Source: Komagataeibacter sp. FNDCF1
GTDB taxonomy: Bacteria; Pseudomonadota; Alphaproteobacteria; Acetobacterales; Acetobacteraceae
DNA: 64,000 nt
Reading direction: 5' to 3'
Assembly: GCF_021295335.1 (NCBI RefSeq)
Contig: NZ_JAIWOT010000001.1
Location: 251,001 to 315,000, forward strand
A model generated the notes under the pieces. The model did not search any database. It saw only the letters and a program-made list of their open reading frames with translations, and was not told where the DNA came from. Made by a program: the position numbers and the translations under genes. Numbering within the stretch: position 1 is the stretch's first letter; every line of letters begins with the position of its first letter. Shown here one piece after another: positions 1 through 64,000 of this stretch.

Positions 1-1205
1 CGCTGTACAGCTACCTGGCGGCATCCATTTCAACTGCATTCTTCCCCAGGGGCGATGCTTCGGTCGCGCTTGTGGAAACATTCGCGGTTTTTTCCCTGTC
101 TTTCCTGGTGCGCCCGTTGGGCGGGGTATTCTGGGGGTTCATCGGGGACCGCTTCGGCCGCAGGATCTCGCTTTCGGCCTCCATCCTGCTGATTTCAGGC
201 GCGACGGCCTGTATCGGGCTTATCCCCGGCTATCAGGCAATCGGGATTTATGCGCCCTGCCTGCTTCTGTTCTTCCGGCTTTTGCAGGGCCTGTCCGCTG
301 CGGGAGAATTCGCGGGCGCGGCCATCATCCTGGCCGAGACGGTGCCCGCCCGGCTGCGGGGCATACTGACGGCGGTCGTACCAGCGGGGGAAGCCATGGG
401 GCTGCTGGCCGGGGCATGCCTGATCTCCGGGTTTTCCACCCTGTCGCATGGTGGTCCGTTACGGGAGTGGATGTGGCGCGCGCCATTCCTGCTGTCGGTG
501 CCGATCGGTCTTGTGGCGTTCTTTCTGCGCCGGCGTGTGCTTGATACCGCGCCCGACACCACGTTCCGCCATGATGTCACGCCCATCAGGCATCTGCTTG
601 GCCAGCATCGTGGTGCGTTGCTGACGGGTTTCCTGGCTGCGGTTCTTGATGCGGTGGGTTTCTATTTCGTACTGACGTTCCTGCCCACGTTCCTGCTTGC
701 ATCCGGCCTGATCACGGGCGACAGCGCCGCAAAGTGGGAAATCCTGCCCCTGGTATTTTTTGTGCCCGCCGTGATGGGGGCCGGTTTTCTGGCGGACAGG
801 CTGGGCGCGCGAAAGGTTCTGGCCCTGTCGGCGCTGTGTTTCATCCTGTTCTATCTGCCCCTGTTGTGGCTGATGCCGCACCTGCCCGCAGGCGGTATTC
901 TGGCATGCGAACTGCTGCTTGCGATGTTCATGGCGCTGGCGGATGGCGCGCTGCCCTTCTTCCTGACGGAACTGTTCCCGGCCGGTGTTCGCTATTCCGG
1001 CTTTGCCGTGGCGTTCAACCTGGCCAATACGGTCTTTGGCGGCACGACGCCGCTGGTCATGACGCTGTTCATGCGGCTGAAACATGCCTATTATCTGTCC
1101 GCGGGCTGGATTATCGGCGCGGCTGGCCTGACGCTTCTGGCTGTCTGCCTGAAAAGGGGAAAAAACCCGCCATCCGTGTCCGGGTCCTTTCCGCCTGTCG
1201 ACTGA
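1..1205 (+). CDS. MFS transporter, MHS family, 5' end outside window
   Basis: This is an inner-membrane major facilitator, probably of the metabolite:H+ symporter group that takes up organic acids or betaines. The reading frame is already open at base 3, where it encodes a helix reading LYSYLAASISTAFFP, so the gene starts upstream of the window; the GTG at 72 is internal. The loop motif GFIGDRFGRR between helices 2 and 3 is the MFS signature, and about ten hydrophobic segments follow. The gene ends 6 bases before the convergent sodium:solute symporter. The substrate cannot be read from the sequence. The neighbouring nba operon makes an aromatic acid possible, but that is inference. Confidence 0.85.
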   Translation, partial: LYSYLAASISTAFFPRGDASVALVETFAVFSLSFLVRPLGGVFWGFIGDRFGRRISLSASILLISGATACIGLIPGYQAIGIYAPCLLLFFRLLQGLSAAGEFAGAAIILAETVPARLRGILTAVVPAGEAMGLLAGACLISGFSTLSHGGPLREWMWRAPFLLSVPIGLVAFFLRRRVLDTAPDTTFRHDVTPIRHLLGQHRGALLTGFLAAVLDAVGFYFVLTFLPTFLLASGLITGDSAAKWEILPLVFFVPAVMGAGFLADRLGARKVLALSALCFILFYLPLLWLMPHLPAGGILACELLLAMFMALADGALPFFLTELFPAGVRYSGFAVAFNLANTVFGGTTPLVMTLFMRLKHAYYLSAGWIIGAAGLTLLAVCLKRGKNPPSVSGSFPPVD

Positions 1206-1211
1206 TATTCC

Positions 1212-2678
1212 TTATCCCGCTGCGCGGCTGGCTGGCCGCAACAGGCGCGACAACTGGCTGGTGGCCAGCATCGTCAGCACATTCAGCCCCAGGGCAAGAC
1301 TGCCGATATTGATGTCGCGTACCCATGCGGGCAGGGCGGGGAACAACGTGGCCATGGTGGCATGTGTCAGTACGGTTGCCATGACCAGCCCCACGCCCAC
1401 GCATATGCCTGTCGCAGCCCCACCCGTCGTGACGATGCGCCGCGATGGCAGGCAGGCGACCAATGCCGGAAAAAGCTGGGTGACGAAATTGTAGCCCATG
1501 ATCAGCAGATTCACGATGCTCAGCGAATCATCCAGCGCAAACCAGACGGCGACCAGTGTTATGACCGGCACCATGGTGCGGGCCGTACGCCCCACGGATA
1601 CGGGATCATGACGGGCGAAAATCGTGCCGAATATGTTGTTTGCCACCAGTGTTGCCGTGGCGATCAGCATCATGGAACCGGGTACGATGGCCGTAAGCAG
1701 GCCAGCAGCACCGATCAGCCCCACGAACCAGGATGGAAAGGTCTGGATCGACAGCCGGAGCAGCGCCATGTCCGTCTGGCCGCCACGCAGGCCCGGTACC
1801 TGGTCAATGGCGGCAAAGCCCACCACCATGGCCAGGATCATGACCAGTGTATAAAGCGGCATCATGACCGCATTGATCCGGAAGCTGCGTGCCGCGTGGG
1901 CCGAAAGGGCGGAGCCGAACGTGTGGGGCCACATATAGATGCCCAGCGCGGAAATGAGGATGGTCGAGCAGAACCACGAAGGGCTGGACCCGGTGGCGGA
2001 CAGGGTAAGCAGTTCCGGCCGTTCGCGTGCAATCTGCGCGAACATGGGCCCCATGCCCCCATAATAGTGCCATGGCATGTACAGGCCCAGGAACACCACG
2101 ACCGCCAGCACCATCACATCCTTGACCGTTGCCGTCCATGCGGAACCATGCATGCCCGACACGACCACGTATATGCACATCACACCGGCCCCGATCCATA
2201 CCGAAAGGGTGGGGGAAAGCAGGCCGTATGACGTGGCCTGGACAATGATGCCCAGCCCCCTGAGCTGCAGCACGAGATAGGGGATCATGGCCACCAGCCC
2301 GACCCCTGCCACCAGAAGTGCAAGTGGTCTGCTGCCATAGCGCACCCGGAAGAAATCGGCCTGCGTCAGCAGTCCCTGCGCGCGTGCGATGCGCCATATG
2401 GGGGGCAGCAGCCAGTAGGACAGCATGAAGCCAAGGGCTGTATAGGCCACCATGTACAACGCCGCGACCCCGTGCGCATAGGCGTAGCCGCCGCCGCCCA
2501 GAAACGTAAAGGTGGTAAACACTTCCCCCGCCATCAGCACGAAAACGAACAGGGGGCCAAAGCTGCGTCCGCCCACGCTCCACTGTTCGATGTCCATGCT
2601 GATACCCCGCCGGGCCAGCAGTCCCAGCACAAGTGCGGCCACAACGGTGATGACAATGATGGGCAGGGCCGCGTTCAT
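1212..2678 (-). CDS. Sodium:solute symporter (SSS family)
   Basis: The 488-residue inner-membrane protein has about 13 hydrophobic segments and the typical SSS start, in which a first helix is followed by DIEQWSVGGRSFGPLFVF and a GEVFTTFTFLGGGGYAY stretch that normally forms part of the sodium and substrate site. Length is normal for the family. Its ATG overlaps the stop of the upstream DUF3311 gene by 4 bases, so the two are translationally coupled. SSS transporters paired with a DUF3311 subunit often import carboxylates. The pair diverges from the 3-hydroxyanthranilate operon, which suggests it imports that substrate or a precursor. That role is inferred from position only. Confidence 0.88.
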   Translation of the reverse strand: MNAALPIIVITVVAALVLGLLARRGISMDIEQWSVGGRSFGPLFVFVLMAGEVFTTFTFLGGGGYAYAHGVAALYMVAYTALGFMLSYWLLPPIWRIARAQGLLTQADFFRVRYGSRPLALLVAGVGLVAMIPYLVLQLRGLGIIVQATSYGLLSPTLSVWIGAGVMCIYVVVSGMHGSAWTATVKDVMVLAVVVFLGLYMPWHYYGGMGPMFAQIARERPELLTLSATGSSPSWFCSTILISALGIYMWPHTFGSALSAHAARSFRINAVMMPLYTLVMILAMVVGFAAIDQVPGLRGGQTDMALLRLSIQTFPSWFVGLIGAAGLLTAIVPGSMMLIATATLVANNIFGTIFARHDPVSVGRTARTMVPVITLVAVWFALDDSLSIVNLLIMGYNFVTQLFPALVACLPSRRIVTTGGAATGICVGVGLVMATVLTHATMATLFPALPAWVRDINIGSLALGLNVLTMLATSQLSRLLRPASRAAG

Positions 2679-2920
2679 GGCGCGGCATCTCCGCCGGTAT
2701 CCCGATTGGCCGGGTCAAGCAGGTAGATGAGCCCGGCCGAGACCGAACACATGATGACGGACAGGATGATCCAGAACATGAAAAACGGCATGCCCAGCAC
2801 GACCGGTTCATAACGGTTGGCCAACACGCCGCCGCCCATGATCATCAGCATGGGAAGGGGGGCCAGAAGCATGCGGGCCACACGGTTCAGGGTGGTTTTT
2901 CTGTCACGTCCGGGGATCAT
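2675..2920 (-). CDS. DUF3311 small membrane protein, partner of the symporter
   Basis: This is an 81-residue protein with two hydrophobic helices around a conserved motif, NRYEPVVLGMPFFMFW, which is the hallmark of DUF3311. Such proteins are commonly encoded directly before an SSS symporter, as here, where the genes overlap by 4 bases. The exact start is uncertain: I chose the ATG at 2920 because it leaves a short polar tail before the first helix, but in-frame ATGs also exist at 2998 and 3016. No strong ribosome binding site settles the matter. It is probably an accessory subunit of the transporter. Confidence 0.75.
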   Translation of the reverse strand: MIPGRDRKTTLNRVARMLLAPLPMLMIMGGGVLANRYEPVVLGMPFFMFWIILSVIMCSVSAGLIYLLDPANRDTGGDAAP

Positions 2921-3242
2921 GTCTGCCAATGCCGGGTTCCATGCCTGTGGGTGAACGGGGCGTGTTTTTACGGCATCGTTACGAAAAAAAACAGGCATGT
3001 AAAGGCATTGGTTCATGGCGGCATGATGGACAGGCTGACGCGGGCGCCTTTTTCCGCCGCCATATCCTCAGCGGATGTCCCGGTCCGGTCCATGGGGCCA
3101 TGGGGCAGGGCGGTCCGTCATGCGGGTACGGGGCCGACAGTAGCCGTGGTATTCCCAATGCTCATGTGGGTCTGAAGTAAATTCCATTGCTGGCGCCTGC
3201 GTTCCTTCCGGATAATCGGCACAGGAAGCATGAGGGAGCAGC
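2921..3242. other. Divergent intergenic region, symporter/nba operon
   Basis: These 322 bases lie between the leftward DUF3311-symporter pair and the rightward nba operon and must hold both promoters. I see no convincing gene and no obvious palindromic operator. The first 80 bases would be coding if the DUF3311 protein starts at 2998 or 3016. The nba start is preceded by a good Shine-Dalgarno sequence (GAGGGAG at about 3233-3239). Confidence 0.5.
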
Positions 3243-4739
3243 ATGTCCGGGCATTCACCAACACAGATGCGGCATTTGGATGGCCTGCCTGTCCTTGGCA
3301 ATTTCATTGATGGCCATTTCGAATATACCGATGATCTGTTTCCCGACATCAGTCCGGTGGACGGGCGTGTCGTGGCCCATGTGGCGCAGGCGGATGCAGC
3401 CATGGTCGACCGGGCCGTGCGGGCGGCACGTCACGCGCTGGAAGCGGGTGCATGGGGGCGCAGCACGGTGGCGGAGCGTGTCGCGGCGCTGCGTGCGATC
3501 GCCGGCGGGATAGAGGCGCGGTTCGAGGAATTCGTTGCCGCTGAAATCGCGGATACCGGCAAGGACATCCATCACACCCGCACGATAGACATACCGCGCG
3601 GGATTGCGAATTTCCGTTTTTTTGCCGACCTGATCACCACCATGGGCAGTGAAAGCTACCATACCGACACGGCCGACGGCATGGGCGCGCTGAACTATGT
3701 CACCCGCCGCCCCGTGGGCGTGGTGGGGGTGATCGCGCCGTGGAACCTGCCATTGCTGCTGCTTTCATGGAAACTGGCGCCCGCGCTGGCCTGTGGCAAC
3801 GCGGTACTGGCCAAGCCGTCGGAGGAAACACCCTATACTGCGACACTTCTGGCGCAGGTCATGGCCGATGCGGGCGTGCCGCCGGGCGTGTTCAACCTGC
3901 TGCACGGATTTGGCGCGGGTTCGGTGGGGGAAGCCATTACGCGCCATCCGGGCATCGACGCCATTACATTCACGGGCGAGAGCGCTACCGGCACGGCCAT
4001 CATGCACGCGGCGGCGCCGGGGGTGAAGCCGCTCTCGTTCGAACTGGGTGGCAAGAATGGCGCGATCGTCTTTGCCGATGCGGATGTGGACGAGGCGGCG
4101 GATGGCATCGCACGTTCAGCCTTTTCCAACTGCGGGCAGGTCTGTCTGGCAACGGAGCGCGTGTATGTCGAACGCCCGCTCTTTTCACGCTTCGTGCAGG
4201 CGCTGCGCCTGCGGGCGGAAGCCCTGTCGCCCGCGCGTGCGGCACCGGGTTCGGGCATCGGCCCGCTGATTTCGCAGGCCCACCGTGCGAAGGTGCTGGG
4301 CTATTACGATCGCGCGGTGCGTGATGGCGCGGAAGTGGTGTGCGGTGGCGGCGTGCCACGGTTTGGCGATGCACGTGACAGCGGTGCGTTTGTCGAACCG
4401 ACAGTCTGGACCGGCCTGCCCGATGATGCCGCCTGCGTGCGGGAGGAAATTTTCGGCCCCGTCTGCCATGTCGCGCCATTTGATACGGAAGATGAAGTGC
4501 TGGGGCGCGTCAATGATTCCCCCTATGGCCTGGCAGCCGTGGTCTGGACCAATGACCTGCGTCGCGCCCACAGGGTCGCGGGGCGGATCGAGACCGGTAT
4601 CGTCTGGGTCAATACCTGGTTCCTGCGCGACCTGCGCACGCCGTTCGGTGGCATCAGGCTGTCCGGTATCGGGCGTGAAGGGGGAATGCGTTCGCTGGAC
4701 TTCTATTCCGAAACAACAAACATCTGCATAAAGCTATGA
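3243..4739 (+). CDS. nbaE: 2-aminomuconate 6-semialdehyde dehydrogenase
   Basis: This NAD-dependent aldehyde dehydrogenase of 498 residues is expected to oxidise 2-aminomuconate semialdehyde to 2-aminomuconate. It has the full ALDH fold with a cofactor-binding APWNLPLLLLSWK stretch, the general base E267 in SFELGGKN, and the catalytic cysteine C301 in SNCGQVCLATERV. It closely resembles the 2-hydroxymuconic and 2-aminomuconic semialdehyde dehydrogenases (XylG, AmnC, NbaE). A GAGGGAG ribosome binding site precedes the ATG. It is the first gene of a six-gene operon whose remaining members fix the substrate as the aminated semialdehyde. Substrate assignment is therefore partly from context. Confidence 0.9.
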   Translation: MSGHSPTQMRHLDGLPVLGNFIDGHFEYTDDLFPDISPVDGRVVAHVAQADAAMVDRAVRAARHALEAGAWGRSTVAERVAALRAIAGGIEARFEEFVAAEIADTGKDIHHTRTIDIPRGIANFRFFADLITTMGSESYHTDTADGMGALNYVTRRPVGVVGVIAPWNLPLLLLSWKLAPALACGNAVLAKPSEETPYTATLLAQVMADAGVPPGVFNLLHGFGAGSVGEAITRHPGIDAITFTGESATGTAIMHAAAPGVKPLSFELGGKNGAIVFADADVDEAADGIARSAFSNCGQVCLATERVYVERPLFSRFVQALRLRAEALSPARAAPGSGIGPLISQAHRAKVLGYYDRAVRDGAEVVCGGGVPRFGDARDSGAFVEPTVWTGLPDDAACVREEIFGPVCHVAPFDTEDEVLGRVNDSPYGLAAVVWTNDLRRAHRVAGRIETGIVWVNTWFLRDLRTPFGGIRLSGIGREGGMRSLDFYSETTNICIKL

Positions 4740-5554
4740 CATTCATGAACATGCCTGCCCTGAGCGAACCAGCGGAACGGGCGTTCCGCCAGCTGCGCAC
4801 GGCTGCCCTTTCGGGCGTGCCGTGCCCCCCCGTGCGTGACCTGATCGGGGCGGAGGATCTCGATGCCGCCTACGGCGTGCAGCAGGCACTGGTGGCCGCG
4901 CGCGTTGCGGACGGTACCCGCGTGGTCGGGCGCAAGATCGGGCTGACCGCGCCCGCCGTGCAGAAGCAGTTCGGCATCGACCGTCCCGACTACGGTGTCC
5001 TGACCGCGGACATGGAGGTGCCCCCCGATGCCCCCATCACGGCTGGTGCGGTGATGCAGCCACGCTGTGAGGCAGAGGTGGCCTTTGTCCTGTCACGCGA
5101 CCTGCCGCATGTCGATCCCGGCATCGCGGATGTTCTTTCCGCCGTGGACTGTCTCCTGCCTGCAATCGAGATCGTGGACAGCCGCATTGCCGGCTGGGAC
5201 ATCACGGTGGCCGACACCATTGCGGACAATGCCTCCTCCGGCCTGTTCATGCTGGGGCAGGACAGGCGACTGCTGCGGGAGGTGGACCTGTATACCTGCG
5301 GCATGGTGATGGAACGCCACGGGGTGGAGGTTTCAACCGGTGCCGGTGCCGCATGCATGGGCTCGCCGCTTAATGCGCTGCGCTGGCTGGCCGCGGAAAT
5401 GGCCAGGCGGGGCACCCCGCTCCGCGCGGGGGAGGTCGTGCTGTCCGGTGCGCTGGGGCCGATGGTGGCGGCCGGTCCGGGGGACAGTTTCGATGTACGC
5501 ATCAATGGTCTGGGCACGGTTGGTGTCCGCTTTGCCGTGCAGGGAGAAGCATGA
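4736..5554 (+). CDS. nbaH: 2-oxopent-4-enoate hydratase
   Basis: The 272-residue protein belongs to the MhpD/XylJ hydratase family, which adds water to 2-oxopent-4-enoate to give 4-hydroxy-2-oxovalerate. Diagnostic blocks are GRKIGLTAPAVQKQFG and the metal-binding region PRCEAEVAFVL, where glutamates coordinate the divalent metal, followed by IEIVDSRI and DNASSG. The start codon overlaps the nbaE stop as ATGA. It differs from the next gene, which is the paired decarboxylase of the same superfamily; in catechol and aminophenol pathways the two proteins form a complex so that the unstable intermediate is passed on. Confidence 0.9.
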   Translation: MTFMNMPALSEPAERAFRQLRTAALSGVPCPPVRDLIGAEDLDAAYGVQQALVAARVADGTRVVGRKIGLTAPAVQKQFGIDRPDYGVLTADMEVPPDAPITAGAVMQPRCEAEVAFVLSRDLPHVDPGIADVLSAVDCLLPAIEIVDSRIAGWDITVADTIADNASSGLFMLGQDRRLLREVDLYTCGMVMERHGVEVSTGAGAACMGSPLNALRWLAAEMARRGTPLRAGEVVLSGALGPMVAAGPGDSFDVRINGLGTVGVRFAVQGEA

Positions 5555-6341
5555 TGACGGTGGATACCACTGATACGGCCCATCTGGCGCGCCTGCTGGA
5601 TGACGCGGCCCGCACCGCCACCCCGCGCGGGCAATTGACGGCGCTGGCGCCCGGAATGGACCTGGATGCCGCCTATGACGTGCAGGCCGCACTTGCCGGC
5701 CTGCGGGTGGCGCGCGGGGAGCGGATATCTGGCGTCAAGCTGGGTTTCACCAGTCGCGCCAAGATGCGGCAGATGGATGTGTCCGACCTGATAGGGGGGC
5801 GACTGACCAGTGGCATGGAAGTGCCCGATGGCGGTGTGTTCGACATGGCCATGTTCATCCACCCCCGTGTGGAGGCCGAAATCGCCTTCATCCTGCGCCG
5901 CCCGTTGCAGGGTGTGGTCAGCACGGTCGAAGCCCGCAACGCGATAGAAGCGGTGCTGCCCGCGCTGGAAATCATTGACAGCCGGTACCAGGACTTCCGC
6001 TTCAACGTGGTGGATGTCGTGGCCGACAATGCCTCCGCCGCGGGTTTTGTCCTGGGGGCGCCAGCATTGGCGGACACGGATTTTTCCAATCTCGGCATGG
6101 TTATGCACCGCAATGGCCAGATCGTGCAGACAGGCTCATCCGCCGCCATACTGGGGCACCCGCTGCGTGCCCTGGTGGCGGCGGCGCGCCTGGCGGGGGA
6201 ACGGGGCGAATGCCTGCGCCCCGGTGAGATCGTGCTGGCCGGGGCCGCAACGGCGGCCGTGCCGCTCCTGCCCGGCTGCCACGTATCGGTCAGCGTGCAG
6301 TCGCTGGGCCGCGTCGGTTTTACCACTACGGGAGAGCGGCC

Positions 6342-6345
<4 letters not shown>
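5551..6345 (+). CDS. nbaG: 2-oxohex-3-enedioate (4-oxalocrotonate) decarboxylase
   Basis: The 264-residue protein is homologous to the preceding hydratase but carries the decarboxylase-type signatures, namely [14 protein letters not shown], a [11 protein letters not shown] metal site and [21 protein letters not shown]. It is expected to remove CO2 from 4-oxalocrotonate to give 2-oxopent-4-enoate, which the hydratase then uses. The gene overlaps its upstream neighbour by 4 bases and the downstream deaminase by 4 bases. The assignment rests on family resemblance to XylI/DmpH/NbaG and on the gene order. Confidence 0.9.
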
Positions 6346-8321
<1,976 letters not shown>

Positions 8322-8337
8322 CCGCGCGGTAAGGCGT

Positions 8338-9327
8338 TCATGGCGGCGGGGTCGTATGCGCGGGATCGTCCAGAAAGGGGCATTCCGGTACATTCCCCGC
8401 TTCATGCCGCAGGGCCATGATCATGTGCAGGGCCGCGGCTGTCCGGCTGCCGTTCACTCCGGTGGTAATGCCGATCGGGCTTATGGTTGAACGCAACGGT
8501 ATTGGCAGCACGGCCATCCGGGATTCCTGTACCTCGATCACGGCGCTCTGCCACGGCATGGCCGCCAGATAGTCATCCATGTCAAGCAGCCCGCGATTGG
8601 TCAGGAGCGATACGGATTCCACCGCCCCACGGGGTGGGGCAATACCCTCGTCGCGGAAGGCCTGATCGATCTGCTGGCGCAGGGTCGTGCCCTGCGGGGG
8701 CAGTATCCACGCCCGGTGCGCCAGATCGCGCAGGGACAGTGAAGGAGAGCGGGTCAGCGGATGCCTGGCGTGCGCGACGATGCAGGCCACGTCATGCATC
8801 AGGATTTCGTCCGCCAGATGGTCATGCTGGCGCATTGCCGGTATGCGGCCCACCACCAGGTCGATTTCACCCCGCAGCATTGCGGGCATGAGCATGTCGT
8901 TTGTCCCCTCGATGACCGAAACGGATATGTCAGGGTGTTCCCGCCGCAGCATGGTGATGGCGCGCGGCAGCAATGCGGCCGAGGCGGACTGCAGTGTGCC
9001 CACCCTGACCTGTCCGCCACCTGCCGGCGGGGCGCTCACCTCGTCCGCCGCCTGGATGAACAGGTCCATCATCACGCGCGCATGCCCGAGCAGGACCTGC
9101 CCCTGTGCGGTGGGGATGGCGCCCTGGGGCGTGCGTTCAAACAGGCGCGTGCCGAACAGGGTCTCCGTTTCCTGCAGGGATTTGGTTACGGCCGACTGGG
9201 TCATGTTCAGCTGCCGTGCGGCAGCGGCAAGGGAACCGGTGCCCGCTATCGCCATGACCATGCGCAGGTGCCGGAATGCCAGACGGGCAAGAAGATGATC
9301 CGACGACAGGGCTGTCCTCCCCCGCAT
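8338..9327 (-). CDS. LysR-family transcriptional regulator
   Basis: The 329-residue regulator has an N-terminal winged helix-turn-helix (about residues 17-76, with GSLAAAARQLNMTQSAVTKS as recognition segment) and a LysR substrate-binding domain beginning near VRVGTLQSASAALLPRA. The N-terminus HLLARLAFRHLRMVMAI is typical of the GbpR/PcaQ-like subgroup. It converges on nbaD and diverges from the EamA transporter gene. In Pseudomonas fluorescens KU-7 a regulator gene (nbaR) also lies just after nbaD, so it may control the nba operon, the exporter or both. Effector and targets are unknown. Confidence 0.9.
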   Translation of the reverse strand: MRGRTALSSDHLLARLAFRHLRMVMAIAGTGSLAAAARQLNMTQSAVTKSLQETETLFGTRLFERTPQGAIPTAQGQVLLGHARVMMDLFIQAADEVSAPPAGGGQVRVGTLQSASAALLPRAITMLRREHPDISVSVIEGTNDMLMPAMLRGEIDLVVGRIPAMRQHDHLADEILMHDVACIVAHARHPLTRSPSLSLRDLAHRAWILPPQGTTLRQQIDQAFRDEGIAPPRGAVESVSLLTNRGLLDMDDYLAAMPWQSAVIEVQESRMAVLPIPLRSTISPIGITTGVNGSRTAAALHMIMALRHEAGNVPECPFLDDPAHTTPPP

Positions 9328-9506
9328 GCTTCCGTTGCGCCACCGGCGGGAAATGCCTTGCCGCCAGTCCGTAACATTTTTTGCCGCGACCGGCCATGCA
9401 CGATACGCCTGACACCCCGGCCATGAAAGCAGGCAAAGTGCACTTTATTTTTTTGACGGAATGAAAAACGTGTGTGACGCGTAACGGAGAAACAAAACCA
9501 TACAGA

Positions 9507-9528
9507 ATCGTGTACGATATGCGATATG
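9507..9528. promoter_or_regulatory. Inverted repeat plus direct repeat in LysR/EamA intergenic region
   Basis: ATCGT-GT-ACGAT (9507-9518) is an inverted repeat with a 2-base spacer. It is followed immediately by a head-to-tail repeat of CGATATG (9515-9521 and 9522-9528). It lies 64 bases upstream of the EamA start in the 264-base divergent region, a natural site for an operator of the LysR protein or of a GntR-type factor. Confidence 0.4.
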
Positions 9529-9591
9529 CCATGGTGCAGAAATCAGTTCACGTATTGTTGCCGCGCATCCTGCGCGTAACCGGAGTCCATC

Positions 9592-10536
9592 GTGACAGCA
9601 TCCGTGTCTACCCCGCCTGTTGGCGGACTGAGCAAGGCGACCCGTATAACGCCGGTGGCCTATGTGCATCTTATGATGATCTATGTGATCTGGGGCAGTA
9701 CATACCTTATGGTAAAGCTCTGCCTGAACGGGTCGGGTCATGTCCTGCCGCTGCATATCCAGCTGGGGCGGGAAACATGCGGCGCGCTGATCCTGGGAAG
9801 CGTGGCCCTGAGCCGGTACGGTCTGCCCCCACGGTTGCGGACGCAGGACCTGGTGCGCTGCATCGGTACCGGCATACTGATGTGGGCGGGCGGCAATACG
9901 CTGGCCACATCATGCGCGCCCTATGTCAATTCGGGCTTCATTGTCATGTCCATGGGGTCCATCCCGCTATGGTGCACGCTGTTTGACTGCCTGATCGCGC
10001 GCGCATGGCCATCCCTGCGGGTTGTGGTGGCCCTTCTGGCGGGGCTGGGCGGGCTGTTCATGATTGTATGGCCGGTCCTGCACGGGCATGGGGGAATTTC
10101 GGGGCCGCATCCCGTCATCGTGGTGCTGGTGCTTCAGCTTTCCGCCATCACGTGGTCGCTGGGTACCGTGCTGCAGCGCCCGCTGGCAACCCGGCTTGCG
10201 CCGGAATGGACAGCCGCGATCCAGATGGGCTGCGCGTCCTGCCTGCTGGCGCTGGTGATATGGAGCAGGGGGGTGGGCCTGCCGGTGGCCCCCAGTACCA
10301 CGCAGCTTGGGGCGTTTGCCTATCTTGTCATATTTGGCGGGGTTCTGGCGCCGGCATCCTATGTGGTGGTGCTGCGTACCTTCTCGCCGGAAATCGCATC
10401 CACGTTTGCTTACGTCAATCCCGTCGTCGGCCTGCTTCTGGGCTGGGTGGTACTGGGGGAACAGCCCGCGTTCCAGTCCATCATCGGGATTGTGATCGTG
10501 CTGGGCAGCGTCGCACTGATCATGCGGCGTACATGA
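9592..10536 (+). CDS. EamA/DMT-family transporter
   Basis: The 314-residue inner-membrane protein has ten predicted helices arranged as two EamA repeats. The first begins at about residue 25 (MIYVIWGSTYLMVKL) and the second at about residue 170 (LQLSAITWSLGTVLQRPLA). The end, STFAYVNPVVGLLLGWVVLGEQP, is the classic EamA C-terminal signature. Family members export amino acids and related metabolites. Translation appears to start at GTG 9592 behind a GGAG sequence. It diverges from the LysR gene, which is a common regulator-exporter pairing. The substrate is not deducible; an aromatic amino acid metabolite linked to the nba pathway is one guess. Confidence 0.88.
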   Translation: MTASVSTPPVGGLSKATRITPVAYVHLMMIYVIWGSTYLMVKLCLNGSGHVLPLHIQLGRETCGALILGSVALSRYGLPPRLRTQDLVRCIGTGILMWAGGNTLATSCAPYVNSGFIVMSMGSIPLWCTLFDCLIARAWPSLRVVVALLAGLGGLFMIVWPVLHGHGGISGPHPVIVVLVLQLSAITWSLGTVLQRPLATRLAPEWTAAIQMGCASCLLALVIWSRGVGLPVAPSTTQLGAFAYLVIFGGVLAPASYVVVLRTFSPEIASTFAYVNPVVGLLLGWVVLGEQPAFQSIIGIVIVLGSVALIMRRT

Positions 10537-10608
10537 TGGAAGGGGGCGGGACATTCCTGCGCCCGCCGCGTTCGTGTCCCGCTACATGTCTGCTGACAGG
10601 GTATGATC

Positions 10609-10628
10609 GGCAGGGCCTGCGCCCTGCC
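10609..10628. terminator. Hairpin between convergent genes
   Basis: GGCAGGGC-CTGC-GCCCTGCC forms a perfect 8-base-pair stem with a 4-base loop between the EamA gene and the convergent PLP-enzyme gene. There is no T-run on either side, so it may be a weak bidirectional terminator or a transcript-end stabiliser. Confidence 0.45.
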
Positions 10629-10636
10629 AGACGCTG

Positions 10637-12100
10637 TCATGCAATCTCTTCACGCGCGCGGAAACGTGCGGTACGCGTGTCACAGGTGTAATGATCCGCC
10701 AGGCGATAGGGGTCGCGTGCCAGTTCATCGACCGAACGGATGATGAAATCGGCCTTGGCATTATCGGTCAGCGCACAGAAATTGAGACGGGTCCATCCGG
10801 GTTTCTGGATCTCATCGCCATCAAGGATCTGCTGGCGCAGGATCGCGGACTGCCGTTCATCAATATCCAGCAGGTCATGGGCATAGGGACCGGCACAGGC
10901 ACATCCGCCACGCGCCTGAATGCCGTAGCCATCCGACAGCATGCGGGTGAACAACTGCTGATGGATCATGCCCCCGGTCCGTTCGCACCGGACCCGTAGT
11001 GAAAAGATCGGCAGGCGATGCGTGGCATCCGGATTGCCCAGGATCTCGATCAGCGGGTTGTCCCGCCATGCGTGGATGGCCCTGTCGCGCAATGCGGCGT
11101 GGCGCCGGTCAAGCCAGCCCTGCCCCATGGCTGCCTTGACCGTAAAGGCCAGCCCCGCGCGGATGTCGCCTATCACGTCGGGTGTGCCCGCTTCCTCCCG
11201 GCTTACAAGGCTTTCGGAATAGTCATGACCCCATGGGGAGACGAAGCGCACGGTGCCGCCGCCGGAAAATACGGGCCGGGTGCGGATTACCGCGGCATTC
11301 CGCACGATCATGATGCCGGATGCCGCCGGACCACCAACGAATTTATGCGCCGAAATGACAACGGCATCCTTTTCATGCGGCGTATTGGATTTCATGTCGA
11401 TGGGCAGGTAGGGGCCGGCCCCCGCATAATCCCATACGGAACGGGCGCCATGTGCTTTCAGGATTGCCGTAACCGCATCGGTATCCGTCACGATACCCGT
11501 GACATTGGACGCGGCCGAGAACGCACCGATCCGTAACCGGGCCGGATCGGTCGTGACCAGCGCCAGTTCCAGTTGTGCGGTGTCGGGGCCGCCATGCGGG
11601 GCTTCGGGAATGGTAACGATTTCCGCGCCGCTTTCACGCCACGGCAGGATATTGGAATGATGCTCATAGGGGCCGATGAAGACGATGGGGCGCGCGCCTG
11701 ACCGCGCGGCATCCGCAACACCCAGCAGATGCACCAGCCGGTTCAGGCCCGCAGTCGCACCAGAGCCGCAGAAGACTGTGGAAAATGCGCCATCCGCCCC
11801 GCAGATACGGGCAATCTCCGCCCGGGCCGCCTGGCGCATGTGTGTCATGTAGCGCCCGCAGAAGGAGGCTTCGGTATGGGAATTGGCATAATAGGGCAGG
11901 ACCTGGTCCGCCACGAAATTCTCCACCTGCCGCAAGGCCCGACCGGAAGCCACGTAATCGGCATAGACAAGGGATCTGGTGCCAAAGGGGCCGGGAATGG
12001 GGGCGCCTTCCCCAATCAGCCCCGCGCGAAGCCCCTCGATGCCTCCGGCCCGAAGGTGCGTCGTGAAGTCAGAGAAGGCCCTGTCAACGATTTGCATCAT
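10637..12100 (-). CDS. Class V aminotransferase-fold PLP enzyme (cysteine desulfurase-like)
   Basis: This protein of about 487 residues has a fold type I PLP domain. The PLP lysine is in SAHKFVGGPAASG, the phosphate-binding region in CGSGATAGLNRLVHLL, and the cofactor aspartate near VWDYAGAGPYLPID. A cysteine-rich loop GGCACAGPYAHDLL sits where SufS/IscS enzymes carry the catalytic cysteine. It is longer than SufS (about 400 residues), with an extra C-terminal segment. I chose the ATG at 12100 (AGGGA ribosome site) over earlier in-frame starts at 12142 and 12157. The physiological reaction is unknown. Kynureninase is the same superfamily and would fit the nearby pathway, but the sequence looks more like the desulfurase/selenocysteine lyase group. 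Confidence 0.75.
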   Translation of the reverse strand: MMQIVDRAFSDFTTHLRAGGIEGLRAGLIGEGAPIPGPFGTRSLVYADYVASGRALRQVENFVADQVLPYYANSHTEASFCGRYMTHMRQAARAEIARICGADGAFSTVFCGSGATAGLNRLVHLLGVADAARSGARPIVFIGPYEHHSNILPWRESGAEIVTIPEAPHGGPDTAQLELALVTTDPARLRIGAFSAASNVTGIVTDTDAVTAILKAHGARSVWDYAGAGPYLPIDMKSNTPHEKDAVVISAHKFVGGPAASGIMIVRNAAVIRTRPVFSGGGTVRFVSPWGHDYSESLVSREEAGTPDVIGDIRAGLAFTVKAAMGQGWLDRRHAALRDRAIHAWRDNPLIEILGNPDATHRLPIFSLRVRCERTGGMIHQQLFTRMLSDGYGIQARGGCACAGPYAHDLLDIDERQSAILRQQILDGDEIQKPGWTRLNFCALTDNAKADFIIRSVDELARDPYRLADHYTCDTRTARFRAREEIA

Positions 12101-13113
12101 CCAATTCCCTATGGTTCGTTGCGGGGATATTAGTTGGATCATACCCGAATAATTCACCTTATTTCATGTAAGGAACCTGAAATTTCGGGTCATATGATCG
12201 ATATGGATCGTCAGGATCATGGTTTCTGATCGTTCAATCATGTCCGGTGCGCAAGGGAGTGGCTGGCGTGGCCTGATGGGCTCCTGGCCCGGTTGATGGC
12301 AGCCTTCATATGTCCCATCTCCGGTTGCTTGAGGGCACCTCGATGGTGTCAGATGTCGCGTCCCTGCAGGGAGATGGCGGAATCCGGTTGTCACCTGTCT
12401 GAAGATAGAGTCGATTCCAGGCAATCACGGGACGCCTGTCTGACAGGCGACAGGGATTGTTATGCTATGTCCGCCCCCATGATCAGGTGGGGGACGATTG
12501 CCGTGCAATATCTTGATAATAAAGAATTATATCTGCTCTCATTCCAGACATGCAGGAGCAGGCATGAGGCCCTGCCCGCGAATCCCGCAAGGCATGAAGA
12601 TGGGGAGCACGGAATGGAAAAGACATGGCGTGATATAGGGGTGTATTCTGTTTGTCACATAATATTTCGCATGCCGGATCAGAATTCTGGTTGGGAAACC
12701 ATTGCCGTGTGGCGCCGCGCATGTGTTGATCCCGCGGGGCTGGCGCGACCCGGGAACTGCCGCATTCTCAGCGGATTTTGGCCGTTTCCGTGGATTATCC
12801 TTAATATTATGAGGGAAGTAGCAGCCTGCGCCCGCGAAGATCGTATACCATAAACTCCGATTATGAACGTCAGCTTTGCGTTGGCGGAATACCTCTGAAG
12901 CGGGAAAGGACTGTGATCTGTTTGCCACATTTTATGTCGTAATCTTTATATCGATATTGAAACCTGTTGATATCGATATCAAAAGCGGTTGAAATAAGTT
13001 GCATCGGGCGGATTGAAATATTTCTCAAGTTGCTCACGGTTGGATTGAATCTTGAACGAAATACCAAAACGGGCTCCCGGGGCGGGTGCTTACACAGGTG
13101 TTGCGGAGGCTAC
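12101..13113. other. Long intergenic region upstream of TonB receptor
   Basis: These roughly 1,010 bases contain short open frames but none with convincing codon use, family resemblance and ribosome site together. A GntR-like TCGTATACCA lies at 12841-12850. Two tandem palindromes occur at about 12948-12982. The base composition from 12480 to 13080 is noticeably richer in A+T than the genes, as expected for a promoter region. An unrecognised small RNA or leader cannot be excluded. Confidence 0.5.
12948..12982. promoter_or_regulatory. Two tandem palindromes upstream of TonB receptor
   Basis: ATATCGATAT (12948-12957) and the perfect 16-base palindrome TTGATATCGATATCAA (12967-12982) share the same core. 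Their centres are 22 bases apart, close to two helical turns, so two dimers could bind the same DNA face. They lie about 130-165 bases before the receptor start, in the expected promoter region. Confidence 0.5.
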
Positions 13114-15645
13114 ATGAACAAACGACGCTCATTATGGAACGTCCTGCTTCTGACTACGGTGATCGCTGGCGTAACGAACGAGACGGCCCGGGCTGCTTCT
13201 GCCTCTGGCACGTCCACGGCCGGAAGTGGCAAGGTTGCCCGTTCTGGCGCGGCACATGTTTCCGCCAGTGGGGCCAGCGTTCACCGCACTTCAACGGCGC
13301 GTGCCACGCCCCTCGTCTCGCGTCATGACCCTGAACAGCTCAGCGTTCATGCGAGCCACCTGAAGCCGCATGGAGCCGTGGTGTCCATGGGGCAGGCCAT
13401 GTTCCAGCAGCAGGCGCCGGGCACCAACCCGATGAAGGCCCTGGCAACCATGCCGGGCATCATGTTCAACTCGGACGATCCGCAGGGAACGAACACCTGG
13501 TCCCAGCAGCTGTACATGCACGGCTTCCAGCAGCAGGAAATCGGCATGACGCTGGATGGCATGCCGCTGGGTGAAATGACGTACCGCAACTATAACGGTC
13601 CGTCTTCGCCGACCACCGCCATTTCCTCTGAAAACGTTGATCGTATCGACGTCTCGCAGTCCGCAGGTGCGGAAGACGTGGCATCGACCAACAACCTCGG
13701 CGGCTCGCTGGCCTATGTCTCGTCCACCCCCAAGGACAAGATGGGTGGCAAGGTAACCGGCGGTTTCGGCAGCTATAACAATTACCATACCTTTGTCCGG
13801 TTCGACAGCGGCAAGCTGAACAGCAGCGGCACCAAGTTCTTTGCTTCCTACATGCGGCAGGATGCGGAAGTATGGCGCGGTTTTGGTGAGCAGTTCTCGC
13901 AGCAGGTCAACGTGAAGCTGGTCCAGCCGATCGGCAATGACAGCAACATCACGGCCTTCTTTGACTGGGACGACCTGCATCAGTATACGCCCCAGGATGA
14001 ATCTCCGCAGATGCAGCAGGAGCTGGGTTATTACAACTCGAACTATTATAATGGCGGAACCAGCGGGTATATCACCGCAACAAATGCGGCCAACGGTCAT
14101 TACCCGGGTTATCTTGCAAAAAGCGGCATTTCGGACAAGGGTGATGCGGCATACTACGATGGTGGCACGAACGTCAGTGACGTCATGGGCTACATCAAGG
14201 CCGACCTGGCGCTGACCAACAATGTCCGCTGGATCACGACAGCCTATGGCCAGGGTGAAAGCAGCCAGACGACATGGGGCCTGCCGATCGGCAACAATGG
14301 CGCAGGCTACGATCCCTCCTACTATACCCACCTGAACCAGACCTACGGGTATACGTCGGCAATGGGTGAAATCGTCAAGGAGCCGTCGATCGAGCGCTTT
14401 GGCATCACCTCCAAGGTTCAGTACAATGTGGCGCATAACCACATTACCGGTGGCGTCTGGTACGAGAACAATGCGTATTCCTCGTCCATGTCGATGTATG
14501 CGCAGCCGACCGTCCTGGCCAATGGCCAGCTTTCCGGTCCTGTCACCAACACCCTCAGCCATTTCACGAACCCGGTTGAAGGGCTGTTCGGCCAGAACTA
14601 CAATACGAACACGTTTACCGCGTTCGTGATGGACACCTACAACCCGCTGCCTAACCTTGCCCTGCATTTCGGGTTCAAGGCCCTGCTCAACACCACGCGC
14701 GTGGGCGATGGCTACCTGAACCAGTATTATTACGGCAATATCGGCAACATCACGTCGGGTGTAAGCCAGACGATCGCACGTCCCTTCCTGCCGCATGTCG
14801 CGGTGGACTGGCACTTCCTGCATAACCATGAACTGTTCTTCGATATTTCGGAAAACGTTCATACCTATGCTGAATCCGGCTACAAGCTGTCCAACTCCCC
14901 GTTTGCGGTCAGCCAGGCATCCTACAACACGAACATCAATAGCGATCATCCGGAATATGACTGGACGTTCGCGATTGGTTACCGCTTCACGCATCGCCTG
15001 CTTGATGCTTCGGTCTATGCCTACCGGACAAACTTCCACAACCGTCTGCAGTCGGTCAGTGTCGCGGGCCAGTCGGTGCAGAATGCCAGTGGCTACGCCG
15101 TCCTGAATACCGGCAGCGTGACCATGAATGGTGTTGATGCGGCCCTGACGCTGCATCCCTTCACCCGCGGCATCATGCGTGGCTTCTCGCTGTCCAACAG
15201 CGTCAGCTACAACCATGCCGTGTATGACAACAACTTCAACTATTCAGGCACCGGTGCCTCTACGGCTGGCAAGCGCGTCGTAAACTATCCGCGCTTCATG
15301 TACAAAGGCCGTCTGTCCTACGCCTACAAGCGGGCCCTGTTCTACATGGACGGCAGCTATACCGGTGCACGTAGCTATGACTACACTGGGGATTACAACA
15401 TTCCCGGCTACTGGATGGCTGATCTGGGCATGCAGTACCGCATGGGCAACATGGCCCGTTACAACAAGCACATGGGCTTCATGCAGGATGTGACGTTCTC
15501 CTTCAATATCCAGAACCTGGCGAACCAGCACTGGATTGCAACCATGGGCGAAAACGGCAACGCCATGACCGGTGGTTATACCAACCAGTCCATGCTGTTC
15601 GGTGCGCCGCGCATGTTCTTCGGTTCGGTGTCCGTGGACTTCTGA
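13114..15645 (+). CDS. TonB-dependent outer membrane receptor
   Basis: This is an outer-membrane gated transporter of 843 residues. A signal peptide is visible (MNKRRSLWNVLLLTTVIAG, cleavage likely after ARAASA), followed by an Ala/Ser/Thr-rich linker. The plug domain spans about residues 80-200 (MKALATMPGIMF, QEIGMTLDGMPLG, VDRIDVSQSAGAEDV). The rest is a beta-barrel rich in Asn, Tyr and Ser ending with MFFGSVSVDF, a typical outer-membrane C-terminal strand with final phenylalanine. The GGAGG ribosome site fixes the ATG at 13114, not the longer open frame. No FecI/FecR or periplasmic binding genes are adjacent, so the ligand is unknown; the lack of iron-uptake neighbours leaves a catabolic substrate open. 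Confidence 0.93.
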   Translation: MNKRRSLWNVLLLTTVIAGVTNETARAASASGTSTAGSGKVARSGAAHVSASGASVHRTSTARATPLVSRHDPEQLSVHASHLKPHGAVVSMGQAMFQQQAPGTNPMKALATMPGIMFNSDDPQGTNTWSQQLYMHGFQQQEIGMTLDGMPLGEMTYRNYNGPSSPTTAISSENVDRIDVSQSAGAEDVASTNNLGGSLAYVSSTPKDKMGGKVTGGFGSYNNYHTFVRFDSGKLNSSGTKFFASYMRQDAEVWRGFGEQFSQQVNVKLVQPIGNDSNITAFFDWDDLHQYTPQDESPQMQQELGYYNSNYYNGGTSGYITATNAANGHYPGYLAKSGISDKGDAAYYDGGTNVSDVMGYIKADLALTNNVRWITTAYGQGESSQTTWGLPIGNNGAGYDPSYYTHLNQTYGYTSAMGEIVKEPSIERFGITSKVQYNVAHNHITGGVWYENNAYSSSMSMYAQPTVLANGQLSGPVTNTLSHFTNPVEGLFGQNYNTNTFTAFVMDTYNPLPNLALHFGFKALLNTTRVGDGYLNQYYYGNIGNITSGVSQTIARPFLPHVAVDWHFLHNHELFFDISENVHTYAESGYKLSNSPFAVSQASYNTNINSDHPEYDWTFAIGYRFTHRLLDASVYAYRTNFHNRLQSVSVAGQSVQNASGYAVLNTGSVTMNGVDAALTLHPFTRGIMRGFSLSNSVSYNHAVYDNNFNYSGTGASTAGKRVVNYPRFMYKGRLSYAYKRALFYMDGSYTGARSYDYTGDYNIPGYWMADLGMQYRMGNMARYNKHMGFMQDVTFSFNIQNLANQHWIATMGENGNAMTGGYTNQSMLFGAPRMFFGSVSVDF

Positions 15646-16421
15646 TCAATCTGGTCTCAACCTTCAGCTTTGTGCCAGAACATATGCTTCCGTATTTACG
15701 GGCAGAAAATGATCTGGCTGGAAAACCCCTCCTGTGGAGGGGTTTTCTGCTTTTGGGCATTTTCCGGAATGCTTCAGGCCATCACCCCCATCGGTATCCG
15801 GCATGTGCATGATATGGCCTCGCAGGATCACAGTTGAGATGATGCGGGATATGGTGTTTCCATACGCTCGATGATCGCGGACGGGACGCCTTTTTTTCGG
15901 ATCCATGCTGCATGGCATGGCGCAGGGCTTTCTCCGGAACGATCCGGATGCGGCAGGCTGGTGGCCTGTCGGGAGTTGTATCTTGCCAGTTCATGGTATT
16001 GCACCCTGCACGATTAACATGCTGTTTGTTTTGATTTTTCTGCCATCATGCCGTTTTGCGCCGATATCGCGCGCGGGCAACCTGATGCCCATGTTTCAGG
16101 GGCAGGAATGGACGCCCTGACGTGCATAATCTGGCGCATCACTCTTTACAGACCGTCCCGCTTCCTGTCCTATGTTCGGGATGAAACTGAAACAATATCC
16201 GACTGATGGGCGTGATCCTGTGCGCAGCTTTATTGTGAAGCAGGCATGATCTATTTTCCTGGCGGGCAGAGGCGACCGGTCTCGATATGCCGTGTGCAGG
16301 CAGCATGGATGCCCGAGGGCTGTTGAGGATCGTGATTTGATGACCGGCTTCAGGCGCGCACGGGGCCGTGCGAAGCCGGTCATATGTCAGCCCCTTGTTT
16401 TTTCAGGAACCAGCATTCTGC
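15646..16421. other. Intergenic region after TonB receptor
   Basis: These 776 bases hold a strong terminator at 15721-15747 close to the receptor gene and then about 670 bases in which I find no supported gene. Short frames at 15905-16120 and on the reverse strand lack family resemblance. The last 100 bases should hold the permease promoter. Confidence 0.5.
15721..15747 (+). terminator. Intrinsic terminator of TonB receptor gene
   Basis: A perfect 12-base-pair stem (GAAAACCCCTCC / GGAGGGGTTTTC) with a 3-base TGT loop begins 76 bases after the receptor stop and is followed by TGCTTTT. The A-run on the left and T-run on the right make it a plausible bidirectional intrinsic terminator. Confidence 0.85.
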
Positions 16422-17792
16422 ATGACTGACACGACCAGTATTCCTCAGCCTTCTTCTTCCGGTTCCAGGCTCAAGCAGCGTCATATCATGATGATTGCAC
16501 TTGGTGGGGCCATTGGTGCCGGGCTGTTTGTGGGCAGCAGTGCGGTCATTGCCGCAGCGGGGCCAGCCGCGCTGCTGGCATTCGTCGCGGTTGGGCTGCT
16601 GGTCATGTTCATCATGCGTATGCTGGGGGAAATGGTTTCCGCCAATCCGGGAAAGGGTTCGTTTGTCGAATATATCCGCGCGGCCCATGGCAATGGCGCA
16701 GCCTTTACCGCAGGCTGGCTTTACTGGTTTTTCTGGGTTGTTGCATTGGGCAGCGAAGCCATAGCGGGCGCGATCCTGATTCATGAATGGATCAACCTGC
16801 CGGTATGGGTTCTGGCTGCGTCACTGATCATCATGCTGAAGCTGATCAATCTGGCTGCCGTTCATATATTCGGGGAATGCGAATTCTGGCTTTCGGCGAT
16901 CAAGGTGGTCAGCATCATACTGTTCGTTACGGCTGGCGTGCTTTATATTGCCCATGTGTTCGGGCCCGGTGCGCCCGTCATGCAGAACCTGCTTGGCCAT
17001 GGTGGATTCTTTCCGCATGGCATGACTGCAATGATTTCCATCATTCCCTCCATCCTGTTTACCATGATCGGGTCGGAAATAGCGACGGTCGCGGCTGGTG
17101 AATCCGCCGAACCCGCCCGGAATGTGGCGCGTGTAACCCGTACCATCGGTATCCGCCTTACACTGTTCAACAGCCTGTCCATTGCGCTGATCCTGCTGAT
17201 CGTTCCATGGTCGGATGCCGTGCCGGGGCACTCGCCCTTTGTGCAGGCCCTGCAGATCATGGGCATACCCGGCGCGGCCTTGGGCATGAAGATCGTGGTG
17301 CTTACGGCAGTTCTTTCATGCATGAATTCCAGCCTTTACATCACATCACGCGTATTGGCGGAACTTGCGCGCAATAATGATGCGCCCGCATTTCTCAGGC
17401 GACGACCGCAGCAGCATAGCCCGGTCAATGCCATCATCGCCAACTCCGTCGTGGGGGGAATCATCAGTTTCTCCTCGATTCTGGCGCCTGGTACGGTTTT
17501 TGCGTTTCTGCTCAGCTGTAGCGGGGGGGTCATCCTATTGGTCTATTCGCTTATCGTGACCTCTTACCTGGTCCTGCGCCGGCAGGCGACAGGGCGGGAA
17601 CAGCAGGCGTGTTTCCGTATACCGTTCTTCCCTGCCATAAATATTCTCACGCTCGGCGGCGTTATCGTCATTTTCGCAGCGATGTTCCTTGATCCGATGC
17701 AGCGCATGGTCGCGATAGCCAGCCTTGGCACATCCATATTTTTTGTGCTGATCCATGTCGGCCGGACCCGTCTGGCTGGCCGGAACCGATAG
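16422..17792 (+). CDS. APC-family amino acid permease (GabP/AnsP-like)
   Basis: The 456-residue inner-membrane permease has 12 predicted helices. The amino acid transporter signature is intact near the start (RHIMMIALGGAIGAGLFVGSS), followed by MLGEMVSANPGKGSF and the conserved TMIGSEIATVAAGES region. It belongs to the AAT group with gamma-aminobutyrate, asparagine, proline and D-serine/alanine/glycine carriers. The ATG at 16422 was preferred over the longer open frame because the family normally has a short polar N-terminus before the first helix; an AGGAA sequence lies upstream. It stands alone between two intergenic regions. The substrate cannot be decided. Confidence 0.9.
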   Translation: MTDTTSIPQPSSSGSRLKQRHIMMIALGGAIGAGLFVGSSAVIAAAGPAALLAFVAVGLLVMFIMRMLGEMVSANPGKGSFVEYIRAAHGNGAAFTAGWLYWFFWVVALGSEAIAGAILIHEWINLPVWVLAASLIIMLKLINLAAVHIFGECEFWLSAIKVVSIILFVTAGVLYIAHVFGPGAPVMQNLLGHGGFFPHGMTAMISIIPSILFTMIGSEIATVAAGESAEPARNVARVTRTIGIRLTLFNSLSIALILLIVPWSDAVPGHSPFVQALQIMGIPGAALGMKIVVLTAVLSCMNSSLYITSRVLAELARNNDAPAFLRRRPQQHSPVNAIIANSVVGGIISFSSILAPGTVFAFLLSCSGGVILLVYSLIVTSYLVLRRQATGREQQACFRIPFFPAINILTLGGVIVIFAAMFLDPMQRMVAIASLGTSIFFVLIHVGRTRLAGRNR

Positions 17793-18027
17793 TGGCCTGC
17801 CTGTATGGACAGTGGCCCTGACGGAGCGGGACCATAACCTTGGGGCTGCGCCTCGCACAGATGACCCACCTATCCGGGGCGTCCGCTCGTCTGGCTGACT
17901 GTCATGCAGGCTATGGTATGAATCCGGCGGGTCCGTTCCGGATGCCGTCACGTGCAGCCAGGGACGTGCCGTAAAACTTCGTCTCCTTCGTTGCACGGAA
18001 GATCATTGCGTTATCGGATGTAATATG

Positions 18028-18039
18028 TCAGTATACTGA
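18028..18039. promoter_or_regulatory. Palindromic operator TCAGTATACTGA, copy 1
   Basis: This perfect 12-base palindrome lies 24 bases before the amidohydrolase start. It contains TATACT, a good -10 element. An identical core occurs at 21684-21695 before the Rieske oxygenase gene. A protein bound here would cover the promoter, so repression is the likely mode. Confidence 0.7.
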
Positions 18040-18063
18040 TTAAATGATATCGCGGAGGTCTCC

Positions 18064-19332
18064 ATGCGGCCCGTTTATGATCTTGTTCTTCAGGGAGGCA
18101 CTGTCATCGACCCGATGACAGGCCTGCACCAGGTTGCCGACATTGCGGTGGCAGGCTCCAGGATTGCGGCAGTCGAAAGCCGGATTTCTCCCCCGCTGGC
18201 GCGGGAAATCGTCGACGTTTCCGGCAGGATCGTCACTGCGGGCATGATCGATACCCATGGCCATATATATGAGCATGTGACCGGCCGCTTCGGCCTCAAT
18301 CCTGATCTTGTCGGCGTGCGTTCGGGTGTTACGACAATCATCGACCAAGGTGGCCCGAGTTGCATGACCGTCAACGGTTTCCGCCATTATGTTGCGGAGC
18401 CTGCGGATACCCGCGTGCTGGCATTTCTGTCAGCCTACCTTGTTGGCGGGCTGGAGGGGCATCTGTATCCTGAACTGTATGGTCCCGGCCAGACCAATAT
18501 CGAACACAGCGTGCGTGCGGCACGTGAGAATGCGGATCTTATCCGCGGGATCAAGGCGCATGCCGAAGTGGGCGGCGTTTCGCGCTGGGGGCTGGAGGTC
18601 ATGCGCATTGGCAAGGCCATTGCCCGTGAGGCGAACATTCCACTTTACATCCATCTTGGCCAGCTATGGCCCACGGCTGCGGATAATCCCGATATCGATG
18701 CCGATGAACTTGTGCGCGAACTTCTGCCCATAATGGAAGAAGGAGACGTGCTGGCGCATCCCTTCACCCGTCATCCCGGCGGTTTCATTTCAGAGGAAAC
18801 CGGGCAGGTTCATCCGGTTATCTGGGCGGCACTGGAGCGTGGCGTCAAGGTTGATGTCGGGCATGGATCGCATTTCTCGTTCGACATGGCGGCCAAGGTG
18901 ATGGCGGAAGGCATAGTGCCCTATACGCTGGGTGCTGACATGCATGGATACAATGTGCGTGTGCCTTCGGTCACGGATATCGAAGATCGCCAGCTCAATC
19001 CGTTTGCAGGCGTCTCCCCGTTCAACCTGACCGTCGCCATGTCGAAACTGCTGTACCTTGGCATGAAGCTGGATGATGTCATTGCAACCGTGACAGCCAA
19101 CCCGGCCCGGATGATTGGCATGTCCGATACACTCGGTTCGCTTCAGGTGGGACGCGAAGCAGATATTTCCGTACTGGATCTGAAGGAAGGCGCCTTCACC
19201 ATGTCCGATAACAGTGGCGCGCGCGTCACGGCCCGTCGCATGTTCGTGCCAGAGTTCTGCCTGCGCGGGGGTGTTCGTTTTGAGGCTGACAGCCCCCTGG
19301 TTCCGCCACTTGAGGAAGTCGTGGCCGCATAG
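18064..19332 (+). CDS. Amidohydrolase/deacetylase-family metallohydrolase
   Basis: This 422-residue TIM-barrel hydrolase is of the dihydroorotase-like group. The N-terminal beta-sandwich strand DLVLQGGTVIDPMTG and the metal-binding D-x-H-x-H site (D63, H65, H67 in MIDTHGHIYE) are clear. Further likely ligands are in IKAHAEVGG (a candidate bridging lysine), IPLYIHLGQ, DVLAHPFTRH and the catalytic aspartate in TLGADMHG. The C-terminus returns to the sandwich (VGREADISVLDL). Related proteins hydrolyse cyclic or acyl amides. A GGAGG ribosome site precedes the ATG. It heads a unit with a formamidase-like hydrolase and an NCS1 permease, implying opening of an N-heterocyclic ring or removal of an acyl group. 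Confidence 0.87.
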   Translation: MRPVYDLVLQGGTVIDPMTGLHQVADIAVAGSRIAAVESRISPPLAREIVDVSGRIVTAGMIDTHGHIYEHVTGRFGLNPDLVGVRSGVTTIIDQGGPSCMTVNGFRHYVAEPADTRVLAFLSAYLVGGLEGHLYPELYGPGQTNIEHSVRAARENADLIRGIKAHAEVGGVSRWGLEVMRIGKAIAREANIPLYIHLGQLWPTAADNPDIDADELVRELLPIMEEGDVLAHPFTRHPGGFISEETGQVHPVIWAALERGVKVDVGHGSHFSFDMAAKVMAEGIVPYTLGADMHGYNVRVPSVTDIEDRQLNPFAGVSPFNLTVAMSKLLYLGMKLDDVIATVTANPARMIGMSDTLGSLQVGREADISVLDLKEGAFTMSDNSGARVTARRMFVPEFCLRGGVRFEADSPLVPPLEEVVAA

Positions 19333-20172
19333 ATGGTATCGCCTGACCCCCGTGGCCGGTGGGGTCTGCTCAGCCAGACCGAGCGTAACCTGGCCTATGA
19401 CAATGTTGCCGCTGTTCCGGGCAGCCGGGACTGGATGGCGGCCCTGCGGGCGCGCTCGGCGGCATATCGTGTCAGGCACGGGGGGCTTCGCGTGGCGTAT
19501 GGCGACAGGCCACGCCAGTACTGGACACTTTATCCCGCGCCCCAAAGCGATGCACCATGTCTTGTCTTCATCCATGGCGGGTACTGGCAGTGGAATGCGC
19601 CGGAGGATTTTGCGTGGATAGGGCAGGGACTGGCCATGCGTGGCTGGTCCGTGGCCATGCCGGCGCATACACTTGCGCCCGAAGCGTCCCTGCGCGAGAT
19701 TGTGGCCGAGATGGAGCTTGCCCTGACCTGGCTGCACATGCACCAGGCCGAAACCGGACTTTGTGGTCCGCGGCTTGTGGCGGGATGGTCCGCCGGGGCG
19801 ACACTTGCGGCCCTTATGCTTGGGCATGAGGGCGTGCGTGCAGCCCTTGCGCTGTCCGGTATTTATGAACTTGGCCCCCTGCGCGATACATATCTGAACA
19901 CGGCGCTGTCGCTGTCCGATAGCGAGATTGCGGATCTGTCCCCCCTGCGGCAGGATGCTGTGGCCAAACCGATGAGCATGGCCTATGGCAGCCACGAACT
20001 GCCTGCGTTATGTGAGGACGCGCGGGCATTTCATGCCCATAGAACCCGGGCGCACCAGCCGGGCTGGCTGGTGCCTGTTGCCGGGGCGAATCACTTCACG
20101 GTTCTGGATGCCCTGGCGGAGCCCGATGGCATGCTGGCCGCACTTTGCAGTCTCATGCTCGGGATGGGCTGA
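19333..20172 (+). CDS. Alpha/beta hydrolase, kynurenine-formamidase-like
   Basis: The 279-residue hydrolase carries the oxyanion motif HGGYW (residues 81-85), typical of arylformamidase-type esterases. The nucleophile elbow G-W-S-A-G has S153, and the likely catalytic histidine is H254 in GANHFTVLDAL. Its ATG directly follows the amidohydrolase stop, so the two are almost certainly co-translated. Known relatives remove the formyl group from N-formylkynurenine or similar N-formyl amides. Given its neighbours, I infer it cleaves an N-formyl or carbamoyl product of a heterocycle rather than formylkynurenine, although a link to the 3-hydroxyanthranilate operon is possible. Confidence 0.85.
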   Translation: MVSPDPRGRWGLLSQTERNLAYDNVAAVPGSRDWMAALRARSAAYRVRHGGLRVAYGDRPRQYWTLYPAPQSDAPCLVFIHGGYWQWNAPEDFAWIGQGLAMRGWSVAMPAHTLAPEASLREIVAEMELALTWLHMHQAETGLCGPRLVAGWSAGATLAALMLGHEGVRAALALSGIYELGPLRDTYLNTALSLSDSEIADLSPLRQDAVAKPMSMAYGSHELPALCEDARAFHAHRTRAHQPGWLVPVAGANHFTVLDALAEPDGMLAALCSLMLGMG

Positions 20173-20218
20173 GGCATTCCTGAATCCGGACAGTTTCACC
20201 TTTCACCTGGAAGATCAC

Positions 20219-21628
20219 ATGACCGGACACGACATATCCTATATCGAATCCGATACGATCTATCCGATTCCGGAAAATCGTCGTCATGGGACGGCTTCTT
20301 CCCTGTTCAGTCTCTGGTTTGGCAACAATGTCAAATTCCTGACATTGGTCACCGGGTCGCTTGCCGTTTCCGCGTTCCACCTGGGGGTGGTGCCTGCCAT
20401 TGCGGCGCTGGTGGCCGGGAACGTGATTGGCGCGGCCCTCATGGCGGCGCATGCGGCCCAGGGGCCACGGCTTGGCGTGCCGCAGATGATCCAGAGCCGT
20501 GGCCAGTTCGGCAGTTACGGGGCCCTGCTGGCGATAGGCGTGACGCTGCTGATCTATGTCGGATACACGACGTCCGGCATTGCCGTGGCCGGCAATGCGA
20601 TCCATTCCGCGTTTCCGGCAGTTCCGTCAACGCCTGTTATCGTAACAAGCGGCCTGGCCGCCATGGTGCTTGCGATCATGGGGCATGACGCGATTCATCG
20701 CAGTGCCCGGATCATCACGATCTGTTCGGGCATCATCCTTTCGCTATGCACGCTGAAATTCCTTGTGGGCATGAAGTTGCCCGACCATGCCCTGTGGGGA
20801 AATGGTTTCACCCTGCGTGACTTTGTCGGTGCCCTGTCCGTTGCCGCGCTGTGGCAGATTTCCTATGCGCCGTATGTTTCCGATTATTCGCGGTATCTGC
20901 CTGTCAGGACGGGGCCGTCCGCCGCATTCTGGGCAACCTGGTCCGGGGCGGCGCTGGGGTCATGTCTTCCCATGTTCCTGGGGGTGATACTCGGCGCCGA
21001 GGCCCCCAGCGTGGATGTGCTGACAACGTTCAGCACCGGACTTGGGGTTTTTTCCCATCCCATTGTGGTGCTGCTGACGCTGACCCTTGCATGCAATGCG
21101 GCCATTGACGTTTATGGCGGCATGCTGGTTGGCATTACGCTGGTACACACTTTTCTGCCCGGGTGGCGGCCGGGGCAGCGTGCGCGGATAGGATTCTGTG
21201 TCCTGCTGGCGTTCAGTGGCATCCTTGCGGCTGCGGGAACAGCATCGACGTTCCTGCACAGCTACATGAATTTCCTGTTTCTCATGCTGTATATCCTCAT
21301 TCCGTGGTCGGCCATCAATCTGGTCGATTACTACATGATCCGGCGTGGAGAGTATGATGTGAAATCATTCTTCCAGCCTGATGGCGGGGTATACGGATAT
21401 TTCAATACCAGGGCGCTTTTCGCTTATCTGGTCGGTATCATTGTCCAGATACCCTTTGTCGTTTCGGATCTCTACACTGGTCCGGTTGCAAAGATGCTTG
21501 GGGGGGCCGACCTGTCATGGTTCGTCGGGCTGGCTGTGGTGTGTCCGCTTTATTTCTTCCTGTGCCGCGATAACGTTGCGGCACAGGCATTGCCGATGGG
21601 CGATGTGGGGACGCACGCCGGTTCCTGA
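20219..21628 (+). CDS. NCS1-family permease (purine/cytosine/hydantoin type)
   Basis: This inner-membrane transporter of about 469 residues has 12 helices. The family blocks are visible: SLFSLWFGNNVKFLTLVTG near the start, then RLGVPQMIQSRGQFGSYGA, and YAPYVSDYSRYLP in the middle. NCS1 carriers import nucleobases, allantoin, hydantoins, thiamine and pyridine vitamins by cation symport. I start it at ATG 20219 (GGAAG ribosome site), 46 bases after the formamidase-like gene, not at the longer open frame that runs through that gene. It is the likely importer for the substrate of this module, which points to a nitrogen heterocycle. Confidence 0.88.
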   Translation: MTGHDISYIESDTIYPIPENRRHGTASSLFSLWFGNNVKFLTLVTGSLAVSAFHLGVVPAIAALVAGNVIGAALMAAHAAQGPRLGVPQMIQSRGQFGSYGALLAIGVTLLIYVGYTTSGIAVAGNAIHSAFPAVPSTPVIVTSGLAAMVLAIMGHDAIHRSARIITICSGIILSLCTLKFLVGMKLPDHALWGNGFTLRDFVGALSVAALWQISYAPYVSDYSRYLPVRTGPSAAFWATWSGAALGSCLPMFLGVILGAEAPSVDVLTTFSTGLGVFSHPIVVLLTLTLACNAAIDVYGGMLVGITLVHTFLPGWRPGQRARIGFCVLLAFSGILAAAGTASTFLHSYMNFLFLMLYILIPWSAINLVDYYMIRRGEYDVKSFFQPDGGVYGYFNTRALFAYLVGIIVQIPFVVSDLYTGPVAKMLGGADLSWFVGLAVVCPLYFFLCRDNVAAQALPMGDVGTHAGS

Positions 21629-21682
21629 CGGAAGGGGAATGTTTTCATTCCAAAACCAGAACGGACTTGCTGGACAGAGAAA

Positions 21683-21696
21683 ATCAGTATACTGAT
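21683..21696. promoter_or_regulatory. Palindromic operator ATCAGTATACTGAT, copy 2
   Basis: This perfect 14-base palindrome has the same core as the site at 18028-18039. The TATACT inside it (21688-21693) is preceded at a 15-base distance by TTGCTG, so it probably overlaps the -10 box of the Rieske gene promoter, whose start codon lies 81 bases downstream. Confidence 0.72.
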
Positions 21697-21777
21697 CTAT
21701 TTGAAACCCGAACTGTTCCGCGCACCGGGGCCACGCAATCCGATCATATGTTTTTCTAGTGGCATGGAGAGTACATC

Positions 21778-22821
21778 ATGGCGTTGAAGTCAGTGTCCGA
21801 AGAACTCAGTGGCTGCACGGATGCCGCCCTGATCAATGAATGGCATGCCGTTGCTTATTCAACGGATATCGAGAAGGGGAATATCCTTCCCCTGACGCTC
21901 CTCGGGCGTGATCTTATCCTGTGGCGATCGGATTCAGGGGAAGTCCATGCCTGGGATGACCTGTGTATCCACCGGGGCGCGCGTCTTTCAAAGGGGTGCA
22001 TCGCCAATGATACGGTCGTGTGTCCCTATCATGGCTGGCGCTATGATGACACGGGGAGCTGCGTCCTGATCCCTGCGGCACCGGATGAAAAGCCGATGAA
22101 AAAGGCCCATGCCATCACCCATTCCGTGCAGGAAAAATATGGTTTCGTCTGGGTGACCTATGGCAAGCCGGCAAAGGACATCCCACCGTTTCCCGAATGG
22201 GATGACCCGGAATACCAGAAGGTCCATTGCGGTCCCTATACGTTTCGCTCCGGCTACCGGGCCGTCGAGAACTTCATGGACCCGTCGCATTTTCCGTTCG
22301 TGCATGCCGGTGTGAACGGCATTTATGACTGTCCGGACCCGATCCCGCCCTATGATGTCGAGATGACGGAAAATGAAGGGCTCGTAACAAGCGAGGTACG
22401 GGTAACGCAGCCCTATGGCGACCCGCGGGAAATACCGGTCACCGCCTATTATGCCTATAAATGTCTTCGTCCCCTTGTTTCCTATTTCAAGAAGCGGCTG
22501 GTCATCCAGCGGCCGGAAGACCAGCATCTGGGTAACGAGGCGGACCGTTTCTGCACGTTCCTGACCGTGCAGATGGTCGATGAGAAGACGAGCATCGTGC
22601 GTATCTGCTGTGCCACGAACTTTGATCCGCAGCCGACGGAGGCTGAAGTGCGCCGCCGCCAGGATATCGTCTACGCACAGGATTCGGCCATCGTCGATAC
22701 GCAGCGCCCGGAGCGGATCCCTGTTGACCTGCGGCAGGAACTGCATCACCGTAGTGACCTTCTGGGGCAGAAATATCGCAAATGGCTGCAGCAACTGGAA
22801 ATTACTTACGGTGTGCTCTAA
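21778..22821 (+). CDS. Rieske non-heme iron oxygenase, VanA/N-demethylase type
   Basis: The 347-residue oxygenase component has a Rieske [2Fe-2S] site (C63-I-H65 and C82-P-Y-H85) followed by a mononuclear iron site in ENFMDPSHFPFVH (about residues 163-175). Length and order fit the one-subunit VanA-like group, which includes vanillate O-demethylase, caffeine-type N-demethylases and other monooxygenases. Electrons would come from the reductase encoded directly downstream, whose start overlaps this stop. The substrate is unknown. Association with an NCS1 permease and amide hydrolases favours a nitrogen heterocycle, either ring hydroxylation or N-demethylation. Confidence 0.93.
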   Translation: MALKSVSEELSGCTDAALINEWHAVAYSTDIEKGNILPLTLLGRDLILWRSDSGEVHAWDDLCIHRGARLSKGCIANDTVVCPYHGWRYDDTGSCVLIPAAPDEKPMKKAHAITHSVQEKYGFVWVTYGKPAKDIPPFPEWDDPEYQKVHCGPYTFRSGYRAVENFMDPSHFPFVHAGVNGIYDCPDPIPPYDVEMTENEGLVTSEVRVTQPYGDPREIPVTAYYAYKCLRPLVSYFKKRLVIQRPEDQHLGNEADRFCTFLTVQMVDEKTSIVRICCATNFDPQPTEAEVRRRQDIVYAQDSAIVDTQRPERIPVDLRQELHHRSDLLGQKYRKWLQQLEITYGVL

Positions 22822-23749
22822 GCAATCAATATACCGGGCGACTGTCAGCGCAAAGGTAGCCGCCGGGCGGGATATCGTCCTGCTCACGCTCGTGCCGGAA
22901 GCGGGAGACAGCCTGCCAGTGGCGCAAGCCGGTGCGCATATCGATGTCCATCTGCCTGACGGGGGGGTGCGACAGTATTCGCTGCTGTCTGCCTCACCGT
23001 ATCAGATCGCGGTCAAGAATGTGCGTGATGGCCGGGGCGGATCGCGATGGCTGCATGATGATGTGAGGGAGGGGGATGTCCTGACGATCGGAACGCCCCG
23101 CAACAATTTTTCCCTGCGTCCGGACAGTTCCGATGTCCTTCTGCTGGCGGGCGGGATCGGTGTGACGGCGCTGCTGTTCATGTATCGTCAACTGACAGGG
23201 CAGGGGCGGAATGTTCATCTTCATTACTGGATAAAATCCAGCGCCGATGCCTTGCTGTTTGACCAGCTTGTGGGGCTTGAGCACGTTACGCTGCATGAAT
23301 GTGGCGGACGCGTGGTGTCGATGCGCTCGCTGATCGCGCAATGTCCTGCCGGAACGGATGTCTACTGCTGCGGGCCGACAAGGATGCTGGAAGAATTCGC
23401 CAGCATCACCCGGGATCTGCCGCCAGAGAAGGTCCATGTCGAGAGATTTGCCCCGGTGGTAACGGCTGATGGCGTCACCGACAGGCCGTGCCACCTGAAA
23501 CTGGCGCGTTCGGGCATGGAGATCGAGGCTGAACCCGGGCAGACGCTTCTGGAGGCCCTGATCGCGGCCGGGGTTGATATGGACTATTCCTGTGAGGAAG
23601 GCCTGTGTGGCGCGTGTGAGACCCGGGTGCTGGCGGGACAGCCACTGCATCTTGATACGGTTCGCTCTCCTGCCGAGCATGACAGGCTGCACACGATCAT
23701 GCCCTGCGTTTCACGCAGCCGTTCGGATGAACTGACACTCGATCTTTAG
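22811..23749 (+). CDS. VanB-like oxygenase reductase (FMN/NAD/[2Fe-2S])
   Basis: This is a phthalate-dioxygenase-reductase-type electron donor of about 312 residues. Domains in order are an FMN-binding barrel (RQYSLLSASP near residue 55), a nucleotide-binding domain (LLLAGGIGVTALLFMYRQL, later YCCGPTRMLEEF), and a C-terminal plant-type ferredoxin with cysteines in DYSCEEGLCGACETRVL and a final cysteine near MPCVSRS. The likely start is GTG 22811, overlapping the Rieske gene by 11 bases, because the longer frame merely shadows that gene. It would pass electrons from NAD(P)H to the Rieske centre. Confidence 0.9.
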   Translation: MCSKQSIYRATVSAKVAAGRDIVLLTLVPEAGDSLPVAQAGAHIDVHLPDGGVRQYSLLSASPYQIAVKNVRDGRGGSRWLHDDVREGDVLTIGTPRNNFSLRPDSSDVLLLAGGIGVTALLFMYRQLTGQGRNVHLHYWIKSSADALLFDQLVGLEHVTLHECGGRVVSMRSLIAQCPAGTDVYCCGPTRMLEEFASITRDLPPEKVHVERFAPVVTADGVTDRPCHLKLARSGMEIEAEPGQTLLEALIAAGVDMDYSCEEGLCGACETRVLAGQPLHLDTVRSPAEHDRLHTIMPCVSRSRSDELTLDL

Positions 23750-23765
23750 GGTGAAGGATGCGCTG

Positions 23766-23791
23766 GCCATGCAGCCATATGGTTGCATGGC
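23766..23791. terminator. Near-perfect palindromic hairpin between convergent genes
   Basis: An 11-base-pair stem with one G-T wobble (GCCATGCAGCC / GGTTGCATGGC) and an ATAT loop sits between the reductase gene and the convergent MarR gene. No T-run follows on either strand, so its role as a bidirectional terminator is inferred from position. Confidence 0.5.
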
Positions 23792-23823
23792 GGGGCATTG
23801 GTGCTGGTGCGGGCTTTCTGCGC

Positions 23824-24342
23824 TCAGCTGGGCGTCACGGGTGCGCGGCTGTATGCATTGCCTGCTTCCGTCAGGACAAGCAGGGCCTGGATGAATGCGG
23901 TCCTGGCGTCATCTGGCAGGGCCTCGATCGTGCGGCTGTGCGCCCGGCGGGCAGGCTCCGCCATCTTTGCCAGGATATCGCGCCCCTGCGCGGTCAGGTA
24001 AACCTGCTTTACCCTTCTGTCATGGGTGGCGTTTTCACGTTTCAGCAGGGCGCGTTTTTCCAGTCGCGCCACGACATTGGCTAGTGTTGCCCGGTCAACG
24101 CCAATGGACAGCCCCAGCTCGTTCTGGTCTTTTCCCGGATGGAGCTCGACCATTGACATGATGCTGTACTGAACTGGCGTGATATCAAAAGCGCCGCATT
24201 CTTCGATGAAAAGTGAAACATGGATCTGATGAAGGCGACGGATGAGAAAGCCTGGCCGATCAAGAATATTGCCTGTCCATTCTTCATCCGCCCCACTGGC
24301 GTGTAATGCATCAGGGGTGTGGACAGTTCGGTTCGACTTCAT
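23824..24342 (-). CDS. MarR-family regulator (NicR-like candidate)
   Basis: The 172-residue winged-helix regulator has a MarR core (GVDRATLANVVARLEKRALLKRENATHDRRVKQVYLT, shown here only to mark the recognition helix and wing around residues 80-115). The preceding segment RRLHQIHVSLFIEE is characteristic of a subgroup that includes the nicotinate repressor NicR. It is the last gene of a leftward set nicE - MFS - MarR, which supports a role in the nic cluster. It is also the nearest regulator to the palindromes before the amidohydrolase and Rieske genes, so it could control that module instead or as well. Confidence 0.85.
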   Translation of the reverse strand: MKSNRTVHTPDALHASGADEEWTGNILDRPGFLIRRLHQIHVSLFIEECGAFDITPVQYSIMSMVELHPGKDQNELGLSIGVDRATLANVVARLEKRALLKRENATHDRRVKQVYLTAQGRDILAKMAEPARRAHSRTIEALPDDARTAFIQALLVLTEAGNAYSRAPVTPS

Positions 24343-24344
24343 GA

Positions 24345-24357
24345 TGGTACACTACCA
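24345..24357. promoter_or_regulatory. Inverted repeat at MarR start
   Basis: TGGTA-CAC-TACCA is a 5-3-5 inverted repeat ending 3 bases from the MarR start codon, on the upstream side. It is a candidate for autoregulation. It differs from the TCAGTATACTGA palindrome of the neighbouring module. Confidence 0.4.
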
Positions 24358-24471
24358 AATGATGGATTGATTGCCAAACCCCTCTGTTACGGATGGGGAA
24401 CCTTCCAGCCAATGGCCTCATGCTCCCCATCCGGGATACCGGTGCACAGGGAAGGAGGCATGCGGCTCCTG

Positions 24472-25806
24472 CTACGGCCGGTCATCCGTTTTACGGTGAT
24501 CCAGTTCCGGAATGGACCATACAAGCATTCCGCCGGCTGCCACGCAGGCGGCAAAAAATACGAAAATGCTCCATGAACCGGGGGCAATGCTTCGTGCCCA
24601 GCCAATCAGTCCGGTTGCCATGAAACCGGCCAGATTGGATATGCCGCCAATCATCGCCAGTCCCGCCGCAACGGTGGCAGGGTCCTTCAGCAACAGTGAA
24701 GGCAGCGCCCAGAACGGGGCCAGGGAGCCTATGATCCCCATGTTGGCCAGTGTGATGAGGATGATGACAAGCAGTAGGTTGCCATGCGCCAGTGGAAGCA
24801 GGGCCAGCATCAATGCACCGGTCATGATGGGAATGACAATGTGCCATCGCCGCTCGCCCGTGCGGTCGGAATTCCGGCCGATGGCGATAATGGCCAGCGT
24901 CGCACCGAGATTGGGAATGGCGGTCAGGATGCCTGTCCACACCATGGACCGCACGCCCGCGTCACGCAGCAGCGATGGCACCCAGAAGGCAATCGTGTAC
25001 AGTCCCAGCAGCAGGGCGCCGTCGGCAAGGCCAAGTTTCCAGATCCGGCTGTCACGCAGCGCGACCCTTATGCCATGCAGGATGTGCGTATGCTCCGGCA
25101 CGACACGATGGGCCATGAGGAGTGCCTTTTCATCCGCGCTCAGGAAATGTGCCGTTTCTATCCGGTCCGGCAGGCGGAAAAAGATCAGTATGCCCAGCAG
25201 GACCGGCGGCATGGCCTCCAGAAAAAACAGCCAGCGCCAGCCCTCGATGCCGATCGCCCCCTCCATTCGCCCCAGGATGAGCCCCGAAACCGGCCCCCCG
25301 ATGACACTGGCCAGGGGAATGCCGACCATGAACCATCCGGTTACCCGGGCACGGTAGGCGGGCGGAAACCATTGTGACAGGTAGAACAGCACGCCGGGCA
25401 TGAAACCGGCCTCGGCAATGCCGAGAAGCAGCCGCAGGACATAGAACATGCTGGCCGAATGGACCAGCGCCATGGCGCCCGAGCAGATGCCCCATGTAAT
25501 CAGGATGCGGGCCAGCCACCGCCGTGCGCCAAAACGCATCATGAAGGCATTGCTGGGAACTTCGCACAGGATGTAGCCAAGAAAGAACAGGCCGGTTCCC
25601 AGCCCGTATGATGCCTCGCTCATTGACAGGTCGGACAGCATCCGCAGCTTCGCAAAGCCGACATTCACCCGGTCCAGGTAAGAGGCAAGCATCCCCAGGA
25701 ACAGAAGCGGCAGGAGCCGCCACGCAACGCGCGCGCACAGACGCGGCAGATTGTCGCCCCCATCGGTCATGCGGGGTGAAACGTCGGGATTCACGGTGAC
25801 ATTCAT
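24472..25806 (-). CDS. MFS transporter, anion:cation symporter family (NicT candidate)
   Basis: The inner-membrane carrier of about 444 residues has 12 predicted helices in two halves with a central loop around RIETAHFLSADEKALLMAHRV, characteristic of the ACS family that imports aromatic and sugar acids. The motif LDRVNVGFAKLRM after the first helix is typical. I start it at ATG 25806; an in-frame ATG lies 4 codons earlier. It lies between nicE and the MarR gene on the same strand, matching the genomic partnership of NicT with NicE and NicR in Pseudomonas putida, so nicotinate or 6-hydroxynicotinate uptake is the best guess. Confidence 0.85.
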   Translation of the reverse strand: MNVTVNPDVSPRMTDGGDNLPRLCARVAWRLLPLLFLGMLASYLDRVNVGFAKLRMLSDLSMSEASYGLGTGLFFLGYILCEVPSNAFMMRFGARRWLARILITWGICSGAMALVHSASMFYVLRLLLGIAEAGFMPGVLFYLSQWFPPAYRARVTGWFMVGIPLASVIGGPVSGLILGRMEGAIGIEGWRWLFFLEAMPPVLLGILIFFRLPDRIETAHFLSADEKALLMAHRVVPEHTHILHGIRVALRDSRIWKLGLADGALLLGLYTIAFWVPSLLRDAGVRSMVWTGILTAIPNLGATLAIIAIGRNSDRTGERRWHIVIPIMTGALMLALLPLAHGNLLLVIILITLANMGIIGSLAPFWALPSLLLKDPATVAAGLAMIGGISNLAGFMATGLIGWARSIAPGSWSIFVFFAACVAAGGMLVWSIPELDHRKTDDRP

Positions 25807-26043
25807 GGCATGCCTCATGTTTCCAGATGGAAACGGGATATGGTGTACGATGTAACGGCATGCGCGGACATGAAACAGTCATGCCATTGGGGAGACAGCA
25901 CGGCACAGGGTCGATACCGCGCCCGCAGCAGGCCGGCCGGGGCAGGATTCCAGATCATGGCGGAACCACTCTCCAGCCCCTTCGGCCTGCTTGAGGATGG
26001 TGGAAAGGATCAGGCCCGCGAACTCACGCTTTCCATAATCGCC

Positions 26044-26799
26044 TCAATACGCCCCGGACAGCAATGCGCCCCCACCTGGGGCAACGGTTTCCAGTTGCAG
26101 CCGGTTCAGCATGGCATAGGTCGTGGCAACCGCCGCACTCAGTACCGGTTTGCCGGTCTGGGCCTCGATGGTCGGGATGACGGGCAGCGAGGGCATCTGC
26201 ACGCAGGCGGATGCCACGATGGCGTCTGCCTCCGCGTAATTGAGTCCGGCTACGATCGACGGCAGTCTGGACGGGTCATGGCGTGCCACATCAAGGTTGT
26301 CCGGAATTTCCAGCGCGATATGGTCAATGACCTCATAGCCTTCGTTTTCCAGGTAATCGATGACAAGGCGGGTCAGGGGCTTCATGTAGGGGGCCACCAG
26401 CACGATGCGCCTGGCCTTGAGAACCTTCAGGCCATCAACCAGCGCGCCCGCGCTTGTGACGACGGGCGCCGGACCGCCATTGGTGCGGGTGCACTCATGC
26501 AGTCTCTGTTCCGATATGCGGTGATAGCCCAGCCCCATGGACATCGTGGCAACCAGGCAGGCATAGCCCAGCACATCGACATGCGCGTCGCTCAGTTCCA
26601 GCGCGCAGCGGTCGGACTGGGCATCCATGGCGCTGAGTTCCTCCTTGCGGACGGTCTTCATGCGCATGCGTGCGGAATGGAATGTAAAGCGTTCGGGCCT
26701 GATCAGCTGGCGTGCCGCAAGCAGGGCCGGAATTTCCGTCTCCATGGTCAGGTTGGAACTGGGAACAATCTGGCCAATGCGGTAGGGGTGCGCTCTCAT
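26044..26799 (-). CDS. nicE: Maleate cis-trans isomerase
   Basis: The 251-residue protein belongs to the Asp/Glu racemase superfamily and is expected to convert maleate to fumarate, the last step of nicotinate degradation. Both catalytic cysteines are in place, C81 in LGYACLVATMSMG and C199 in VASACVQMPSLP, one residue from the C82/C200 pair of the characterised NicE. The N-terminal substrate-binding motif VPSSNLTMETEI is also intact. A GGAG ribosome site precedes the ATG. It begins a leftward unit with the MFS transporter and the MarR regulator. Confidence 0.93.
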   Translation of the reverse strand: MRAHPYRIGQIVPSSNLTMETEIPALLAARQLIRPERFTFHSARMRMKTVRKEELSAMDAQSDRCALELSDAHVDVLGYACLVATMSMGLGYHRISEQRLHECTRTNGGPAPVVTSAGALVDGLKVLKARRIVLVAPYMKPLTRLVIDYLENEGYEVIDHIALEIPDNLDVARHDPSRLPSIVAGLNYAEADAIVASACVQMPSLPVIPTIEAQTGKPVLSAAVATTYAMLNRLQLETVAPGGGALLSGAY

Positions 26800-27273
26800 G
26801 GGGTCTCCTGTCCTGCGGTGACGTGTTCAATCATGTCAGGATCGTATCAGGCGGGCTGCCGCCCCGGGGGCTTTCGTGCAGCCGTCATGTTGCCGTCCCG
26901 CGGTGCATCCATCATGGATGCCGGCATGCGGGACCATCTTCTTGCATTCCTTGTAAGGGCATGGGACCGGTTTCGCAATAAAAATACAATGTGTACATCA
27001 CATTTTCATCCTGCGCGGCGTCATGGCCGTTCCATGTCCGGCGGCGGGCACGGGGCATATCCTGCCGCCCTGTCCGGTCTTTACCTCAATCATGCGGTGG
27101 AAGTGGGATAAGCTGGTGTCGTGACCATTATATGTCCGATATGATCAGCATGATGAAAGAGTCGGGGAATGGAGCGGCAGGGAAGCGTGCCGTACCGTTG
27201 ATCGGCATCTGGCGCGGTCATTGAATTCGATTGAAACCGCAGGCCGGCCCTTAATGGAAGAGGAAAGCATACC
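26800..27273. other. Divergent intergenic region, nicE / thiazoline-hydrolase-like gene
   Basis: These 474 bases separate the leftward nicE unit from the rightward genes and must carry promoters for both. I see no supported gene. A 17-base inverted repeat lies at 26905-26921, and ATGT-GT-ACAT occurs near 26992-27001 in an A+T-rich patch. Confidence 0.5.
26905..26921. promoter_or_regulatory. Inverted repeat GCATCCAT-C-ATGGATGC
   Basis: Eight-base arms around one central base form a nearly perfect palindrome, about 105 bases upstream of nicE. Its place in the divergent promoter region makes it a candidate operator; a structural role in the transcript is the alternative. Confidence 0.35.
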
Positions 27274-27765
27274 GTGACCACTACGCTGCCCATTATCCAG
27301 CAACGCCGGATCGAAGCCAGCATACTCAAGCACGTCTATGATGTGCTGGTGGAAAGCCATGGGCAGGCCATGGCGGCCGAAACCATACGCAGGGCGGTGA
27401 CCCGCTCCGCCATAGAGCAGGGAGAAGCCATGCGGGCCCGTTTCGACCATATGCCCGACCTGCTGGATTTTGCCGATATCCTGAAATTCTGGACAGCGGA
27501 TGACGCGCTGACGATCGAGGTGCTTGACGCCACGCCTGCCCGGCTTGATTTCAATGTCCGGCGCTGCCGTTACGCGGAGCTGTATCGTGAGATGGGGCTG
27601 GGCGAGATTGGCGCGATCCTGTCGTGCAACCGTGATGGCACGTTCTGCGAAGGGTTCAACCCCGCCATCGTGTTTGAACGCACGCAGACCATAATGGAAG
27701 GCGCGGAATACTGCGATTTCCATTATGAGATACCGGCTGATGACAAAACGAATTCAGGTCGATGA
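27274..27765 (+). CDS. L-2-amino-thiazoline-4-carboxylate hydrolase-like protein
   Basis: This 163-residue protein matches the L-2-amino-thiazoline-4-carboxylic acid hydrolase family in its C-terminal half: a cysteine-containing block ILSCNRDGTFCEGFNP, then FERTQTIMEGAEYCDFHYEI, which is the family's most conserved stretch. The N-terminal half is helical (IRRAVTRSAIEQGEAM). It starts at GTG 27274 behind GAGGA. It is followed 3 bases later by an M20 amidohydrolase gene, so both are in one operon inside the nic cluster. No thiazoline pathway is otherwise evident, so the substrate is probably different. Confidence 0.78.
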   Translation: MTTTLPIIQQRRIEASILKHVYDVLVESHGQAMAAETIRRAVTRSAIEQGEAMRARFDHMPDLLDFADILKFWTADDALTIEVLDATPARLDFNVRRCRYAELYREMGLGEIGAILSCNRDGTFCEGFNPAIVFERTQTIMEGAEYCDFHYEIPADDKTNSGR

Positions 27766-27768
27766 AAA

Positions 27769-28932
27769 ATGGCAGTCCCTGAACAGATAAAATCCTATCG
27801 AAATGATCTGGCGTCCATCCGCCACGACTTCCATGAATATCCCGAACTCGGCATGGAGGAGTTCCGGACATCCGACATCATCGCCAAGTTGCTGGGGGAG
27901 TGGGGTATCACGGTCCACAGGGGCATCGGGGGCGAGACGGGTCTCGTGGGGGTGCTGAAGAACGGTTCTTCCGCGTCCTCCGTCGGGCTGCGTGCGGATA
28001 TGGATGCGCTGCCCATGGATGAACTGGGCCATGTTCCCTACAAAAGCCGGAATGCCGGCCGCATGCATGCCTGCGGGCATGATGGCCATACCACCATGCT
28101 GCTGGGTGCGGCCAGATACCTGGCGGAAACCCGTCAGTTCGACGGAACCGTGAATTTCATTTTCCAGCCGGCGGAAGAAGGCAGCACGGGCGCGGTCGCC
28201 ATGATCCGTGATGGCCTGTTCGACAGGTTCCCCTGTGACCGTATTTTCGGCATCCATAACTGGCCGGGCATTGATGTTGGCAAAAGCGCCATCAATCGCG
28301 GCGCGGTCATGGCGGGGGGCGGTTTTTTTGAAATTGTCGTCAGGGGCGTGGGGTCCCATGCGGCGCGTCCGGACCGCGCGATCGACCCGATGCTGACAGC
28401 CTGCCATATTGTCACGGCGCTGCAGTCCATCACGTCGCGCAATATCACCACCGGCAAGGAAGCCGTGGTCAGCGTGACCCGAATTGACGGGGGGCATGCC
28501 TATAACATCATTCCCGACTGTGTGGTCATTGGCGGGACATTCCGCTGCTTTGACATGGCGGTACTGCGTGAAATGCGTGAACGCATGCAGGCTATTGCCG
28601 CTGGCGTGGCGACGGCTTTCGGTGCCTCGGCAGAGATCCGTTACCCCGTGGAATTCCTGCCCACGATGAATGATCCGCTCTGCACGGACATGATGGCCAG
28701 TGCGGCAGAGGAAGCCTGTGGTGTCGGGAATGTGGATCGCAATGCGCAGGCGGTCATGGCATCGGAAGATTTCAGCTACATGCTGGATCAGGTGCCGGGG
28801 GCCTATATGTTCCTAGGGAACGGCAATTCGGAAATGCTGCATCACCCGGAATATAATTTCAATGATGGAGCACTGGTCTATGGTGTCGCCACCCTGGCCC
28901 GTGTAGCGGAAATGGCCCTGTCAGCCCGTTAG
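27769..28932 (+). CDS. M20D-family amidohydrolase (hippurate hydrolase-like)
   Basis: This 387-residue metal-dependent amidase is of the HipO/IAA-amino acid hydrolase group. The conserved metal-site blocks are VGLRADMDALPMDE, RMHACGHDGHTTMLLG with the binding Cys and His, FQPAEEGSTGA with the catalytic glutamates, and GVGSHAARPD in the lid domain. Such enzymes cleave N-acyl amino acids, for example benzoylglycine. Placed just before nicC, a natural substrate would be nicotinuric acid (nicotinoylglycine), giving nicotinate for the pathway. That is inference. It is co-transcribed with the thiazoline-hydrolase-like gene. Confidence 0.9.
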   Translation: MAVPEQIKSYRNDLASIRHDFHEYPELGMEEFRTSDIIAKLLGEWGITVHRGIGGETGLVGVLKNGSSASSVGLRADMDALPMDELGHVPYKSRNAGRMHACGHDGHTTMLLGAARYLAETRQFDGTVNFIFQPAEEGSTGAVAMIRDGLFDRFPCDRIFGIHNWPGIDVGKSAINRGAVMAGGGFFEIVVRGVGSHAARPDRAIDPMLTACHIVTALQSITSRNITTGKEAVVSVTRIDGGHAYNIIPDCVVIGGTFRCFDMAVLREMRERMQAIAAGVATAFGASAEIRYPVEFLPTMNDPLCTDMMASAAEEACGVGNVDRNAQAVMASEDFSYMLDQVPGAYMFLGNGNSEMLHHPEYNFNDGALVYGVATLARVAEMALSAR

Positions 28933-29253
28933 GCGTGTGCACAGGGGCTGTCATGGCAACCCCTTGTTCCTGAAGGATGATTTTTACAACAGGATGCGCG
29001 CTGGCAAAGATATTCACCACGCTTTCCCATAATGTGCAGAATGCCCCGGGCCCGGTTCGCCGAATGGTTTTTCAGGGGGCGGGCATCAGGGGAGGGGTGC
29101 CTTTCGCGGCCGCGATGATATCTCCGTCATCGAAATAAATTTCTTGACATCGCGGCCCAACCCCAGAAGTCTGCATATATCGCGTATACGTCATTGTTTG
29201 ATGACGGGAGCCGTTCGGCGGGGCGGAATGGCGTGGAATTAAGGAGTTTGAAC
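28933..29253. other. Intergenic region upstream of nicC
   Basis: These 321 bases contain no supported gene. The 3' part is A+T-richer and includes TTGACA at 29144-29149, GTATAC at 29184-29189 and an inverted repeat at 29189-29206. These probably belong to the nicC-nicA-nicB promoter. No clean -10 box at the right distance from the TTGACA was found. Confidence 0.5.
29189..29206. promoter_or_regulatory. Inverted repeat upstream of nicC
   Basis: CGTCAT-TGTTTG-ATGACG has 6-base arms separated by 6 bases, ending 47 bases before the nicC start codon. It overlaps the end of a GTATAC element. It is a candidate operator for the nic regulator. Confidence 0.4.
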
Positions 29254-30381
29254 GTGGCGAATGGAGTTCGTGTCGGCATTGCAGGGGCCGGGCTTGGGGG
29301 TGTTGCGGCAGCTGGTCTGCTCCAGCGCGCGGGGTTTGATGTCATCCTGTTTGATCAGGCCCCCGGTTTCTCGCGCCTTGGCGCGGGTATCCAGTTTGGT
29401 CCCAATGTACTCAAGATACTCAGCCATCTGGACGGGCTGGACAAGAAGCTGGAAGCCATTTCCTGCCTGCCTGATTACTGGGTCAGCCGGAAGTGGGATG
29501 ACGGCACCGTCATGGCCAAAATCCCGCTCAACGCCGAGCATGATCGTTATGGCGCGCCCTATATCACCATCCATCGTGGCGACCTGCACCAGCTCATGCT
29601 CGACTGTGTGGAGCCCGCGCGGGTCCGCTGGGGGCACAAGCTGGTCGATTTCCAGGACAATGGCCGCGACGTCACGCTGCAGTTTGAAAATGGCGCGCGC
29701 GAGACGGTAGACATCCTGGTGGGGGCCGACGGCATCAATTCGGTGGTGCGCGAGAAGATATTCGGCAAAGACGAAGCCATCTATACCGGCTGGCTTGCCC
29801 ACCGCGCCATCATTCCCGGCGCCGTGGCAAAGGAACTGGGGGCTGATGTAAACGCGAAGTGGTGGTCCGATGACCGTCATATCGTGTGCTACTATCTCGA
29901 CCGCAATGAGGACGAGTTCTATCTCGTGACGGGCGAGCCGGGCGAATGGACCAGTCCCGCAGGGCAGATGCCCAGCACGCGGGCGGAATTCAAGGCGGCG
30001 TTCAAGGGTTTCCACCCGCTTGTGCAGGGATATATCGACGCGACGGACGTCGTGACCAAATGGCCGCTCAAGACACGCGCGCCGCTGCCGCAGTGGTATG
30101 AGGGGCGCGTGGTGCTGCTGGGTGATTCCTGCCACCCCATGAAGCCGCATATGGCACAGGGTGCCGCGATGGCGGTGGAAGATGCCGCCGTGCTGACACG
30201 CTGCATGGAACTGCTGGGCACGAAGGATCCGGTCCGGACATTCCGGGCCTACTGTAATGCGCGCCGGGAACGCGCGACAAAGGTCCAGTCGATTTCCAAC
30301 GCCAATACGTGGCTGCGCCAGCCTGAAGATCCGTACTGGTGCTACGGCGACAATGTCTACGATCTCGAGATCGATGCCTGA
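29254..30381 (+). CDS. nicC: 6-hydroxynicotinate 3-monooxygenase
   Basis: This FAD monooxygenase of about 375 residues is expected to convert 6-hydroxynicotinate to 2,5-dihydroxypyridine with loss of CO2. The dinucleotide-binding GIAGAGLGGVAAAGLLQRAG is at the N-terminus, the DG motif region is VGADGINSVVRE, and the FAD-binding GDSCHPMKPHMAQGA is near residue 290. Length fits NicC (about 380). I start it at GTG 29254, behind a clear AAGGAG, rather than at an upstream TTG. Its neighbours nicA, nicB, nicX, nicF and nicD make the assignment strong. Confidence 0.93.
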   Translation: MANGVRVGIAGAGLGGVAAAGLLQRAGFDVILFDQAPGFSRLGAGIQFGPNVLKILSHLDGLDKKLEAISCLPDYWVSRKWDDGTVMAKIPLNAEHDRYGAPYITIHRGDLHQLMLDCVEPARVRWGHKLVDFQDNGRDVTLQFENGARETVDILVGADGINSVVREKIFGKDEAIYTGWLAHRAIIPGAVAKELGADVNAKWWSDDRHIVCYYLDRNEDEFYLVTGEPGEWTSPAGQMPSTRAEFKAAFKGFHPLVQGYIDATDVVTKWPLKTRAPLPQWYEGRVVLLGDSCHPMKPHMAQGAAMAVEDAAVLTRCMELLGTKDPVRTFRAYCNARRERATKVQSISNANTWLRQPEDPYWCYGDNVYDLEIDA

Positions 30382-30400
30382 TTGAACCCGGGGGACTGCA

Positions 30401-30877
30401 ATGGCGGTCAGCTTCTTTCTAACAGTCAACGGCCGCCGGCATGAGGTAAGGGCGGCGGCCGATACGCCCCTGCTTGCGGTGCTGCGTAACGACCTTGGTC
30501 TGAATGGCCCGAAATATGGCTGTGGACTGGGAGAGTGCGGGGCCTGCACGGTCCTGCTGGATGGCAGGGCGGCGAGAAGCTGCGTCATGCGTGTCGATAC
30601 GGCGTCACGATACGCCATTACAACGCTGGAGGGTCTGGCCGGTGACGGGCTGGACCCGGTGCAGCAGGCCTTTGTCACGGCGCAGGCTGCGCAGTGCGGC
30701 TACTGCCTGAATGGCATGGTCATGACGCTGCGCGCCTTCCTGAATGTGACACCCAACCCGGATGAAAAGGCACTGAAGGAAGCATTGCGCTACAATCTGT
30801 GCCGCTGCGGCACGCATGTGGAGATCATGCGGGCGGCGCGTATTGCCGCGGGCCTGGAAAACGGGACGCCGACATGA
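30401..30877 (+). CDS. nicA: Nicotinate hydroxylase small [2Fe-2S] subunit
   Basis: The 158-residue protein has both iron-sulfur domains of the xanthine oxidase family. The plant-type cluster lies in YGCGLGECGACTVLLDG (residues about 43-58), and the alpha-helical second cluster in CGYCLNGMVM and CRCGTHVEIM. With nicB it forms the enzyme that hydroxylates nicotinate at C6 using water. It follows nicC by 19 bases and overlaps nicB by 4. Confidence 0.95.
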   Translation: MAVSFFLTVNGRRHEVRAAADTPLLAVLRNDLGLNGPKYGCGLGECGACTVLLDGRAARSCVMRVDTASRYAITTLEGLAGDGLDPVQQAFVTAQAAQCGYCLNGMVMTLRAFLNVTPNPDEKALKEALRYNLCRCGTHVEIMRAARIAAGLENGTPT

Positions 30878-33800
30878 GCACGCCATCTTCCACCCGTACG
30901 GGCTGGCTACGCATCTACCGCGCGGCACTTCCGCCCAAGGGGCTGGCCGCACGTGGCGAATTCATCGCGCGGGATGAAACGCTTGTGGAAATTGGCGCGG
31001 ACAGCCAGGTCCGGGCCTTCTGCGGGCATGTCGACCTGGGCACCGGCATCGCCACCTCTCTGGCGCAGATCATTGCCGACGAACTGGATGCGCGACCGGG
31101 GCAGGTGCGCATGGTCCTGGGCCATACCGACGAGACGCCGGACCAGGGTGCGACCATTGCCAGCGAGACGATACAGGTTACATCCCGGCCGCTGCGCAAG
31201 GCGGCCGCGCAGGCGCGACGCCTGCTGCTTGAACGCGCGGCGGAACTGACCCAGCGACCGGTGGAGGATCTTTCATTCCGGGATGGCGAACTGGTCTGTG
31301 AGCCTTCGCTGGCGCGCGGGCCCATGACACTGGGCGACCTGGTGGCGGGTGTGGAAACCCGCGTCCTGCTGGATGAGACGGTTCTGGTCAAGAAACCATC
31401 CGAATACCGTGTTGTGGGTTCGGAAATGCCCCGCGTGGATATTCCCGACAAGGTAACGGGACAGGCGGTTTACGTACATGATGTCCGGGTGGAGGGCATG
31501 CTGCATGCCCGTGTCGTCAGGCCCCCCTATGACGGGTACGACCATGGTCCGTTCGTGGCCCGTTCGCTCCTGTCGGTTGACCGGGCATCGGTGGCGGATA
31601 TCCCCGGCGTGGTGGATGTTGTTGTCATCGGGGATTTTGTCGGTGTCGTGGCAGAGCGGGAGGAGCAGGCGGTCGAGGCCGCCAGCCGGCTGAAGGTGGA
31701 ATGGGCGCCTGTGGCCCTGCCGGACCTGTCCGACCCGATGGAGGCGATACGCTCCAATCCGTATGAACCCCGTGTGGTGCTGGACCGCGGGCAGGTGGAT
31801 GCGGAACTGGACACGCTTGCCCACCGGCTGGACCGGGAATACCACTGGCCCTACCAGATGCATGGCTCCATCGGGCCATCCTGTTCGGTGGCCCGGTGGG
31901 TGGATGGACAGCTGACCGTATGGTCCGGCACCCAGAACCCGCACATGCTGCGCGCGGACCTGGCCGTGCTGATGGGGATGTCCATTGCCGATATCCATGT
32001 CATCCGGCATGAAGCCGCGGGCTGTTACGGGCGCAACTGCGCGGATGACGTAGGGGGGGATGCCGCCCTTCTGGCGCGCGCGGTCGGGCGTCCGGTCCGT
32101 GTCCAGCTCTCGCGTGAGCAGGAACACGTATGGGAGCCCAAGGGTGCCGCCCAGCTCATCAGCATCCGTGGCGGGCTGGACGGCCAGGGTAATCCGGTGG
32201 CCTATGACCTGGATACCAGCTATCCGTCCAATGTCTCCCCCCTGCTGGCGCTGGTCCTGACGGGTATCGTGCCGGCGGCGGTGCCACCCGTTGCCCAGAT
32301 GGGGGACCGTACCTCCATTCCGCCTTACGACTATGCCAATGCGCGCATAACGGTAAAGGACATGCCACCGATTGCCCGGGCCTCATGGTTCCGCGGCGTG
32401 TCCGCCATGCCCAACAGCTTCGCGCATGACAGCTATATCGATGAACTGGCGGCACAGGCGGGTGTCGACCCGATCGAATACCGCCTGCGTCACCTGCCTG
32501 ACCAGCGCGCGGCGGAACTGCTGCGCGCCACGGCCGATCGTGCCGGCTGGGTCACGCGCAGCGGGCCGGTCTCGCCGGACCTGTCCGCGCGCGTGCTGCG
32601 CGGGCGGGGGGCGGCCTATGCCCAATATGTACATGGCACCTTTCCCGGCATGCCGGCGGCATGGTCGGCATGGATTGCCGATGTGGAAGTGGACCGCCTG
32701 ACCGGTCTTGTAACGGTCACCCGCGCGGTGGTGGGACAGGACGCGGGGCTTATGATCAATCCCGCCGGTGTGCGCCACCAGCTTCATGGCAACGTCATCC
32801 AGTCCACCAGCCGTGCCCTGACCGAGGAGGTACGTTTTGACGGACAGGGCGTGGAGAGCAGGGAGTGGGGCGGCTATCCGCTGATCACCTTCCCCGACAT
32901 TCCCGAAATCGACCCCGTGCTGATGAAGCGCGACGACCAGCCCCCCATGGGGGCGGGTGAATCAACATCCGTGCCAAGTGCCGCCGCCATTGCCAATGCG
33001 CTGTATGATGCAACCGGCGTGCGTTTTCGGGACGTTCCCTTCACGCCTGAAAAAGTCAAGGCCCGCCTGGATGAAGCGCTTGGCCCGGTGCAGGCCGGAA
33101 GCCGCCAGCCACTACCCGCGCTGCATGCGCGTGGCGAGGCACCCAGACCCGCCATGGCAGGGAACGGCTGGTGGAACAGGATGCGCACGGGCGGTCTTGC
33201 CGTGGCTTTTGCCGCTGCGGGGGGCGCACTGGCAACCCTTTCCCCATGGCGTCCGGCCATTGCCCCGGTCGAGCCACCTGATCCGGCGCTGTTTTCCAGC
33301 GCTGCGGTGGCCAGGGGCGCGCAGGTTGCCGCCGCGGGCGACTGCGCGGTGTGTCATACGGCGCCCGGCGGGGTGACCAATGCCGGTGGTTTTGCGCTGG
33401 AGACACCTTTTGGCATCATCCATACCACCAATCTGACACCGGACCCGGAAACCGGGCTGGGACGGTGGTCTTATGAAGCCTTTGCCCGTGCCATGCGCCA
33501 CGGGATCAGCCGCGACGGGCATCATCTCTATCCCGCCTTTCCCTACACCGCATTTGCCAAGACCAGCGAGAACGACATGCAGGCGCTGTACGCCTATATC
33601 ATGTCCCAGAAGCCGGTCCGTAACGAGATACCGCAGACCCGGCTGAAATTCCCCTACAACCTGCGTTTCACCCTGGCTGGCTGGAATACCATGTTCCATG
33701 ACCCGGCACCCTTTACCCCCGATCCCGCCCGTTCAGCACAGTGGAACCGCGGGGCCTACCTGGTCGAAGGGCTGGGGCACTGTTCGGCCTGTCATTCCCC

Positions 33801-34476
33801 GCGTAACGCGCTGGGGGCGGAACGGTGGCGGAAAAGCTATCTTGCGGGCGGGGAGGCGGAAGGCTGGACGGCACCTGCCCTGTCGGCCCTGTCCACATCC
33901 CCGCTACCGTGGAGCGAGGCGGATCTGTACGACTATCTCCGCACCGGATACAGCCGCAATCACGGTCCTGCTGGCGGCCCCATGGCCCCGGTCGTGCATG
34001 CCATGACGGCCCTGCCGGATGATGATGTGAAGGCCATCGCGCATTATGTGGCCTCGTTTGACACGCGTGAGGCGGATCAGGCAGTACAGACACGGCGGGA
34101 GGCGGTTCTTGCCCAGACGCGTGAGCGGCAGGACGTTACGCGGGGCGAGGGGGCACGGCTGTACCAGGGCGCCTGCGCCGCCTGCCATGAAGGGGAGGGC
34201 GCGCATCTGTTCGGCACCCGGCCACAACTGGCGCTGAACAGCAACATATGGGCGGACAGCCCCGATAACCTGATCCGTATCCTGCTTGATGGCGTGCCCG
34301 CGCCGGTCCATTCGGCGCAGACCGTCATGCCCGCGTACCGGAACCTGATGTCAGACAGGCAGCTTGCGCAACTGATCGGCTATCTGCGTGATACGGTCGC
34401 GGCGGGCAAACCCGCATGGACGGATCTGGAAGCCGCCATCGCCAGGATCCGCGCGCAGGGCGCGGTAGGGCACTGA
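30874..34476 (+). CDS. nicB: Nicotinate hydroxylase large subunit, molybdopterin plus three heme c
   Basis: The 1,200-residue protein fuses a molybdenum hydroxylase to a cytochrome c tail. Residues about 25-740 hold the aldehyde-oxidase-type molybdopterin domains (for example GHVDLGTGIATSLAQI, MHGSIGPSCSVARW, GVSAMPNSFAHDSYIDELA, PPMGAGESTSVPS). A transmembrane segment near residues 770-795 (GGLAVAFAAAGGALATL) follows, then three CxxCH heme sites: C824-x-x-C827-H828, C970-x-x-C-H and C1101-x-x-C-H. Length and layout match the P. putida NicB. Electrons therefore leave through c-type hemes to the respiratory chain, not to NAD. The ATG at 30874 overlaps the nicA stop. Confidence 0.95.
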   Translation: MSTPSSTRTGWLRIYRAALPPKGLAARGEFIARDETLVEIGADSQVRAFCGHVDLGTGIATSLAQIIADELDARPGQVRMVLGHTDETPDQGATIASETIQVTSRPLRKAAAQARRLLLERAAELTQRPVEDLSFRDGELVCEPSLARGPMTLGDLVAGVETRVLLDETVLVKKPSEYRVVGSEMPRVDIPDKVTGQAVYVHDVRVEGMLHARVVRPPYDGYDHGPFVARSLLSVDRASVADIPGVVDVVVIGDFVGVVAEREEQAVEAASRLKVEWAPVALPDLSDPMEAIRSNPYEPRVVLDRGQVDAELDTLAHRLDREYHWPYQMHGSIGPSCSVARWVDGQLTVWSGTQNPHMLRADLAVLMGMSIADIHVIRHEAAGCYGRNCADDVGGDAALLARAVGRPVRVQLSREQEHVWEPKGAAQLISIRGGLDGQGNPVAYDLDTSYPSNVSPLLALVLTGIVPAAVPPVAQMGDRTSIPPYDYANARITVKDMPPIARASWFRGVSAMPNSFAHDSYIDELAAQAGVDPIEYRLRHLPDQRAAELLRATADRAGWVTRSGPVSPDLSARVLRGRGAAYAQYVHGTFPGMPAAWSAWIADVEVDRLTGLVTVTRAVVGQDAGLMINPAGVRHQLHGNVIQSTSRALTEEVRFDGQGVESREWGGYPLITFPDIPEIDPVLMKRDDQPPMGAGESTSVPSAAAIANALYDATGVRFRDVPFTPEKVKARLDEALGPVQAGSRQPLPALHARGEAPRPAMAGNGWWNRMRTGGLAVAFAAAGGALATLSPWRPAIAPVEPPDPALFSSAAVARGAQVAAAGDCAVCHTAPGGVTNAGGFALETPFGIIHTTNLTPDPETGLGRWSYEAFARAMRHGISRDGHHLYPAFPYTAFAKTSENDMQALYAYIMSQKPVRNEIPQTRLKFPYNLRFTLAGWNTMFHDPAPFTPDPARSAQWNRGAYLVEGLGHCSACHSPRNALGAERWRKSYLAGGEAEGWTAPALSALSTSPLPWSEADLYDYLRTGYSRNHGPAGGPMAPVVHAMTALPDDDVKAIAHYVASFDTREADQAVQTRREAVLAQTRERQDVTRGEGARLYQGACAACHEGEGAHLFGTRPQLALNSNIWADSPDNLIRILLDGVPAPVHSAQTVMPAYRNLMSDRQLAQLIGYLRDTVAAGKPAWTDLEAAIARIRAQGAVGH

Positions 34477-34731
34477 TGGTCAACAGGTTCGCCCCATGGC
34501 GGCGCGTATGCCGTGATGACGCGGTCGCGTCTGATGGATATCCTGATGTGGCCGTGCATATCCGGCCTGTGTTTCCGCCTTTTTCATGGTCCCCCGGCAT
34601 CCGGCCGTACAATGGCAGCCCGGTGGGCCGGACAGGGGCCGATGACCGGGCCGCTCATGCTGCCGCAATGCCTGCGGCGGTCGTGCCCGACCAGATTTTT
34701 TCATCCGGAACAGAAGTGAGGATGGCATCCC

Positions 34732-35769
34732 ATGCCCGTAAGTGACTTTGAACTCATCCAGTCCTGGCGACAGGTCCTTGATCTTTCCGGGCTTGCGGCC
34801 GGTCAGTCCGTCGCACTCCTGACCTCGCAGGGCACCAATGAGCAGACATTGCGCTGCGCCATCATTGCCGTCCAGGAAAAGGGCGCGATCGCCAACCGCC
34901 TTGACCTGCAGCCTGTCAACGGCGCGGCTTCGTTCTCCCGCGACCCGCTGGCATTTGTCGGCACCACGCCGCTGACGAACAACCGTGCGGCGGTCGAGAT
35001 GCTCAAGGCCAGTGACATGGTCCTTGATCTCATGACTCTGCTGTTCTCGGCGGAACAGCATGAGATACTGGCCGCCGGCGGGCGCATCCTGCTGGCGGTG
35101 GAACCGCCCGAGGTGCTGGTGCGCATGACGCCCACGGCACAGGACCGCGAGCGGGTACTGGCGGCTTCCCGCAAGCTGCAGGCGGCAAAGGTCATGCGCG
35201 TGACATCGCACGCCGGGACGGATGCATCCTTTGCGCTGGGAGATTACCCGATGCTAGAGGAATACGGCTTTGTCGACCGGCCGGGCCGGTGGGACCACTG
35301 GCCCAGCGGCTTCCTGGCCACATGGTCCAACGAAGGCTCGGCAGAGGGCACGATCGTGCTGGCGCCGGGCGATATCCTGCTGCCGCAGAAAAATTACCTG
35401 ACCGCGCCGGTGACCTGTCACCTTGAAAAAGGCTATGTCCGTGCGATCGAGGGCGGGTTCGAGGCGGATCACCTGCGCGACTACATGGACAGCTTCAATG
35501 ACCCGGAGGTGTACGCGGTCTCGCATATCGGCTGGGGCCTGCAGCATCGTGCCCACTGGTCGGTCATGGGTTTTTATGACCGTGAAGCCAGCATCGGCAT
35601 GGACCCGCGTGCCTGCGCGGGGAATTTCCTGTGGTCGACAGGACCGAACAACGAGGCCGGCGGCACGCGTGATACCGCCTGCCATATCGATATTCCCATG
35701 CGCGGCTGCACGGTCATGCTGGATGGTGTGCCGGTGGTGAAGGATGGACAGCTTCAGGAGGACGTATGA
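34732..35769 (+). CDS. nicX: 2,5-dihydroxypyridine 5,6-dioxygenase
   Basis: The 345-residue protein matches NicX, the iron(II) dioxygenase that opens 2,5-dihydroxypyridine to N-formylmaleamate. It has no cupin or extradiol fold. The C-terminal half carries the conserved Glu, His and Asp residues expected for the metal site (VSHIGWGLQHRAHW and DTACHIDIPMRG), but I cannot prove which bind iron. It starts at ATG 34732 behind GAGG, after a 255-base gap following nicB that shows no gene and may contain an internal promoter. It overlaps nicF by 4 bases. Confidence 0.92.
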   Translation: MPVSDFELIQSWRQVLDLSGLAAGQSVALLTSQGTNEQTLRCAIIAVQEKGAIANRLDLQPVNGAASFSRDPLAFVGTTPLTNNRAAVEMLKASDMVLDLMTLLFSAEQHEILAAGGRILLAVEPPEVLVRMTPTAQDRERVLAASRKLQAAKVMRVTSHAGTDASFALGDYPMLEEYGFVDRPGRWDHWPSGFLATWSNEGSAEGTIVLAPGDILLPQKNYLTAPVTCHLEKGYVRAIEGGFEADHLRDYMDSFNDPEVYAVSHIGWGLQHRAHWSVMGFYDREASIGMDPRACAGNFLWSTGPNNEAGGTRDTACHIDIPMRGCTVMLDGVPVVKDGQLQEDV

Positions 35770-36404
35770 TGACTGACGAGACCGGTCGGGACGAAGAACG
35801 CTATCGCCGCCAGGGCTTTGGCAACGAGATGGGCATGGTGGGCAGGACCGGCCTGCTGATCATCGATTTTGTAAACGGTTTTGCCGACCCGGATGCTTTT
35901 GGTGGCGGGAACATACCGCAGGCCATTGCCCGCACCCGCACATTGCTGGCGCGTGCCCGCCAGCTTGGATGGAAGGTGGCCCATACCCGCATCGTCTTTG
36001 CCGATGACGGTTCGGATGCCAACATCTTCTCGCTCAAGGTCCCGACCATGCTGGGGCTGACGGAAACCAATCCGGCATCCGCCATCGTGCCCGAACTGGA
36101 GCCCATGCCGGGTGAATATGTGGTGCGCAAGACCGCGCCATCGGCATTTGCCGGCACGCCCTTGGCTGCGTGGCTTGTCTCGCACGGCATCCAGACACTG
36201 GTGGTGGCGGGGTGCGTGACCTCGGGCTGTGTGCGTGCCAGCGTGCTGGACGCCATGCAGAACGGCTTCCGGCCCATCGTCATTTCGGATTGCGTGGGGG
36301 ACCGGGCCATCGGCCCGCATGAAGCCAACCTGTTCGACATGGCGCAGAAATGCGGGGATGTGATCGATCTCGACACGCTTCTCTCCCGCCTGCCCAATAC
36401 CTGA
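35766..36404 (+). CDS. nicF: Maleamate amidohydrolase
   Basis: This 212-residue isochorismatase-fold hydrolase releases ammonia from maleamate to give maleate. The cysteine-hydrolase triad can be read as D34 in LIIDFVNGF, K122 in VVRKTAPSAF and C150 in VVAGCVTSGCVRAS. The cis-peptide region before the nucleophile is normal. It overlaps nicX by 4 bases and precedes nicD by 16. Confidence 0.94.
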   Translation: MMTDETGRDEERYRRQGFGNEMGMVGRTGLLIIDFVNGFADPDAFGGGNIPQAIARTRTLLARARQLGWKVAHTRIVFADDGSDANIFSLKVPTMLGLTETNPASAIVPELEPMPGEYVVRKTAPSAFAGTPLAAWLVSHGIQTLVVAGCVTSGCVRASVLDAMQNGFRPIVISDCVGDRAIGPHEANLFDMAQKCGDVIDLDTLLSRLPNT

Positions 36405-36420
36405 AAACCAAGGGAATATC

Positions 36421-37209
36421 ATGACTGATACCAGCCTGCTTTACGGGGCGAATGTCCACGCCAACGGCATCCGCCAGCATTATCTGCGCTATGGTGGCAA
36501 GGGTACGCCGCTGGTGCTGGTGCCCGGCATTACCAGCCCCGCCATTACATGGGGTTTTGTTGCCGAGCGCCTGGCCGAGAAACATGATGTATATGTGCTG
36601 GATGTGCGTGGGCGCGGCCTGTCCGCCACCGGGCCGGACCTGGATTATGATCTGGACAGCTATGCGGCGGATGTAAGGGGGCTGATCGATACGCTTGGCC
36701 TGAAGGATGTCACGCTTCTCGGGCATTCCATGGGGGCACGGATCGCGATCCGCGCCGGGCGGATCAATGATGCATCCCTGGCCCGGCTGGTGCTGGTGGA
36801 CCCGCCTGTCAGCGGGCCGGGGCGCAGGGCCTATCCCTCCCGTCTGGAATGGTACACGGAATCAATCCATCTTGCCCGCAAGGGCATGACGGCGGAAGAC
36901 ATGCGCCGTTTCTGCCCGACATGGACGCAGGAACAGCTGGAACTGCGGGCCGAATGGCTGCATACCTGCGATGAGCTGGCCACGCGCATCTCGTTCGAGA
37001 GATTCCATACCGAGGATATCCATCAGGATCTTCCCCATCTCAAGGTACCGGCCCGTCTTGTTGTCGCTACCCGTGGGGGGGTGATCCAGGCGGAGGACGA
37101 GACTGAAATCAAATCCCTCAATCCCGCGATCGAGATCGTCCACGTACCCGACGCAGGCCACATGATCCCGTGGGACAACCTGCCCGGATTTGTTGAAGCC
37201 GTATTGTAA
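36421..37209 (+). CDS. nicD: N-formylmaleamate deformylase
   Basis: The 262-residue alpha/beta hydrolase should cleave N-formylmaleamate to maleamate and formate. The nucleophile is S103 in LLGHSMGAR and the catalytic histidine H247 in DAGHMIPWDN, both two residues from the S101/H245 of characterised NicD. The acid residue would lie between (around residue 223). It closes the rightward nic operon, and a strong hairpin follows before the convergent GntR gene. Confidence 0.93.
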   Translation: MTDTSLLYGANVHANGIRQHYLRYGGKGTPLVLVPGITSPAITWGFVAERLAEKHDVYVLDVRGRGLSATGPDLDYDLDSYAADVRGLIDTLGLKDVTLLGHSMGARIAIRAGRINDASLARLVLVDPPVSGPGRRAYPSRLEWYTESIHLARKGMTAEDMRRFCPTWTQEQLELRAEWLHTCDELATRISFERFHTEDIHQDLPHLKVPARLVVATRGGVIQAEDETEIKSLNPAIEIVHVPDAGHMIPWDNLPGFVEAVL

Positions 37210-37228
37210 CGGTATTCCCGCAGGCCCG

Positions 37229-37252
37229 CACCCCGCATGCCAATGCGGGGTG
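37229..37252. terminator. Hairpin between nicD and GntR gene
   Basis: CACCCCGCAT-GCCA-ATGCGGGGTG forms a perfect 10-base-pair stem with a 4-base loop, 19 bases after nicD, where two operons converge. No T-run follows. Confidence 0.6.
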
Positions 37253-37281
37253 TGGCGTCCGTGCCCGCCCGGTGCACGTGC

Positions 37282-37959
37282 TCAGTCGGCGGTAATGGCG
37301 GGCAGTTCCTTGCGCAGGTCATCGTGTGTTTCACGGATATGGTCACGCACCATGTTCAGGACCGTGTCGGAATCGCCTGCCAGCCAGGCCCTGAGGATAT
37401 CCTCATGCTGGATGTTGGCGCGCTCGGGCCGTCCCTGAGGGCCGAGATGAAAGCGGACATAGCGGTCGGCAATGACATTCAGCCGTTCGATCATGGTGTA
37501 TGTCAGATTGCCCGAGGCCGGGCGGATCAGCGCCATGTGGAAGGCGCGGTTGCATTCCCCCCAGTCGGCATCATCCTGCATGCCGCATGAACACAGGGCA
37601 TCGAACGCCCTGCGTGCCGCAACGTGATCGGCTGTGCCGGCCGCGGCGCAGCCGGCGGCTGTCGCCCCGGGTTCGAGCTGGAGGCGCAGGTGGAAAACCT
37701 CATCCGCTTCCTCAGCACTCAGCGGATTGACCATGAAGCCGCGATTGGGATGGGATCTGACCAGGCCATCCTGTTCAAGCCGTGCAAGGGCCTCGCGCAG
37801 CGGGATCTTGCTGATCCCCAGTTCGGCCGCAATCGTATCCTGCCGTACCGGTTCACCCTCTTCCAGTATGCCCTTGAGGATGCGCTCGCGGATGAGATGA
37901 TAAAGCTGGTCCGCAAGGGTCCGTATCTGGAGGGATGATCTGGCACGTATGCTGCCCAT
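37282..37959 (-). CDS. GntR-family regulator, FCD (FadR/VanR) subgroup
   Basis: The 225-residue regulator has an N-terminal winged helix (IRERILKGILEEGEPVRQ through AAELGISKIPLREALARLEQDGLV) and a C-terminal all-helical FCD domain. Its likely metal/ligand residues are in WGECNRAFHMALI, NIQHEDIL and DHIRETHDD. It is the third gene of a leftward unit after the DHDPS-family and 4-hydroxyproline epimerase genes, 43 bases behind the latter, so it is probably the local regulator of hydroxyproline catabolism. A TNGTATACNA site typical for GntR proteins sits in the divergent promoter at 40057-40066. Confidence 0.9.
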   Translation of the reverse strand: MGSIRARSSLQIRTLADQLYHLIRERILKGILEEGEPVRQDTIAAELGISKIPLREALARLEQDGLVRSHPNRGFMVNPLSAEEADEVFHLRLQLEPGATAAGCAAAGTADHVAARRAFDALCSCGMQDDADWGECNRAFHMALIRPASGNLTYTMIERLNVIADRYVRFHLGPQGRPERANIQHEDILRAWLAGDSDTVLNMVRDHIRETHDDLRKELPAITAD

Positions 37960-38002
37960 GCGTCAGGGGCCTCCATGATGGAAAACTGGGTCCACAAGCA
38001 TA

Positions 38003-39001
38003 TCAGGTTACCTGGAAGCCGTCGTGGAAAACATCTTCGCGGTCAATCCAGATGGTGTTGAACCCGGTGGAAATGGCGGTTCCCGTAATAAGTGGCACAA
38101 TGGCAGGATGGTTGCCTACCGTGGTTTCACGTTCGATCTGCCCGGTAAAGCGGCTATGGATATAGCTTTCATGAATGAAGGGCTGGCCGGTGCCGATGAT
38201 GCCCTTGTGCCACAGATGCGCCAGCCGGGCCGACGTGCCGGTGCCGCAGGGGCTGCGGTCAATCGCCTTGTCACCGTAGAATACGGCGTTGCGCCCCTGT
38301 GTGGCGGGGTTTTCACCCGGTTCCGCCCAGAGCACGTGGCTTACGCCGTTGATTCGGTCATCCAGCGGGTGCACCGGGGTATAGGCTTCACGCACCAGCC
38401 TGCGGATGACGGGGCTGAGTTCGAGAATGCGCTTCGCCCCCAGATCGTCAAGCGAGCGGTAATTGCCCTGCGGCTCGACGATGGCATAGAAGTTGCCACC
38501 ATAGGACACATCGACCGTAAGCGGGCCAAAATCCGGGACATCAATGGTGATGCCGGTTTTGGCAACCCACGCGGGTACGTTGCGAATGGTGACGGAGGTG
38601 ACACGGTTGCCCTTGCTGGCATATGCGATCTCGATGATCCCTGCCGGGACTTCCAGCCGCAGCCGCCCTTCTTCCCGCGGGGTCAGCAGGCCGTTTTCCA
38701 GCGCGAACGTGACCATGCCGATCGTGCCATGGCCGCACATGGGCAGGCAGCCGCTGGTTTCGATGAACAGGATGCCACCATCCGTGTCGGGCTGCGTCGG
38801 TGGATAGAGGAACCCGCCAGACATCATGTCATGCCCGCGTGGCTCGAAGCACAGGCCGGTGCGGATCCAGTCGAAGCGCGCCAGGAAATCCTGCCGCCGT
38901 TCGCTCATGTTCGCGCCACGCAGCAGGGGCGCGCCACCCGCGACCAGACGTACGGGGTTGCCTGCCGTATGGCCATCAATACAGAAAAACGTGTGACGCA
39001 T
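38003..39001 (-). CDS. lhpA: 4-hydroxyproline 2-epimerase (proline racemase family)
   Basis: The 332-residue proline-racemase-fold enzyme converts trans-4-hydroxy-L-proline to cis-4-hydroxy-D-proline. Both catalytic cysteines are present, C89 in LPMCGHGTIG and C252 in DRSPCGTGTSARL, which marks a true epimerase rather than the dehydratase subgroup that has Ser/Thr in one position. I start it at ATG 39001, behind GGGAG, because the longer frame adds 54 low-complexity Arg/Pro-rich residues. Its neighbours encode the remaining enzymes of the pathway. Confidence 0.92.
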   Translation of the reverse strand: MRHTFFCIDGHTAGNPVRLVAGGAPLLRGANMSERRQDFLARFDWIRTGLCFEPRGHDMMSGGFLYPPTQPDTDGGILFIETSGCLPMCGHGTIGMVTFALENGLLTPREEGRLRLEVPAGIIEIAYASKGNRVTSVTIRNVPAWVAKTGITIDVPDFGPLTVDVSYGGNFYAIVEPQGNYRSLDDLGAKRILELSPVIRRLVREAYTPVHPLDDRINGVSHVLWAEPGENPATQGRNAVFYGDKAIDRSPCGTGTSARLAHLWHKGIIGTGQPFIHESYIHSRFTGQIERETTVGNHPAIVPLITGTAISTGFNTIWIDREDVFHDGFQVT

Positions 39002-39125
39002 CGTCACTCCCCTGTTGCCATGATCAAGATATCGTTCACGCGGCCATGCGGCCCGTGCCGGATACGGCGCGATGCGTCCGGCACGGGGCCTGCCTGGCGG
39101 GTATGCGGGCCTGCGGCCCGTCGCT

Positions 39126-40019
39126 TCAGCGGGCGCTGGGGCGGGTTGCCGCCGCTTTTTCAACCATGGCGGTCACTTCGGCGCGGCGCGCGCCTTCCAG
39201 CACCATGCGGGGCATGCGCACACGCTCGTTGCCACGGCCCATGATCTGCTCGGCCAGCTTGATTGTCTGGACCAGGTCATGGTCCGCATCCAGATGCAGC
39301 AGCGGCATGAACCAGCGATAGATCTCGCGTGCGCGGGCAATGTCACCCTTCTGAAGGGCCTCCACCAGTTCCACCGATTCCTGCGGGAACGCACTGGTCA
39401 GGCCGGAAATCCAGCCCGCGGCCCCCAGCAGCAGCCCTTCGAAGGCCACGTCGTCTAGGCCCGCCATCATGATGTAGCGGTCCCCGAATTCGTTGACGAC
39501 GTCGGTATAGCGACGCGTATCGGCCGAGCTTTCCTTCAGCGCGACAATGGTTTCCATGTCCGTCAGTTCGCGCAGCACGTCCATGCTCATGTTCACGCGG
39601 TAGGCGGTGGGATTGTTGTACAGCATGATCGGCAGGTCGGTCGCCGTTGCCACGGATTTGAGATGCGTGACCAGTTCCAGTTCCTTGGGCACATACACCA
39701 TGGCAGGCAGGACCATCAGCGCATCGGCGCCGATCCGTTCGGCTTCGATCGCGAAGCGGACGGCACGCGGCGTGGTCAGTTCCGACACGCCGACAATAAC
39801 AGGCACGCGGCCCTTGGCCGTTTCGCACGCGGCGGCAAGAAGCTTGAGTTTTTCTTCGGGTTCCAGTGAATTGTTTTCACCACATGTACCCATGATCGTC
39901 AGGCCATGCACGCCATCTTCGATCAGGTTGTCCAGAACTTTCTGTGTCGCGGCGAAGTCGATCGACAGATCATCCGCAAACTGTGTTGTCGCTGCAGGAA
40001 AAACGCCCGTCCACTGCAT
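39126..40019 (-). CDS. lhpC: DHDPS-family lyase, probable pyrroline-4-hydroxy-2-carboxylate deaminase
   Basis: This TIM-barrel enzyme of about 297 residues belongs to the dihydrodipicolinate synthase/N-acetylneuraminate lyase superfamily. The Schiff-base lysine is K162 in IVALKESSADTRR and the conserved tyrosine lies in MLYNNPTAY (Y134). In hydroxyproline degradation such an enzyme converts 1-pyrroline-4-hydroxy-2-carboxylate to alpha-ketoglutaric semialdehyde and ammonia. The assignment relies on its operon with the epimerase. The start at 40019 removes an unsupported N-terminal extension. Confidence 0.87.
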   Translation of the reverse strand: MQWTGVFPAATTQFADDLSIDFAATQKVLDNLIEDGVHGLTIMGTCGENNSLEPEEKLKLLAAACETAKGRVPVIVGVSELTTPRAVRFAIEAERIGADALMVLPAMVYVPKELELVTHLKSVATATDLPIMLYNNPTAYRVNMSMDVLRELTDMETIVALKESSADTRRYTDVVNEFGDRYIMMAGLDDVAFEGLLLGAAGWISGLTSAFPQESVELVEALQKGDIARAREIYRWFMPLLHLDADHDLVQTIKLAEQIMGRGNERVRMPRMVLEGARRAEVTAMVEKAAATRPSAR

Positions 40020-40056
40020 GGAAAGTCTCCTCTTGATTTCGGTCTCATTTCGTTTA

Positions 40057-40066
40057 TCGTATACTA
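40057..40066. promoter_or_regulatory. GntR-type half-palindrome TCGTATACTA
   Basis: This matches the FadR-subgroup core T-N-GTATAC-N-A and lies in the 76-base region between the divergent starts at 40019 and 40096, so a single bound dimer could control both directions. The GntR gene is two genes away. Confidence 0.5.
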
Positions 40067-40095
40067 AATGATTTGGAAAGGATGAAAACAGCTCT

Positions 40096-41355
40096 ATGGT
40101 CCCGAATTCCGGTCGTGCTTCATCCGCCGTCGTGGTCGGGGGCGGGGTTGTCGGTCTGGCCTGCGCCCTGCGCCTGCGCAGCCGGGGGATTAGGGTCTGC
40201 ATCATCAATGATGGCGCGCCGACGGACGCCGCATCCTGGGGCAATGCCGGGCATATCGCAACGGAACAGGTCATGCCGCTGGCCACGCCGCGGATGGTAC
40301 TGTCCGCACCCCGGCGCATGTTCGCGCTGACGGGCGGCGCGCTGGATATCGGCTGGCGCTATCCGGGCACATGGCTGCCATGGTGCCTGCGTTACCTGCA
40401 CGCGTGCACGCCTGCCATGGCGCGGCGTGGCCAGGCGGCGCTGCGCAGGGTGCTGGCTGACGCGCTGCCCGCGTGGCGGCGGATGGTGGCGGATATCGGC
40501 GCGCAAGACCTGCTGATCGAAGGCGGCCACCTCATGGTGTGGCAGGGACAGGACGATCCGGCTGCCGCCATGCGCGCCATCATGCAAGATGACATGGGCA
40601 CGGCCACCGCACGCCCCATGACGGCGGGCGAACGCGATGCGCTATCGGGCCTGCTGGGGGCCGCGCCACGCGGGGGGCTGGTCTTTTCCGGTACGGGGCA
40701 GGTCGCGGCGCCGGGCAGGGTGCTGGAGGCGTTGCGTGCGCATCTGTCTGCCGATGCAGGGTGTGAAATCCTGTCCGCACGTGTGGCGGAGGTCATGTCG
40801 ACAGCGGCGGGTCCGGTTGCATGTCTGGCGGACGGAACACGTCGCGCATCCGATATCGTCGTCCTGGCTGCCGGTATCGGCACGCGCGGGCTTGTGCGCG
40901 GCTGGACCCCGCCGCTGATCGCGGAACGGGGGTATTCCATAGAATGGGACCATGGCGGGGCGCCTGCCGTTCCCCCCATGGTATTTGCCGACCATTCGTA
41001 TATCGTGACGCGGTTTGGTGCGCGCATGCGGGCTTCGACCTTTGTTGAATTCACCCGGCCCGATGCTGCGCCGGACCCGCGCAAATGGGCGTGCCTGGAG
41101 CGTCGGGTGCGGGAATCCGGCCTGCCGGTCCACTCCGCCTTTTCACGGTGGATCGGCAGCCGGCCGACACTGCCGGACTATCTGCCCGCCATCGGCCCGC
41201 TGCCCGGCATGCCGGGCGTGATCGCGGCATGCGGGCATCAGCATCTTGGCCTGACGCTGGCGCCCCTGACGGGAGAACTGGTTGCAGCCCTCGCCATCGG
41301 GGCGGCGCCGGGCAGCCTGATCCGGCCATTCCGGCCCGACCGGTTCGGTTCGTGA
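40096..41355 (+). CDS. FAD-dependent D-amino acid dehydrogenase, probable D-hydroxyproline dehydrogenase
   Basis: The 419-residue flavoprotein is of the DadA/DAO family. The Rossmann motif SAVVVGGGVVGLACALRLRS is at residues about 12-31, and the C-terminal FAD-closing block GVIAACGHQHLGLTLAPLTG is intact. It is divergent from the epimerase operon with only 76 bases between. In this context it should oxidise cis-4-hydroxy-D-proline to 1-pyrroline-4-hydroxy-2-carboxylate, donating electrons to the respiratory chain. It is the single-subunit type; no lhpE/lhpF-like accessory genes are here. Confidence 0.87.
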   Translation: MVPNSGRASSAVVVGGGVVGLACALRLRSRGIRVCIINDGAPTDAASWGNAGHIATEQVMPLATPRMVLSAPRRMFALTGGALDIGWRYPGTWLPWCLRYLHACTPAMARRGQAALRRVLADALPAWRRMVADIGAQDLLIEGGHLMVWQGQDDPAAAMRAIMQDDMGTATARPMTAGERDALSGLLGAAPRGGLVFSGTGQVAAPGRVLEALRAHLSADAGCEILSARVAEVMSTAAGPVACLADGTRRASDIVVLAAGIGTRGLVRGWTPPLIAERGYSIEWDHGGAPAVPPMVFADHSYIVTRFGARMRASTFVEFTRPDAAPDPRKWACLERRVRESGLPVHSAFSRWIGSRPTLPDYLPAIGPLPGMPGVIAACGHQHLGLTLAPLTGELVAALAIGAAPGSLIRPFRPDRFGS

Positions 41356-41401
41356 GCACGGACTTCCCACAATCATAACGAAACAGGACAGGAAACAGAC
41401 C

Positions 41402-42979
41402 ATGACGTTGACAGGCACCCTTCTGGTTGGCGCGCGCGACGTGACGGCGGAGAAACATTTCCGTGCGGTCAACCCCGCCACGGGCGAACAGCTTGAACCG
41501 GACTTCGCCTGCGCCACCCAGGCGGACGTGGATGCCGCCTGCCGCCTGGCCGCCGGGGCATTCGATCCCTACCGCGCCCTGTCCTTTGCCGCCCGGGCGG
41601 ATTTTCTGGACACGATCGCCCGCTGCCTGGGCGAGGATACCGATGCCATCGTGGCCCGCGCCGGGCTGGAGACCGCCCTGCCGGAAGCACGGCTGAAGGG
41701 GGAGATGGGACGCACCATGGGGCAGCTGCGTCTGTTCGCGACACTGGTGCGCCAGGGCGAATGGAGCGAACCACGGATCGACCCCGCCCGGCCCGACCGC
41801 ACGCCCATGCCGCGTGCCGACCTGCGTCAGCGCCAGATTGGCGTGGGGCCGGTGGCGGTATTTGGCGCCAGCAATTTCCCGCTCGCCTTCTCCGTAGCCG
41901 GGGGGGATACGGTTTCGGCGCTGGCGGCGGGATGCCCCGTGGTCTGCCGCGCCCATCCGGCCCATCCCGGCACGGGTGAACTGGTCGGGCGTGCAATCCG
42001 TCGGGCAATCACGGCCTGCGGCCTGCCGGAGGGCGTGTTCTCGCTGCTGGGCGGGTCCGGCCATGACGTGGGTGGCTGGCTGGTGCAGCACCCGGCCATC
42101 ATGGCGGTGGGCTTTACCGGTTCCTATGCCGGCGGCATGGCGATCGCGGCCCTCGCCGCACAGCGGGCGGTTCCCATCCCGGTCTTTGCGGAAATGGGCA
42201 GCATCAATCCGGTCTATCTCTGCCCGCAGGCCCTTGCCGCGCGCACGGACAGCCTTGCAACCGGTTTTGTCGCTTCCCTGACCATGGGGGTGGGACAGTT
42301 CTGTACCAATCCCGGCATCATCATCGCACCCGAGGGCGCGGCATTCGAGGAATTCGTGCGTCTGTCAGCCCAGGCCATCGCCACGCGCGATGCCGGTGTG
42401 ATGCTGACGGCGGGCATCTGCACGGCCTATGACAGTGGCACTGCAGCCCTGGCGCAGCGCCCGGGTGTGACGCGCGTCGGCGTGGGGCATGAAGGAACAG
42501 GTCCCAATCGGGCGCAGCCCATGCTGCTGCGCACCACGGCAAAGGATTTCATGCGCGATCCGGCCATGCGCCATGAAATCTTTGGCCCGGTCTCGCTGCT
42601 GGTATCCTACGCCGATGAAGCGGAACTGCATGCCCTGACGGAAAGCCTGGACGGGCAGCTGACCATTACGCTGCAGATGGATGAAAATGATACGGCGTAC
42701 GCCCGTGGCCTGCTGCCCGTATTCGAACGCAAGGCCGGCCGGATCCTGGTCAATGCATGGCCCACGGGGGTCGAGGTCTGTCATGCCATGGTGCATGGCG
42801 GTCCGTTCCCCGCCACGACGGATGCGCGCACCACATCGGTCGGGACGGCTGCGATCAAGCGCTTCCTGCGCCCGGTCTGCTATCAGGACCTGCCCGATGT
42901 ACTGCTGCCGCCGGAACTGGCGCGTGACAACCCGCTGGGGCTGAGCCGCCTGGTTGATGGTACGATGCAGTCCCGCTGA
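41402..42979 (+). CDS. Alpha-ketoglutaric semialdehyde dehydrogenase
   Basis: The 525-residue NAD(P)-dependent aldehyde dehydrogenase oxidises 2,5-dioxopentanoate to 2-oxoglutarate. The family traits are the FGASNFPLAFSVAGGDT cofactor motif, the general base E264 in FAEMGSINPVY and the catalytic cysteine C301 in GVGQFCTNPG. The longer length and the GASNFP variant distinguish the hydroxyproline/sugar-acid KGSADH group from ordinary aldehyde dehydrogenases. It follows the D-hydroxyproline dehydrogenase by 46 bases and completes the pathway into the citric acid cycle. Confidence 0.92.
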   Translation: MTLTGTLLVGARDVTAEKHFRAVNPATGEQLEPDFACATQADVDAACRLAAGAFDPYRALSFAARADFLDTIARCLGEDTDAIVARAGLETALPEARLKGEMGRTMGQLRLFATLVRQGEWSEPRIDPARPDRTPMPRADLRQRQIGVGPVAVFGASNFPLAFSVAGGDTVSALAAGCPVVCRAHPAHPGTGELVGRAIRRAITACGLPEGVFSLLGGSGHDVGGWLVQHPAIMAVGFTGSYAGGMAIAALAAQRAVPIPVFAEMGSINPVYLCPQALAARTDSLATGFVASLTMGVGQFCTNPGIIIAPEGAAFEEFVRLSAQAIATRDAGVMLTAGICTAYDSGTAALAQRPGVTRVGVGHEGTGPNRAQPMLLRTTAKDFMRDPAMRHEIFGPVSLLVSYADEAELHALTESLDGQLTITLQMDENDTAYARGLLPVFERKAGRILVNAWPTGVEVCHAMVHGGPFPATTDARTTSVGTAAIKRFLRPVCYQDLPDVLLPPELARDNPLGLSRLVDGTMQSR

Positions 42980-43058
42980 AGCCCTTCCAACCGGACAGGC
43001 ATGACGTGGCTGCCACAGATCGTGCCGTGCCTGTTCCCCTCCGCCAGAGAGATGTGCC

Positions 43059-44681
43059 ATGACCCGGCAGCAACCGGCATTTTCGCGTTCCCTTTCGCTT
43101 CTTGACCTCATCATGCTGGGGTTCGGGGCGGTTTTCGGCTCGGGCTGGCTGTTTGCCGCATCGCATGTGGCGGCCATTGCCGGGCCTGCCAGCATCCTGT
43201 CATGGCTGGCCGGGGGGATAGCCGTCCTGCTGCTGGGACTGGTTTACTGCGAACTGGCCGCCGCACTGCCGGAAGCGGGCGGCATGATCCGCTATCCCGC
43301 CTATGCGCATGGCCCCCTGCTTGGCGGGCTGCTGGGGTTCATTACGGTCATTGCCTATTCCAGCCTGATCTCGATCGAGATCATCGCCGCGCGGCAATAT
43401 GCGGGGTCCTGGTTTCCGGCACTGACGGCCAACAAGGCGGGCGATGCGACGCTGCTGGGCTGGATGGCGCAGTTCGTGGTCCTGCTGGGCATGCTCCGGC
43501 TCAACATATCGGGCGTGAAGACATTTGCCCTGTTCAACAACATCATCACGGTATTCAAGTTCATCGTGCCGGTACTGGTGACGGTGATGCTGCTGCTGCA
43601 CCTGCGTGCCGCCAATTTCACCACATGGGGCTTTGCCCCCTTTGGCCAGCAGAGCATCGAGGCCGCCGTTTCCGTCGGGGGCATCATTTTTGCCTATCTG
43701 GGCCTTACTCCCATCATTGCCGTCGCGAGCGAGGTGGATAACCCGCAGCGGACCATTCCCATTGCGCTGACGCTGTCGGTCCTTCTGGCAACGCTGGTCT
43801 ATATCCTGCTGCAGGTCGCCTTTATCGGGTCCGTCCCGACCGACCTGCTGGCGGCCAGGGGGTGGAGTGGCATCGACCGTGTGCTGCCCCTGCCGTTCCA
43901 TGACATCGCACTGGTACTGGGGCTGGGCTGGCTTGGCTCTGCCGTCGTGATCGACGCCGTGATTTCCCCCACGGGAACCGGGAACATCTACATGGGCTCC
44001 ACCGCGCGCATCATCTATGCATGGTCGCGTTCAGGCACGTTCCTGCCGTGGTTCGCGCATCTTGATTCACGGCATCACGTGCCCCGGCGTGCGACATTCC
44101 TGACGTTCGGCCTGTGCGTTTTCTGGATGCTGCCCTTTCCATCATGGGAAGCGCTGATCGGTGTCGTATCTTCCGCACTGATCATGAGCTACGCCTTCGC
44201 GCCGGTGGCGGCGGCGGCATTGCGGCGTTCCGCGCCGGACCTGCACCGGCCTTTCCGCGTGTCGTGCATGCGGGTGCTGGGGCCGGTCTCGTTCATGATC
44301 GCCAGCCTGATCGTGTTCTGGTCGGGGTGGCATACCCTGTCGTGGCTGCTTTCCGTCCAGCTGGCTTTCGGGCTGGTCTACCTTGGCGTGCAGGGCTTTC
44401 GGGACATGGCCGCCATGCGCGAGAACCTGCGCAGCAGCGCGTGGGTGCTGGTCTATTTCATGGGGATGCTGGTCCTGTCCGCAACCGGGTCGCTGGGGGG
44501 GTACGATATCGTGCCCCGGCCGTTCGATGACATGGCGGTGGCGCTGTTCGCCGCGGTGATCTTCGTATGGGGCGAGCGCACGGCGCATCGTGACATGAAG
44601 CTGCCTTCCACCCCGACCGACGCGGGAGTGGTGGAGGACATCCGGGCAATCATCGCAAACGAACCCACGGTTTCCACCTGA
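43059..44681 (+). CDS. APC-family amino acid permease
   Basis: The 540-residue inner-membrane transporter has about 12-13 predicted helices. It begins with FSRSLSLLDLIMLGFGAVFGSGWLF, the usual first-helix motif, and contains AYLGLTPIIAVASEVDNPQRTIP in the conserved helix 6-7 region. It differs clearly from the GabP-like permeases at 16422 and 63045 in length and sequence. Co-orientation directly after the KGSADH gene (79 bases) suggests import of hydroxyproline or proline-type amino acids. The C-terminal 40 residues are cytoplasmic and polar. Confidence 0.88.
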   Translation: MTRQQPAFSRSLSLLDLIMLGFGAVFGSGWLFAASHVAAIAGPASILSWLAGGIAVLLLGLVYCELAAALPEAGGMIRYPAYAHGPLLGGLLGFITVIAYSSLISIEIIAARQYAGSWFPALTANKAGDATLLGWMAQFVVLLGMLRLNISGVKTFALFNNIITVFKFIVPVLVTVMLLLHLRAANFTTWGFAPFGQQSIEAAVSVGGIIFAYLGLTPIIAVASEVDNPQRTIPIALTLSVLLATLVYILLQVAFIGSVPTDLLAARGWSGIDRVLPLPFHDIALVLGLGWLGSAVVIDAVISPTGTGNIYMGSTARIIYAWSRSGTFLPWFAHLDSRHHVPRRATFLTFGLCVFWMLPFPSWEALIGVVSSALIMSYAFAPVAAAALRRSAPDLHRPFRVSCMRVLGPVSFMIASLIVFWSGWHTLSWLLSVQLAFGLVYLGVQGFRDMAAMRENLRSSAWVLVYFMGMLVLSATGSLGGYDIVPRPFDDMAVALFAAVIFVWGERTAHRDMKLPSTPTDAGVVEDIRAIIANEPTVST

Positions 44682-44978
44682 TGGCCGGATACGTGCGGTG
44701 AAGGCGTTTGACCCGCTGCATGTAGCGCGAAGGCAGGGCAGGTTGTGCCAATGTCGCATACAATGTATCCACATGTCTGAATTGTTCACGAATCATAAGT
44801 TTATTTGCATATCGGCCATTCCATCAGGGAATGGGTATGGCCCTCCAATATCCCCTGCGCGCAGTAGCGGCTGAGGGGAAATGATAGTAACGGATTAAGA
44901 ACGTGTTTTGCCTGCACCCTGTCCAGACAGGGTCTGCCGTAAGGCTTTTCCTGATTTTCTGAATGAAAGAATACGTGC

Positions 44979-46265
44979 ATGAAAAATGATCCGCGCAGCC
45001 ATGGCCTCTGGGAACAGTCAGCGCCCCCGCCACCGGCAACATCACCGCTACGGGGGCATGTAGATGTGGATGTCGCCATTGTCGGGGCAGGTTATACCGG
45101 CCTGTCCGCGGCACTGCACCTGGCCGAGCAGGGACGCGGCGTAGCCGTGCTGGAAGCCGAGGAAATCGGCTTTGGCGGGTCGGGCCGCAATGTCGGACTG
45201 GTCAATGCCGGGCTGTGGGTCATGCCCAATTACCTTCTTTCCACGCTGGGCCATGAAATGGGCCACCGCGTGCTTGACCTGCTGGGGAACGGGCCGCGGA
45301 CGGTGTTCGACCTGATCGCAAAGCACGATATCAGCTGCGAGGCTGAACCGACCGGCACCCTGCATTGCGCGGTAGGCCAGAAGGGGCTGGAAAACCTGCG
45401 TGAACGTGAATGCCAGTGGCAGGCCATTGGTGCGCCGGTCCACCTGCTGGAGCGTGATGAAGCGGCCGTGCGTATCGGCAGTTCGGCGTTCAGCGGCGCG
45501 CTGGTTGATGACCGTGCCGGTACGATCCAGCCCCTGGCCTATGCCCGTGGCCTTGCCGCGGCGGCCATGAAGGCGGGCGCGCAGATTTATACCGGCACCC
45601 GTGTCAACGCGGCCCAGCGGGCAGGGGAATGGTGGCACCTGAGCACCGTGGGCGGTGCTTCGGTCCGGGCGCGGTGGATCATCGTGGCCACCAATGCCTA
45701 TACCGGCGACCTGTGGCCCGAACTGCGTTCGGAAATCGTGAACCTGCCCTATTTCAACATGGCCACCCGCCCGCTTTCCCCCGAACTGCTCAAGACCATC
45801 CTGCCCTACAAGCAGGGCGCGTGGGATACGCAGAAGATACTGACCTCCTTCCGTCTTGATCAGGCCGGGCGCATGATCCTTGGCAGCATTGGCGCGCTTG
45901 ATCGGGTTGGCCAGCCGGTTCACCACGCATGGGGGCGCCGCGCGCTGGCGCGGATCTATCCCGAACTGAAGGACGAGGCCTTCGAAAGCGAGTGGTACGG
46001 CATGATCGGCATGACATCCGATGCGCTGCCCCGCCTCCACAAGCTCGGGACCAATGTACTGTCCATCAGCGGGTATAACGGGCGTGGCATCTCGCCCGGC
46101 ACGGTATTCGGCAAGACACTGGCGCAGCTGATCTGCGGGCAGATTGGCATGGCGGACATGCCGCTGCCGCTGACCCGGGCCAAGGCTGCGCCCGCCCGTG
46201 CGGCGCGCGAGGCCTTTTTTGCCGCCGGATCGATCATAAGCCATGCCGGCGCCGCCCGGCTGTGA
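44979..46265 (+). CDS. amaA: FAD-dependent oxidoreductase, probable L-pipecolate oxidase
   Basis: The 428-residue flavoprotein is of the DAO/PuuB-OrdL group. The FAD-binding motif DVAIVGAGYTGLSAALHLAE lies at residues about 30-49, FGGSGRNVGLVNAGLW is the substrate-side loop, and ISGYNGRGISPGTVFGKTLA closes the FAD site. Its length equals that of P. putida AmaA, and it is followed by an AmaB-like dehydrogenase, the same pairing. Expected reaction: L-pipecolate to piperideine-6-carboxylate. A gamma-glutamylputrescine or other secondary-amine oxidase is the alternative. Confidence 0.82.
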   Translation: MKNDPRSHGLWEQSAPPPPATSPLRGHVDVDVAIVGAGYTGLSAALHLAEQGRGVAVLEAEEIGFGGSGRNVGLVNAGLWVMPNYLLSTLGHEMGHRVLDLLGNGPRTVFDLIAKHDISCEAEPTGTLHCAVGQKGLENLRERECQWQAIGAPVHLLERDEAAVRIGSSAFSGALVDDRAGTIQPLAYARGLAAAAMKAGAQIYTGTRVNAAQRAGEWWHLSTVGGASVRARWIIVATNAYTGDLWPELRSEIVNLPYFNMATRPLSPELLKTILPYKQGAWDTQKILTSFRLDQAGRMILGSIGALDRVGQPVHHAWGRRALARIYPELKDEAFESEWYGMIGMTSDALPRLHKLGTNVLSISGYNGRGISPGTVFGKTLAQLICGQIGMADMPLPLTRAKAAPARAAREAFFAAGSIISHAGAARL

Positions 46266-46319
46266 TATCCGTGCGAAGGCGGATCGAACATATCATTCAC
46301 GACTGGAGATGAAACACAC

Positions 46320-47831
46320 ATGACTATCGCATCGGATATCCACGGCCTTCTGGAAAAGATGGGCGTACGGCCGGAGCAGTACACCGGTGGTGAACTGGCT
46401 GTCCGCACCCCCGTCACGGGTGAGACGGTTGCCAACGTCCCCATGGTGACGCCAGGGCAGGTGGAAGATGCCATCGTACAGGCGACCGCCGCTTTCCGGC
46501 AGTGGCGCACGGTTCCGGCCCCCCGCCGGGGCGAACTGGTCCGCCTTCTGGGCAATGTCCTGCGTGAAAACAAGGAAGCGCTGGGACGTCTGGTTTCATT
46601 CGAAGCCGGCAAGGTCATTTCCGAAGGGCTGGGCGAAGTCCAGGAAATGATCGATATCTGTGATTTCGCGGTCGGCCTGTCACGCCAGCTTTATGGCCTG
46701 ACAATCCAGTCGGAACGACCCGAGCACCGTCTGGTTGAACAGTGGCATCCTGCTGGCGTAGTTGGCATCATTTCCGCATTCAACTTCCCGGTTGCCGTGT
46801 GGTCGTGGAACGCGGCGCTGGCGCTGGTCTGTGGTGACCCGGTCATCTGGAAGCCGTCGGAAAAGACCCCGCTGACCGCCATCGCCACCCAGGCCCTGTT
46901 CGAGCAGGCTGCCGCGCGGTTTGGCGATGTGCCCGCCGGCCTGTCCACCCTGCTGGTCGGGGATGCGCGCACCGGCGAACTGCTGGTCAATGACCGCCGG
47001 CTGCCCATCATTTCCGCCACCGGTTCCACCCGCATGGGCCGGATCGTGGGTGAGCAGGTTGCCAAGCGCTTCGGCCGTTCCATCCTGGAACTGGGTGGCA
47101 ACAACGCCTCCATCGTCACGCCATCGGCCGATCTGGACCTGACCCTGCGCGCGGTTGCCTTTGGCGCCATGGGCACGGCGGGCCAGCGCTGCACGTCGCT
47201 GCGCCGGCTTATCGTGCATGAAAGCGTTTATGATGCGCTGGTGGGCAAGCTGAAGCAGGTCTATGCCAACATTTCCGTCGGCTGCCCGATCGGTAGCGAT
47301 GCTCTGGTGGGGCCGCTGATCGACCGTGCCTCCTTTGACGCCATGCAGGCCAGCCTGAAGGCGGCCAGGGACGCCGGTGGTCAGGTCCATGGGGGTGAAC
47401 GGGTCACGGTTCATGGCCCGGAAGCATTCTACGCCAAGCCCGCGCTGGTCGAGATGCCCGCCCAGGCCGGCCCGGTGCTGGAGGAGACGTTTGCCCCGAT
47501 CCTGTACGTGCTGAAATACAGCGATCTGGATGAAGCCATTGCGCTGCAGAATGATGTCATGCAGGGGCTGTCTTCCTCGATTTTCAGCACTGACCTGCGT
47601 GAAGTCGAACAGTTCCTGTCCGCGGTCGGGTCCGACTGTGGCATTGCCAACGTGAATATCGGCCCGTCCGGGGCTGAAATCGGTGGCGCGTTCGGTGGTG
47701 AGAAGGAAACCGGTGGCGGCCGTGAAGCCGGTTCCGATGCATGGCGCGGTTACATGCGCCGTCAGACCAACACCATCAATTACGGCCGTACCCTGCCTCT
47801 GGCGCAGGGCGTCAAGTTCGACGTCGGCTGA
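46320..47831 (+). CDS. amaB: Piperideine-6-carboxylate / 2-aminoadipate semialdehyde dehydrogenase
   Basis: The 503-residue aldehyde dehydrogenase is of the ALDH7 (antiquitin) type. The residues for catalysis are E257 in LELGGNNASIV and C291 in GTAGQRCTSLRRLIV, and the C-terminal block SGAEIGGAFGGEKETGGGREAGSDAWRGYMRR is characteristic of the ALDH7 group and binds the aminoadipate end. It should oxidise 2-aminoadipate-6-semialdehyde to L-2-aminoadipate. It lies 54 bases after the pipecolate oxidase gene behind a GGAG sequence, and a very strong hairpin ends the operon. Confidence 0.93.
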   Translation: MTIASDIHGLLEKMGVRPEQYTGGELAVRTPVTGETVANVPMVTPGQVEDAIVQATAAFRQWRTVPAPRRGELVRLLGNVLRENKEALGRLVSFEAGKVISEGLGEVQEMIDICDFAVGLSRQLYGLTIQSERPEHRLVEQWHPAGVVGIISAFNFPVAVWSWNAALALVCGDPVIWKPSEKTPLTAIATQALFEQAAARFGDVPAGLSTLLVGDARTGELLVNDRRLPIISATGSTRMGRIVGEQVAKRFGRSILELGGNNASIVTPSADLDLTLRAVAFGAMGTAGQRCTSLRRLIVHESVYDALVGKLKQVYANISVGCPIGSDALVGPLIDRASFDAMQASLKAARDAGGQVHGGERVTVHGPEAFYAKPALVEMPAQAGPVLEETFAPILYVLKYSDLDEAIALQNDVMQGLSSSIFSTDLREVEQFLSAVGSDCGIANVNIGPSGAEIGGAFGGEKETGGGREAGSDAWRGYMRRQTNTINYGRTLPLAQGVKFDVG

Positions 47832-47842
47832 TTACATGCGCA

Positions 47843-47876
47843 GGCGGGGCCGGGGCATTCCTGCCCCGGCCCCGCC
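47843..47876. terminator. 15-bp GC hairpin between convergent genes
   Basis: A perfect 15-base-pair stem rich in G and C with a TTCC loop occupies the gap between amaB and the convergent OCD-family gene. No T-run follows on either strand. It is the most stable hairpin I found in the window. Confidence 0.7.
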
Positions 47877-47905
47877 GTGTCCATGTATGAGAAGGAACCG
47901 GGGCG

Positions 47906-48811
47906 TCATGCCGCCCCGTGCATGCGGGCAACGCGGCAGGCCGCCAGATCCCATGCGGAGCAGCCCACGGACTTGAACACGACCGGACGGGCCGGATCGC
48001 GTGGCGTTCCTTCCAGCACTGTGGCCAGTGACCGCACGCGTGCCCAGTCCACGCCCGCCTGGTGCAGGTCACCCGCTTCGGATGGCGCGCCAACCAGGTC
48101 ATCCACATACAGGTCGCTGCCGTTGATCGTAAGCGGGCCGATTTCCGCCATGTCGGTACGATAGGCACCAACCCCGATTACCAGACAGCCGGGTGTGGGC
48201 GCCTGATCATAGATCACGTTCGTACTGCTGGTGACGGTAATAACCACGTCGAAAGGCGCTTCGTGTGCGCCTTCGGGCCGCAGGTCCAGCGCCGATGTGG
48301 CGTGCTCCGTACAGAAGGCTGCCGCCCGTTCGTGCGACCGGCCCCGGATGACGGCCGTAATGCCCGGGTAAAGGGCGGACAGCGCCTGCACATGTGCGAC
48401 GGCTTGGATGCCCGTACCGATTATCAACACGCGTTGCGGCTTTCTGCCGGCCAGGAGCCGTATGCCCAGCATGGTGACGGCGGATGTACGACGCATGGTG
48501 ACGGTTGGCCCGTCAAGCGAGAACAGGAAGCGCCCGCTCCTGGCCTCGGCGCAGATGACCTGCCCCTGTATGGCGGGAAGGTGCAGCGCAGGATTGCCGC
48601 CGAAAATGGTGAGCAGCTTGGTAACCATCAGGTCATGGCCGACCGAAGGCATGGTCATGAGTACACCCTTGCCATCCGTTGCGGGAACGGTCAGGCGTTC
48701 GGGGCAGATGATCTGTTCCGTCACCGTCTCCTTCAGCGCAATGGCCAGCGCGTCAACAAGGGGTGAAAAAGGCAGGAGTTCGCAGGTCTGCTGTGCTGAA
48801 TACTGTTTCAT
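47906..48811 (-). CDS. Ornithine cyclodeaminase/mu-crystallin family protein, probable ketimine reductase
   Basis: The 301-residue protein has the OCD/mu-crystallin fold with a Rossmann motif VLIIGTGIQAVAHVQALSALYPG near residues 125-145 and the substrate loop GVLMTMPSVG. Members include ornithine cyclodeaminase, alanine dehydrogenase and reductases of piperideine-2-carboxylate and pyrroline-2-carboxylate. Beside amaAB, the best fit is reduction of piperideine-2-carboxylate to L-pipecolate, as in D-lysine catabolism; a pyrroline-2-carboxylate reductase linked to hydroxyproline would also fit. It converges on amaB. Confidence 0.82.
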   Translation of the reverse strand: MKQYSAQQTCELLPFSPLVDALAIALKETVTEQIICPERLTVPATDGKGVLMTMPSVGHDLMVTKLLTIFGGNPALHLPAIQGQVICAEARSGRFLFSLDGPTVTMRRTSAVTMLGIRLLAGRKPQRVLIIGTGIQAVAHVQALSALYPGITAVIRGRSHERAAAFCTEHATSALDLRPEGAHEAPFDVVITVTSSTNVIYDQAPTPGCLVIGVGAYRTDMAEIGPLTINGSDLYVDDLVGAPSEAGDLHQAGVDWARVRSLATVLEGTPRDPARPVVFKSVGCSAWDLAACRVARMHGAA

Positions 48812-49210
48812 CGGGTCGGGATGTCCGGTGTGTATGTCATGAAATCATGAAACTGGATGAAGAAATGTGTCCGGATCAGGTAAAACCGGATGTTGTGATT
48901 ATTGTGCCGCGTAATGATACCCCGAAAAACGGGGGCATGACAATAACGGGCATGATATGACGGAACATTCCATATTCTCGACACCAGTGCCCCGCGGCCC
49001 TGCCGGGAGGCTGCACCGGGTGGGGTAGGGGCCGCTCACGATATCGCCCGTTGTCCCTGCCGCCTTTTCATCTTTTCCCGATATCCTGATGCAACGGCGC
49101 TGCCTGTCGATGAAAATACAGTATCCTGAATGTTGCGGTCATGCGTAGCGGGATTGCCATTGGCACGCATTACGGCGCAGCATGACCTGCCAGTGCGCAA
49201 GGAGGAAAAA
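48812..49210. other. Divergent intergenic region, OCD gene / YbaK gene
   Basis: These 399 bases contain short open frames without family resemblance. They hold the promoters of the leftward OCD gene and the rightward YbaK gene. I found no clear operator. The rightward gene has a very good ribosome site (AAGGAGG at about 49199-49205). Confidence 0.45.
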
Positions 49211-49729
49211 ATGAGTTTTGAAACGGCCTGTGCCTTCCTCGAGACCCATGCACCCGAACTCCGGCCGGTCGTGCTTGAAGCCAGTACCGCAACCGTGCCG
49301 GATGCAGCCATGGCGCTGGGTGTGGAGGAGGGACAGATTGCCAAGACGCTGGCGCTGAAAGTGGGGGATGAGTGCCTGCTGGTGGTCATGGCGGGTGCGG
49401 GGCGTCTGGACAATCGCAAGACGCGGGCCACGTTTGGTCACAGGCCGCGCATGCTGGCGCCCGCAGCGGTGCTGGAACTGACCAGCCACCCGGTAGGGGG
49501 TGTGTGCCCGTTCGGACTGCCGCAGCCGGTGCGGGTGTGTTGTGACGTGTCGCTGCGTGAATTTGCCGAAGTCTGGCCCGCCGCGGGTTCCACCAACAGT
49601 TCCGTCTGCATGACGCCGGACAGGCTGGCCGGACTGGTGCAGGCGCAATGGGTGGATGTGTGTCAGGAGCCAAAGGTGGTTGTGCAACAGGAACCTGCCG
49701 ACCCGCTGTGCACAGGCCATGGTTCCTGA
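49211..49729 (+). CDS. YbaK/ProX-family aminoacyl-tRNA deacylase
   Basis: This 172-residue protein matches the YbaK/EbsC fold. The conserved blocks are DAAMALGVEEGQIAKTLALKV near residues 35-56, the lysine-containing catalytic site within it, and HPVGGVCPFGLP near residues 97-108 with the GxxP loop. Proteins of this group hydrolyse mischarged tRNA(Pro) or other aminoacyl-tRNAs in trans. Start is ATG 49211 behind AAGGAGG. It is flanked by genes for proline-like imino acids (pipecolate, hydroxyproline), which are potential misactivation substrates of prolyl-tRNA synthetase; this link is inference. Confidence 0.87.
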   Translation: MSFETACAFLETHAPELRPVVLEASTATVPDAAMALGVEEGQIAKTLALKVGDECLLVVMAGAGRLDNRKTRATFGHRPRMLAPAAVLELTSHPVGGVCPFGLPQPVRVCCDVSLREFAEVWPAAGSTNSSVCMTPDRLAGLVQAQWVDVCQEPKVVVQQEPADPLCTGHGS

Positions 49730-49754
49730 TGCTTCGGCTGTAGTGGCCGGGTCA

Positions 49755-50684
49755 TCATGGCAGGCTGGAATTCTTGTCCCATATGCCCTGTTCGACGTAG
49801 GAATTAACAATGTCATGGATGGTGGTCCCGACAAAATGGGCCAGGCGTGAGGTCGGCCTGTCCGAAGGGTAGGACAGGACCAGCTGGCGCAGGGCCACCG
49901 GCTCGCTCAGCGGGGCCGCACTCAGGAATCCGGATCTGACCTCATTGTAAATGGATGCCAGCGGCAGGATGGTCCAGCCATGGCCATGCTGGACCAGGTT
50001 TTTGAGCGATGTATAGGAATCCGCTTCCGCAATGACATTGAGCGATATGCCAACGACCGACGCGCATTTTTCTATGATGGGGCGCAATCCGTGCCGGATT
50101 GATGGCAGGACCATCCGCTTTCCGTTCAGATGGTCGAATGGAACGGGCGTGCTGATGTCAAACCCGGAATCAGGCGGCCCGATGACAAAGAATTTTTCGA
50201 CCAGCAGCGGTTCGGAACGCAGGGCCTGCGCGGTAACAGGCGCATACAGGACCGCGATATCCACTTCGCCCCGGTGCAGCCAGTCGATCAGATAGCCGGT
50301 ATAGGCACTGACAATACGCAGCATGGCCTGCGGATGGCGCGCCTGCAGCGATGCCATCAGCGGGACTTCGATCAGGCCGGATACGGTGGGCGGCAGGCCG
50401 ACCGCGACCTGCCCGGTCAGTGGCGCATCCACATGTCCCGTATTTGCGCGTATCTCCTCAAGTTCCGTCATGATGTACATGGCGCGCTTGACCACGTCGC
50501 GACCGGCCTCGGTTAGTACCATGCCACGGCCATGGCGGGTGAAAAGGGAAATGCCCAGTTCCTGCTCCAGCATCCGGACCTGGCGGCTCAGGGCGGGCTG
50601 TGCGATCCGCATGCGGTCAGCCGCCTTGCTCAGGCTGCCCAGTTCGGCCACATGAATGATCGTGCGGAGCTGAGAGATTTCCAT
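49755..50684 (-). CDS. LysR-family transcriptional regulator
   Basis: The 309-residue regulator has the DNA-binding domain at the N-terminus (ISQLRTIIHVAELGSLSKAADRMRIAQPALSRQVRMLEQ, residues about 3-41, marked here for its helix-turn-helix) and a co-inducer domain from about residue 90 (GQVAVGLPPTVSGLI). It resembles the Nac/CynR-type subgroup. It is divergent from the FAD oxidoreductase that heads the pxp-biotin operon, and 186 bases with overlapping inverted repeats separate them, so it is almost surely the regulator of that operon. The effector is unknown. Confidence 0.92.
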   Translation of the reverse strand: MEISQLRTIIHVAELGSLSKAADRMRIAQPALSRQVRMLEQELGISLFTRHGRGMVLTEAGRDVVKRAMYIMTELEEIRANTGHVDAPLTGQVAVGLPPTVSGLIEVPLMASLQARHPQAMLRIVSAYTGYLIDWLHRGEVDIAVLYAPVTAQALRSEPLLVEKFFVIGPPDSGFDISTPVPFDHLNGKRMVLPSIRHGLRPIIEKCASVVGISLNVIAEADSYTSLKNLVQHGHGWTILPLASIYNEVRSGFLSAAPLSEPVALRQLVLSYPSDRPTSRLAHFVGTTIHDIVNSYVEQGIWDKNSSLP

Positions 50685-50729
50685 AAGCTATATAATATCC
50701 ATATAGCTGTTCATGCAAAAGAGCTTATG
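50682..50729. promoter_or_regulatory. Nested inverted repeats, LysR binding region
   Basis: AGCTATAT-N7-ATATAGCT (50686-50708) is an 8-base inverted repeat. CATAAGCT (50682-50689) recurs inverted as AGCTTATG (50722-50729). The first arm covers the LysR start codon. Such a primary palindrome with an added half-site fits the recognition and activation sites of LysR regulators and suggests autorepression. Confidence 0.6.
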
Positions 50730-50870
50730 AGGTTACGCGGAATTTCGGGATATTGTTTTCCCGAAATAAAACCGCATGGATTGTCGTGGGGGCATTTGGG
50801 GCGCATCCGCGCAGGAGCCGGACAGCTCCGTGCCGGACAGGCCATGGCACAACCGGATCGGGAGGGCAAT

Positions 50871-52043
50871 GTGGGTAAGCAGACGCAAACCGTGGTGATC
50901 GTGGGGGGCGCCATCATTGGCAGTTTTGCCGCCTATTACCTGCGGAAACTGGGTTTTGACGGGCAGATCAGCGTGATCGAGGCCGATCCGAGCTATGCCC
51001 GCTCCTCCACGGCGCTGTCCGCCGCATCGATCCGTACCCAGTTCGGATGCGCCATCAATATTCACATGAGCCTGTTCGCGGCGGATCTGTTTCGCAACAT
51101 CACACGGGAATTCGGCGCGGACGCCGATATCGGTTTTGTGGAACAGGGCTACCTGATTATCGCGTCAGAGGCACAGAAGGCGGAACGGCAGGCTGCCGTG
51201 CGCATGCAGAATGCCGAGGGTGCCAGCATTGCCGCCCTGTCACCTGACGAAGCACGGGCACGGTTTCCATGGCTGAATGCCAGCGATATCGGGCTTGCCA
51301 CCTACGGGCTGAAAAACGAAGGCTGGTTCGATGCCTGGTCCCTACTGCAACTGGTACGCAGGGCAGCCCGTGACCTGGGGGTGAACTATGTCACGGGCCA
51401 TGTCGATGCCATTGAAGTGCAGGGAACGAAAGCCACAGGGGTAAGGATGGATGACGGGACGCATGTGCCCGCGGACTGGTGCATCAACGCCGCCGGCCCC
51501 ATGGCGGCCAGAATTGTCCGGGACATCGTGCCCGGTTTTCCGGTCGAGCCGCGCAAAAGGACGGTCTTTTCCCTGAAGACACCTCTGAGCGGTACCGGTT
51601 TTCCCATGCTGTTCGATGATTCCGGGGCATGGATCCGGCCCGAAGGGCAGGGGTTCATTGCTGGTATCGCCCCCGCCGCGGATCAGGACCCGGACGCGAC
51701 AGGTGATTTCGAACCCGCTCATGACCTGCTGGAGGATGTGCTGTGGCCAGCACTGGCGCACCGCGTGCCGGTGCTGGAAGACCTGCGGGTCGAGCGGAGC
51801 TGGGCGGGCCATTACGAAGTGAACTTCCTGGACCATAACGCCATCATTGGCCCGCATGACGAAATCGGCAATCTTGTCTTCATGAACGGGTTTTCCGGGC
51901 ATGGTGTCATGCATGCCCCCGCTGCCGGGCGGGGCATTGCGGAACACATCCTGACGGGACAGTACCGTACACTCGATCTTTCGCCGCTGGGGTTCGAACG
52001 TATCCGCGCAGGCAGGAAACTGCATGAAACCGTTGTGTACTGA
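50871..52043 (+). CDS. FAD-dependent oxidoreductase (DAO family) heading the pxp-biotin operon
   Basis: The flavoprotein of about 390 residues has a Rossmann FAD motif TVVIVGGAIIGSFAAYYLRK at its N-terminus, a RTQFG loop (AASIRTQFGCAINIHMS) as in sarcosine-oxidase- and glycine-oxidase-like enzymes, and a C-terminal FAD-closing block FMNGFSGHGVMHAPAAGRG. I start it at GTG 50871, five bases after GGAGG; an in-frame ATG at 50844 is the alternative. It probably oxidises an amine or imino acid. Being first in the operon, it may make the lactam or its precursor that the following genes process. Substrate unknown. Confidence 0.85.
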   Translation: MGKQTQTVVIVGGAIIGSFAAYYLRKLGFDGQISVIEADPSYARSSTALSAASIRTQFGCAINIHMSLFAADLFRNITREFGADADIGFVEQGYLIIASEAQKAERQAAVRMQNAEGASIAALSPDEARARFPWLNASDIGLATYGLKNEGWFDAWSLLQLVRRAARDLGVNYVTGHVDAIEVQGTKATGVRMDDGTHVPADWCINAAGPMAARIVRDIVPGFPVEPRKRTVFSLKTPLSGTGFPMLFDDSGAWIRPEGQGFIAGIAPAADQDPDATGDFEPAHDLLEDVLWPALAHRVPVLEDLRVERSWAGHYEVNFLDHNAIIGPHDEIGNLVFMNGFSGHGVMHAPAAGRGIAEHILTGQYRTLDLSPLGFERIRAGRKLHETVVY

Positions 52044-52094
52044 CATGATCGCGCACGGTGCCATGGGCCATGCTCCGGACCATGGGGGCCGTGG

Positions 52095-52739
52095 ATGCTG
52101 AAGCTGCACATGGCGGGTTCGGGCGCAATTCTGGGTGATGCGGCCGAAGGTGCGTTCAGCCCCGTGACCCAGCGGCGGATATGGTCGCTTGCCCGGCTCC
52201 TGTCCGCACGCGACGGGGTCGAGCAGGCCGTGCCGGGCGTCAACAATATCCTGATCACATTCGATTCATTAACCGTTCCGGCGGAAACGATCGAGGCACT
52301 TGTCCATGCATCATGGGAGCAGGCGCGCCCCGATGCCGTGGCCGCCAGGGAATGTGAAATTCCGGTGCAATATGGTGGTGCGCATGGTGAAGACCTGCAG
52401 CGGGTGGCGGATCACGCCGGGCTGTCGGTGCGCGAGGTGATCGAGCGGCATCAGGCGGCGCGCTATTCGGTCGCTGCCGTGGGTGCCATGCCCGGCTTTG
52501 TCTACCTTACGGGACTGGACCCGGCCCTTGCCATTCCCCGCCGGGATTCACCGCGCCTGACCGTGGCGAAAGGCGCGGTCATCATCGGCGGCGGGCAGGC
52601 CGGGATCATGCCGTGCACCGCGCCATCCGGATGGCATATCCTGGGACATACCGATGTCGAACTTTTTTCCCTTGACCGTTCCGACCCGCTCCTGCTGCAC
52701 CCGGGCGATACCGTGCGCTTTTGCGCCATCGGGGCATAG
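52095..52739 (+). CDS. pxpB: 5-oxoprolinase subunit B / KipI-type carboxyltransferase half
   Basis: This 214-residue protein matches PxpB/KipI (carboxyltransferase domain, subdomains C and D). Conserved stretches are AVPGVNNILITFD, IPVQYGGAHGEDLQRVADHAGLS, AVGAMPGFVYLTGLD and IGGGQAGIMPCTAPSGWHILGHT. In urea carboxylase the same module forms part of the carboxyltransferase domain; in E. coli PxpABC it drives ATP-dependent opening of 5-oxoproline. It begins 51 bases after the flavoprotein gene, and its stop lies 3 bases from pxpC. Confidence 0.92.
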   Translation: MLKLHMAGSGAILGDAAEGAFSPVTQRRIWSLARLLSARDGVEQAVPGVNNILITFDSLTVPAETIEALVHASWEQARPDAVAARECEIPVQYGGAHGEDLQRVADHAGLSVREVIERHQAARYSVAAVGAMPGFVYLTGLDPALAIPRRDSPRLTVAKGAVIIGGGQAGIMPCTAPSGWHILGHTDVELFSLDRSDPLLLHPGDTVRFCAIGA

Positions 52740-52742
52740 CGC

Positions 52743-53717
52743 ATGACCGGGGCACGGCAGGCCGCACTGGAAGTCCTGGCAAGTGGCAACCTGAACAGCA
52801 TTCAGGACCGCGGTCGCAGGCATGCCCTGGGGATGGGTGTGTCCGTGGGCGGGGCAATGGACCGGTTTGCGCTGGAAGTGGCCAACCTGCTTGTCGGAAA
52901 TGACAGGGATGCCGCCGGGATCGAGGTGGTTTTCTTTCCCTTCCGCATAAGGTTTTTGCAGGATACGATCTTTGCCCTGACCGGGGCGGACGCGAACCCG
53001 GTGCTGGATGGGGAACCCATCCCCCCATGGTGGGCGCGGCAGGCGCGGGCAGGCCAGACACTGGTGCTGGGCGCACCGCAGGGCGGGGTCAGCAGTTATC
53101 TTGCCGTTCGTGGCGGGCTGGACGTGCCGCAGGTGCTGGGCTCACGCGCGACGGACCGCAAGGCGCATTTTGGCGGGCTGGAGGGCAGGGGGCTGGAACG
53201 GGGTGACCGCCTGTCGGTCTGTCCCGCCATGGGGGCAGTACGGTCCTGCCCGGAAACGGGCTGGGGCGCGCGGATCGATACCCTGCGCAATGGTGATGCT
53301 GTCCGGGTTCTGCCAGCGGCGGAATGGGCGTGCTTCCAGCCCGAAGCCCGTGATATTTTCCTGCATGACGGATGGACCGTTACCGCCCAAGCCAACCGTG
53401 CCGGCTACCGGCTGGACGGGCGTGAACTGCAGTTGTGCCACCCGCTGAACCTGATGTCGCACGGCATTGTGCCCGGCACCGTTCAGGTACCGCCCGCGGG
53501 ACTGCCGATCATACAGATGGCCGATGCGAACACGTGTGGTGGCTATCCGAAGATCGCAACGGTCATTGAGGCGGATCTGGGATGCGTGGCGCAGGTCCCG
53601 GTGGGCGGCACCATCCGTTTCGCGCTGGCAACGCGGGAGGAGGCACGGCAGGCGTTACGGGCCAGACAGGCCTTTCTTGCCGCGCTGACCAACGATCTAC
53701 GCATGATTTTTCAGTAG
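52743..53717 (+). CDS. pxpC: 5-oxoprolinase subunit C / KipA-type carboxyltransferase half
   Basis: This 324-residue protein matches PxpC/KipA (carboxyltransferase domain, subdomains A and B). The N-terminal GNLNSIQDRGRRHALGMGVSVGGAMDR and the later SSYLAVRGGLDVPQVLGSR and MADANTCGGYPKIATVIEAD blocks are family hallmarks. Together with PxpB it makes the catalytic core of 5-oxoprolinase or, in fused form, the carboxyltransferase of urea carboxylase. It ends 10 bases before pxpA. Confidence 0.92.
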   Translation: MTGARQAALEVLASGNLNSIQDRGRRHALGMGVSVGGAMDRFALEVANLLVGNDRDAAGIEVVFFPFRIRFLQDTIFALTGADANPVLDGEPIPPWWARQARAGQTLVLGAPQGGVSSYLAVRGGLDVPQVLGSRATDRKAHFGGLEGRGLERGDRLSVCPAMGAVRSCPETGWGARIDTLRNGDAVRVLPAAEWACFQPEARDIFLHDGWTVTAQANRAGYRLDGRELQLCHPLNLMSHGIVPGTVQVPPAGLPIIQMADANTCGGYPKIATVIEADLGCVAQVPVGGTIRFALATREEARQALRARQAFLAALTNDLRMIFQ

Positions 53718-53727
53718 GAAGCTGCAC

Positions 53728-54513
53728 ATGAGCACACAAGCATCGCGTATTGTCGACCTGAATGCCGACCTGGGAGAAGGATTCGGGCAGTACAGGATCG
53801 GTGATGACAATGCCATGCTGTCCCTGGTCACATCCGCCAACATTGCCTGCGGCTTTCACGCCGGGGACCCCGAGATCATGGCCGCCACGTTCAGCCGGGC
53901 CAGAGAGAACGGTGTCAATGTCGGGGCCCATCCCGGTTTTCCCGACCTGTGGGGGTTCGGCCGCCGGGTCATGCCGTTTTCCCCGGCTGAGATCGAGCGG
54001 CTGGTGGCTTATCAGGTGGGGGCGGCCATGGCGCTGGCGTCCTATAGTGGCCATGCCATTACATATGTGAAGCCCCACGGCGCGCTTGGAAACCTGACCG
54101 AAACGGATGCCGATATTGCCATGGCGGTGGCGCGGGCCGTGCGCGCGGTGGATGACAGGCTTGCCGTGCTGGCCATTGCCCGCAGCGCGCTTGGCCGGTG
54201 CGCAGCCGATATGGGCATGACCGTCTATTCCGAAATCTTTGCCGACCGTGCCTATACCGAAGAAGGACGACTGGTATCGCGCAGGCTGCCAGGCGCCGTT
54301 ATACACGATCCCGACATGGCGGCTGCACGGGTTGTCAGAATGGTGGAAGCCGGCGCGATAGAAACACAGACCGGCAGGATGCTGCCCACGCCCATCCATT
54401 CCATATGCGTGCATGGTGACAATACCCATGCGGTGCATGTGACGCGCAGGGTCAGGACATCGCTGGAGGAAGCCGGAATTGTCCTTCGTTCATTTGTAAA
54501 CAGCCCCGCATAG
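53728..54513 (+). CDS. pxpA: 5-oxoprolinase subunit A (LamB/YcsF family)
   Basis: The 261-residue protein is a canonical LamB/YcsF member: it begins with VDLNADLGEGFGQYRIGDD, and ANIACGFHAGDP, GAHPGFPDLWGFGRR and YVKPHGALGN follow. Length is normal. In PxpABC this subunit supplies the hydrolytic part of lactam ring opening. Here it is encoded between the carboxyltransferase halves and the biotin-carrier genes. Confidence 0.94.
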   Translation: MSTQASRIVDLNADLGEGFGQYRIGDDNAMLSLVTSANIACGFHAGDPEIMAATFSRARENGVNVGAHPGFPDLWGFGRRVMPFSPAEIERLVAYQVGAAMALASYSGHAITYVKPHGALGNLTETDADIAMAVARAVRAVDDRLAVLAIARSALGRCAADMGMTVYSEIFADRAYTEEGRLVSRRLPGAVIHDPDMAAARVVRMVEAGAIETQTGRMLPTPIHSICVHGDNTHAVHVTRRVRTSLEEAGIVLRSFVNSPA

Positions 54514-54546
54514 GCCAGCGTCCGGGCGACTGCAGGAGCATTATTG

Positions 54547-54999
54547 ATGAATGTGGAACTTCTCGACGCACTGATGGCGCTCATGTCCGAACTGGGGATC
54601 AATGAACTGTGCCATGATCAAGATGGCATACGGGTCCATCTCCAGCGTACGCCAGCCACGCATGGCGGAATAAACGCCCCGTCGATGGTGGCGGAGCATG
54701 CGATGCCCCCGCCTGCCGGGACACCTGCCACCATGCCGCCCGATGATGAAATGCTGCTGGCACCGATGAGCGGTACCTTTTACCTGACCCCCGCCCCGGA
54801 TGCGCCGCCATTTGTAAGGATCGGTGATGTGGTGGAGGAAGGTGCGCCGCTGTATGTGCTTGAAGTCATGAAGACACTCAACAGGATCTGTGCAGATTTC
54901 AGATGCAGGATAAAAGGGATTGAAGCCACGACCGGCCAGCCTGTAACCGCTGGTGCACCGCTTTTCAGCGTGGAGCGGCTTGATGACCATGACGTTTAA
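54547..54999 (+). CDS. Biotin carboxyl carrier protein
   Basis: The 150-residue protein looks like AccB. It has an N-terminal helical region, a proline-rich linker (residues about 53-68) and a C-terminal biotinyl domain starting near LLAPMSGTFYLTPAP. The biotin-accepting lysine is K109 in VLEVMKTLN, a variant of the usual EAMKM in which Ala and Met next to Lys are changed to Val and Thr. I start it at ATG 54547 behind AGGAG. It overlaps the biotin carboxylase gene by 17 bases, so the two are coupled, and it is distinct from a housekeeping acetyl-CoA carboxylase by its operon. Confidence 0.9.
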   Translation: MNVELLDALMALMSELGINELCHDQDGIRVHLQRTPATHGGINAPSMVAEHAMPPPAGTPATMPPDDEMLLAPMSGTFYLTPAPDAPPFVRIGDVVEEGAPLYVLEVMKTLNRICADFRCRIKGIEATTGQPVTAGAPLFSVERLDDHDV

Positions 55000-56347
55000 G
55001 TCTGTCCTGATCGCCAATCGTGGCGAAATCGCCCTGCGGATTGTCCGCGCGTGCAAGCTGCTCGGGCTGGAGACCATCGGTGTTTTTGCACAAGGAGACG
55101 ACAGGCAGCGTCATCTGGAACTGGTGGACCGCGCCATATGCATTGGCCCGGCTGCGGCGGCCGGCAGCTATCTTGATCAGGGTCGTATCCTGCGGGCGGC
55201 GAAGCTGACCGGCGCACAGGCCATTCACCCCGGATATGGCTTCCTGTCGGAAAAAGCGGATTTTGCCCAGGCCGTGCACGATGCGGGGCTTGTTTTCGTG
55301 GGGCCATCGGCATCGGTCATTCGTACGATGGGTGACAAGATCGCGGCCCGCAACCAGATGATGGAAGCCGGCGTTCCCTGCCTGCCGGGCACCCACGGGG
55401 CCCTGCCTGAAGATGGCGCCAGCGCGAAGGCGGCCTGTGATGCAATCGGCTATCCTCTCATCATCAAGGCTGCTGGTGGTGGGGGTGGCCGTGGCATGCG
55501 GGTCGTCATGGAACCGGCCGGACTGGACGTTGCGATCCAGACAGCGCGGCAGGAAGCGATCCATGCGTTTTCAAACGGTGACCTGTATGCCGAGCGGTTC
55601 CTGACAACGCCCAGGCATGTTGAAATACAGGTCCTGGCCGATGCAACAGGTGCCGCGATCTGGCTGGGTGACCGTGACTGTTCCGTCCAGCGCCGACACC
55701 AGAAACTGATCGAGGAAGCGCCCGCCTTCGGTATCCCGCGTGGGGATGTGGAACGGCTGGGACAGTCATGTGCCGATGCCTGTCGCGCCATGGGCTATAC
55801 CGGCGTTGGAACGTTTGAATTTCTTTATGAAGATGGCGCATTCTATTTCATAGAGATGAATACCCGGCTTCAGGTGGAACACCCGGTTACGGAAATGGTC
55901 ACCGGGTTCGACATCGTTGCCGAACAGCTTCGTATCGCAGGTGGGCAGGGCCTGTCATTGCAGCAGTCCGATGTGGAAATTCGTGGGCATGCGATCGAAT
56001 GCCGGATCAATGCCGAGGATCCCGTGACATTCGCACCCAGCCCCGGAACCGTGACACGCTGGCGGCCACCGGGCGGCCCCGGTGTGCGGGTGGAAAGCCA
56101 TCTTTATGACGGATATGGCATTCCGCCGTCATATGATTCCCTGATTGCCAAACTGGTCGTGCATGGAACAACGCGTGAGGATGCGGTGCACAGGATGCGG
56201 GCCGCGCTGGCGGAGATGACAGTCGAAGGCATCTCCACAACCCTGCCACTGCATCAGCGCCTTATGGGCGAGCCCGGTTTCTGCAACGGAAACATATCGG
56301 TGCACTATCTTGAAAAAACTTCTGAAGCAGGAATGAAGCCGCCATGA
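54983..56347 (+). CDS. Biotin carboxylase (AccC-like)
   Basis: The 454-residue ATP-grasp enzyme carboxylates biotin on a carrier protein using ATP and bicarbonate. Domains are in order: N-terminal SVLIANRGEIALRIVRACK, the ATP-binding glycine loop KAAGGGGGRGMR near residue 160, the catalytic region GDRDCSVQRRHQKLIEEAP, MNTRLQVEHPVTE near residue 290, and the C-terminal GHAIECRINAEDP. No domain is missing. Start at ATG 54983 follows a GGAG sequence. Because it lies with BCCP and PxpABC but with no acetyl-CoA carboxyltransferase genes (accA/accD), it probably serves this operon. Confidence 0.94.
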   Translation: MTMTFKSVLIANRGEIALRIVRACKLLGLETIGVFAQGDDRQRHLELVDRAICIGPAAAAGSYLDQGRILRAAKLTGAQAIHPGYGFLSEKADFAQAVHDAGLVFVGPSASVIRTMGDKIAARNQMMEAGVPCLPGTHGALPEDGASAKAACDAIGYPLIIKAAGGGGGRGMRVVMEPAGLDVAIQTARQEAIHAFSNGDLYAERFLTTPRHVEIQVLADATGAAIWLGDRDCSVQRRHQKLIEEAPAFGIPRGDVERLGQSCADACRAMGYTGVGTFEFLYEDGAFYFIEMNTRLQVEHPVTEMVTGFDIVAEQLRIAGGQGLSLQQSDVEIRGHAIECRINAEDPVTFAPSPGTVTRWRPPGGPGVRVESHLYDGYGIPPSYDSLIAKLVVHGTTREDAVHRMRAALAEMTVEGISTTLPLHQRLMGEPGFCNGNISVHYLEKTSEAGMKPP

Positions 56348-56760
56348 ATCGTGATGCAGTTTCAGTGCCGGGGCGTGTATCGGTCATCCGGGATATCGTC
56401 TCCCGGATGCGGCAATATGGGATCAGTAGCCTTGAATACCGGGACAATACGGATCTGCTCCATATCAGCCTTGAAAAACCGCACGAACCGACCGTGAGTG
56501 CCATTTCCCCTGCGCCATTGGCGCAGACGGGGGTCATCCGTAGTCCGGATATGGGAATTTTCCGGGCGGTGCATCCGCTCCGGCAGGGTCGGCCGGTTCA
56601 GATGCATGATGAAATCGTGGAAAAACAGATTGTCGGTTATGTAGAGGCAGGCGAGGTCCTGCTTGCCATTCCCGCTGGATGCCATGGCAGGATCACGGAC
56701 ATCATGGCCAGGGACAACCAGCCGGTGGGGTACCATCAGGACATATTTCTCGTGACGTGA
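56344..56760 (+). CDS. BCCP-like protein lacking the biotin lysine
   Basis: This 138-residue protein has the AccB layout: an N-terminal helical segment (IRDIVSRMRQYGISSLEYRD), a linker, and a C-terminal lipoyl/biotinyl domain from about residue 64 (VIRSPDMGIFRAVHPLRQG). Where the carrier motif should read V-E-A-M-K it reads V-E-A-G-E (residues 100-104), so the modified lysine is replaced by glutamate 104. It overlaps the biotin carboxylase stop as ATGA. It cannot carry biotin in the normal way and may be structural or regulatory, for example by holding the complex together. Confidence 0.8.
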   Translation: MNRDAVSVPGRVSVIRDIVSRMRQYGISSLEYRDNTDLLHISLEKPHEPTVSAISPAPLAQTGVIRSPDMGIFRAVHPLRQGRPVQMHDEIVEKQIVGYVEAGEVLLAIPAGCHGRITDIMARDNQPVGYHQDIFLVT

Positions 56761-56830
56761 CCCGTTTCGGCAACGCTCCGGTTCATGGGCGGCCCGGATA
56801 TCGTGTGCAGGTCATATGGCCTGTCAGGTC

Positions 56831-56867
56831 AGCCATCATATCCATGCCCGGGCCGGATATGATGGCT
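56831..56867. terminator. Hairpin after pxp-biotin operon
   Basis: A 13-base-pair stem (AGCCATCATATCC / GGATATGATGGCT) with an 11-base loop that is itself self-complementary (CCCGGG core) lies between the operon end and the convergent SDR gene. No T-run follows, so termination is inferred from position. Confidence 0.55.
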
Positions 56868-56889
56868 GGATGGAAACAGCCTGAAGAAA

Positions 56890-57666
56890 TCAGTCTTCCA
56901 CGGGAACGGTATAATTCAGGATACGGCGACCACCATCGGGATAGATCGTCTCACCGGTCATGTAGGATGCGTCATCGCTGGCCAGGAACGAGACGACGGA
57001 CGCCACTTCACTTGCCTTGCCGCAGCGCCCGATAGGGGTGCGGGAGAGGATCTGCCGACGCGTTTCCTCGGAATCGATGAAGGATCCGTCAACCATTTCC
57101 GTCATGATGGTGCCGGGGCCCACGCCAACGACACGAATGTTGTAAGGCGCAAAGGCAACCGCCGCCGTGCTTGTAACCTGATTGAGGCCGCCCTTGGAAA
57201 TTGCATAGGTTGCAACCTTTGGATTGGCCAGCCCGGAATTGATGGACGACATGTTGACGATCACGCCACCATGCCCCTGTGCGATCATCTGTCTGGCGGC
57301 GGCCTGCACCCCGAAAAAGGGCCCCTTCAGGTTTATGCCAAGAACCTTGTCATAATCCTGTTCGGTAATATCCAGAAAGTCCTGGATCATGGCAATGCCG
57401 GCATTGTTGACCATGATGTCAACAGAACCGAATTTTTTCACGGCCGCCGCGATCAGATCATCGACATCGCTTTTTTTACTTACGTCACAGACATATGAAA
57501 AAACGTTGTCAGGATTGCCAATCTCGGCAACCGTTGTCGCCAGACGCTCGGCATTGATATCCGCAATAACGATCCTGGCGCCGTCAGCCAGCAGGCGTTC
57601 CGCGCATGCCCGGCCAATACCCCGGGCAGCACCGGTTATGACGGCAACCTTTCCAGAAAATTTCAT
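56890..57666 (-). CDS. Short-chain dehydrogenase/reductase (SDR)
   Basis: The 258-residue NAD(P)-dependent oxidoreductase is a classical SDR: cofactor motif TGAARGIG (from about residue 12), D-V in VCDVSKKSDVDDL, NNAGIAMI, and catalytic Ser and Y-x-x-x-K in MSSINSG and ATYAISKGG. The C-terminus ASYMTGETIYPDGGRRIL is normal. I start it at ATG 57666, behind GGAAAGGAA, since the longer frame adds an unsupported 17 residues. It diverges from the VOC protein gene; the substrate is unknown. Confidence 0.92.
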   Translation of the reverse strand: MKFSGKVAVITGAARGIGRACAERLLADGARIVIADINAERLATTVAEIGNPDNVFSYVCDVSKKSDVDDLIAAAVKKFGSVDIMVNNAGIAMIQDFLDITEQDYDKVLGINLKGPFFGVQAAARQMIAQGHGGVIVNMSSINSGLANPKVATYAISKGGLNQVTSTAAVAFAPYNIRVVGVGPGTIMTEMVDGSFIDSEETRRQILSRTPIGRCGKASEVASVVSFLASDDASYMTGETIYPDGGRRILNYTVPVED

Positions 57667-57948
57667 GTTTTTTCCTTTCCATGGTGGGAATGACAAGCCG
57701 CAGGTCACAGGGCACAATTCTCTGGAACAGGATGCTAGGCGATCTCGTACCGTGTTGACGTAAACTTATTTTCATAAACAGATATATAATTTGTATATAT
57801 GTCAGGTTTGAAAAAGTGCGTCATATAATACACCGATATTACGTGTTGCGCGTGATCGTGCGGAATGCCATGCACCCTGCTGATGAATGTGAAGACACCA
57901 TTCCGGCATTTATAACGTAATTGGCTGTTTACTTATGGAAGCATGAAG

Positions 57949-58398
57949 ATGGATAAAAAAAGCCCGTTCGGCAATTTGCATCATGTCTGTATTGTCGTGC
58001 ATGACATAGACACGACGCAGGCCTATTATGAATCCATCGGCATCGGTCCCTGGACTTCCTATCCGCCGCTTGAAGAATACACGCAACTTGATGTGCCGGA
58101 CCGGAACGGCTTTCTGGCCATGCAGTATCGTGTCTGCAATCTCCCGAATATCCAGATACAGCTCTGCCAGCCCAATGATGATCCGACGCCACAGCGTATC
58201 CATCTGGATACAAAGGGGGAGGGCGTCTTCCATATGGGTTTTGAAGTGCCGGACGCGGATGCGGCCGAAGCGGCGTCAGATCTTCCCGTACTGATGCGCG
58301 GCCGCAGGGAGAACGGAACAGGATTTACCTATTATGACACGGCGGAGAAGGCAGGTGTCGTCCTGCTGACACGTGAGACCAGTAAACCGGAGCGCTGA
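57949..58398 (+). CDS. VOC-family protein (glyoxalase/epimerase-like)
   Basis: This protein of about 149 residues has the paired beta-alpha-beta modules of the vicinal oxygen chelate fold: LHHVCIVVHDIDTTQAYYES at the start and FHMGFEVPDADAAEAASDL in the second half, with possible metal ligands H13, Q/E in the middle and H in the second module. It resembles methylmalonyl-CoA epimerase-like VOC proteins. An ATG two codons upstream (57943) is the alternative start. Its gene diverges from the SDR gene across 282 bases of A+T-rich DNA, so the two may act together. No reaction can be assigned. Confidence 0.85.
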   Translation: MDKKSPFGNLHHVCIVVHDIDTTQAYYESIGIGPWTSYPPLEEYTQLDVPDRNGFLAMQYRVCNLPNIQIQLCQPNDDPTPQRIHLDTKGEGVFHMGFEVPDADAAEAASDLPVLMRGRRENGTGFTYYDTAEKAGVVLLTRETSKPER

Positions 58399-58420
58399 CC
58401 GGCCGGCTTCCTGATCCAGA

Positions 58421-59671
58421 TCAGGTTTCATGTGCGAGATGCCGGACAACATCGAGCAGTACGTTCGCGCCCGCGACCAGCGCCTCATCCGAAGTGAATT
58501 CTTCCGGGTTATGGCTGATGCCCAGCCTGCTTGGAACGAAAATCATTGCGGCGGGCGCCATGCCTGCGATCATCTGCGCATCGTGACCCGCACCGGAAGT
58601 CATGCGCCGGGAAGCAAGGCCACGCCTTGATGCCACATCTTCAATCAGGGCAACAATGCGTGGATCGAACCTGACGGGTGCGGAGCGGGCAAGCTTTTCC
58701 ACATGGATTTTCACGTCTCCCGTTGCCTGGAGATGTGACAGAAAGCGCGACAAGGCGTCTTCCTCCTCAACAAGCCGGTTTTCGTCTGGATTGCGTAGAT
58801 CAATGGTCAATGTGGCGCGGGCAGGAATAACATTTATGGCATTGGGTTCAAAAGCAATGGTGCCAACCGTCGCGACACCGGATGTATCTGGGCGACTGGC
58901 ACGATCATGGATGAAAGTCATGATCCGCGCTGCGGCGTGACCGGCATCGCGCCGTAATGCCATCGGGGTGGTACCCGCGTGGTTGGCCTGGCCTTCAATC
59001 GTGATACGCTGCCATGAAATGCCCTGCAGGTCAGCAACCGCGCCGATCGAACTGCCGATATGTTCTAGCACGGGTCCCTGCTCGATATGGAGTTCCACGT
59101 AAGCGTGGGGCGCCAGAAAACCGGGGGCGTACGGGCCGGCGTAACCAATGCGGACCAGTTCATCCGCCAGTACCGTGCCATCGGTGCCGCGTGTGGCGAG
59201 CGCCTTTTTGATATCCAGTCCGCCTGCATAAACGAGTGATCCCATCATGTCGGGTGAGAACCGAACCCCTTCTTCATTCGTGAATGCGGCGACGGCAATC
59301 GGTCTGGGCGGGGTAAAACCTGCTTCCCGGAGCGTACGGATGACTTCCAGACCGGCAATGACCCCGTAGCATCCATCATAAATACCGGCATTGATGACTG
59401 TATCAATATGCGAACCCAGCAGGACCGGCTTCTGGTCGGCATGTCTGTCTTGTGTCCAGATGCCAAAGATATTGCCGATCTGGTCTATCGCGACCTCCAG
59501 CCCCGCGGCCCGGATACGGGCGACAAGGTGATCGCGTCCCAGCCTGTCGGCATCCGACAGGGCGAGGCGGGTCAATCGACCGTCGGTTTCGCGCCCGATA
59601 GCGCCGAGTTCGTGAATATCGGCAAGAAGGCGCCCGCTGTTGACTGACAGGGAAGTCATGATCTCAGACAT
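58421..59671 (-). CDS. M20-family N-carbamoyl-amino acid hydrolase
   Basis: The 416-residue binuclear metal amidase is of the hydantoinase/carbamoylase group (HyuC, allantoate amidohydrolase). Metal-site blocks are GSHIDTVINAGIYDGCYG, FTNEEGVRFSPDMMGS, ELHIEQGPVLE and SGAGHDAQM, and the lid domain is GQANHAGTTPM. Such enzymes release CO2 and ammonia from N-carbamoyl amino acids or hydrolyse related ureido acids. It overlaps the diaminopropionate ammonia-lyase gene by 8 bases. The E. coli pair ygeX-ygeY also links a diaminopropionate ammonia-lyase with an M20 hydrolase. Confidence 0.92.
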   Translation of the reverse strand: MSEIMTSLSVNSGRLLADIHELGAIGRETDGRLTRLALSDADRLGRDHLVARIRAAGLEVAIDQIGNIFGIWTQDRHADQKPVLLGSHIDTVINAGIYDGCYGVIAGLEVIRTLREAGFTPPRPIAVAAFTNEEGVRFSPDMMGSLVYAGGLDIKKALATRGTDGTVLADELVRIGYAGPYAPGFLAPHAYVELHIEQGPVLEHIGSSIGAVADLQGISWQRITIEGQANHAGTTPMALRRDAGHAAARIMTFIHDRASRPDTSGVATVGTIAFEPNAINVIPARATLTIDLRNPDENRLVEEEDALSRFLSHLQATGDVKIHVEKLARSAPVRFDPRIVALIEDVASRRGLASRRMTSGAGHDAQMIAGMAPAAMIFVPSRLGISHNPEEFTSDEALVAGANVLLDVVRHLAHET

Positions 59672-60869
59672 GGATGCTGGCGGCAGGGCTGATCTGCTCA
59701 GGCCGCTGTCCCACTATTTCGCGATAACGGAGCGGATCGGTCGCGCCTTCGGTATTGATGACGAAAACGCGCGATGTCGCATCAAGCCCCAGGCCTGCGC
59801 GTTGCTGTGGGGAATTTGCGGCACGGACAAGCCCGGCAAGCCCGACCCCACCGCTTTCGCCTGCTACAATTGCCGGGTCCTGCCCGCCAGGATGGGCCAG
59901 ACGCTTCATGATGCTGACCGCATCCTCTTCATCAACCGTCATGAAGGCATCTGCTGCATGCGACAGGATGCGCCATGCCGTAAGTGACGGTGTATGGCAT
60001 TCAAGCATGGCCATGATGGTGGGCTGGCTGGCCGGAACCGTTACCGGGTGGCCCATCTGCGCCGTTTTATAAAGACATGCGGCGCGCGCGGGTTCAACCA
60101 CGGTAAAGACCGGGCGCGCAGCACCCATGATAACCGCCAGATGCCCGGCAATGGCAGCCGCAATGCCCCCAACGCCCGCCTGCACGAATACATGCGTGGG
60201 GGGGCGGATCATCTGGCGGAGCGCTTCACAGAGCAGGTGCGTATAGCCTTGCATGACCAGCCCCGGAATATGCTCGTAACCAGGCCAGGATGTATCCGAT
60301 ACCGTGATCCACCCATTATCAGCGCCGGTCCGGGCTGCCATGGTAACCGACTGATCATAGGTGCCATCCACATGCCTGATCTCCGCCCCGAAGCGCGCGA
60401 TGGCCGCGATGCGATCATGACTTACGCCCTTGTGGACAAAAATGACGGCCTTTGCCCCGACTGCGGCGGCACCCTGTGCTACGGCGCGCCCATGATTGCC
60501 GTCCGTGGCGCAGACAAATGTCATTCCCCGGGCAGTGGCCCGCACCATCGGGCCATGCAGTTCGGATATGTCCACGACCCGTCCGGCCTGTTGCCCGGCC
60601 CGTTCCAGTACCAGGCGGGCGACTGCGTAACCGCCGCCGAGCGCCTTGAAACTGCCCAGTCCCAGCCTCTGTCCTTCATCCTTGACCTGGATGGCGCCCA
60701 CCCCCAGTTCCCGCGCCATATGGGGCAGATCATGCAGCGGTGTCGGCGCATTGTGTTCCCTGTATTTCAGGAAGCGTTCCACTTCCTGCATCGCGTTCCC
60801 GCCCAGCAGCAGCGCATCGGACGGCGGAAGGGACTGGTCATGAGAAGGACTGTTGTTGAGAAGAAACAT
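59664..60869 (-). CDS. Diaminopropionate ammonia-lyase
   Basis: The 401-residue PLP enzyme of fold type II breaks 2,3-diaminopropionate into pyruvate and two ammonia. Features match YgeX: the PLP lysine K75 in LGLGSFKALGGGYA, the CATDGNHGRAVAQGA block, the LLQAGVG-type motif (FVQAGVGGIAAA) and ISGESG-like VAGESGGVGLAGL. I chose the ATG at 60869 behind AGGGG because the upstream frame runs into the divergent promoter. It precedes the carbamoylase gene in one operon and faces an Lrp regulator gene 111 bases away. Confidence 0.88.
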   Translation of the reverse strand: MFLLNNSPSHDQSLPPSDALLLGGNAMQEVERFLKYREHNAPTPLHDLPHMARELGVGAIQVKDEGQRLGLGSFKALGGGYAVARLVLERAGQQAGRVVDISELHGPMVRATARGMTFVCATDGNHGRAVAQGAAAVGAKAVIFVHKGVSHDRIAAIARFGAEIRHVDGTYDQSVTMAARTGADNGWITVSDTSWPGYEHIPGLVMQGYTHLLCEALRQMIRPPTHVFVQAGVGGIAAAIAGHLAVIMGAARPVFTVVEPARAACLYKTAQMGHPVTVPASQPTIMAMLECHTPSLTAWRILSHAADAFMTVDEEDAVSIMKRLAHPGGQDPAIVAGESGGVGLAGLVRAANSPQQRAGLGLDATSRVFVINTEGATDPLRYREIVGQRPEQISPAASIHV

Positions 60870-60980
60870 TATTGCATAATCCCCTGCTGCGTGACTGCAA
60901 ATATATTGCAACATCCATGAAATATCTGCTGTATTAAGCAGGATGTTTTGCATTTTTTTTGCACGGAAGGTGCTGGTTTC

Positions 60981-61478
60981 ATGTCTTCAGTTGCGGGCCC
61001 GTCTGGTCTTGACCGGTTTGACCTTGCCATCCTGGATATTCTGCAACGCGACAATACGACGCCTCAGCGCGTCATAGGCGAGGCGGTCAATCTGTCCGCC
61101 CCCTCCGTACAGCGCCGGATCCGGCGCATGGAAGAATCCGGTGTGATCGAAGCAAATATCGCAGTAATCAATCCCGTATCCGTCGGGCGCACCATTACGG
61201 TCCTGGTGGAAGTGGAAGTCATAACCGAGACGGCTGAACTGATCGAAGCCGCCAAACGCAGCTTTGCAACGTGTCCACAGATCCAGCAATGCTATTACAT
61301 TACAGGGAACGCTGATTTTTTTCTTGTTATGCTGGTTGCGACAATGGTGGAATATGAAGAACTGACCAAAACGCTTTTTTTCGGGAATAATAACGTGAAG
61401 CGGTTTCGTACAACCGTCGTCATGGATCGTGTCAAGGCTGGCATGACCGTGTCGTGTCCCGATAACAGGAACGGCTGA
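60981..61478 (+). CDS. Lrp/AsnC-family regulator
   Basis: The 165-residue protein has an N-terminal helix-turn-helix (LDRFDLAILDILQRDNTTPQ then AVNLSAPSVQRRIRRMEESGVI) and a C-terminal RAM domain (TVLVEVEVITETAELIEAAKRSF, with CYYITGNADFFLVMLV). It diverges from the diaminopropionate ammonia-lyase operon, the usual arrangement for a specific local Lrp regulator that senses an amino acid. The M24 hydrolase gene downstream may be a second target. Start ATG 60981 follows GGAAGG. Confidence 0.92.
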   Translation: MSSVAGPSGLDRFDLAILDILQRDNTTPQRVIGEAVNLSAPSVQRRIRRMEESGVIEANIAVINPVSVGRTITVLVEVEVITETAELIEAAKRSFATCPQIQQCYYITGNADFFLVMLVATMVEYEELTKTLFFGNNNVKRFRTTVVMDRVKAGMTVSCPDNRNG

Positions 61479-61803
61479 TCATATGGCTGATACCTGCCAA
61501 AGTATCGGGATCGGACATGCGGCGCGGAATCTGATGCACAGAACCCGAAACAAAATTTCATATATACATGGAAAATAGAGTGCTTTTTTTGCCTGTTATG
61601 CAATATTTATAAAAACATGGTTTGCCTGCTGGATCAGACAAGCGGCGAGTATCTGGTTAAAAAACCAGTTATTCCGTTTATTTTTTTCCTGTCAGGGCAA
61701 TATTGTGAATATCAAGATGTAAAATGACGCGCGTATGACATCTTTATTGATGTATTAACATGGTATCATACGGAATTTATATATATCCGCAAAAGGACCA
61801 GAA
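61479..61803. other. A+T-rich intergenic region before M24 hydrolase
   Basis: These 325 bases are much richer in A+T than the surrounding genes. A small hairpin CTGGTT-AAAA-AACCAG (61653-61668) is followed within 15 bases by a T-rich stretch and could be a weak terminator for the Lrp gene. No gene is supported. The promoter for the downstream M24 gene and permease should lie in the right half. Confidence 0.5.
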
Positions 61804-62982
61804 ATGACGGTACTTCGTAATCCCCCCCGGAGAGGGTTCTGTGCTTCCGAATTCGCCCTGCGTGTACAAAGGATGCAGTCGATCCTGCAGGCGGAAAAAC
61901 TGGATGCGGTATTCGTCACGTCGCCTTCAAACATCCGCTATTTCACGGGATTTGATTCACAGTTCTGGGAAAGTCCGACCCGTCCGTGGTTTGTGGTCGT
62001 CCCCCGTGAGGGTTCCATCATCGCCGTAATACCCGAGATCGGCGCACCGGAAATGGCGCGGACCTGGGTGGAAGATATCCGTACCTGGCCGGCACCGTGC
62101 CCGGAAGATGATGGCGTCTCCCTCATGGCGGCCACGCTATCCGCTGTTCCGCGCCGCTTCGGGCGCATCGGAGCGGAAATGGGGCGCGAAATGGCGCTAC
62201 GCATGCCGGTTTCGGATTTTCTGGCACTGGGCAGGCGTATGCCCGGAATGGAAATTGTTGATGGGACGCCTGCGTTGTGGCAGGCGCGGATGATCAAGAC
62301 GGAAGCCGAAATCGCACATATCCGGTTTATCTGCGAAGTGGCAAGTGATGCTTATATCGGGTTGCCGGATCTGATTTCGGTTGGTGATACGGAACGGACG
62401 GCTGTCAAACGCCTGCGTGCGGACATGTGCGCCCGCGGCGCGGACAGCGTGCCGTTCATGCCGGCAATCTCCGGACCGGGTGGCGTGGCGCAGATTGTCT
62501 GCGGCCCGCAGGATCGTGTGCTGGCCAATGGTGATGTCCTGTTTATTGATACCGGCGCGACATATGACGGTTATTTCTGTGATTTTGACCGTGTCTATGC
62601 CGTGGGAAGCATTGATGACGCGGCACGGCGTGCCAATGAGGCCGTATGGCATGCGACAGAACTGGGAATTCGTGCCGCCCGCCCAGGCAGGACAATGGAA
62701 TCGGTATGGAAAGTCATGGCCGAAGCCCTGCAGGACGCGGGCTCGATCGGGAACAATGTTGGCCGGTTGGGACATGGCCTGGGGATGCAGTTGACAGAAC
62801 CCCCCTCGTTCAGGGAGGGTGAGGAAACGGTTATCCAGCCCGGAATGGTTCTGACGATCGAGCCCGGCATGGAGTATGCCCCGGGGAAAATGATCGTCCA
62901 TGAAGAAGATGTCGTTATCATGGATGACGGGGCCCATCTCCTTACCATCCGGGCCCCGAAGGAAATGCCCGTTATTTCCTGA
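61804..62982 (+). CDS. M24-family metallohydrolase (Xaa-Pro peptidase/ectoine hydrolase-like)
   Basis: The 392-residue protein has a creatinase N-domain (VFVTSPSNIRYFTGF) and a pita-bread catalytic domain with all five metal ligands: D249 and D260 in DTGATYDGYFCDF, H324 in GHGLGMQL, E353 in IEPGMEY and E367 or E368 in VHEEDVVI. Close groups are aminopeptidase P-like dipeptidases and ectoine hydrolase DoeA/EutD. Association with an Lrp regulator and amino acid enzymes recalls the doe/eut clusters, but no other ectoine genes are evident. An AAAGGA ribosome site precedes the ATG. Confidence 0.9.
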   Translation: MTVLRNPPRRGFCASEFALRVQRMQSILQAEKLDAVFVTSPSNIRYFTGFDSQFWESPTRPWFVVVPREGSIIAVIPEIGAPEMARTWVEDIRTWPAPCPEDDGVSLMAATLSAVPRRFGRIGAEMGREMALRMPVSDFLALGRRMPGMEIVDGTPALWQARMIKTEAEIAHIRFICEVASDAYIGLPDLISVGDTERTAVKRLRADMCARGADSVPFMPAISGPGGVAQIVCGPQDRVLANGDVLFIDTGATYDGYFCDFDRVYAVGSIDDAARRANEAVWHATELGIRAARPGRTMESVWKVMAEALQDAGSIGNNVGRLGHGLGMQLTEPPSFREGEETVIQPGMVLTIEPGMEYAPGKMIVHEEDVVIMDDGAHLLTIRAPKEMPVIS

Positions 62983-63044
62983 CCGGGCAGTATATAATGA
63001 TGTGGAATCATCGTCCGGTTGCAACGTAACATGTGGTGTGTTCC

Positions 63045-64000
63045 ATGACGTATATACCCGACCAGAACACGGACAGCATAAACAATGTCCCCCAGCACGC
63101 TGAAAAACCGCGTCCGCTAGGCGGACGGCACGTTACGATGATCGCGCTGGGGGGCATGATTGGTATCGGCCTGCTGGTCGGGAGCGGGGCTGGCATCCGG
63201 CAGGCTGGCCCCTCCGTTCTTGTAAGCATAGTTTATGCCGGGCTTCTGGTGTTTCTGGTCATGAAGGTCCTGTCCGAGCAGATGCGTGTCGACCCGGGAC
63301 GCGGATCGTTCCTGCATTATATTGGCGCGGGAAACGGTGCCTGGTCTGTATTTGTAAGCGGCTGGCTTTACTGGCTTTACTGGGTTATGGTCATTGCGGT
63401 TGAAGCATTGGGCGGAGGGGAAATACTGCATCCATACATATCATTGCCCGCATGGATGACCGCCCTCTGTCTGATTTCATGTGTTGCATTGATAAATATT
63501 GTATCGACCAGAATGTTTGGGGAAATAGAGTTTGTACTTACATTATTTAAGATATTATTTATATCGTTTTTCTGCCTGAGCTGTATCTGGTTTGTTTTTT
63601 CTGATCTTTACAATATAAAAAACGCCTTTGGCATCAACCTGATTGGAAAACCTTTTTTCCCGAACGGCATCCGTGCCACCCTGTACAGCGTACCCATCAT
63701 CATGTTCACCATGGCCGGGTCGGAAGTCATTACCCTGACCACCCAGGATACGCATTGTTCCAGTGAACAGCTTTCGTGGCTGTCACGTCTGGTCGGAATC
63801 AGGATGGCGGGGCTTTATCTTCTGCCCATTTTTCTTGTATTGCTGATCCTGCCAAGCGGCAGCCTTCAACCGGGGCAGTCGCCTTTTGCCGCGACATTCA
63901 GGAACATGGGACTGGACGCCATGGTTTCGGTCATGAGCATCATGATTGTCCTGACCCTGGTTTCGTGCCTCAATTCCAGCATTTATATCAGTTCCCGAGT
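63045..64000 (+). CDS. APC-family amino acid permease, cut by window end
   Basis: The frame from ATG 63045 stays open to the last base, giving 318 residues of a transporter that continues beyond the window. The first helix is preceded by RHVTMIALGGMIGIGLLVGSG, the same family signature as the permease at 16422, and the block FTMAGSEVITLTTQ matches that gene's helix 6 region. About eight helices are visible. It starts 62 bases after the M24 gene and is probably co-transcribed. A stretch at about 63480-63630 is unusually A+T-rich. The ribosome site is weak. Confidence 0.88.
   Translation, partial: MTYIPDQNTDSINNVPQHAEKPRPLGGRHVTMIALGGMIGIGLLVGSGAGIRQAGPSVLVSIVYAGLLVFLVMKVLSEQMRVDPGRGSFLHYIGAGNGAWSVFVSGWLYWLYWVMVIAVEALGGGEILHPYISLPAWMTALCLISCVALINIVSTRMFGEIEFVLTLFKILFISFFCLSCIWFVFSDLYNIKNAFGINLIGKPFFPNGIRATLYSVPIIMFTMAGSEVITLTTQDTHCSSEQLSWLSRLVGIRMAGLYLLPIFLVLLILPSGSLQPGQSPFAATFRNMGLDAMVSVMSIMIVLTLVSCLNSSIYISSR

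Follow-up and report, generated by a model that had tools for sequence, protein, structure and literature searches.

Operons that encode the PxpABC proteins together with biotin carboxylase and biotin carrier proteins raise the question of what the biotin-related parts do there. Split transferases of the urea carboxylase type have been considered by Lombard and Moreira and, in an excerpt of PMC3199775, it is left open whether these partner other biotin carboxylases or served some different purpose. An operon of this kind is present in a 64,000-nucleotide stretch of the genome of Komagataeibacter sp. FNDCF1 (the window), and such operons make this question directly testable.

Organisation of the operon

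The operon occupies positions 50871-56760 and consists of seven genes, all on the plus strand, with gaps of 51, 3, 10 and 30 bases followed by two overlaps (Table 1). Both the positions and the strand are as placed by the first-pass annotation, which had described a split system of PxpABC, biotin carboxylase (BC) and biotin carboxyl carrier protein (BCCP), all parts of which are present. The first six proteins score above the Pfam cut-offs. The seventh is at 13.8 bits, below the cut-off of 22.1, and its residues 51-137 match the NCBIfam BCCP model at 2.5e-7, also below the cut-off of that model.

Table 1. Genes of the operon and of its surroundings in the window
Feature	Position	Strand	Evidence and remarks
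LysR-type regulator, possible regulator	49755..50684	-	ORF divergent from operon; homologues at 4/9 loci of nearest relatives
DAO-type FAD-dependent oxidoreductase	50871..52043	+	First gene of the run, GTG start at 50871; Pfam PF01266 173.7 bits
PxpB (KipI, carboxyltransferase subdomains C/D)	52095..52739	+	PF02682 213.5 bits; TIGR00370 167.3 > cut-off 145.55
PxpC (KipA, carboxyltransferase subdomains A/B)	52743..53717	+	Pfam match above cut-off
PxpA (LamB/YcsF lactamase subunit)	53728..54513	+	PF03746 319.8 bits; NF003814 subfamily 360.7 > 226
BCCP, full-length AccB type, motif EVMK	54544..54999	+	PF00364 44.1 bits; alignment
BC, AccC type	54989..56347	+	ATG start; TIGR00514 634.7 > 626.5; 11-base overlap with BCCP gene
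Lysine-less BCCP paralogue (named BCCPN)	56344..56760	+	ATG start; 4-base overlap with BC gene
M20 hydantoinase/carbamoylase-family amidase, possible pathway gene	58421..59671	-	TIGR01879 402.6 > 204; homologues at 4/9 loci of nearest relatives
Diaminopropionate ammonia-lyase	59664..60953	-	NF006058 495.2 > 276; 8-base overlap with M20 gene

PxpA, PxpB and PxpC occur together here as in the E. coli 5-oxoprolinase (YbgJKL), and are homologous to the solved E. coli proteins; the operon differs in adding BC, BCCP and BCCPN. E. coli-type PxpABC reportedly uses ATP to open 5-oxoproline and has no biotin genes dedicated to it. Window PxpC, the single match in the genome, scores 310.4 bits, below the NCBIfam equivalog cut-off of 500 (NF045499), and PxpA is below all three of its equivalogs (267.4 against 392, 260.7 against 337 and 220.8 against 378). 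The flavoprotein reached no NCBIfam cut-off among the matches listed, the best being ThiO at 75.5 against 250.8. It had been proposed to feed the system; listed matches to it occur in 5 of the 80 named loci, and it is therefore not a regular part.

Recurrence of the gene set

The order PxpB-PxpC-PxpA-BCCP-BC-BCCPN is also found in other genera, for example in loci L124-L127, L130, L132 and L134, and this gene order is therefore not due to chance. The conserved neighbourhoods that the first-pass annotation suggested looking for thus recur in many genera, and the second accBC that it asked after is also present, as an accB-accC pair near C1:2,672,409-2,673,592. The operon copy, with a BC that is 53% identical to the AccC of the same genome, is not the sole accBC.

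The biotin genes could be one half of a second acetyl-CoA carboxylase for fatty acid synthesis, located here by chance, and the operon BC does score above the NCBIfam accC cut-off. BCCP, at 89.1, is below the AccB cut-off of 115.2 (TIGR00531), however, and in addition to the separate accB-accC pair there is an accA at C1:3,180,785. No carboxyltransferase family of the acc type was found by Pfam among the seven operon proteins, and PxpABC has the same companions in named members of the alpha-, beta- and gammaproteobacteria. A fatty-acid-type enzyme was rejected on the location of accBC and accA elsewhere; such a role, which had already been judged unlikely, is very improbable.

A conserved carrier without the biotin lysine

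The seventh gene had been described as BCCP-like. It is present where it was placed, but the conserved loss of its lysine had gone unseen. The biotin-site lysine is found in none of 92 aligned BCCPN. Window BCCPN has an AccB-like N-terminal domain, a thumb with HP, a hairpin without AMK and a C-terminal VGYH, and its predicted fold is a biotinyl domain with a thumb (fold comparison, among the matches listed). It is 21% identical to BCCP over 128 columns, the mean being 23%. The HP signature is present in 73/92 BCCPN and 7/91 of the comparison group, and the signature G-[YFH]-[GH] in 70/92 and 0/91, respectively.

That this protein is a decayed BCCP without function is barely credible. Its Pfam score is below the cut-off, as would be expected of decay, yet the matched stretch is at least 120 residues in 90/92 (the exceptions being the fusion in L138 and L158), and the proteins share their own signature and one old lineage. 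A chance or decayed copy was rejected on the lysine-less alignment, the signature and the retained length. By sequence, BCCPN is a conserved lysine-less carrier of one old lineage. In six plasmid records it is labelled as a hypothetical protein, biotin attachment protein, biotin/lipoyl-containing protein or acetyl-CoA carboxylase subunit. Among the literature matches listed, from a search that most subscription journals lie outside, no paper was found on a bacterial lysine-less BCCP or on a biotin-dependent PxpABC.

BCCPN is present in 80 of 85 loci with BC and BCCP. Three enterobacteria keep it beside PxpABC without BC or BCCP genes nearby, and six PxpC within the clade have no BCCPN nearby. 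The lysine-less alignment, used as a profile, matched 391 of 398 phylum genomes, evidently including ordinary AccB; the matches could therefore not serve as a count of BCCPN and neighbourhoods were read instead. Loci L177, L184 and L158 were counted as having the lysine-less partner, although that of L158 is divergent.

Neither the biotin parts nor the lysine-less partner is general for PxpBC, since BC, BCCP and BCCPN are all absent near PxpC in 51 of the 80 loci of the phylum sample and a lysine-less partner is missing from 13 loci that have BC and a short carrier. These split carboxylase loci resemble the operon in having PxpA, BC, PxpB and PxpC in one run and differ in their carrier, which at about 80 aa has no N-terminal domain. 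The long and short counts omit eight loci of the first set and five of the phylum sample with BC, no partner and no separate carrier recognised (fused, 72-aa or cut). The L183 carrier, at 177 aa, is not of the short class, the carriers of L191 and L070 lie within overlong frames, and L175 was left out, its carrier being cut by the locus start.

The carboxyltransferase active site

Urea carboxylase (K. lactis, Oleomonas) has in common with the operon BC, a KipA/KipI-type carboxyltransferase and a BCCP domain. It differs in being one chain rather than separate genes, and in having allophanate hydrolase in place of LamB/YcsF; the operon also has the extra lysine-less carrier. None of the seven proteins reached the urea carboxylase cut-off of 1303.85 (TIGR02712). 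The general base of its carboxyltransferase is given as Lys1605 of K. lactis urea amidolyase in an excerpt of PMC5770610. In the residue tally this position is Lys in all four fused urea carboxylases and in 24 of 31 loci with BC but without BCCPN, a wider set that includes the short-carrier loci. It is Arg in window PxpB and all others of its class (97/97), as it is in 81 of 85 PxpB from loci without BC or BCCPN. The transferase site of the window class therefore looks PxpABC-like. In an excerpt of PMC8453981, co-purified PxpB and PxpC are said to hydrolyse ATP. The carboxyl transfer of urea carboxylase type that had been put forward is not borne out by this residue, and a plain urea carboxylase was rejected on the missing lysine.

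This residue, shared with most biotin-free PxpB, favours the alternative that PxpABC alone opens the lactam with ATP, as in E. coli, and that BC, BCCP and BCCPN make up a carboxylase of their own, with a later intermediate of the same pathway as its substrate. So does the presence of PxpABC with no BC, BCCP or BCCPN near in 20 loci of the first set and in 43 of 80 in the phylum sample. However, ORFs and Pfam reveal no carboxyltransferase gene in the run beyond PxpB and PxpC, pxpB, pxpC and pxpA are interspersed with the biotin genes in many loci, and BCCPN is found beside PxpABC even without BC and BCCP genes. Mycobacterial homologues of PxpB and PxpC also bind a BC-BCCP complex: in the M. smegmatis long-chain acyl-CoA carboxylase with MSMEG_0435-MSMEG_0436 bound (PDB 9yx5) these are physically associated with the BC-BCCP subunit AccA3. 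That system differs in the fusion of BC and BCCP in AccA3, which is shared with an acyl-CoA carboxylase; no paper on PDB 9yx5 was found among the literature matches listed. A separate carboxylase is thus considered unlikely, if still a serious competitor.

Proposed mechanism

The preferred reading of the operon, with about an even chance of being right, is a split carboxylase-hydrolase for lactams (or cyclic ureides) that is biotin-linked and has an extra structural subunit. BC, using ATP and bicarbonate, would carboxylate the biotin on BCCP. The carboxylated carrier would visit the PxpB-PxpC carboxyltransferase, where the ring amide would be activated, most likely by N-carboxylation. PxpA would then hydrolyse the activated ring and the carbamate would decompose, such that bicarbonate is recycled. 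If this is correct, the Proteobacteria have a biotin-dependent branch of ATP-dependent lactam opening, with BCCPN as its key subunit.

BCCPN has no biotin lysine and therefore cannot carry CO2. Most likely it is a non-catalytic assembly subunit, which would pair with BCCP and tether either a dedicated or a housekeeping BC to PxpBC, much as has been suggested for plant BADC. BADC, of the heteromeric acetyl-CoA carboxylase, is likewise a BCCP paralogue without the AMK motif, with a biotinyl fold and thumb, that occurs with BC and BCCP. Its own identity to BCCP is 25-30%. BCCPN differs in being bacterial, operon-encoded and associated with a KipA/KipI transferase, and the likeness is one of sequence and predicted fold. 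In an excerpt of PMC11926652, BADC is described as a peculiarity of the plant enzyme and both views of its role, inhibitor and glue, are given; the operons offer a simple bacterial system for this disputed role of a biotin-free BCCP.

As first proposed for BADC, BCCPN might instead inhibit BCCP or compete with it and so adjust the flux, and its possession of the BCCP fold and thumb without the lysine would suit this, as would the standing of that view in the same excerpt. Its co-occurrence in 80/85 loci, its retention without BC and BCCP in the three enterobacteria and its fusion to a carrier are easier to reconcile with an indispensable component than with a brake on activity, making inhibition improbable.

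A tentative and somewhat doubtful possibility is a BADC of the bacteria themselves. It would be an old BCCP paralogue without biotin, encoded in the operon, which the biotin-linked lactamase requires as an adaptor and whose pairing with the carrier runs through the N-terminal domains of both. Where there is no dedicated BC or BCCP it would plug housekeeping AccB and AccC into PxpBC, and one carboxylase module would then serve two enzymes. The one natural BCCP-BCCPN fusion, in L138, in which the N-terminal domains are lost, is the sole hint of binding between the two and makes a bacterial BADC somewhat likelier. An equally good reading of the three enterobacteria that lack a dedicated BC and BCCP is a BCCPN that functions independently of biotin.

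Neighbouring genes and substrate

HyuAB (in some) and M20 amidase genes accompany the operon in the nearest relatives. These neighbours point to cyclic amides or ureides as the substrate class. CapAB caprolactamase and HyuAB also open lactams in an ATP-dependent manner, with bicarbonate required by CapAB according to an excerpt of PMC8453981, but belong to protein families other than those of the operon. One guess at the substrate in the window clade is a cyclic urea, for instance 2-oxoimidazolidine-4-carboxylate; opening of its ring would supply 2,3-diaminopropionate to the ammonia-lyase encoded nearby. A homologue of this ammonia-lyase is also found upstream of PxpB in L063.

Operon organisation and genome context

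All seven genes from which the first-pass annotation proposed a split, biotin-dependent lactam carboxylase-hydrolase were confirmed at the positions it gave. These encode a DAO-type flavoprotein, the KipI/KipA carboxyltransferase (CT) halves PxpB and PxpC, the LamB/YcsF protein PxpA, a biotin carrier (BCCP), a biotin carboxylase (BC) and a BCCP-like protein. Gaps of 51, 3, 10 and 30 bases separate the first five genes, and the last two junctions overlap, by 11 and 4 bases; given this spacing, BCCP, BC and the seventh gene are probably translationally coupled. On sequence inspection the BC has the glycine-rich loop, EMNTRLQVEHPVTE and RINAEDP, the motifs to be expected in a functional BC. The BCCP contains an EVMK motif, while MK is absent from the seventh protein.

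A profile search of the window's genome found five PF02786 matches. AccB adjoins the second stand-alone BC, an AccC with 53% identity to the operon BC. That the operon might hold the only accBC copy had been named as grounds against the proposal, which is not refuted in this way since a separate accB-accC pair is present elsewhere in the genome.

Locations of features in the window, in its genome (G000, contig C1) and in fetched PxpC neighbourhoods (L-numbers)
Feature	Location	Remark
Window	G000:C1:251001-315000	3.74 Mb genome
Operon	window 50871-56760 (+)	seven genes
Seventh gene (BCCPN)	window 56344-56760 (+)	BCCP-like
4-hydroxyproline and pipecolate-type catabolic genes	window 38003-48811	adjoin operon
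M20 amidase and diaminopropionate ammonia-lyase genes	window 58421-60953 (-)	share 8 bases
PF02786 match 1		operon BC
PF02786 match 2	C1:2,672,409	second stand-alone BC
PF02786 matches 3-4		both within one 1097-aa frame
PF02786 match 5		498-aa frame, weak
accA	C1:3,180,785	
BCCP-BCCPN fusion	L138 9942-10484 (-)	one 181-aa frame directly after pxpA
BCCP (35 bits) and BC (59 bits) fragments	L180 7900-8300	in front of pxpB
Second split class, short BCCP	L236-L238, L240-L242, L244, L249, L258, L260, L262, L270; L110-L112, L116	

A lysine-less BCCP paralogue

The seventh protein is a lysine-less BCCP paralogue, here BCCPN. The first set of loci consisted of the window, 60 neighbourhoods from genomes related to that of the window, almost all of them surrounding a PxpC place, and 80 named loci found by PxpC alignment; the latter are the best 80 out of 596, a choice that favours relatives. 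Genes were labelled by HMMs built from these loci themselves. BCCPN is present in 92 of the 138 with PxpC above threshold. PxpB, PxpC, BC and an AccB-type BCCP occur within 9 kb in 85 loci, 80 of them with BCCPN; the exceptions are a cut duplicate of L077 (L120) and four loci with a short carrier (L110, L111, L112 and L116). None of the 20 loci with PxpA, PxpB and PxpC without BC or BCCP has BCCPN, which is found in 5 of the 36 from which BC and BCCP are both absent.

At the biotin position lysine occurs in 0/92 BCCPN (proline in 33, the rest mixed), a result not forced, as classes were assigned by score, and in 91/91 BCCP, which is partly built in through the motif used to seed the classes. 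BCCPN also has HP in the thumb region (73/92 versus 7/91 BCCP) and G-[YFH]-[GH] near the C-terminus (70/92 versus 0/91). Because BCCPN is no closer to the BCCP of its own locus than to that of other loci (23% identity each), it is, judged from these sequences, one old paralogue.

A FastTree of 136 PxpC, a quick tree with several long branches unsure, places the 92 with BCCPN and six without in one set of 98 (support 92), and this grouping fits a single origin of BCCPN with some losses. The six are L094, L136, L147, L153, L171 and L180; the contig of L136 ends 199 bases beyond the match. The fragments in L180 apparently reflect loss of the biotin genes.

A phylum sample of 80 further PxpC places, hand-chosen among the matches listed to escape the bias of the first set, was limited to frames of up to about 820 aa, with some genomes represented twice. 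BCCPN is present in 6/80 of these, and 51/80 have no BC, BCCP or BCCPN nearby. L286 (genome G309) encodes a lysine-less BCCP of full length, with nearly equal scores in the carrier and lysine-less models; it may represent a second lineage of these proteins. Counting L286, a lysine-less partner accompanies BC with a full-length carrier in 5/5 loci of this sample and BC with a short carrier in 0/13, and the corresponding first-set counts are 80/80 and 0/4; many of these loci are close relatives and so not independent, and the counts omit L175 (carrier cut) and 13 loci of both sets without a script-recognised separate carrier. From these counts, the lysine-less protein accompanies carriers having the AccB N-terminal domain.

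The second split class comprises PxpA, BCCP, BC, PxpB and PxpC; its BCCP is short, at about 80 aa, and there is no lysine-less carrier. In L095, L268, L279, L289-L291 and L294, frames positive for BC lie next to PxpA and PxpC, in some cases also with PxpB, and no separate carrier was recognised. Such frames may be alpha chains in which BC and BCCP are fused, accompanied by a split transferase.

Split transferase pairs were noted by Lombard and Moreira 2011, who did not settle their function. PMC11926652 describes plant BADC, BCCP paralogues without AMKL, as unique to the plant enzyme, with a role as glue or inhibitor. Among the papers listed in a literature search, with most subscription journals beyond reach, none dealt with a bacterial BADC counterpart or a biotin-dependent PxpABC. 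NCBI labels PxpC "biotin-dependent carboxyltransferase family protein"; its labels for BCCPN are various.

Loci lacking a BC, and a natural fusion

BCCP and BCCPN occur with no BC nearby in Pleomorphomonas and Rhizobium (L128, L129, L138, L139 and L157) and in L174. BCCPN alone accompanies PxpABC in Erwinia rhapontici, E. persicina and Pantoea formicae (L186, L187 and L176), in L165 and the cut locus L168, and in L255 and L263 of the phylum sample. In each of the three named genomes, a single BC stands alone (461-aa frame), alongside two frames of about 1200 aa and one strong match for an AccB-size BCCP. A Rahnella sikkimica plasmid has a like arrangement, the carrier adjoining PxpA being classed by its annotation as an acetyl-CoA carboxylase subunit. 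Were the lactamase of loci without BC and BCCP to use biotin, it would have to draw on the housekeeping AccB and AccC. Of the biotin-side parts, BCCPN alone is retained nearby, and no other observation hints as strongly that BCCPN faces PxpBC. These loci could equally be read as BCCPN serving PxpBC without any biotin.

The fusion in Pleomorphomonas koreensis, one case among the loci read, consists of an EAMK biotinyl domain and, after it, the biotinyl domain of a BCCPN, which carries HP and VGWG. The N-terminal domain is gone from both halves and is present in the separate proteins of a sister species (L139). Such a fusion would be expected if BCCP and BCCPN pair via their N-terminal domains.

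Transferase site

PMC5770610 describes Lys1605 of Kluyveromyces lactis urea amidolyase as the residue that probably acts as general base in the CT reaction. In an alignment of 217 rows this position is lysine in 4/4 urea carboxylases and in PxpB of 24/31 loci with BC but without BCCPN, a wider set that includes the short-BCCP class. It is arginine in 97/97 PxpB of the window's class and in 81/85 loci lacking both BC and BCCPN. Given this arginine, the window's transferase site is, by its sequence, of the PxpABC type, and since it is of this type, carboxylation of a ring nitrogen by this CT would be proposed by analogy. It may be a lactam, and not urea, that the arginine serves.

Substrate and neighbouring catabolism

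Neighbours of the operon include proteins of imino acid catabolism, namely 4-hydroxyproline epimerase and L-piperidine-6-carboxylate dehydrogenase (above cut-off) and a pipecolate oxidase-like protein (below cut-off), as well as an M20 hydantoinase/carbamoylase-type amidase and diaminopropionate ammonia-lyase. Ten loci of the window's PxpC clade, some cut by contig ends, were surveyed. HyuA and HyuB families occur in five (L074, L124, L125, L126 and L134) and M20 in five (the window, L064, L074, L125 and L126), with Pfam applied to one representative each.

In the wider class, aminotransferases accompany 61/92 BCCPN loci, versus 4/32 without BC and BCCPN and 1/12 with BC but no BCCPN. The same comparison gives 66/92 versus 8/32 and 4/12 for SDR, 29/92 versus 3/32 and 0/12 for RraA, and 42/92 versus 1/32 and 1/12 for an amino-acid ABC permease homologue; only SDR is present in the window locus. 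The neighbour-gene content of the window's clade and of the wider class suggests that lactam or ureide substrates differ between clades, some being handled via transamination and an RraA-type aldolase.

In Gluconobacter, Acetobacter and another relative, HyuA-HyuB, of the ATP-dependent hydantoinase/caprolactamase family, lie near a PxpABC operon of the biotin type. A DpaL homologue is located upstream of PxpB in L063.
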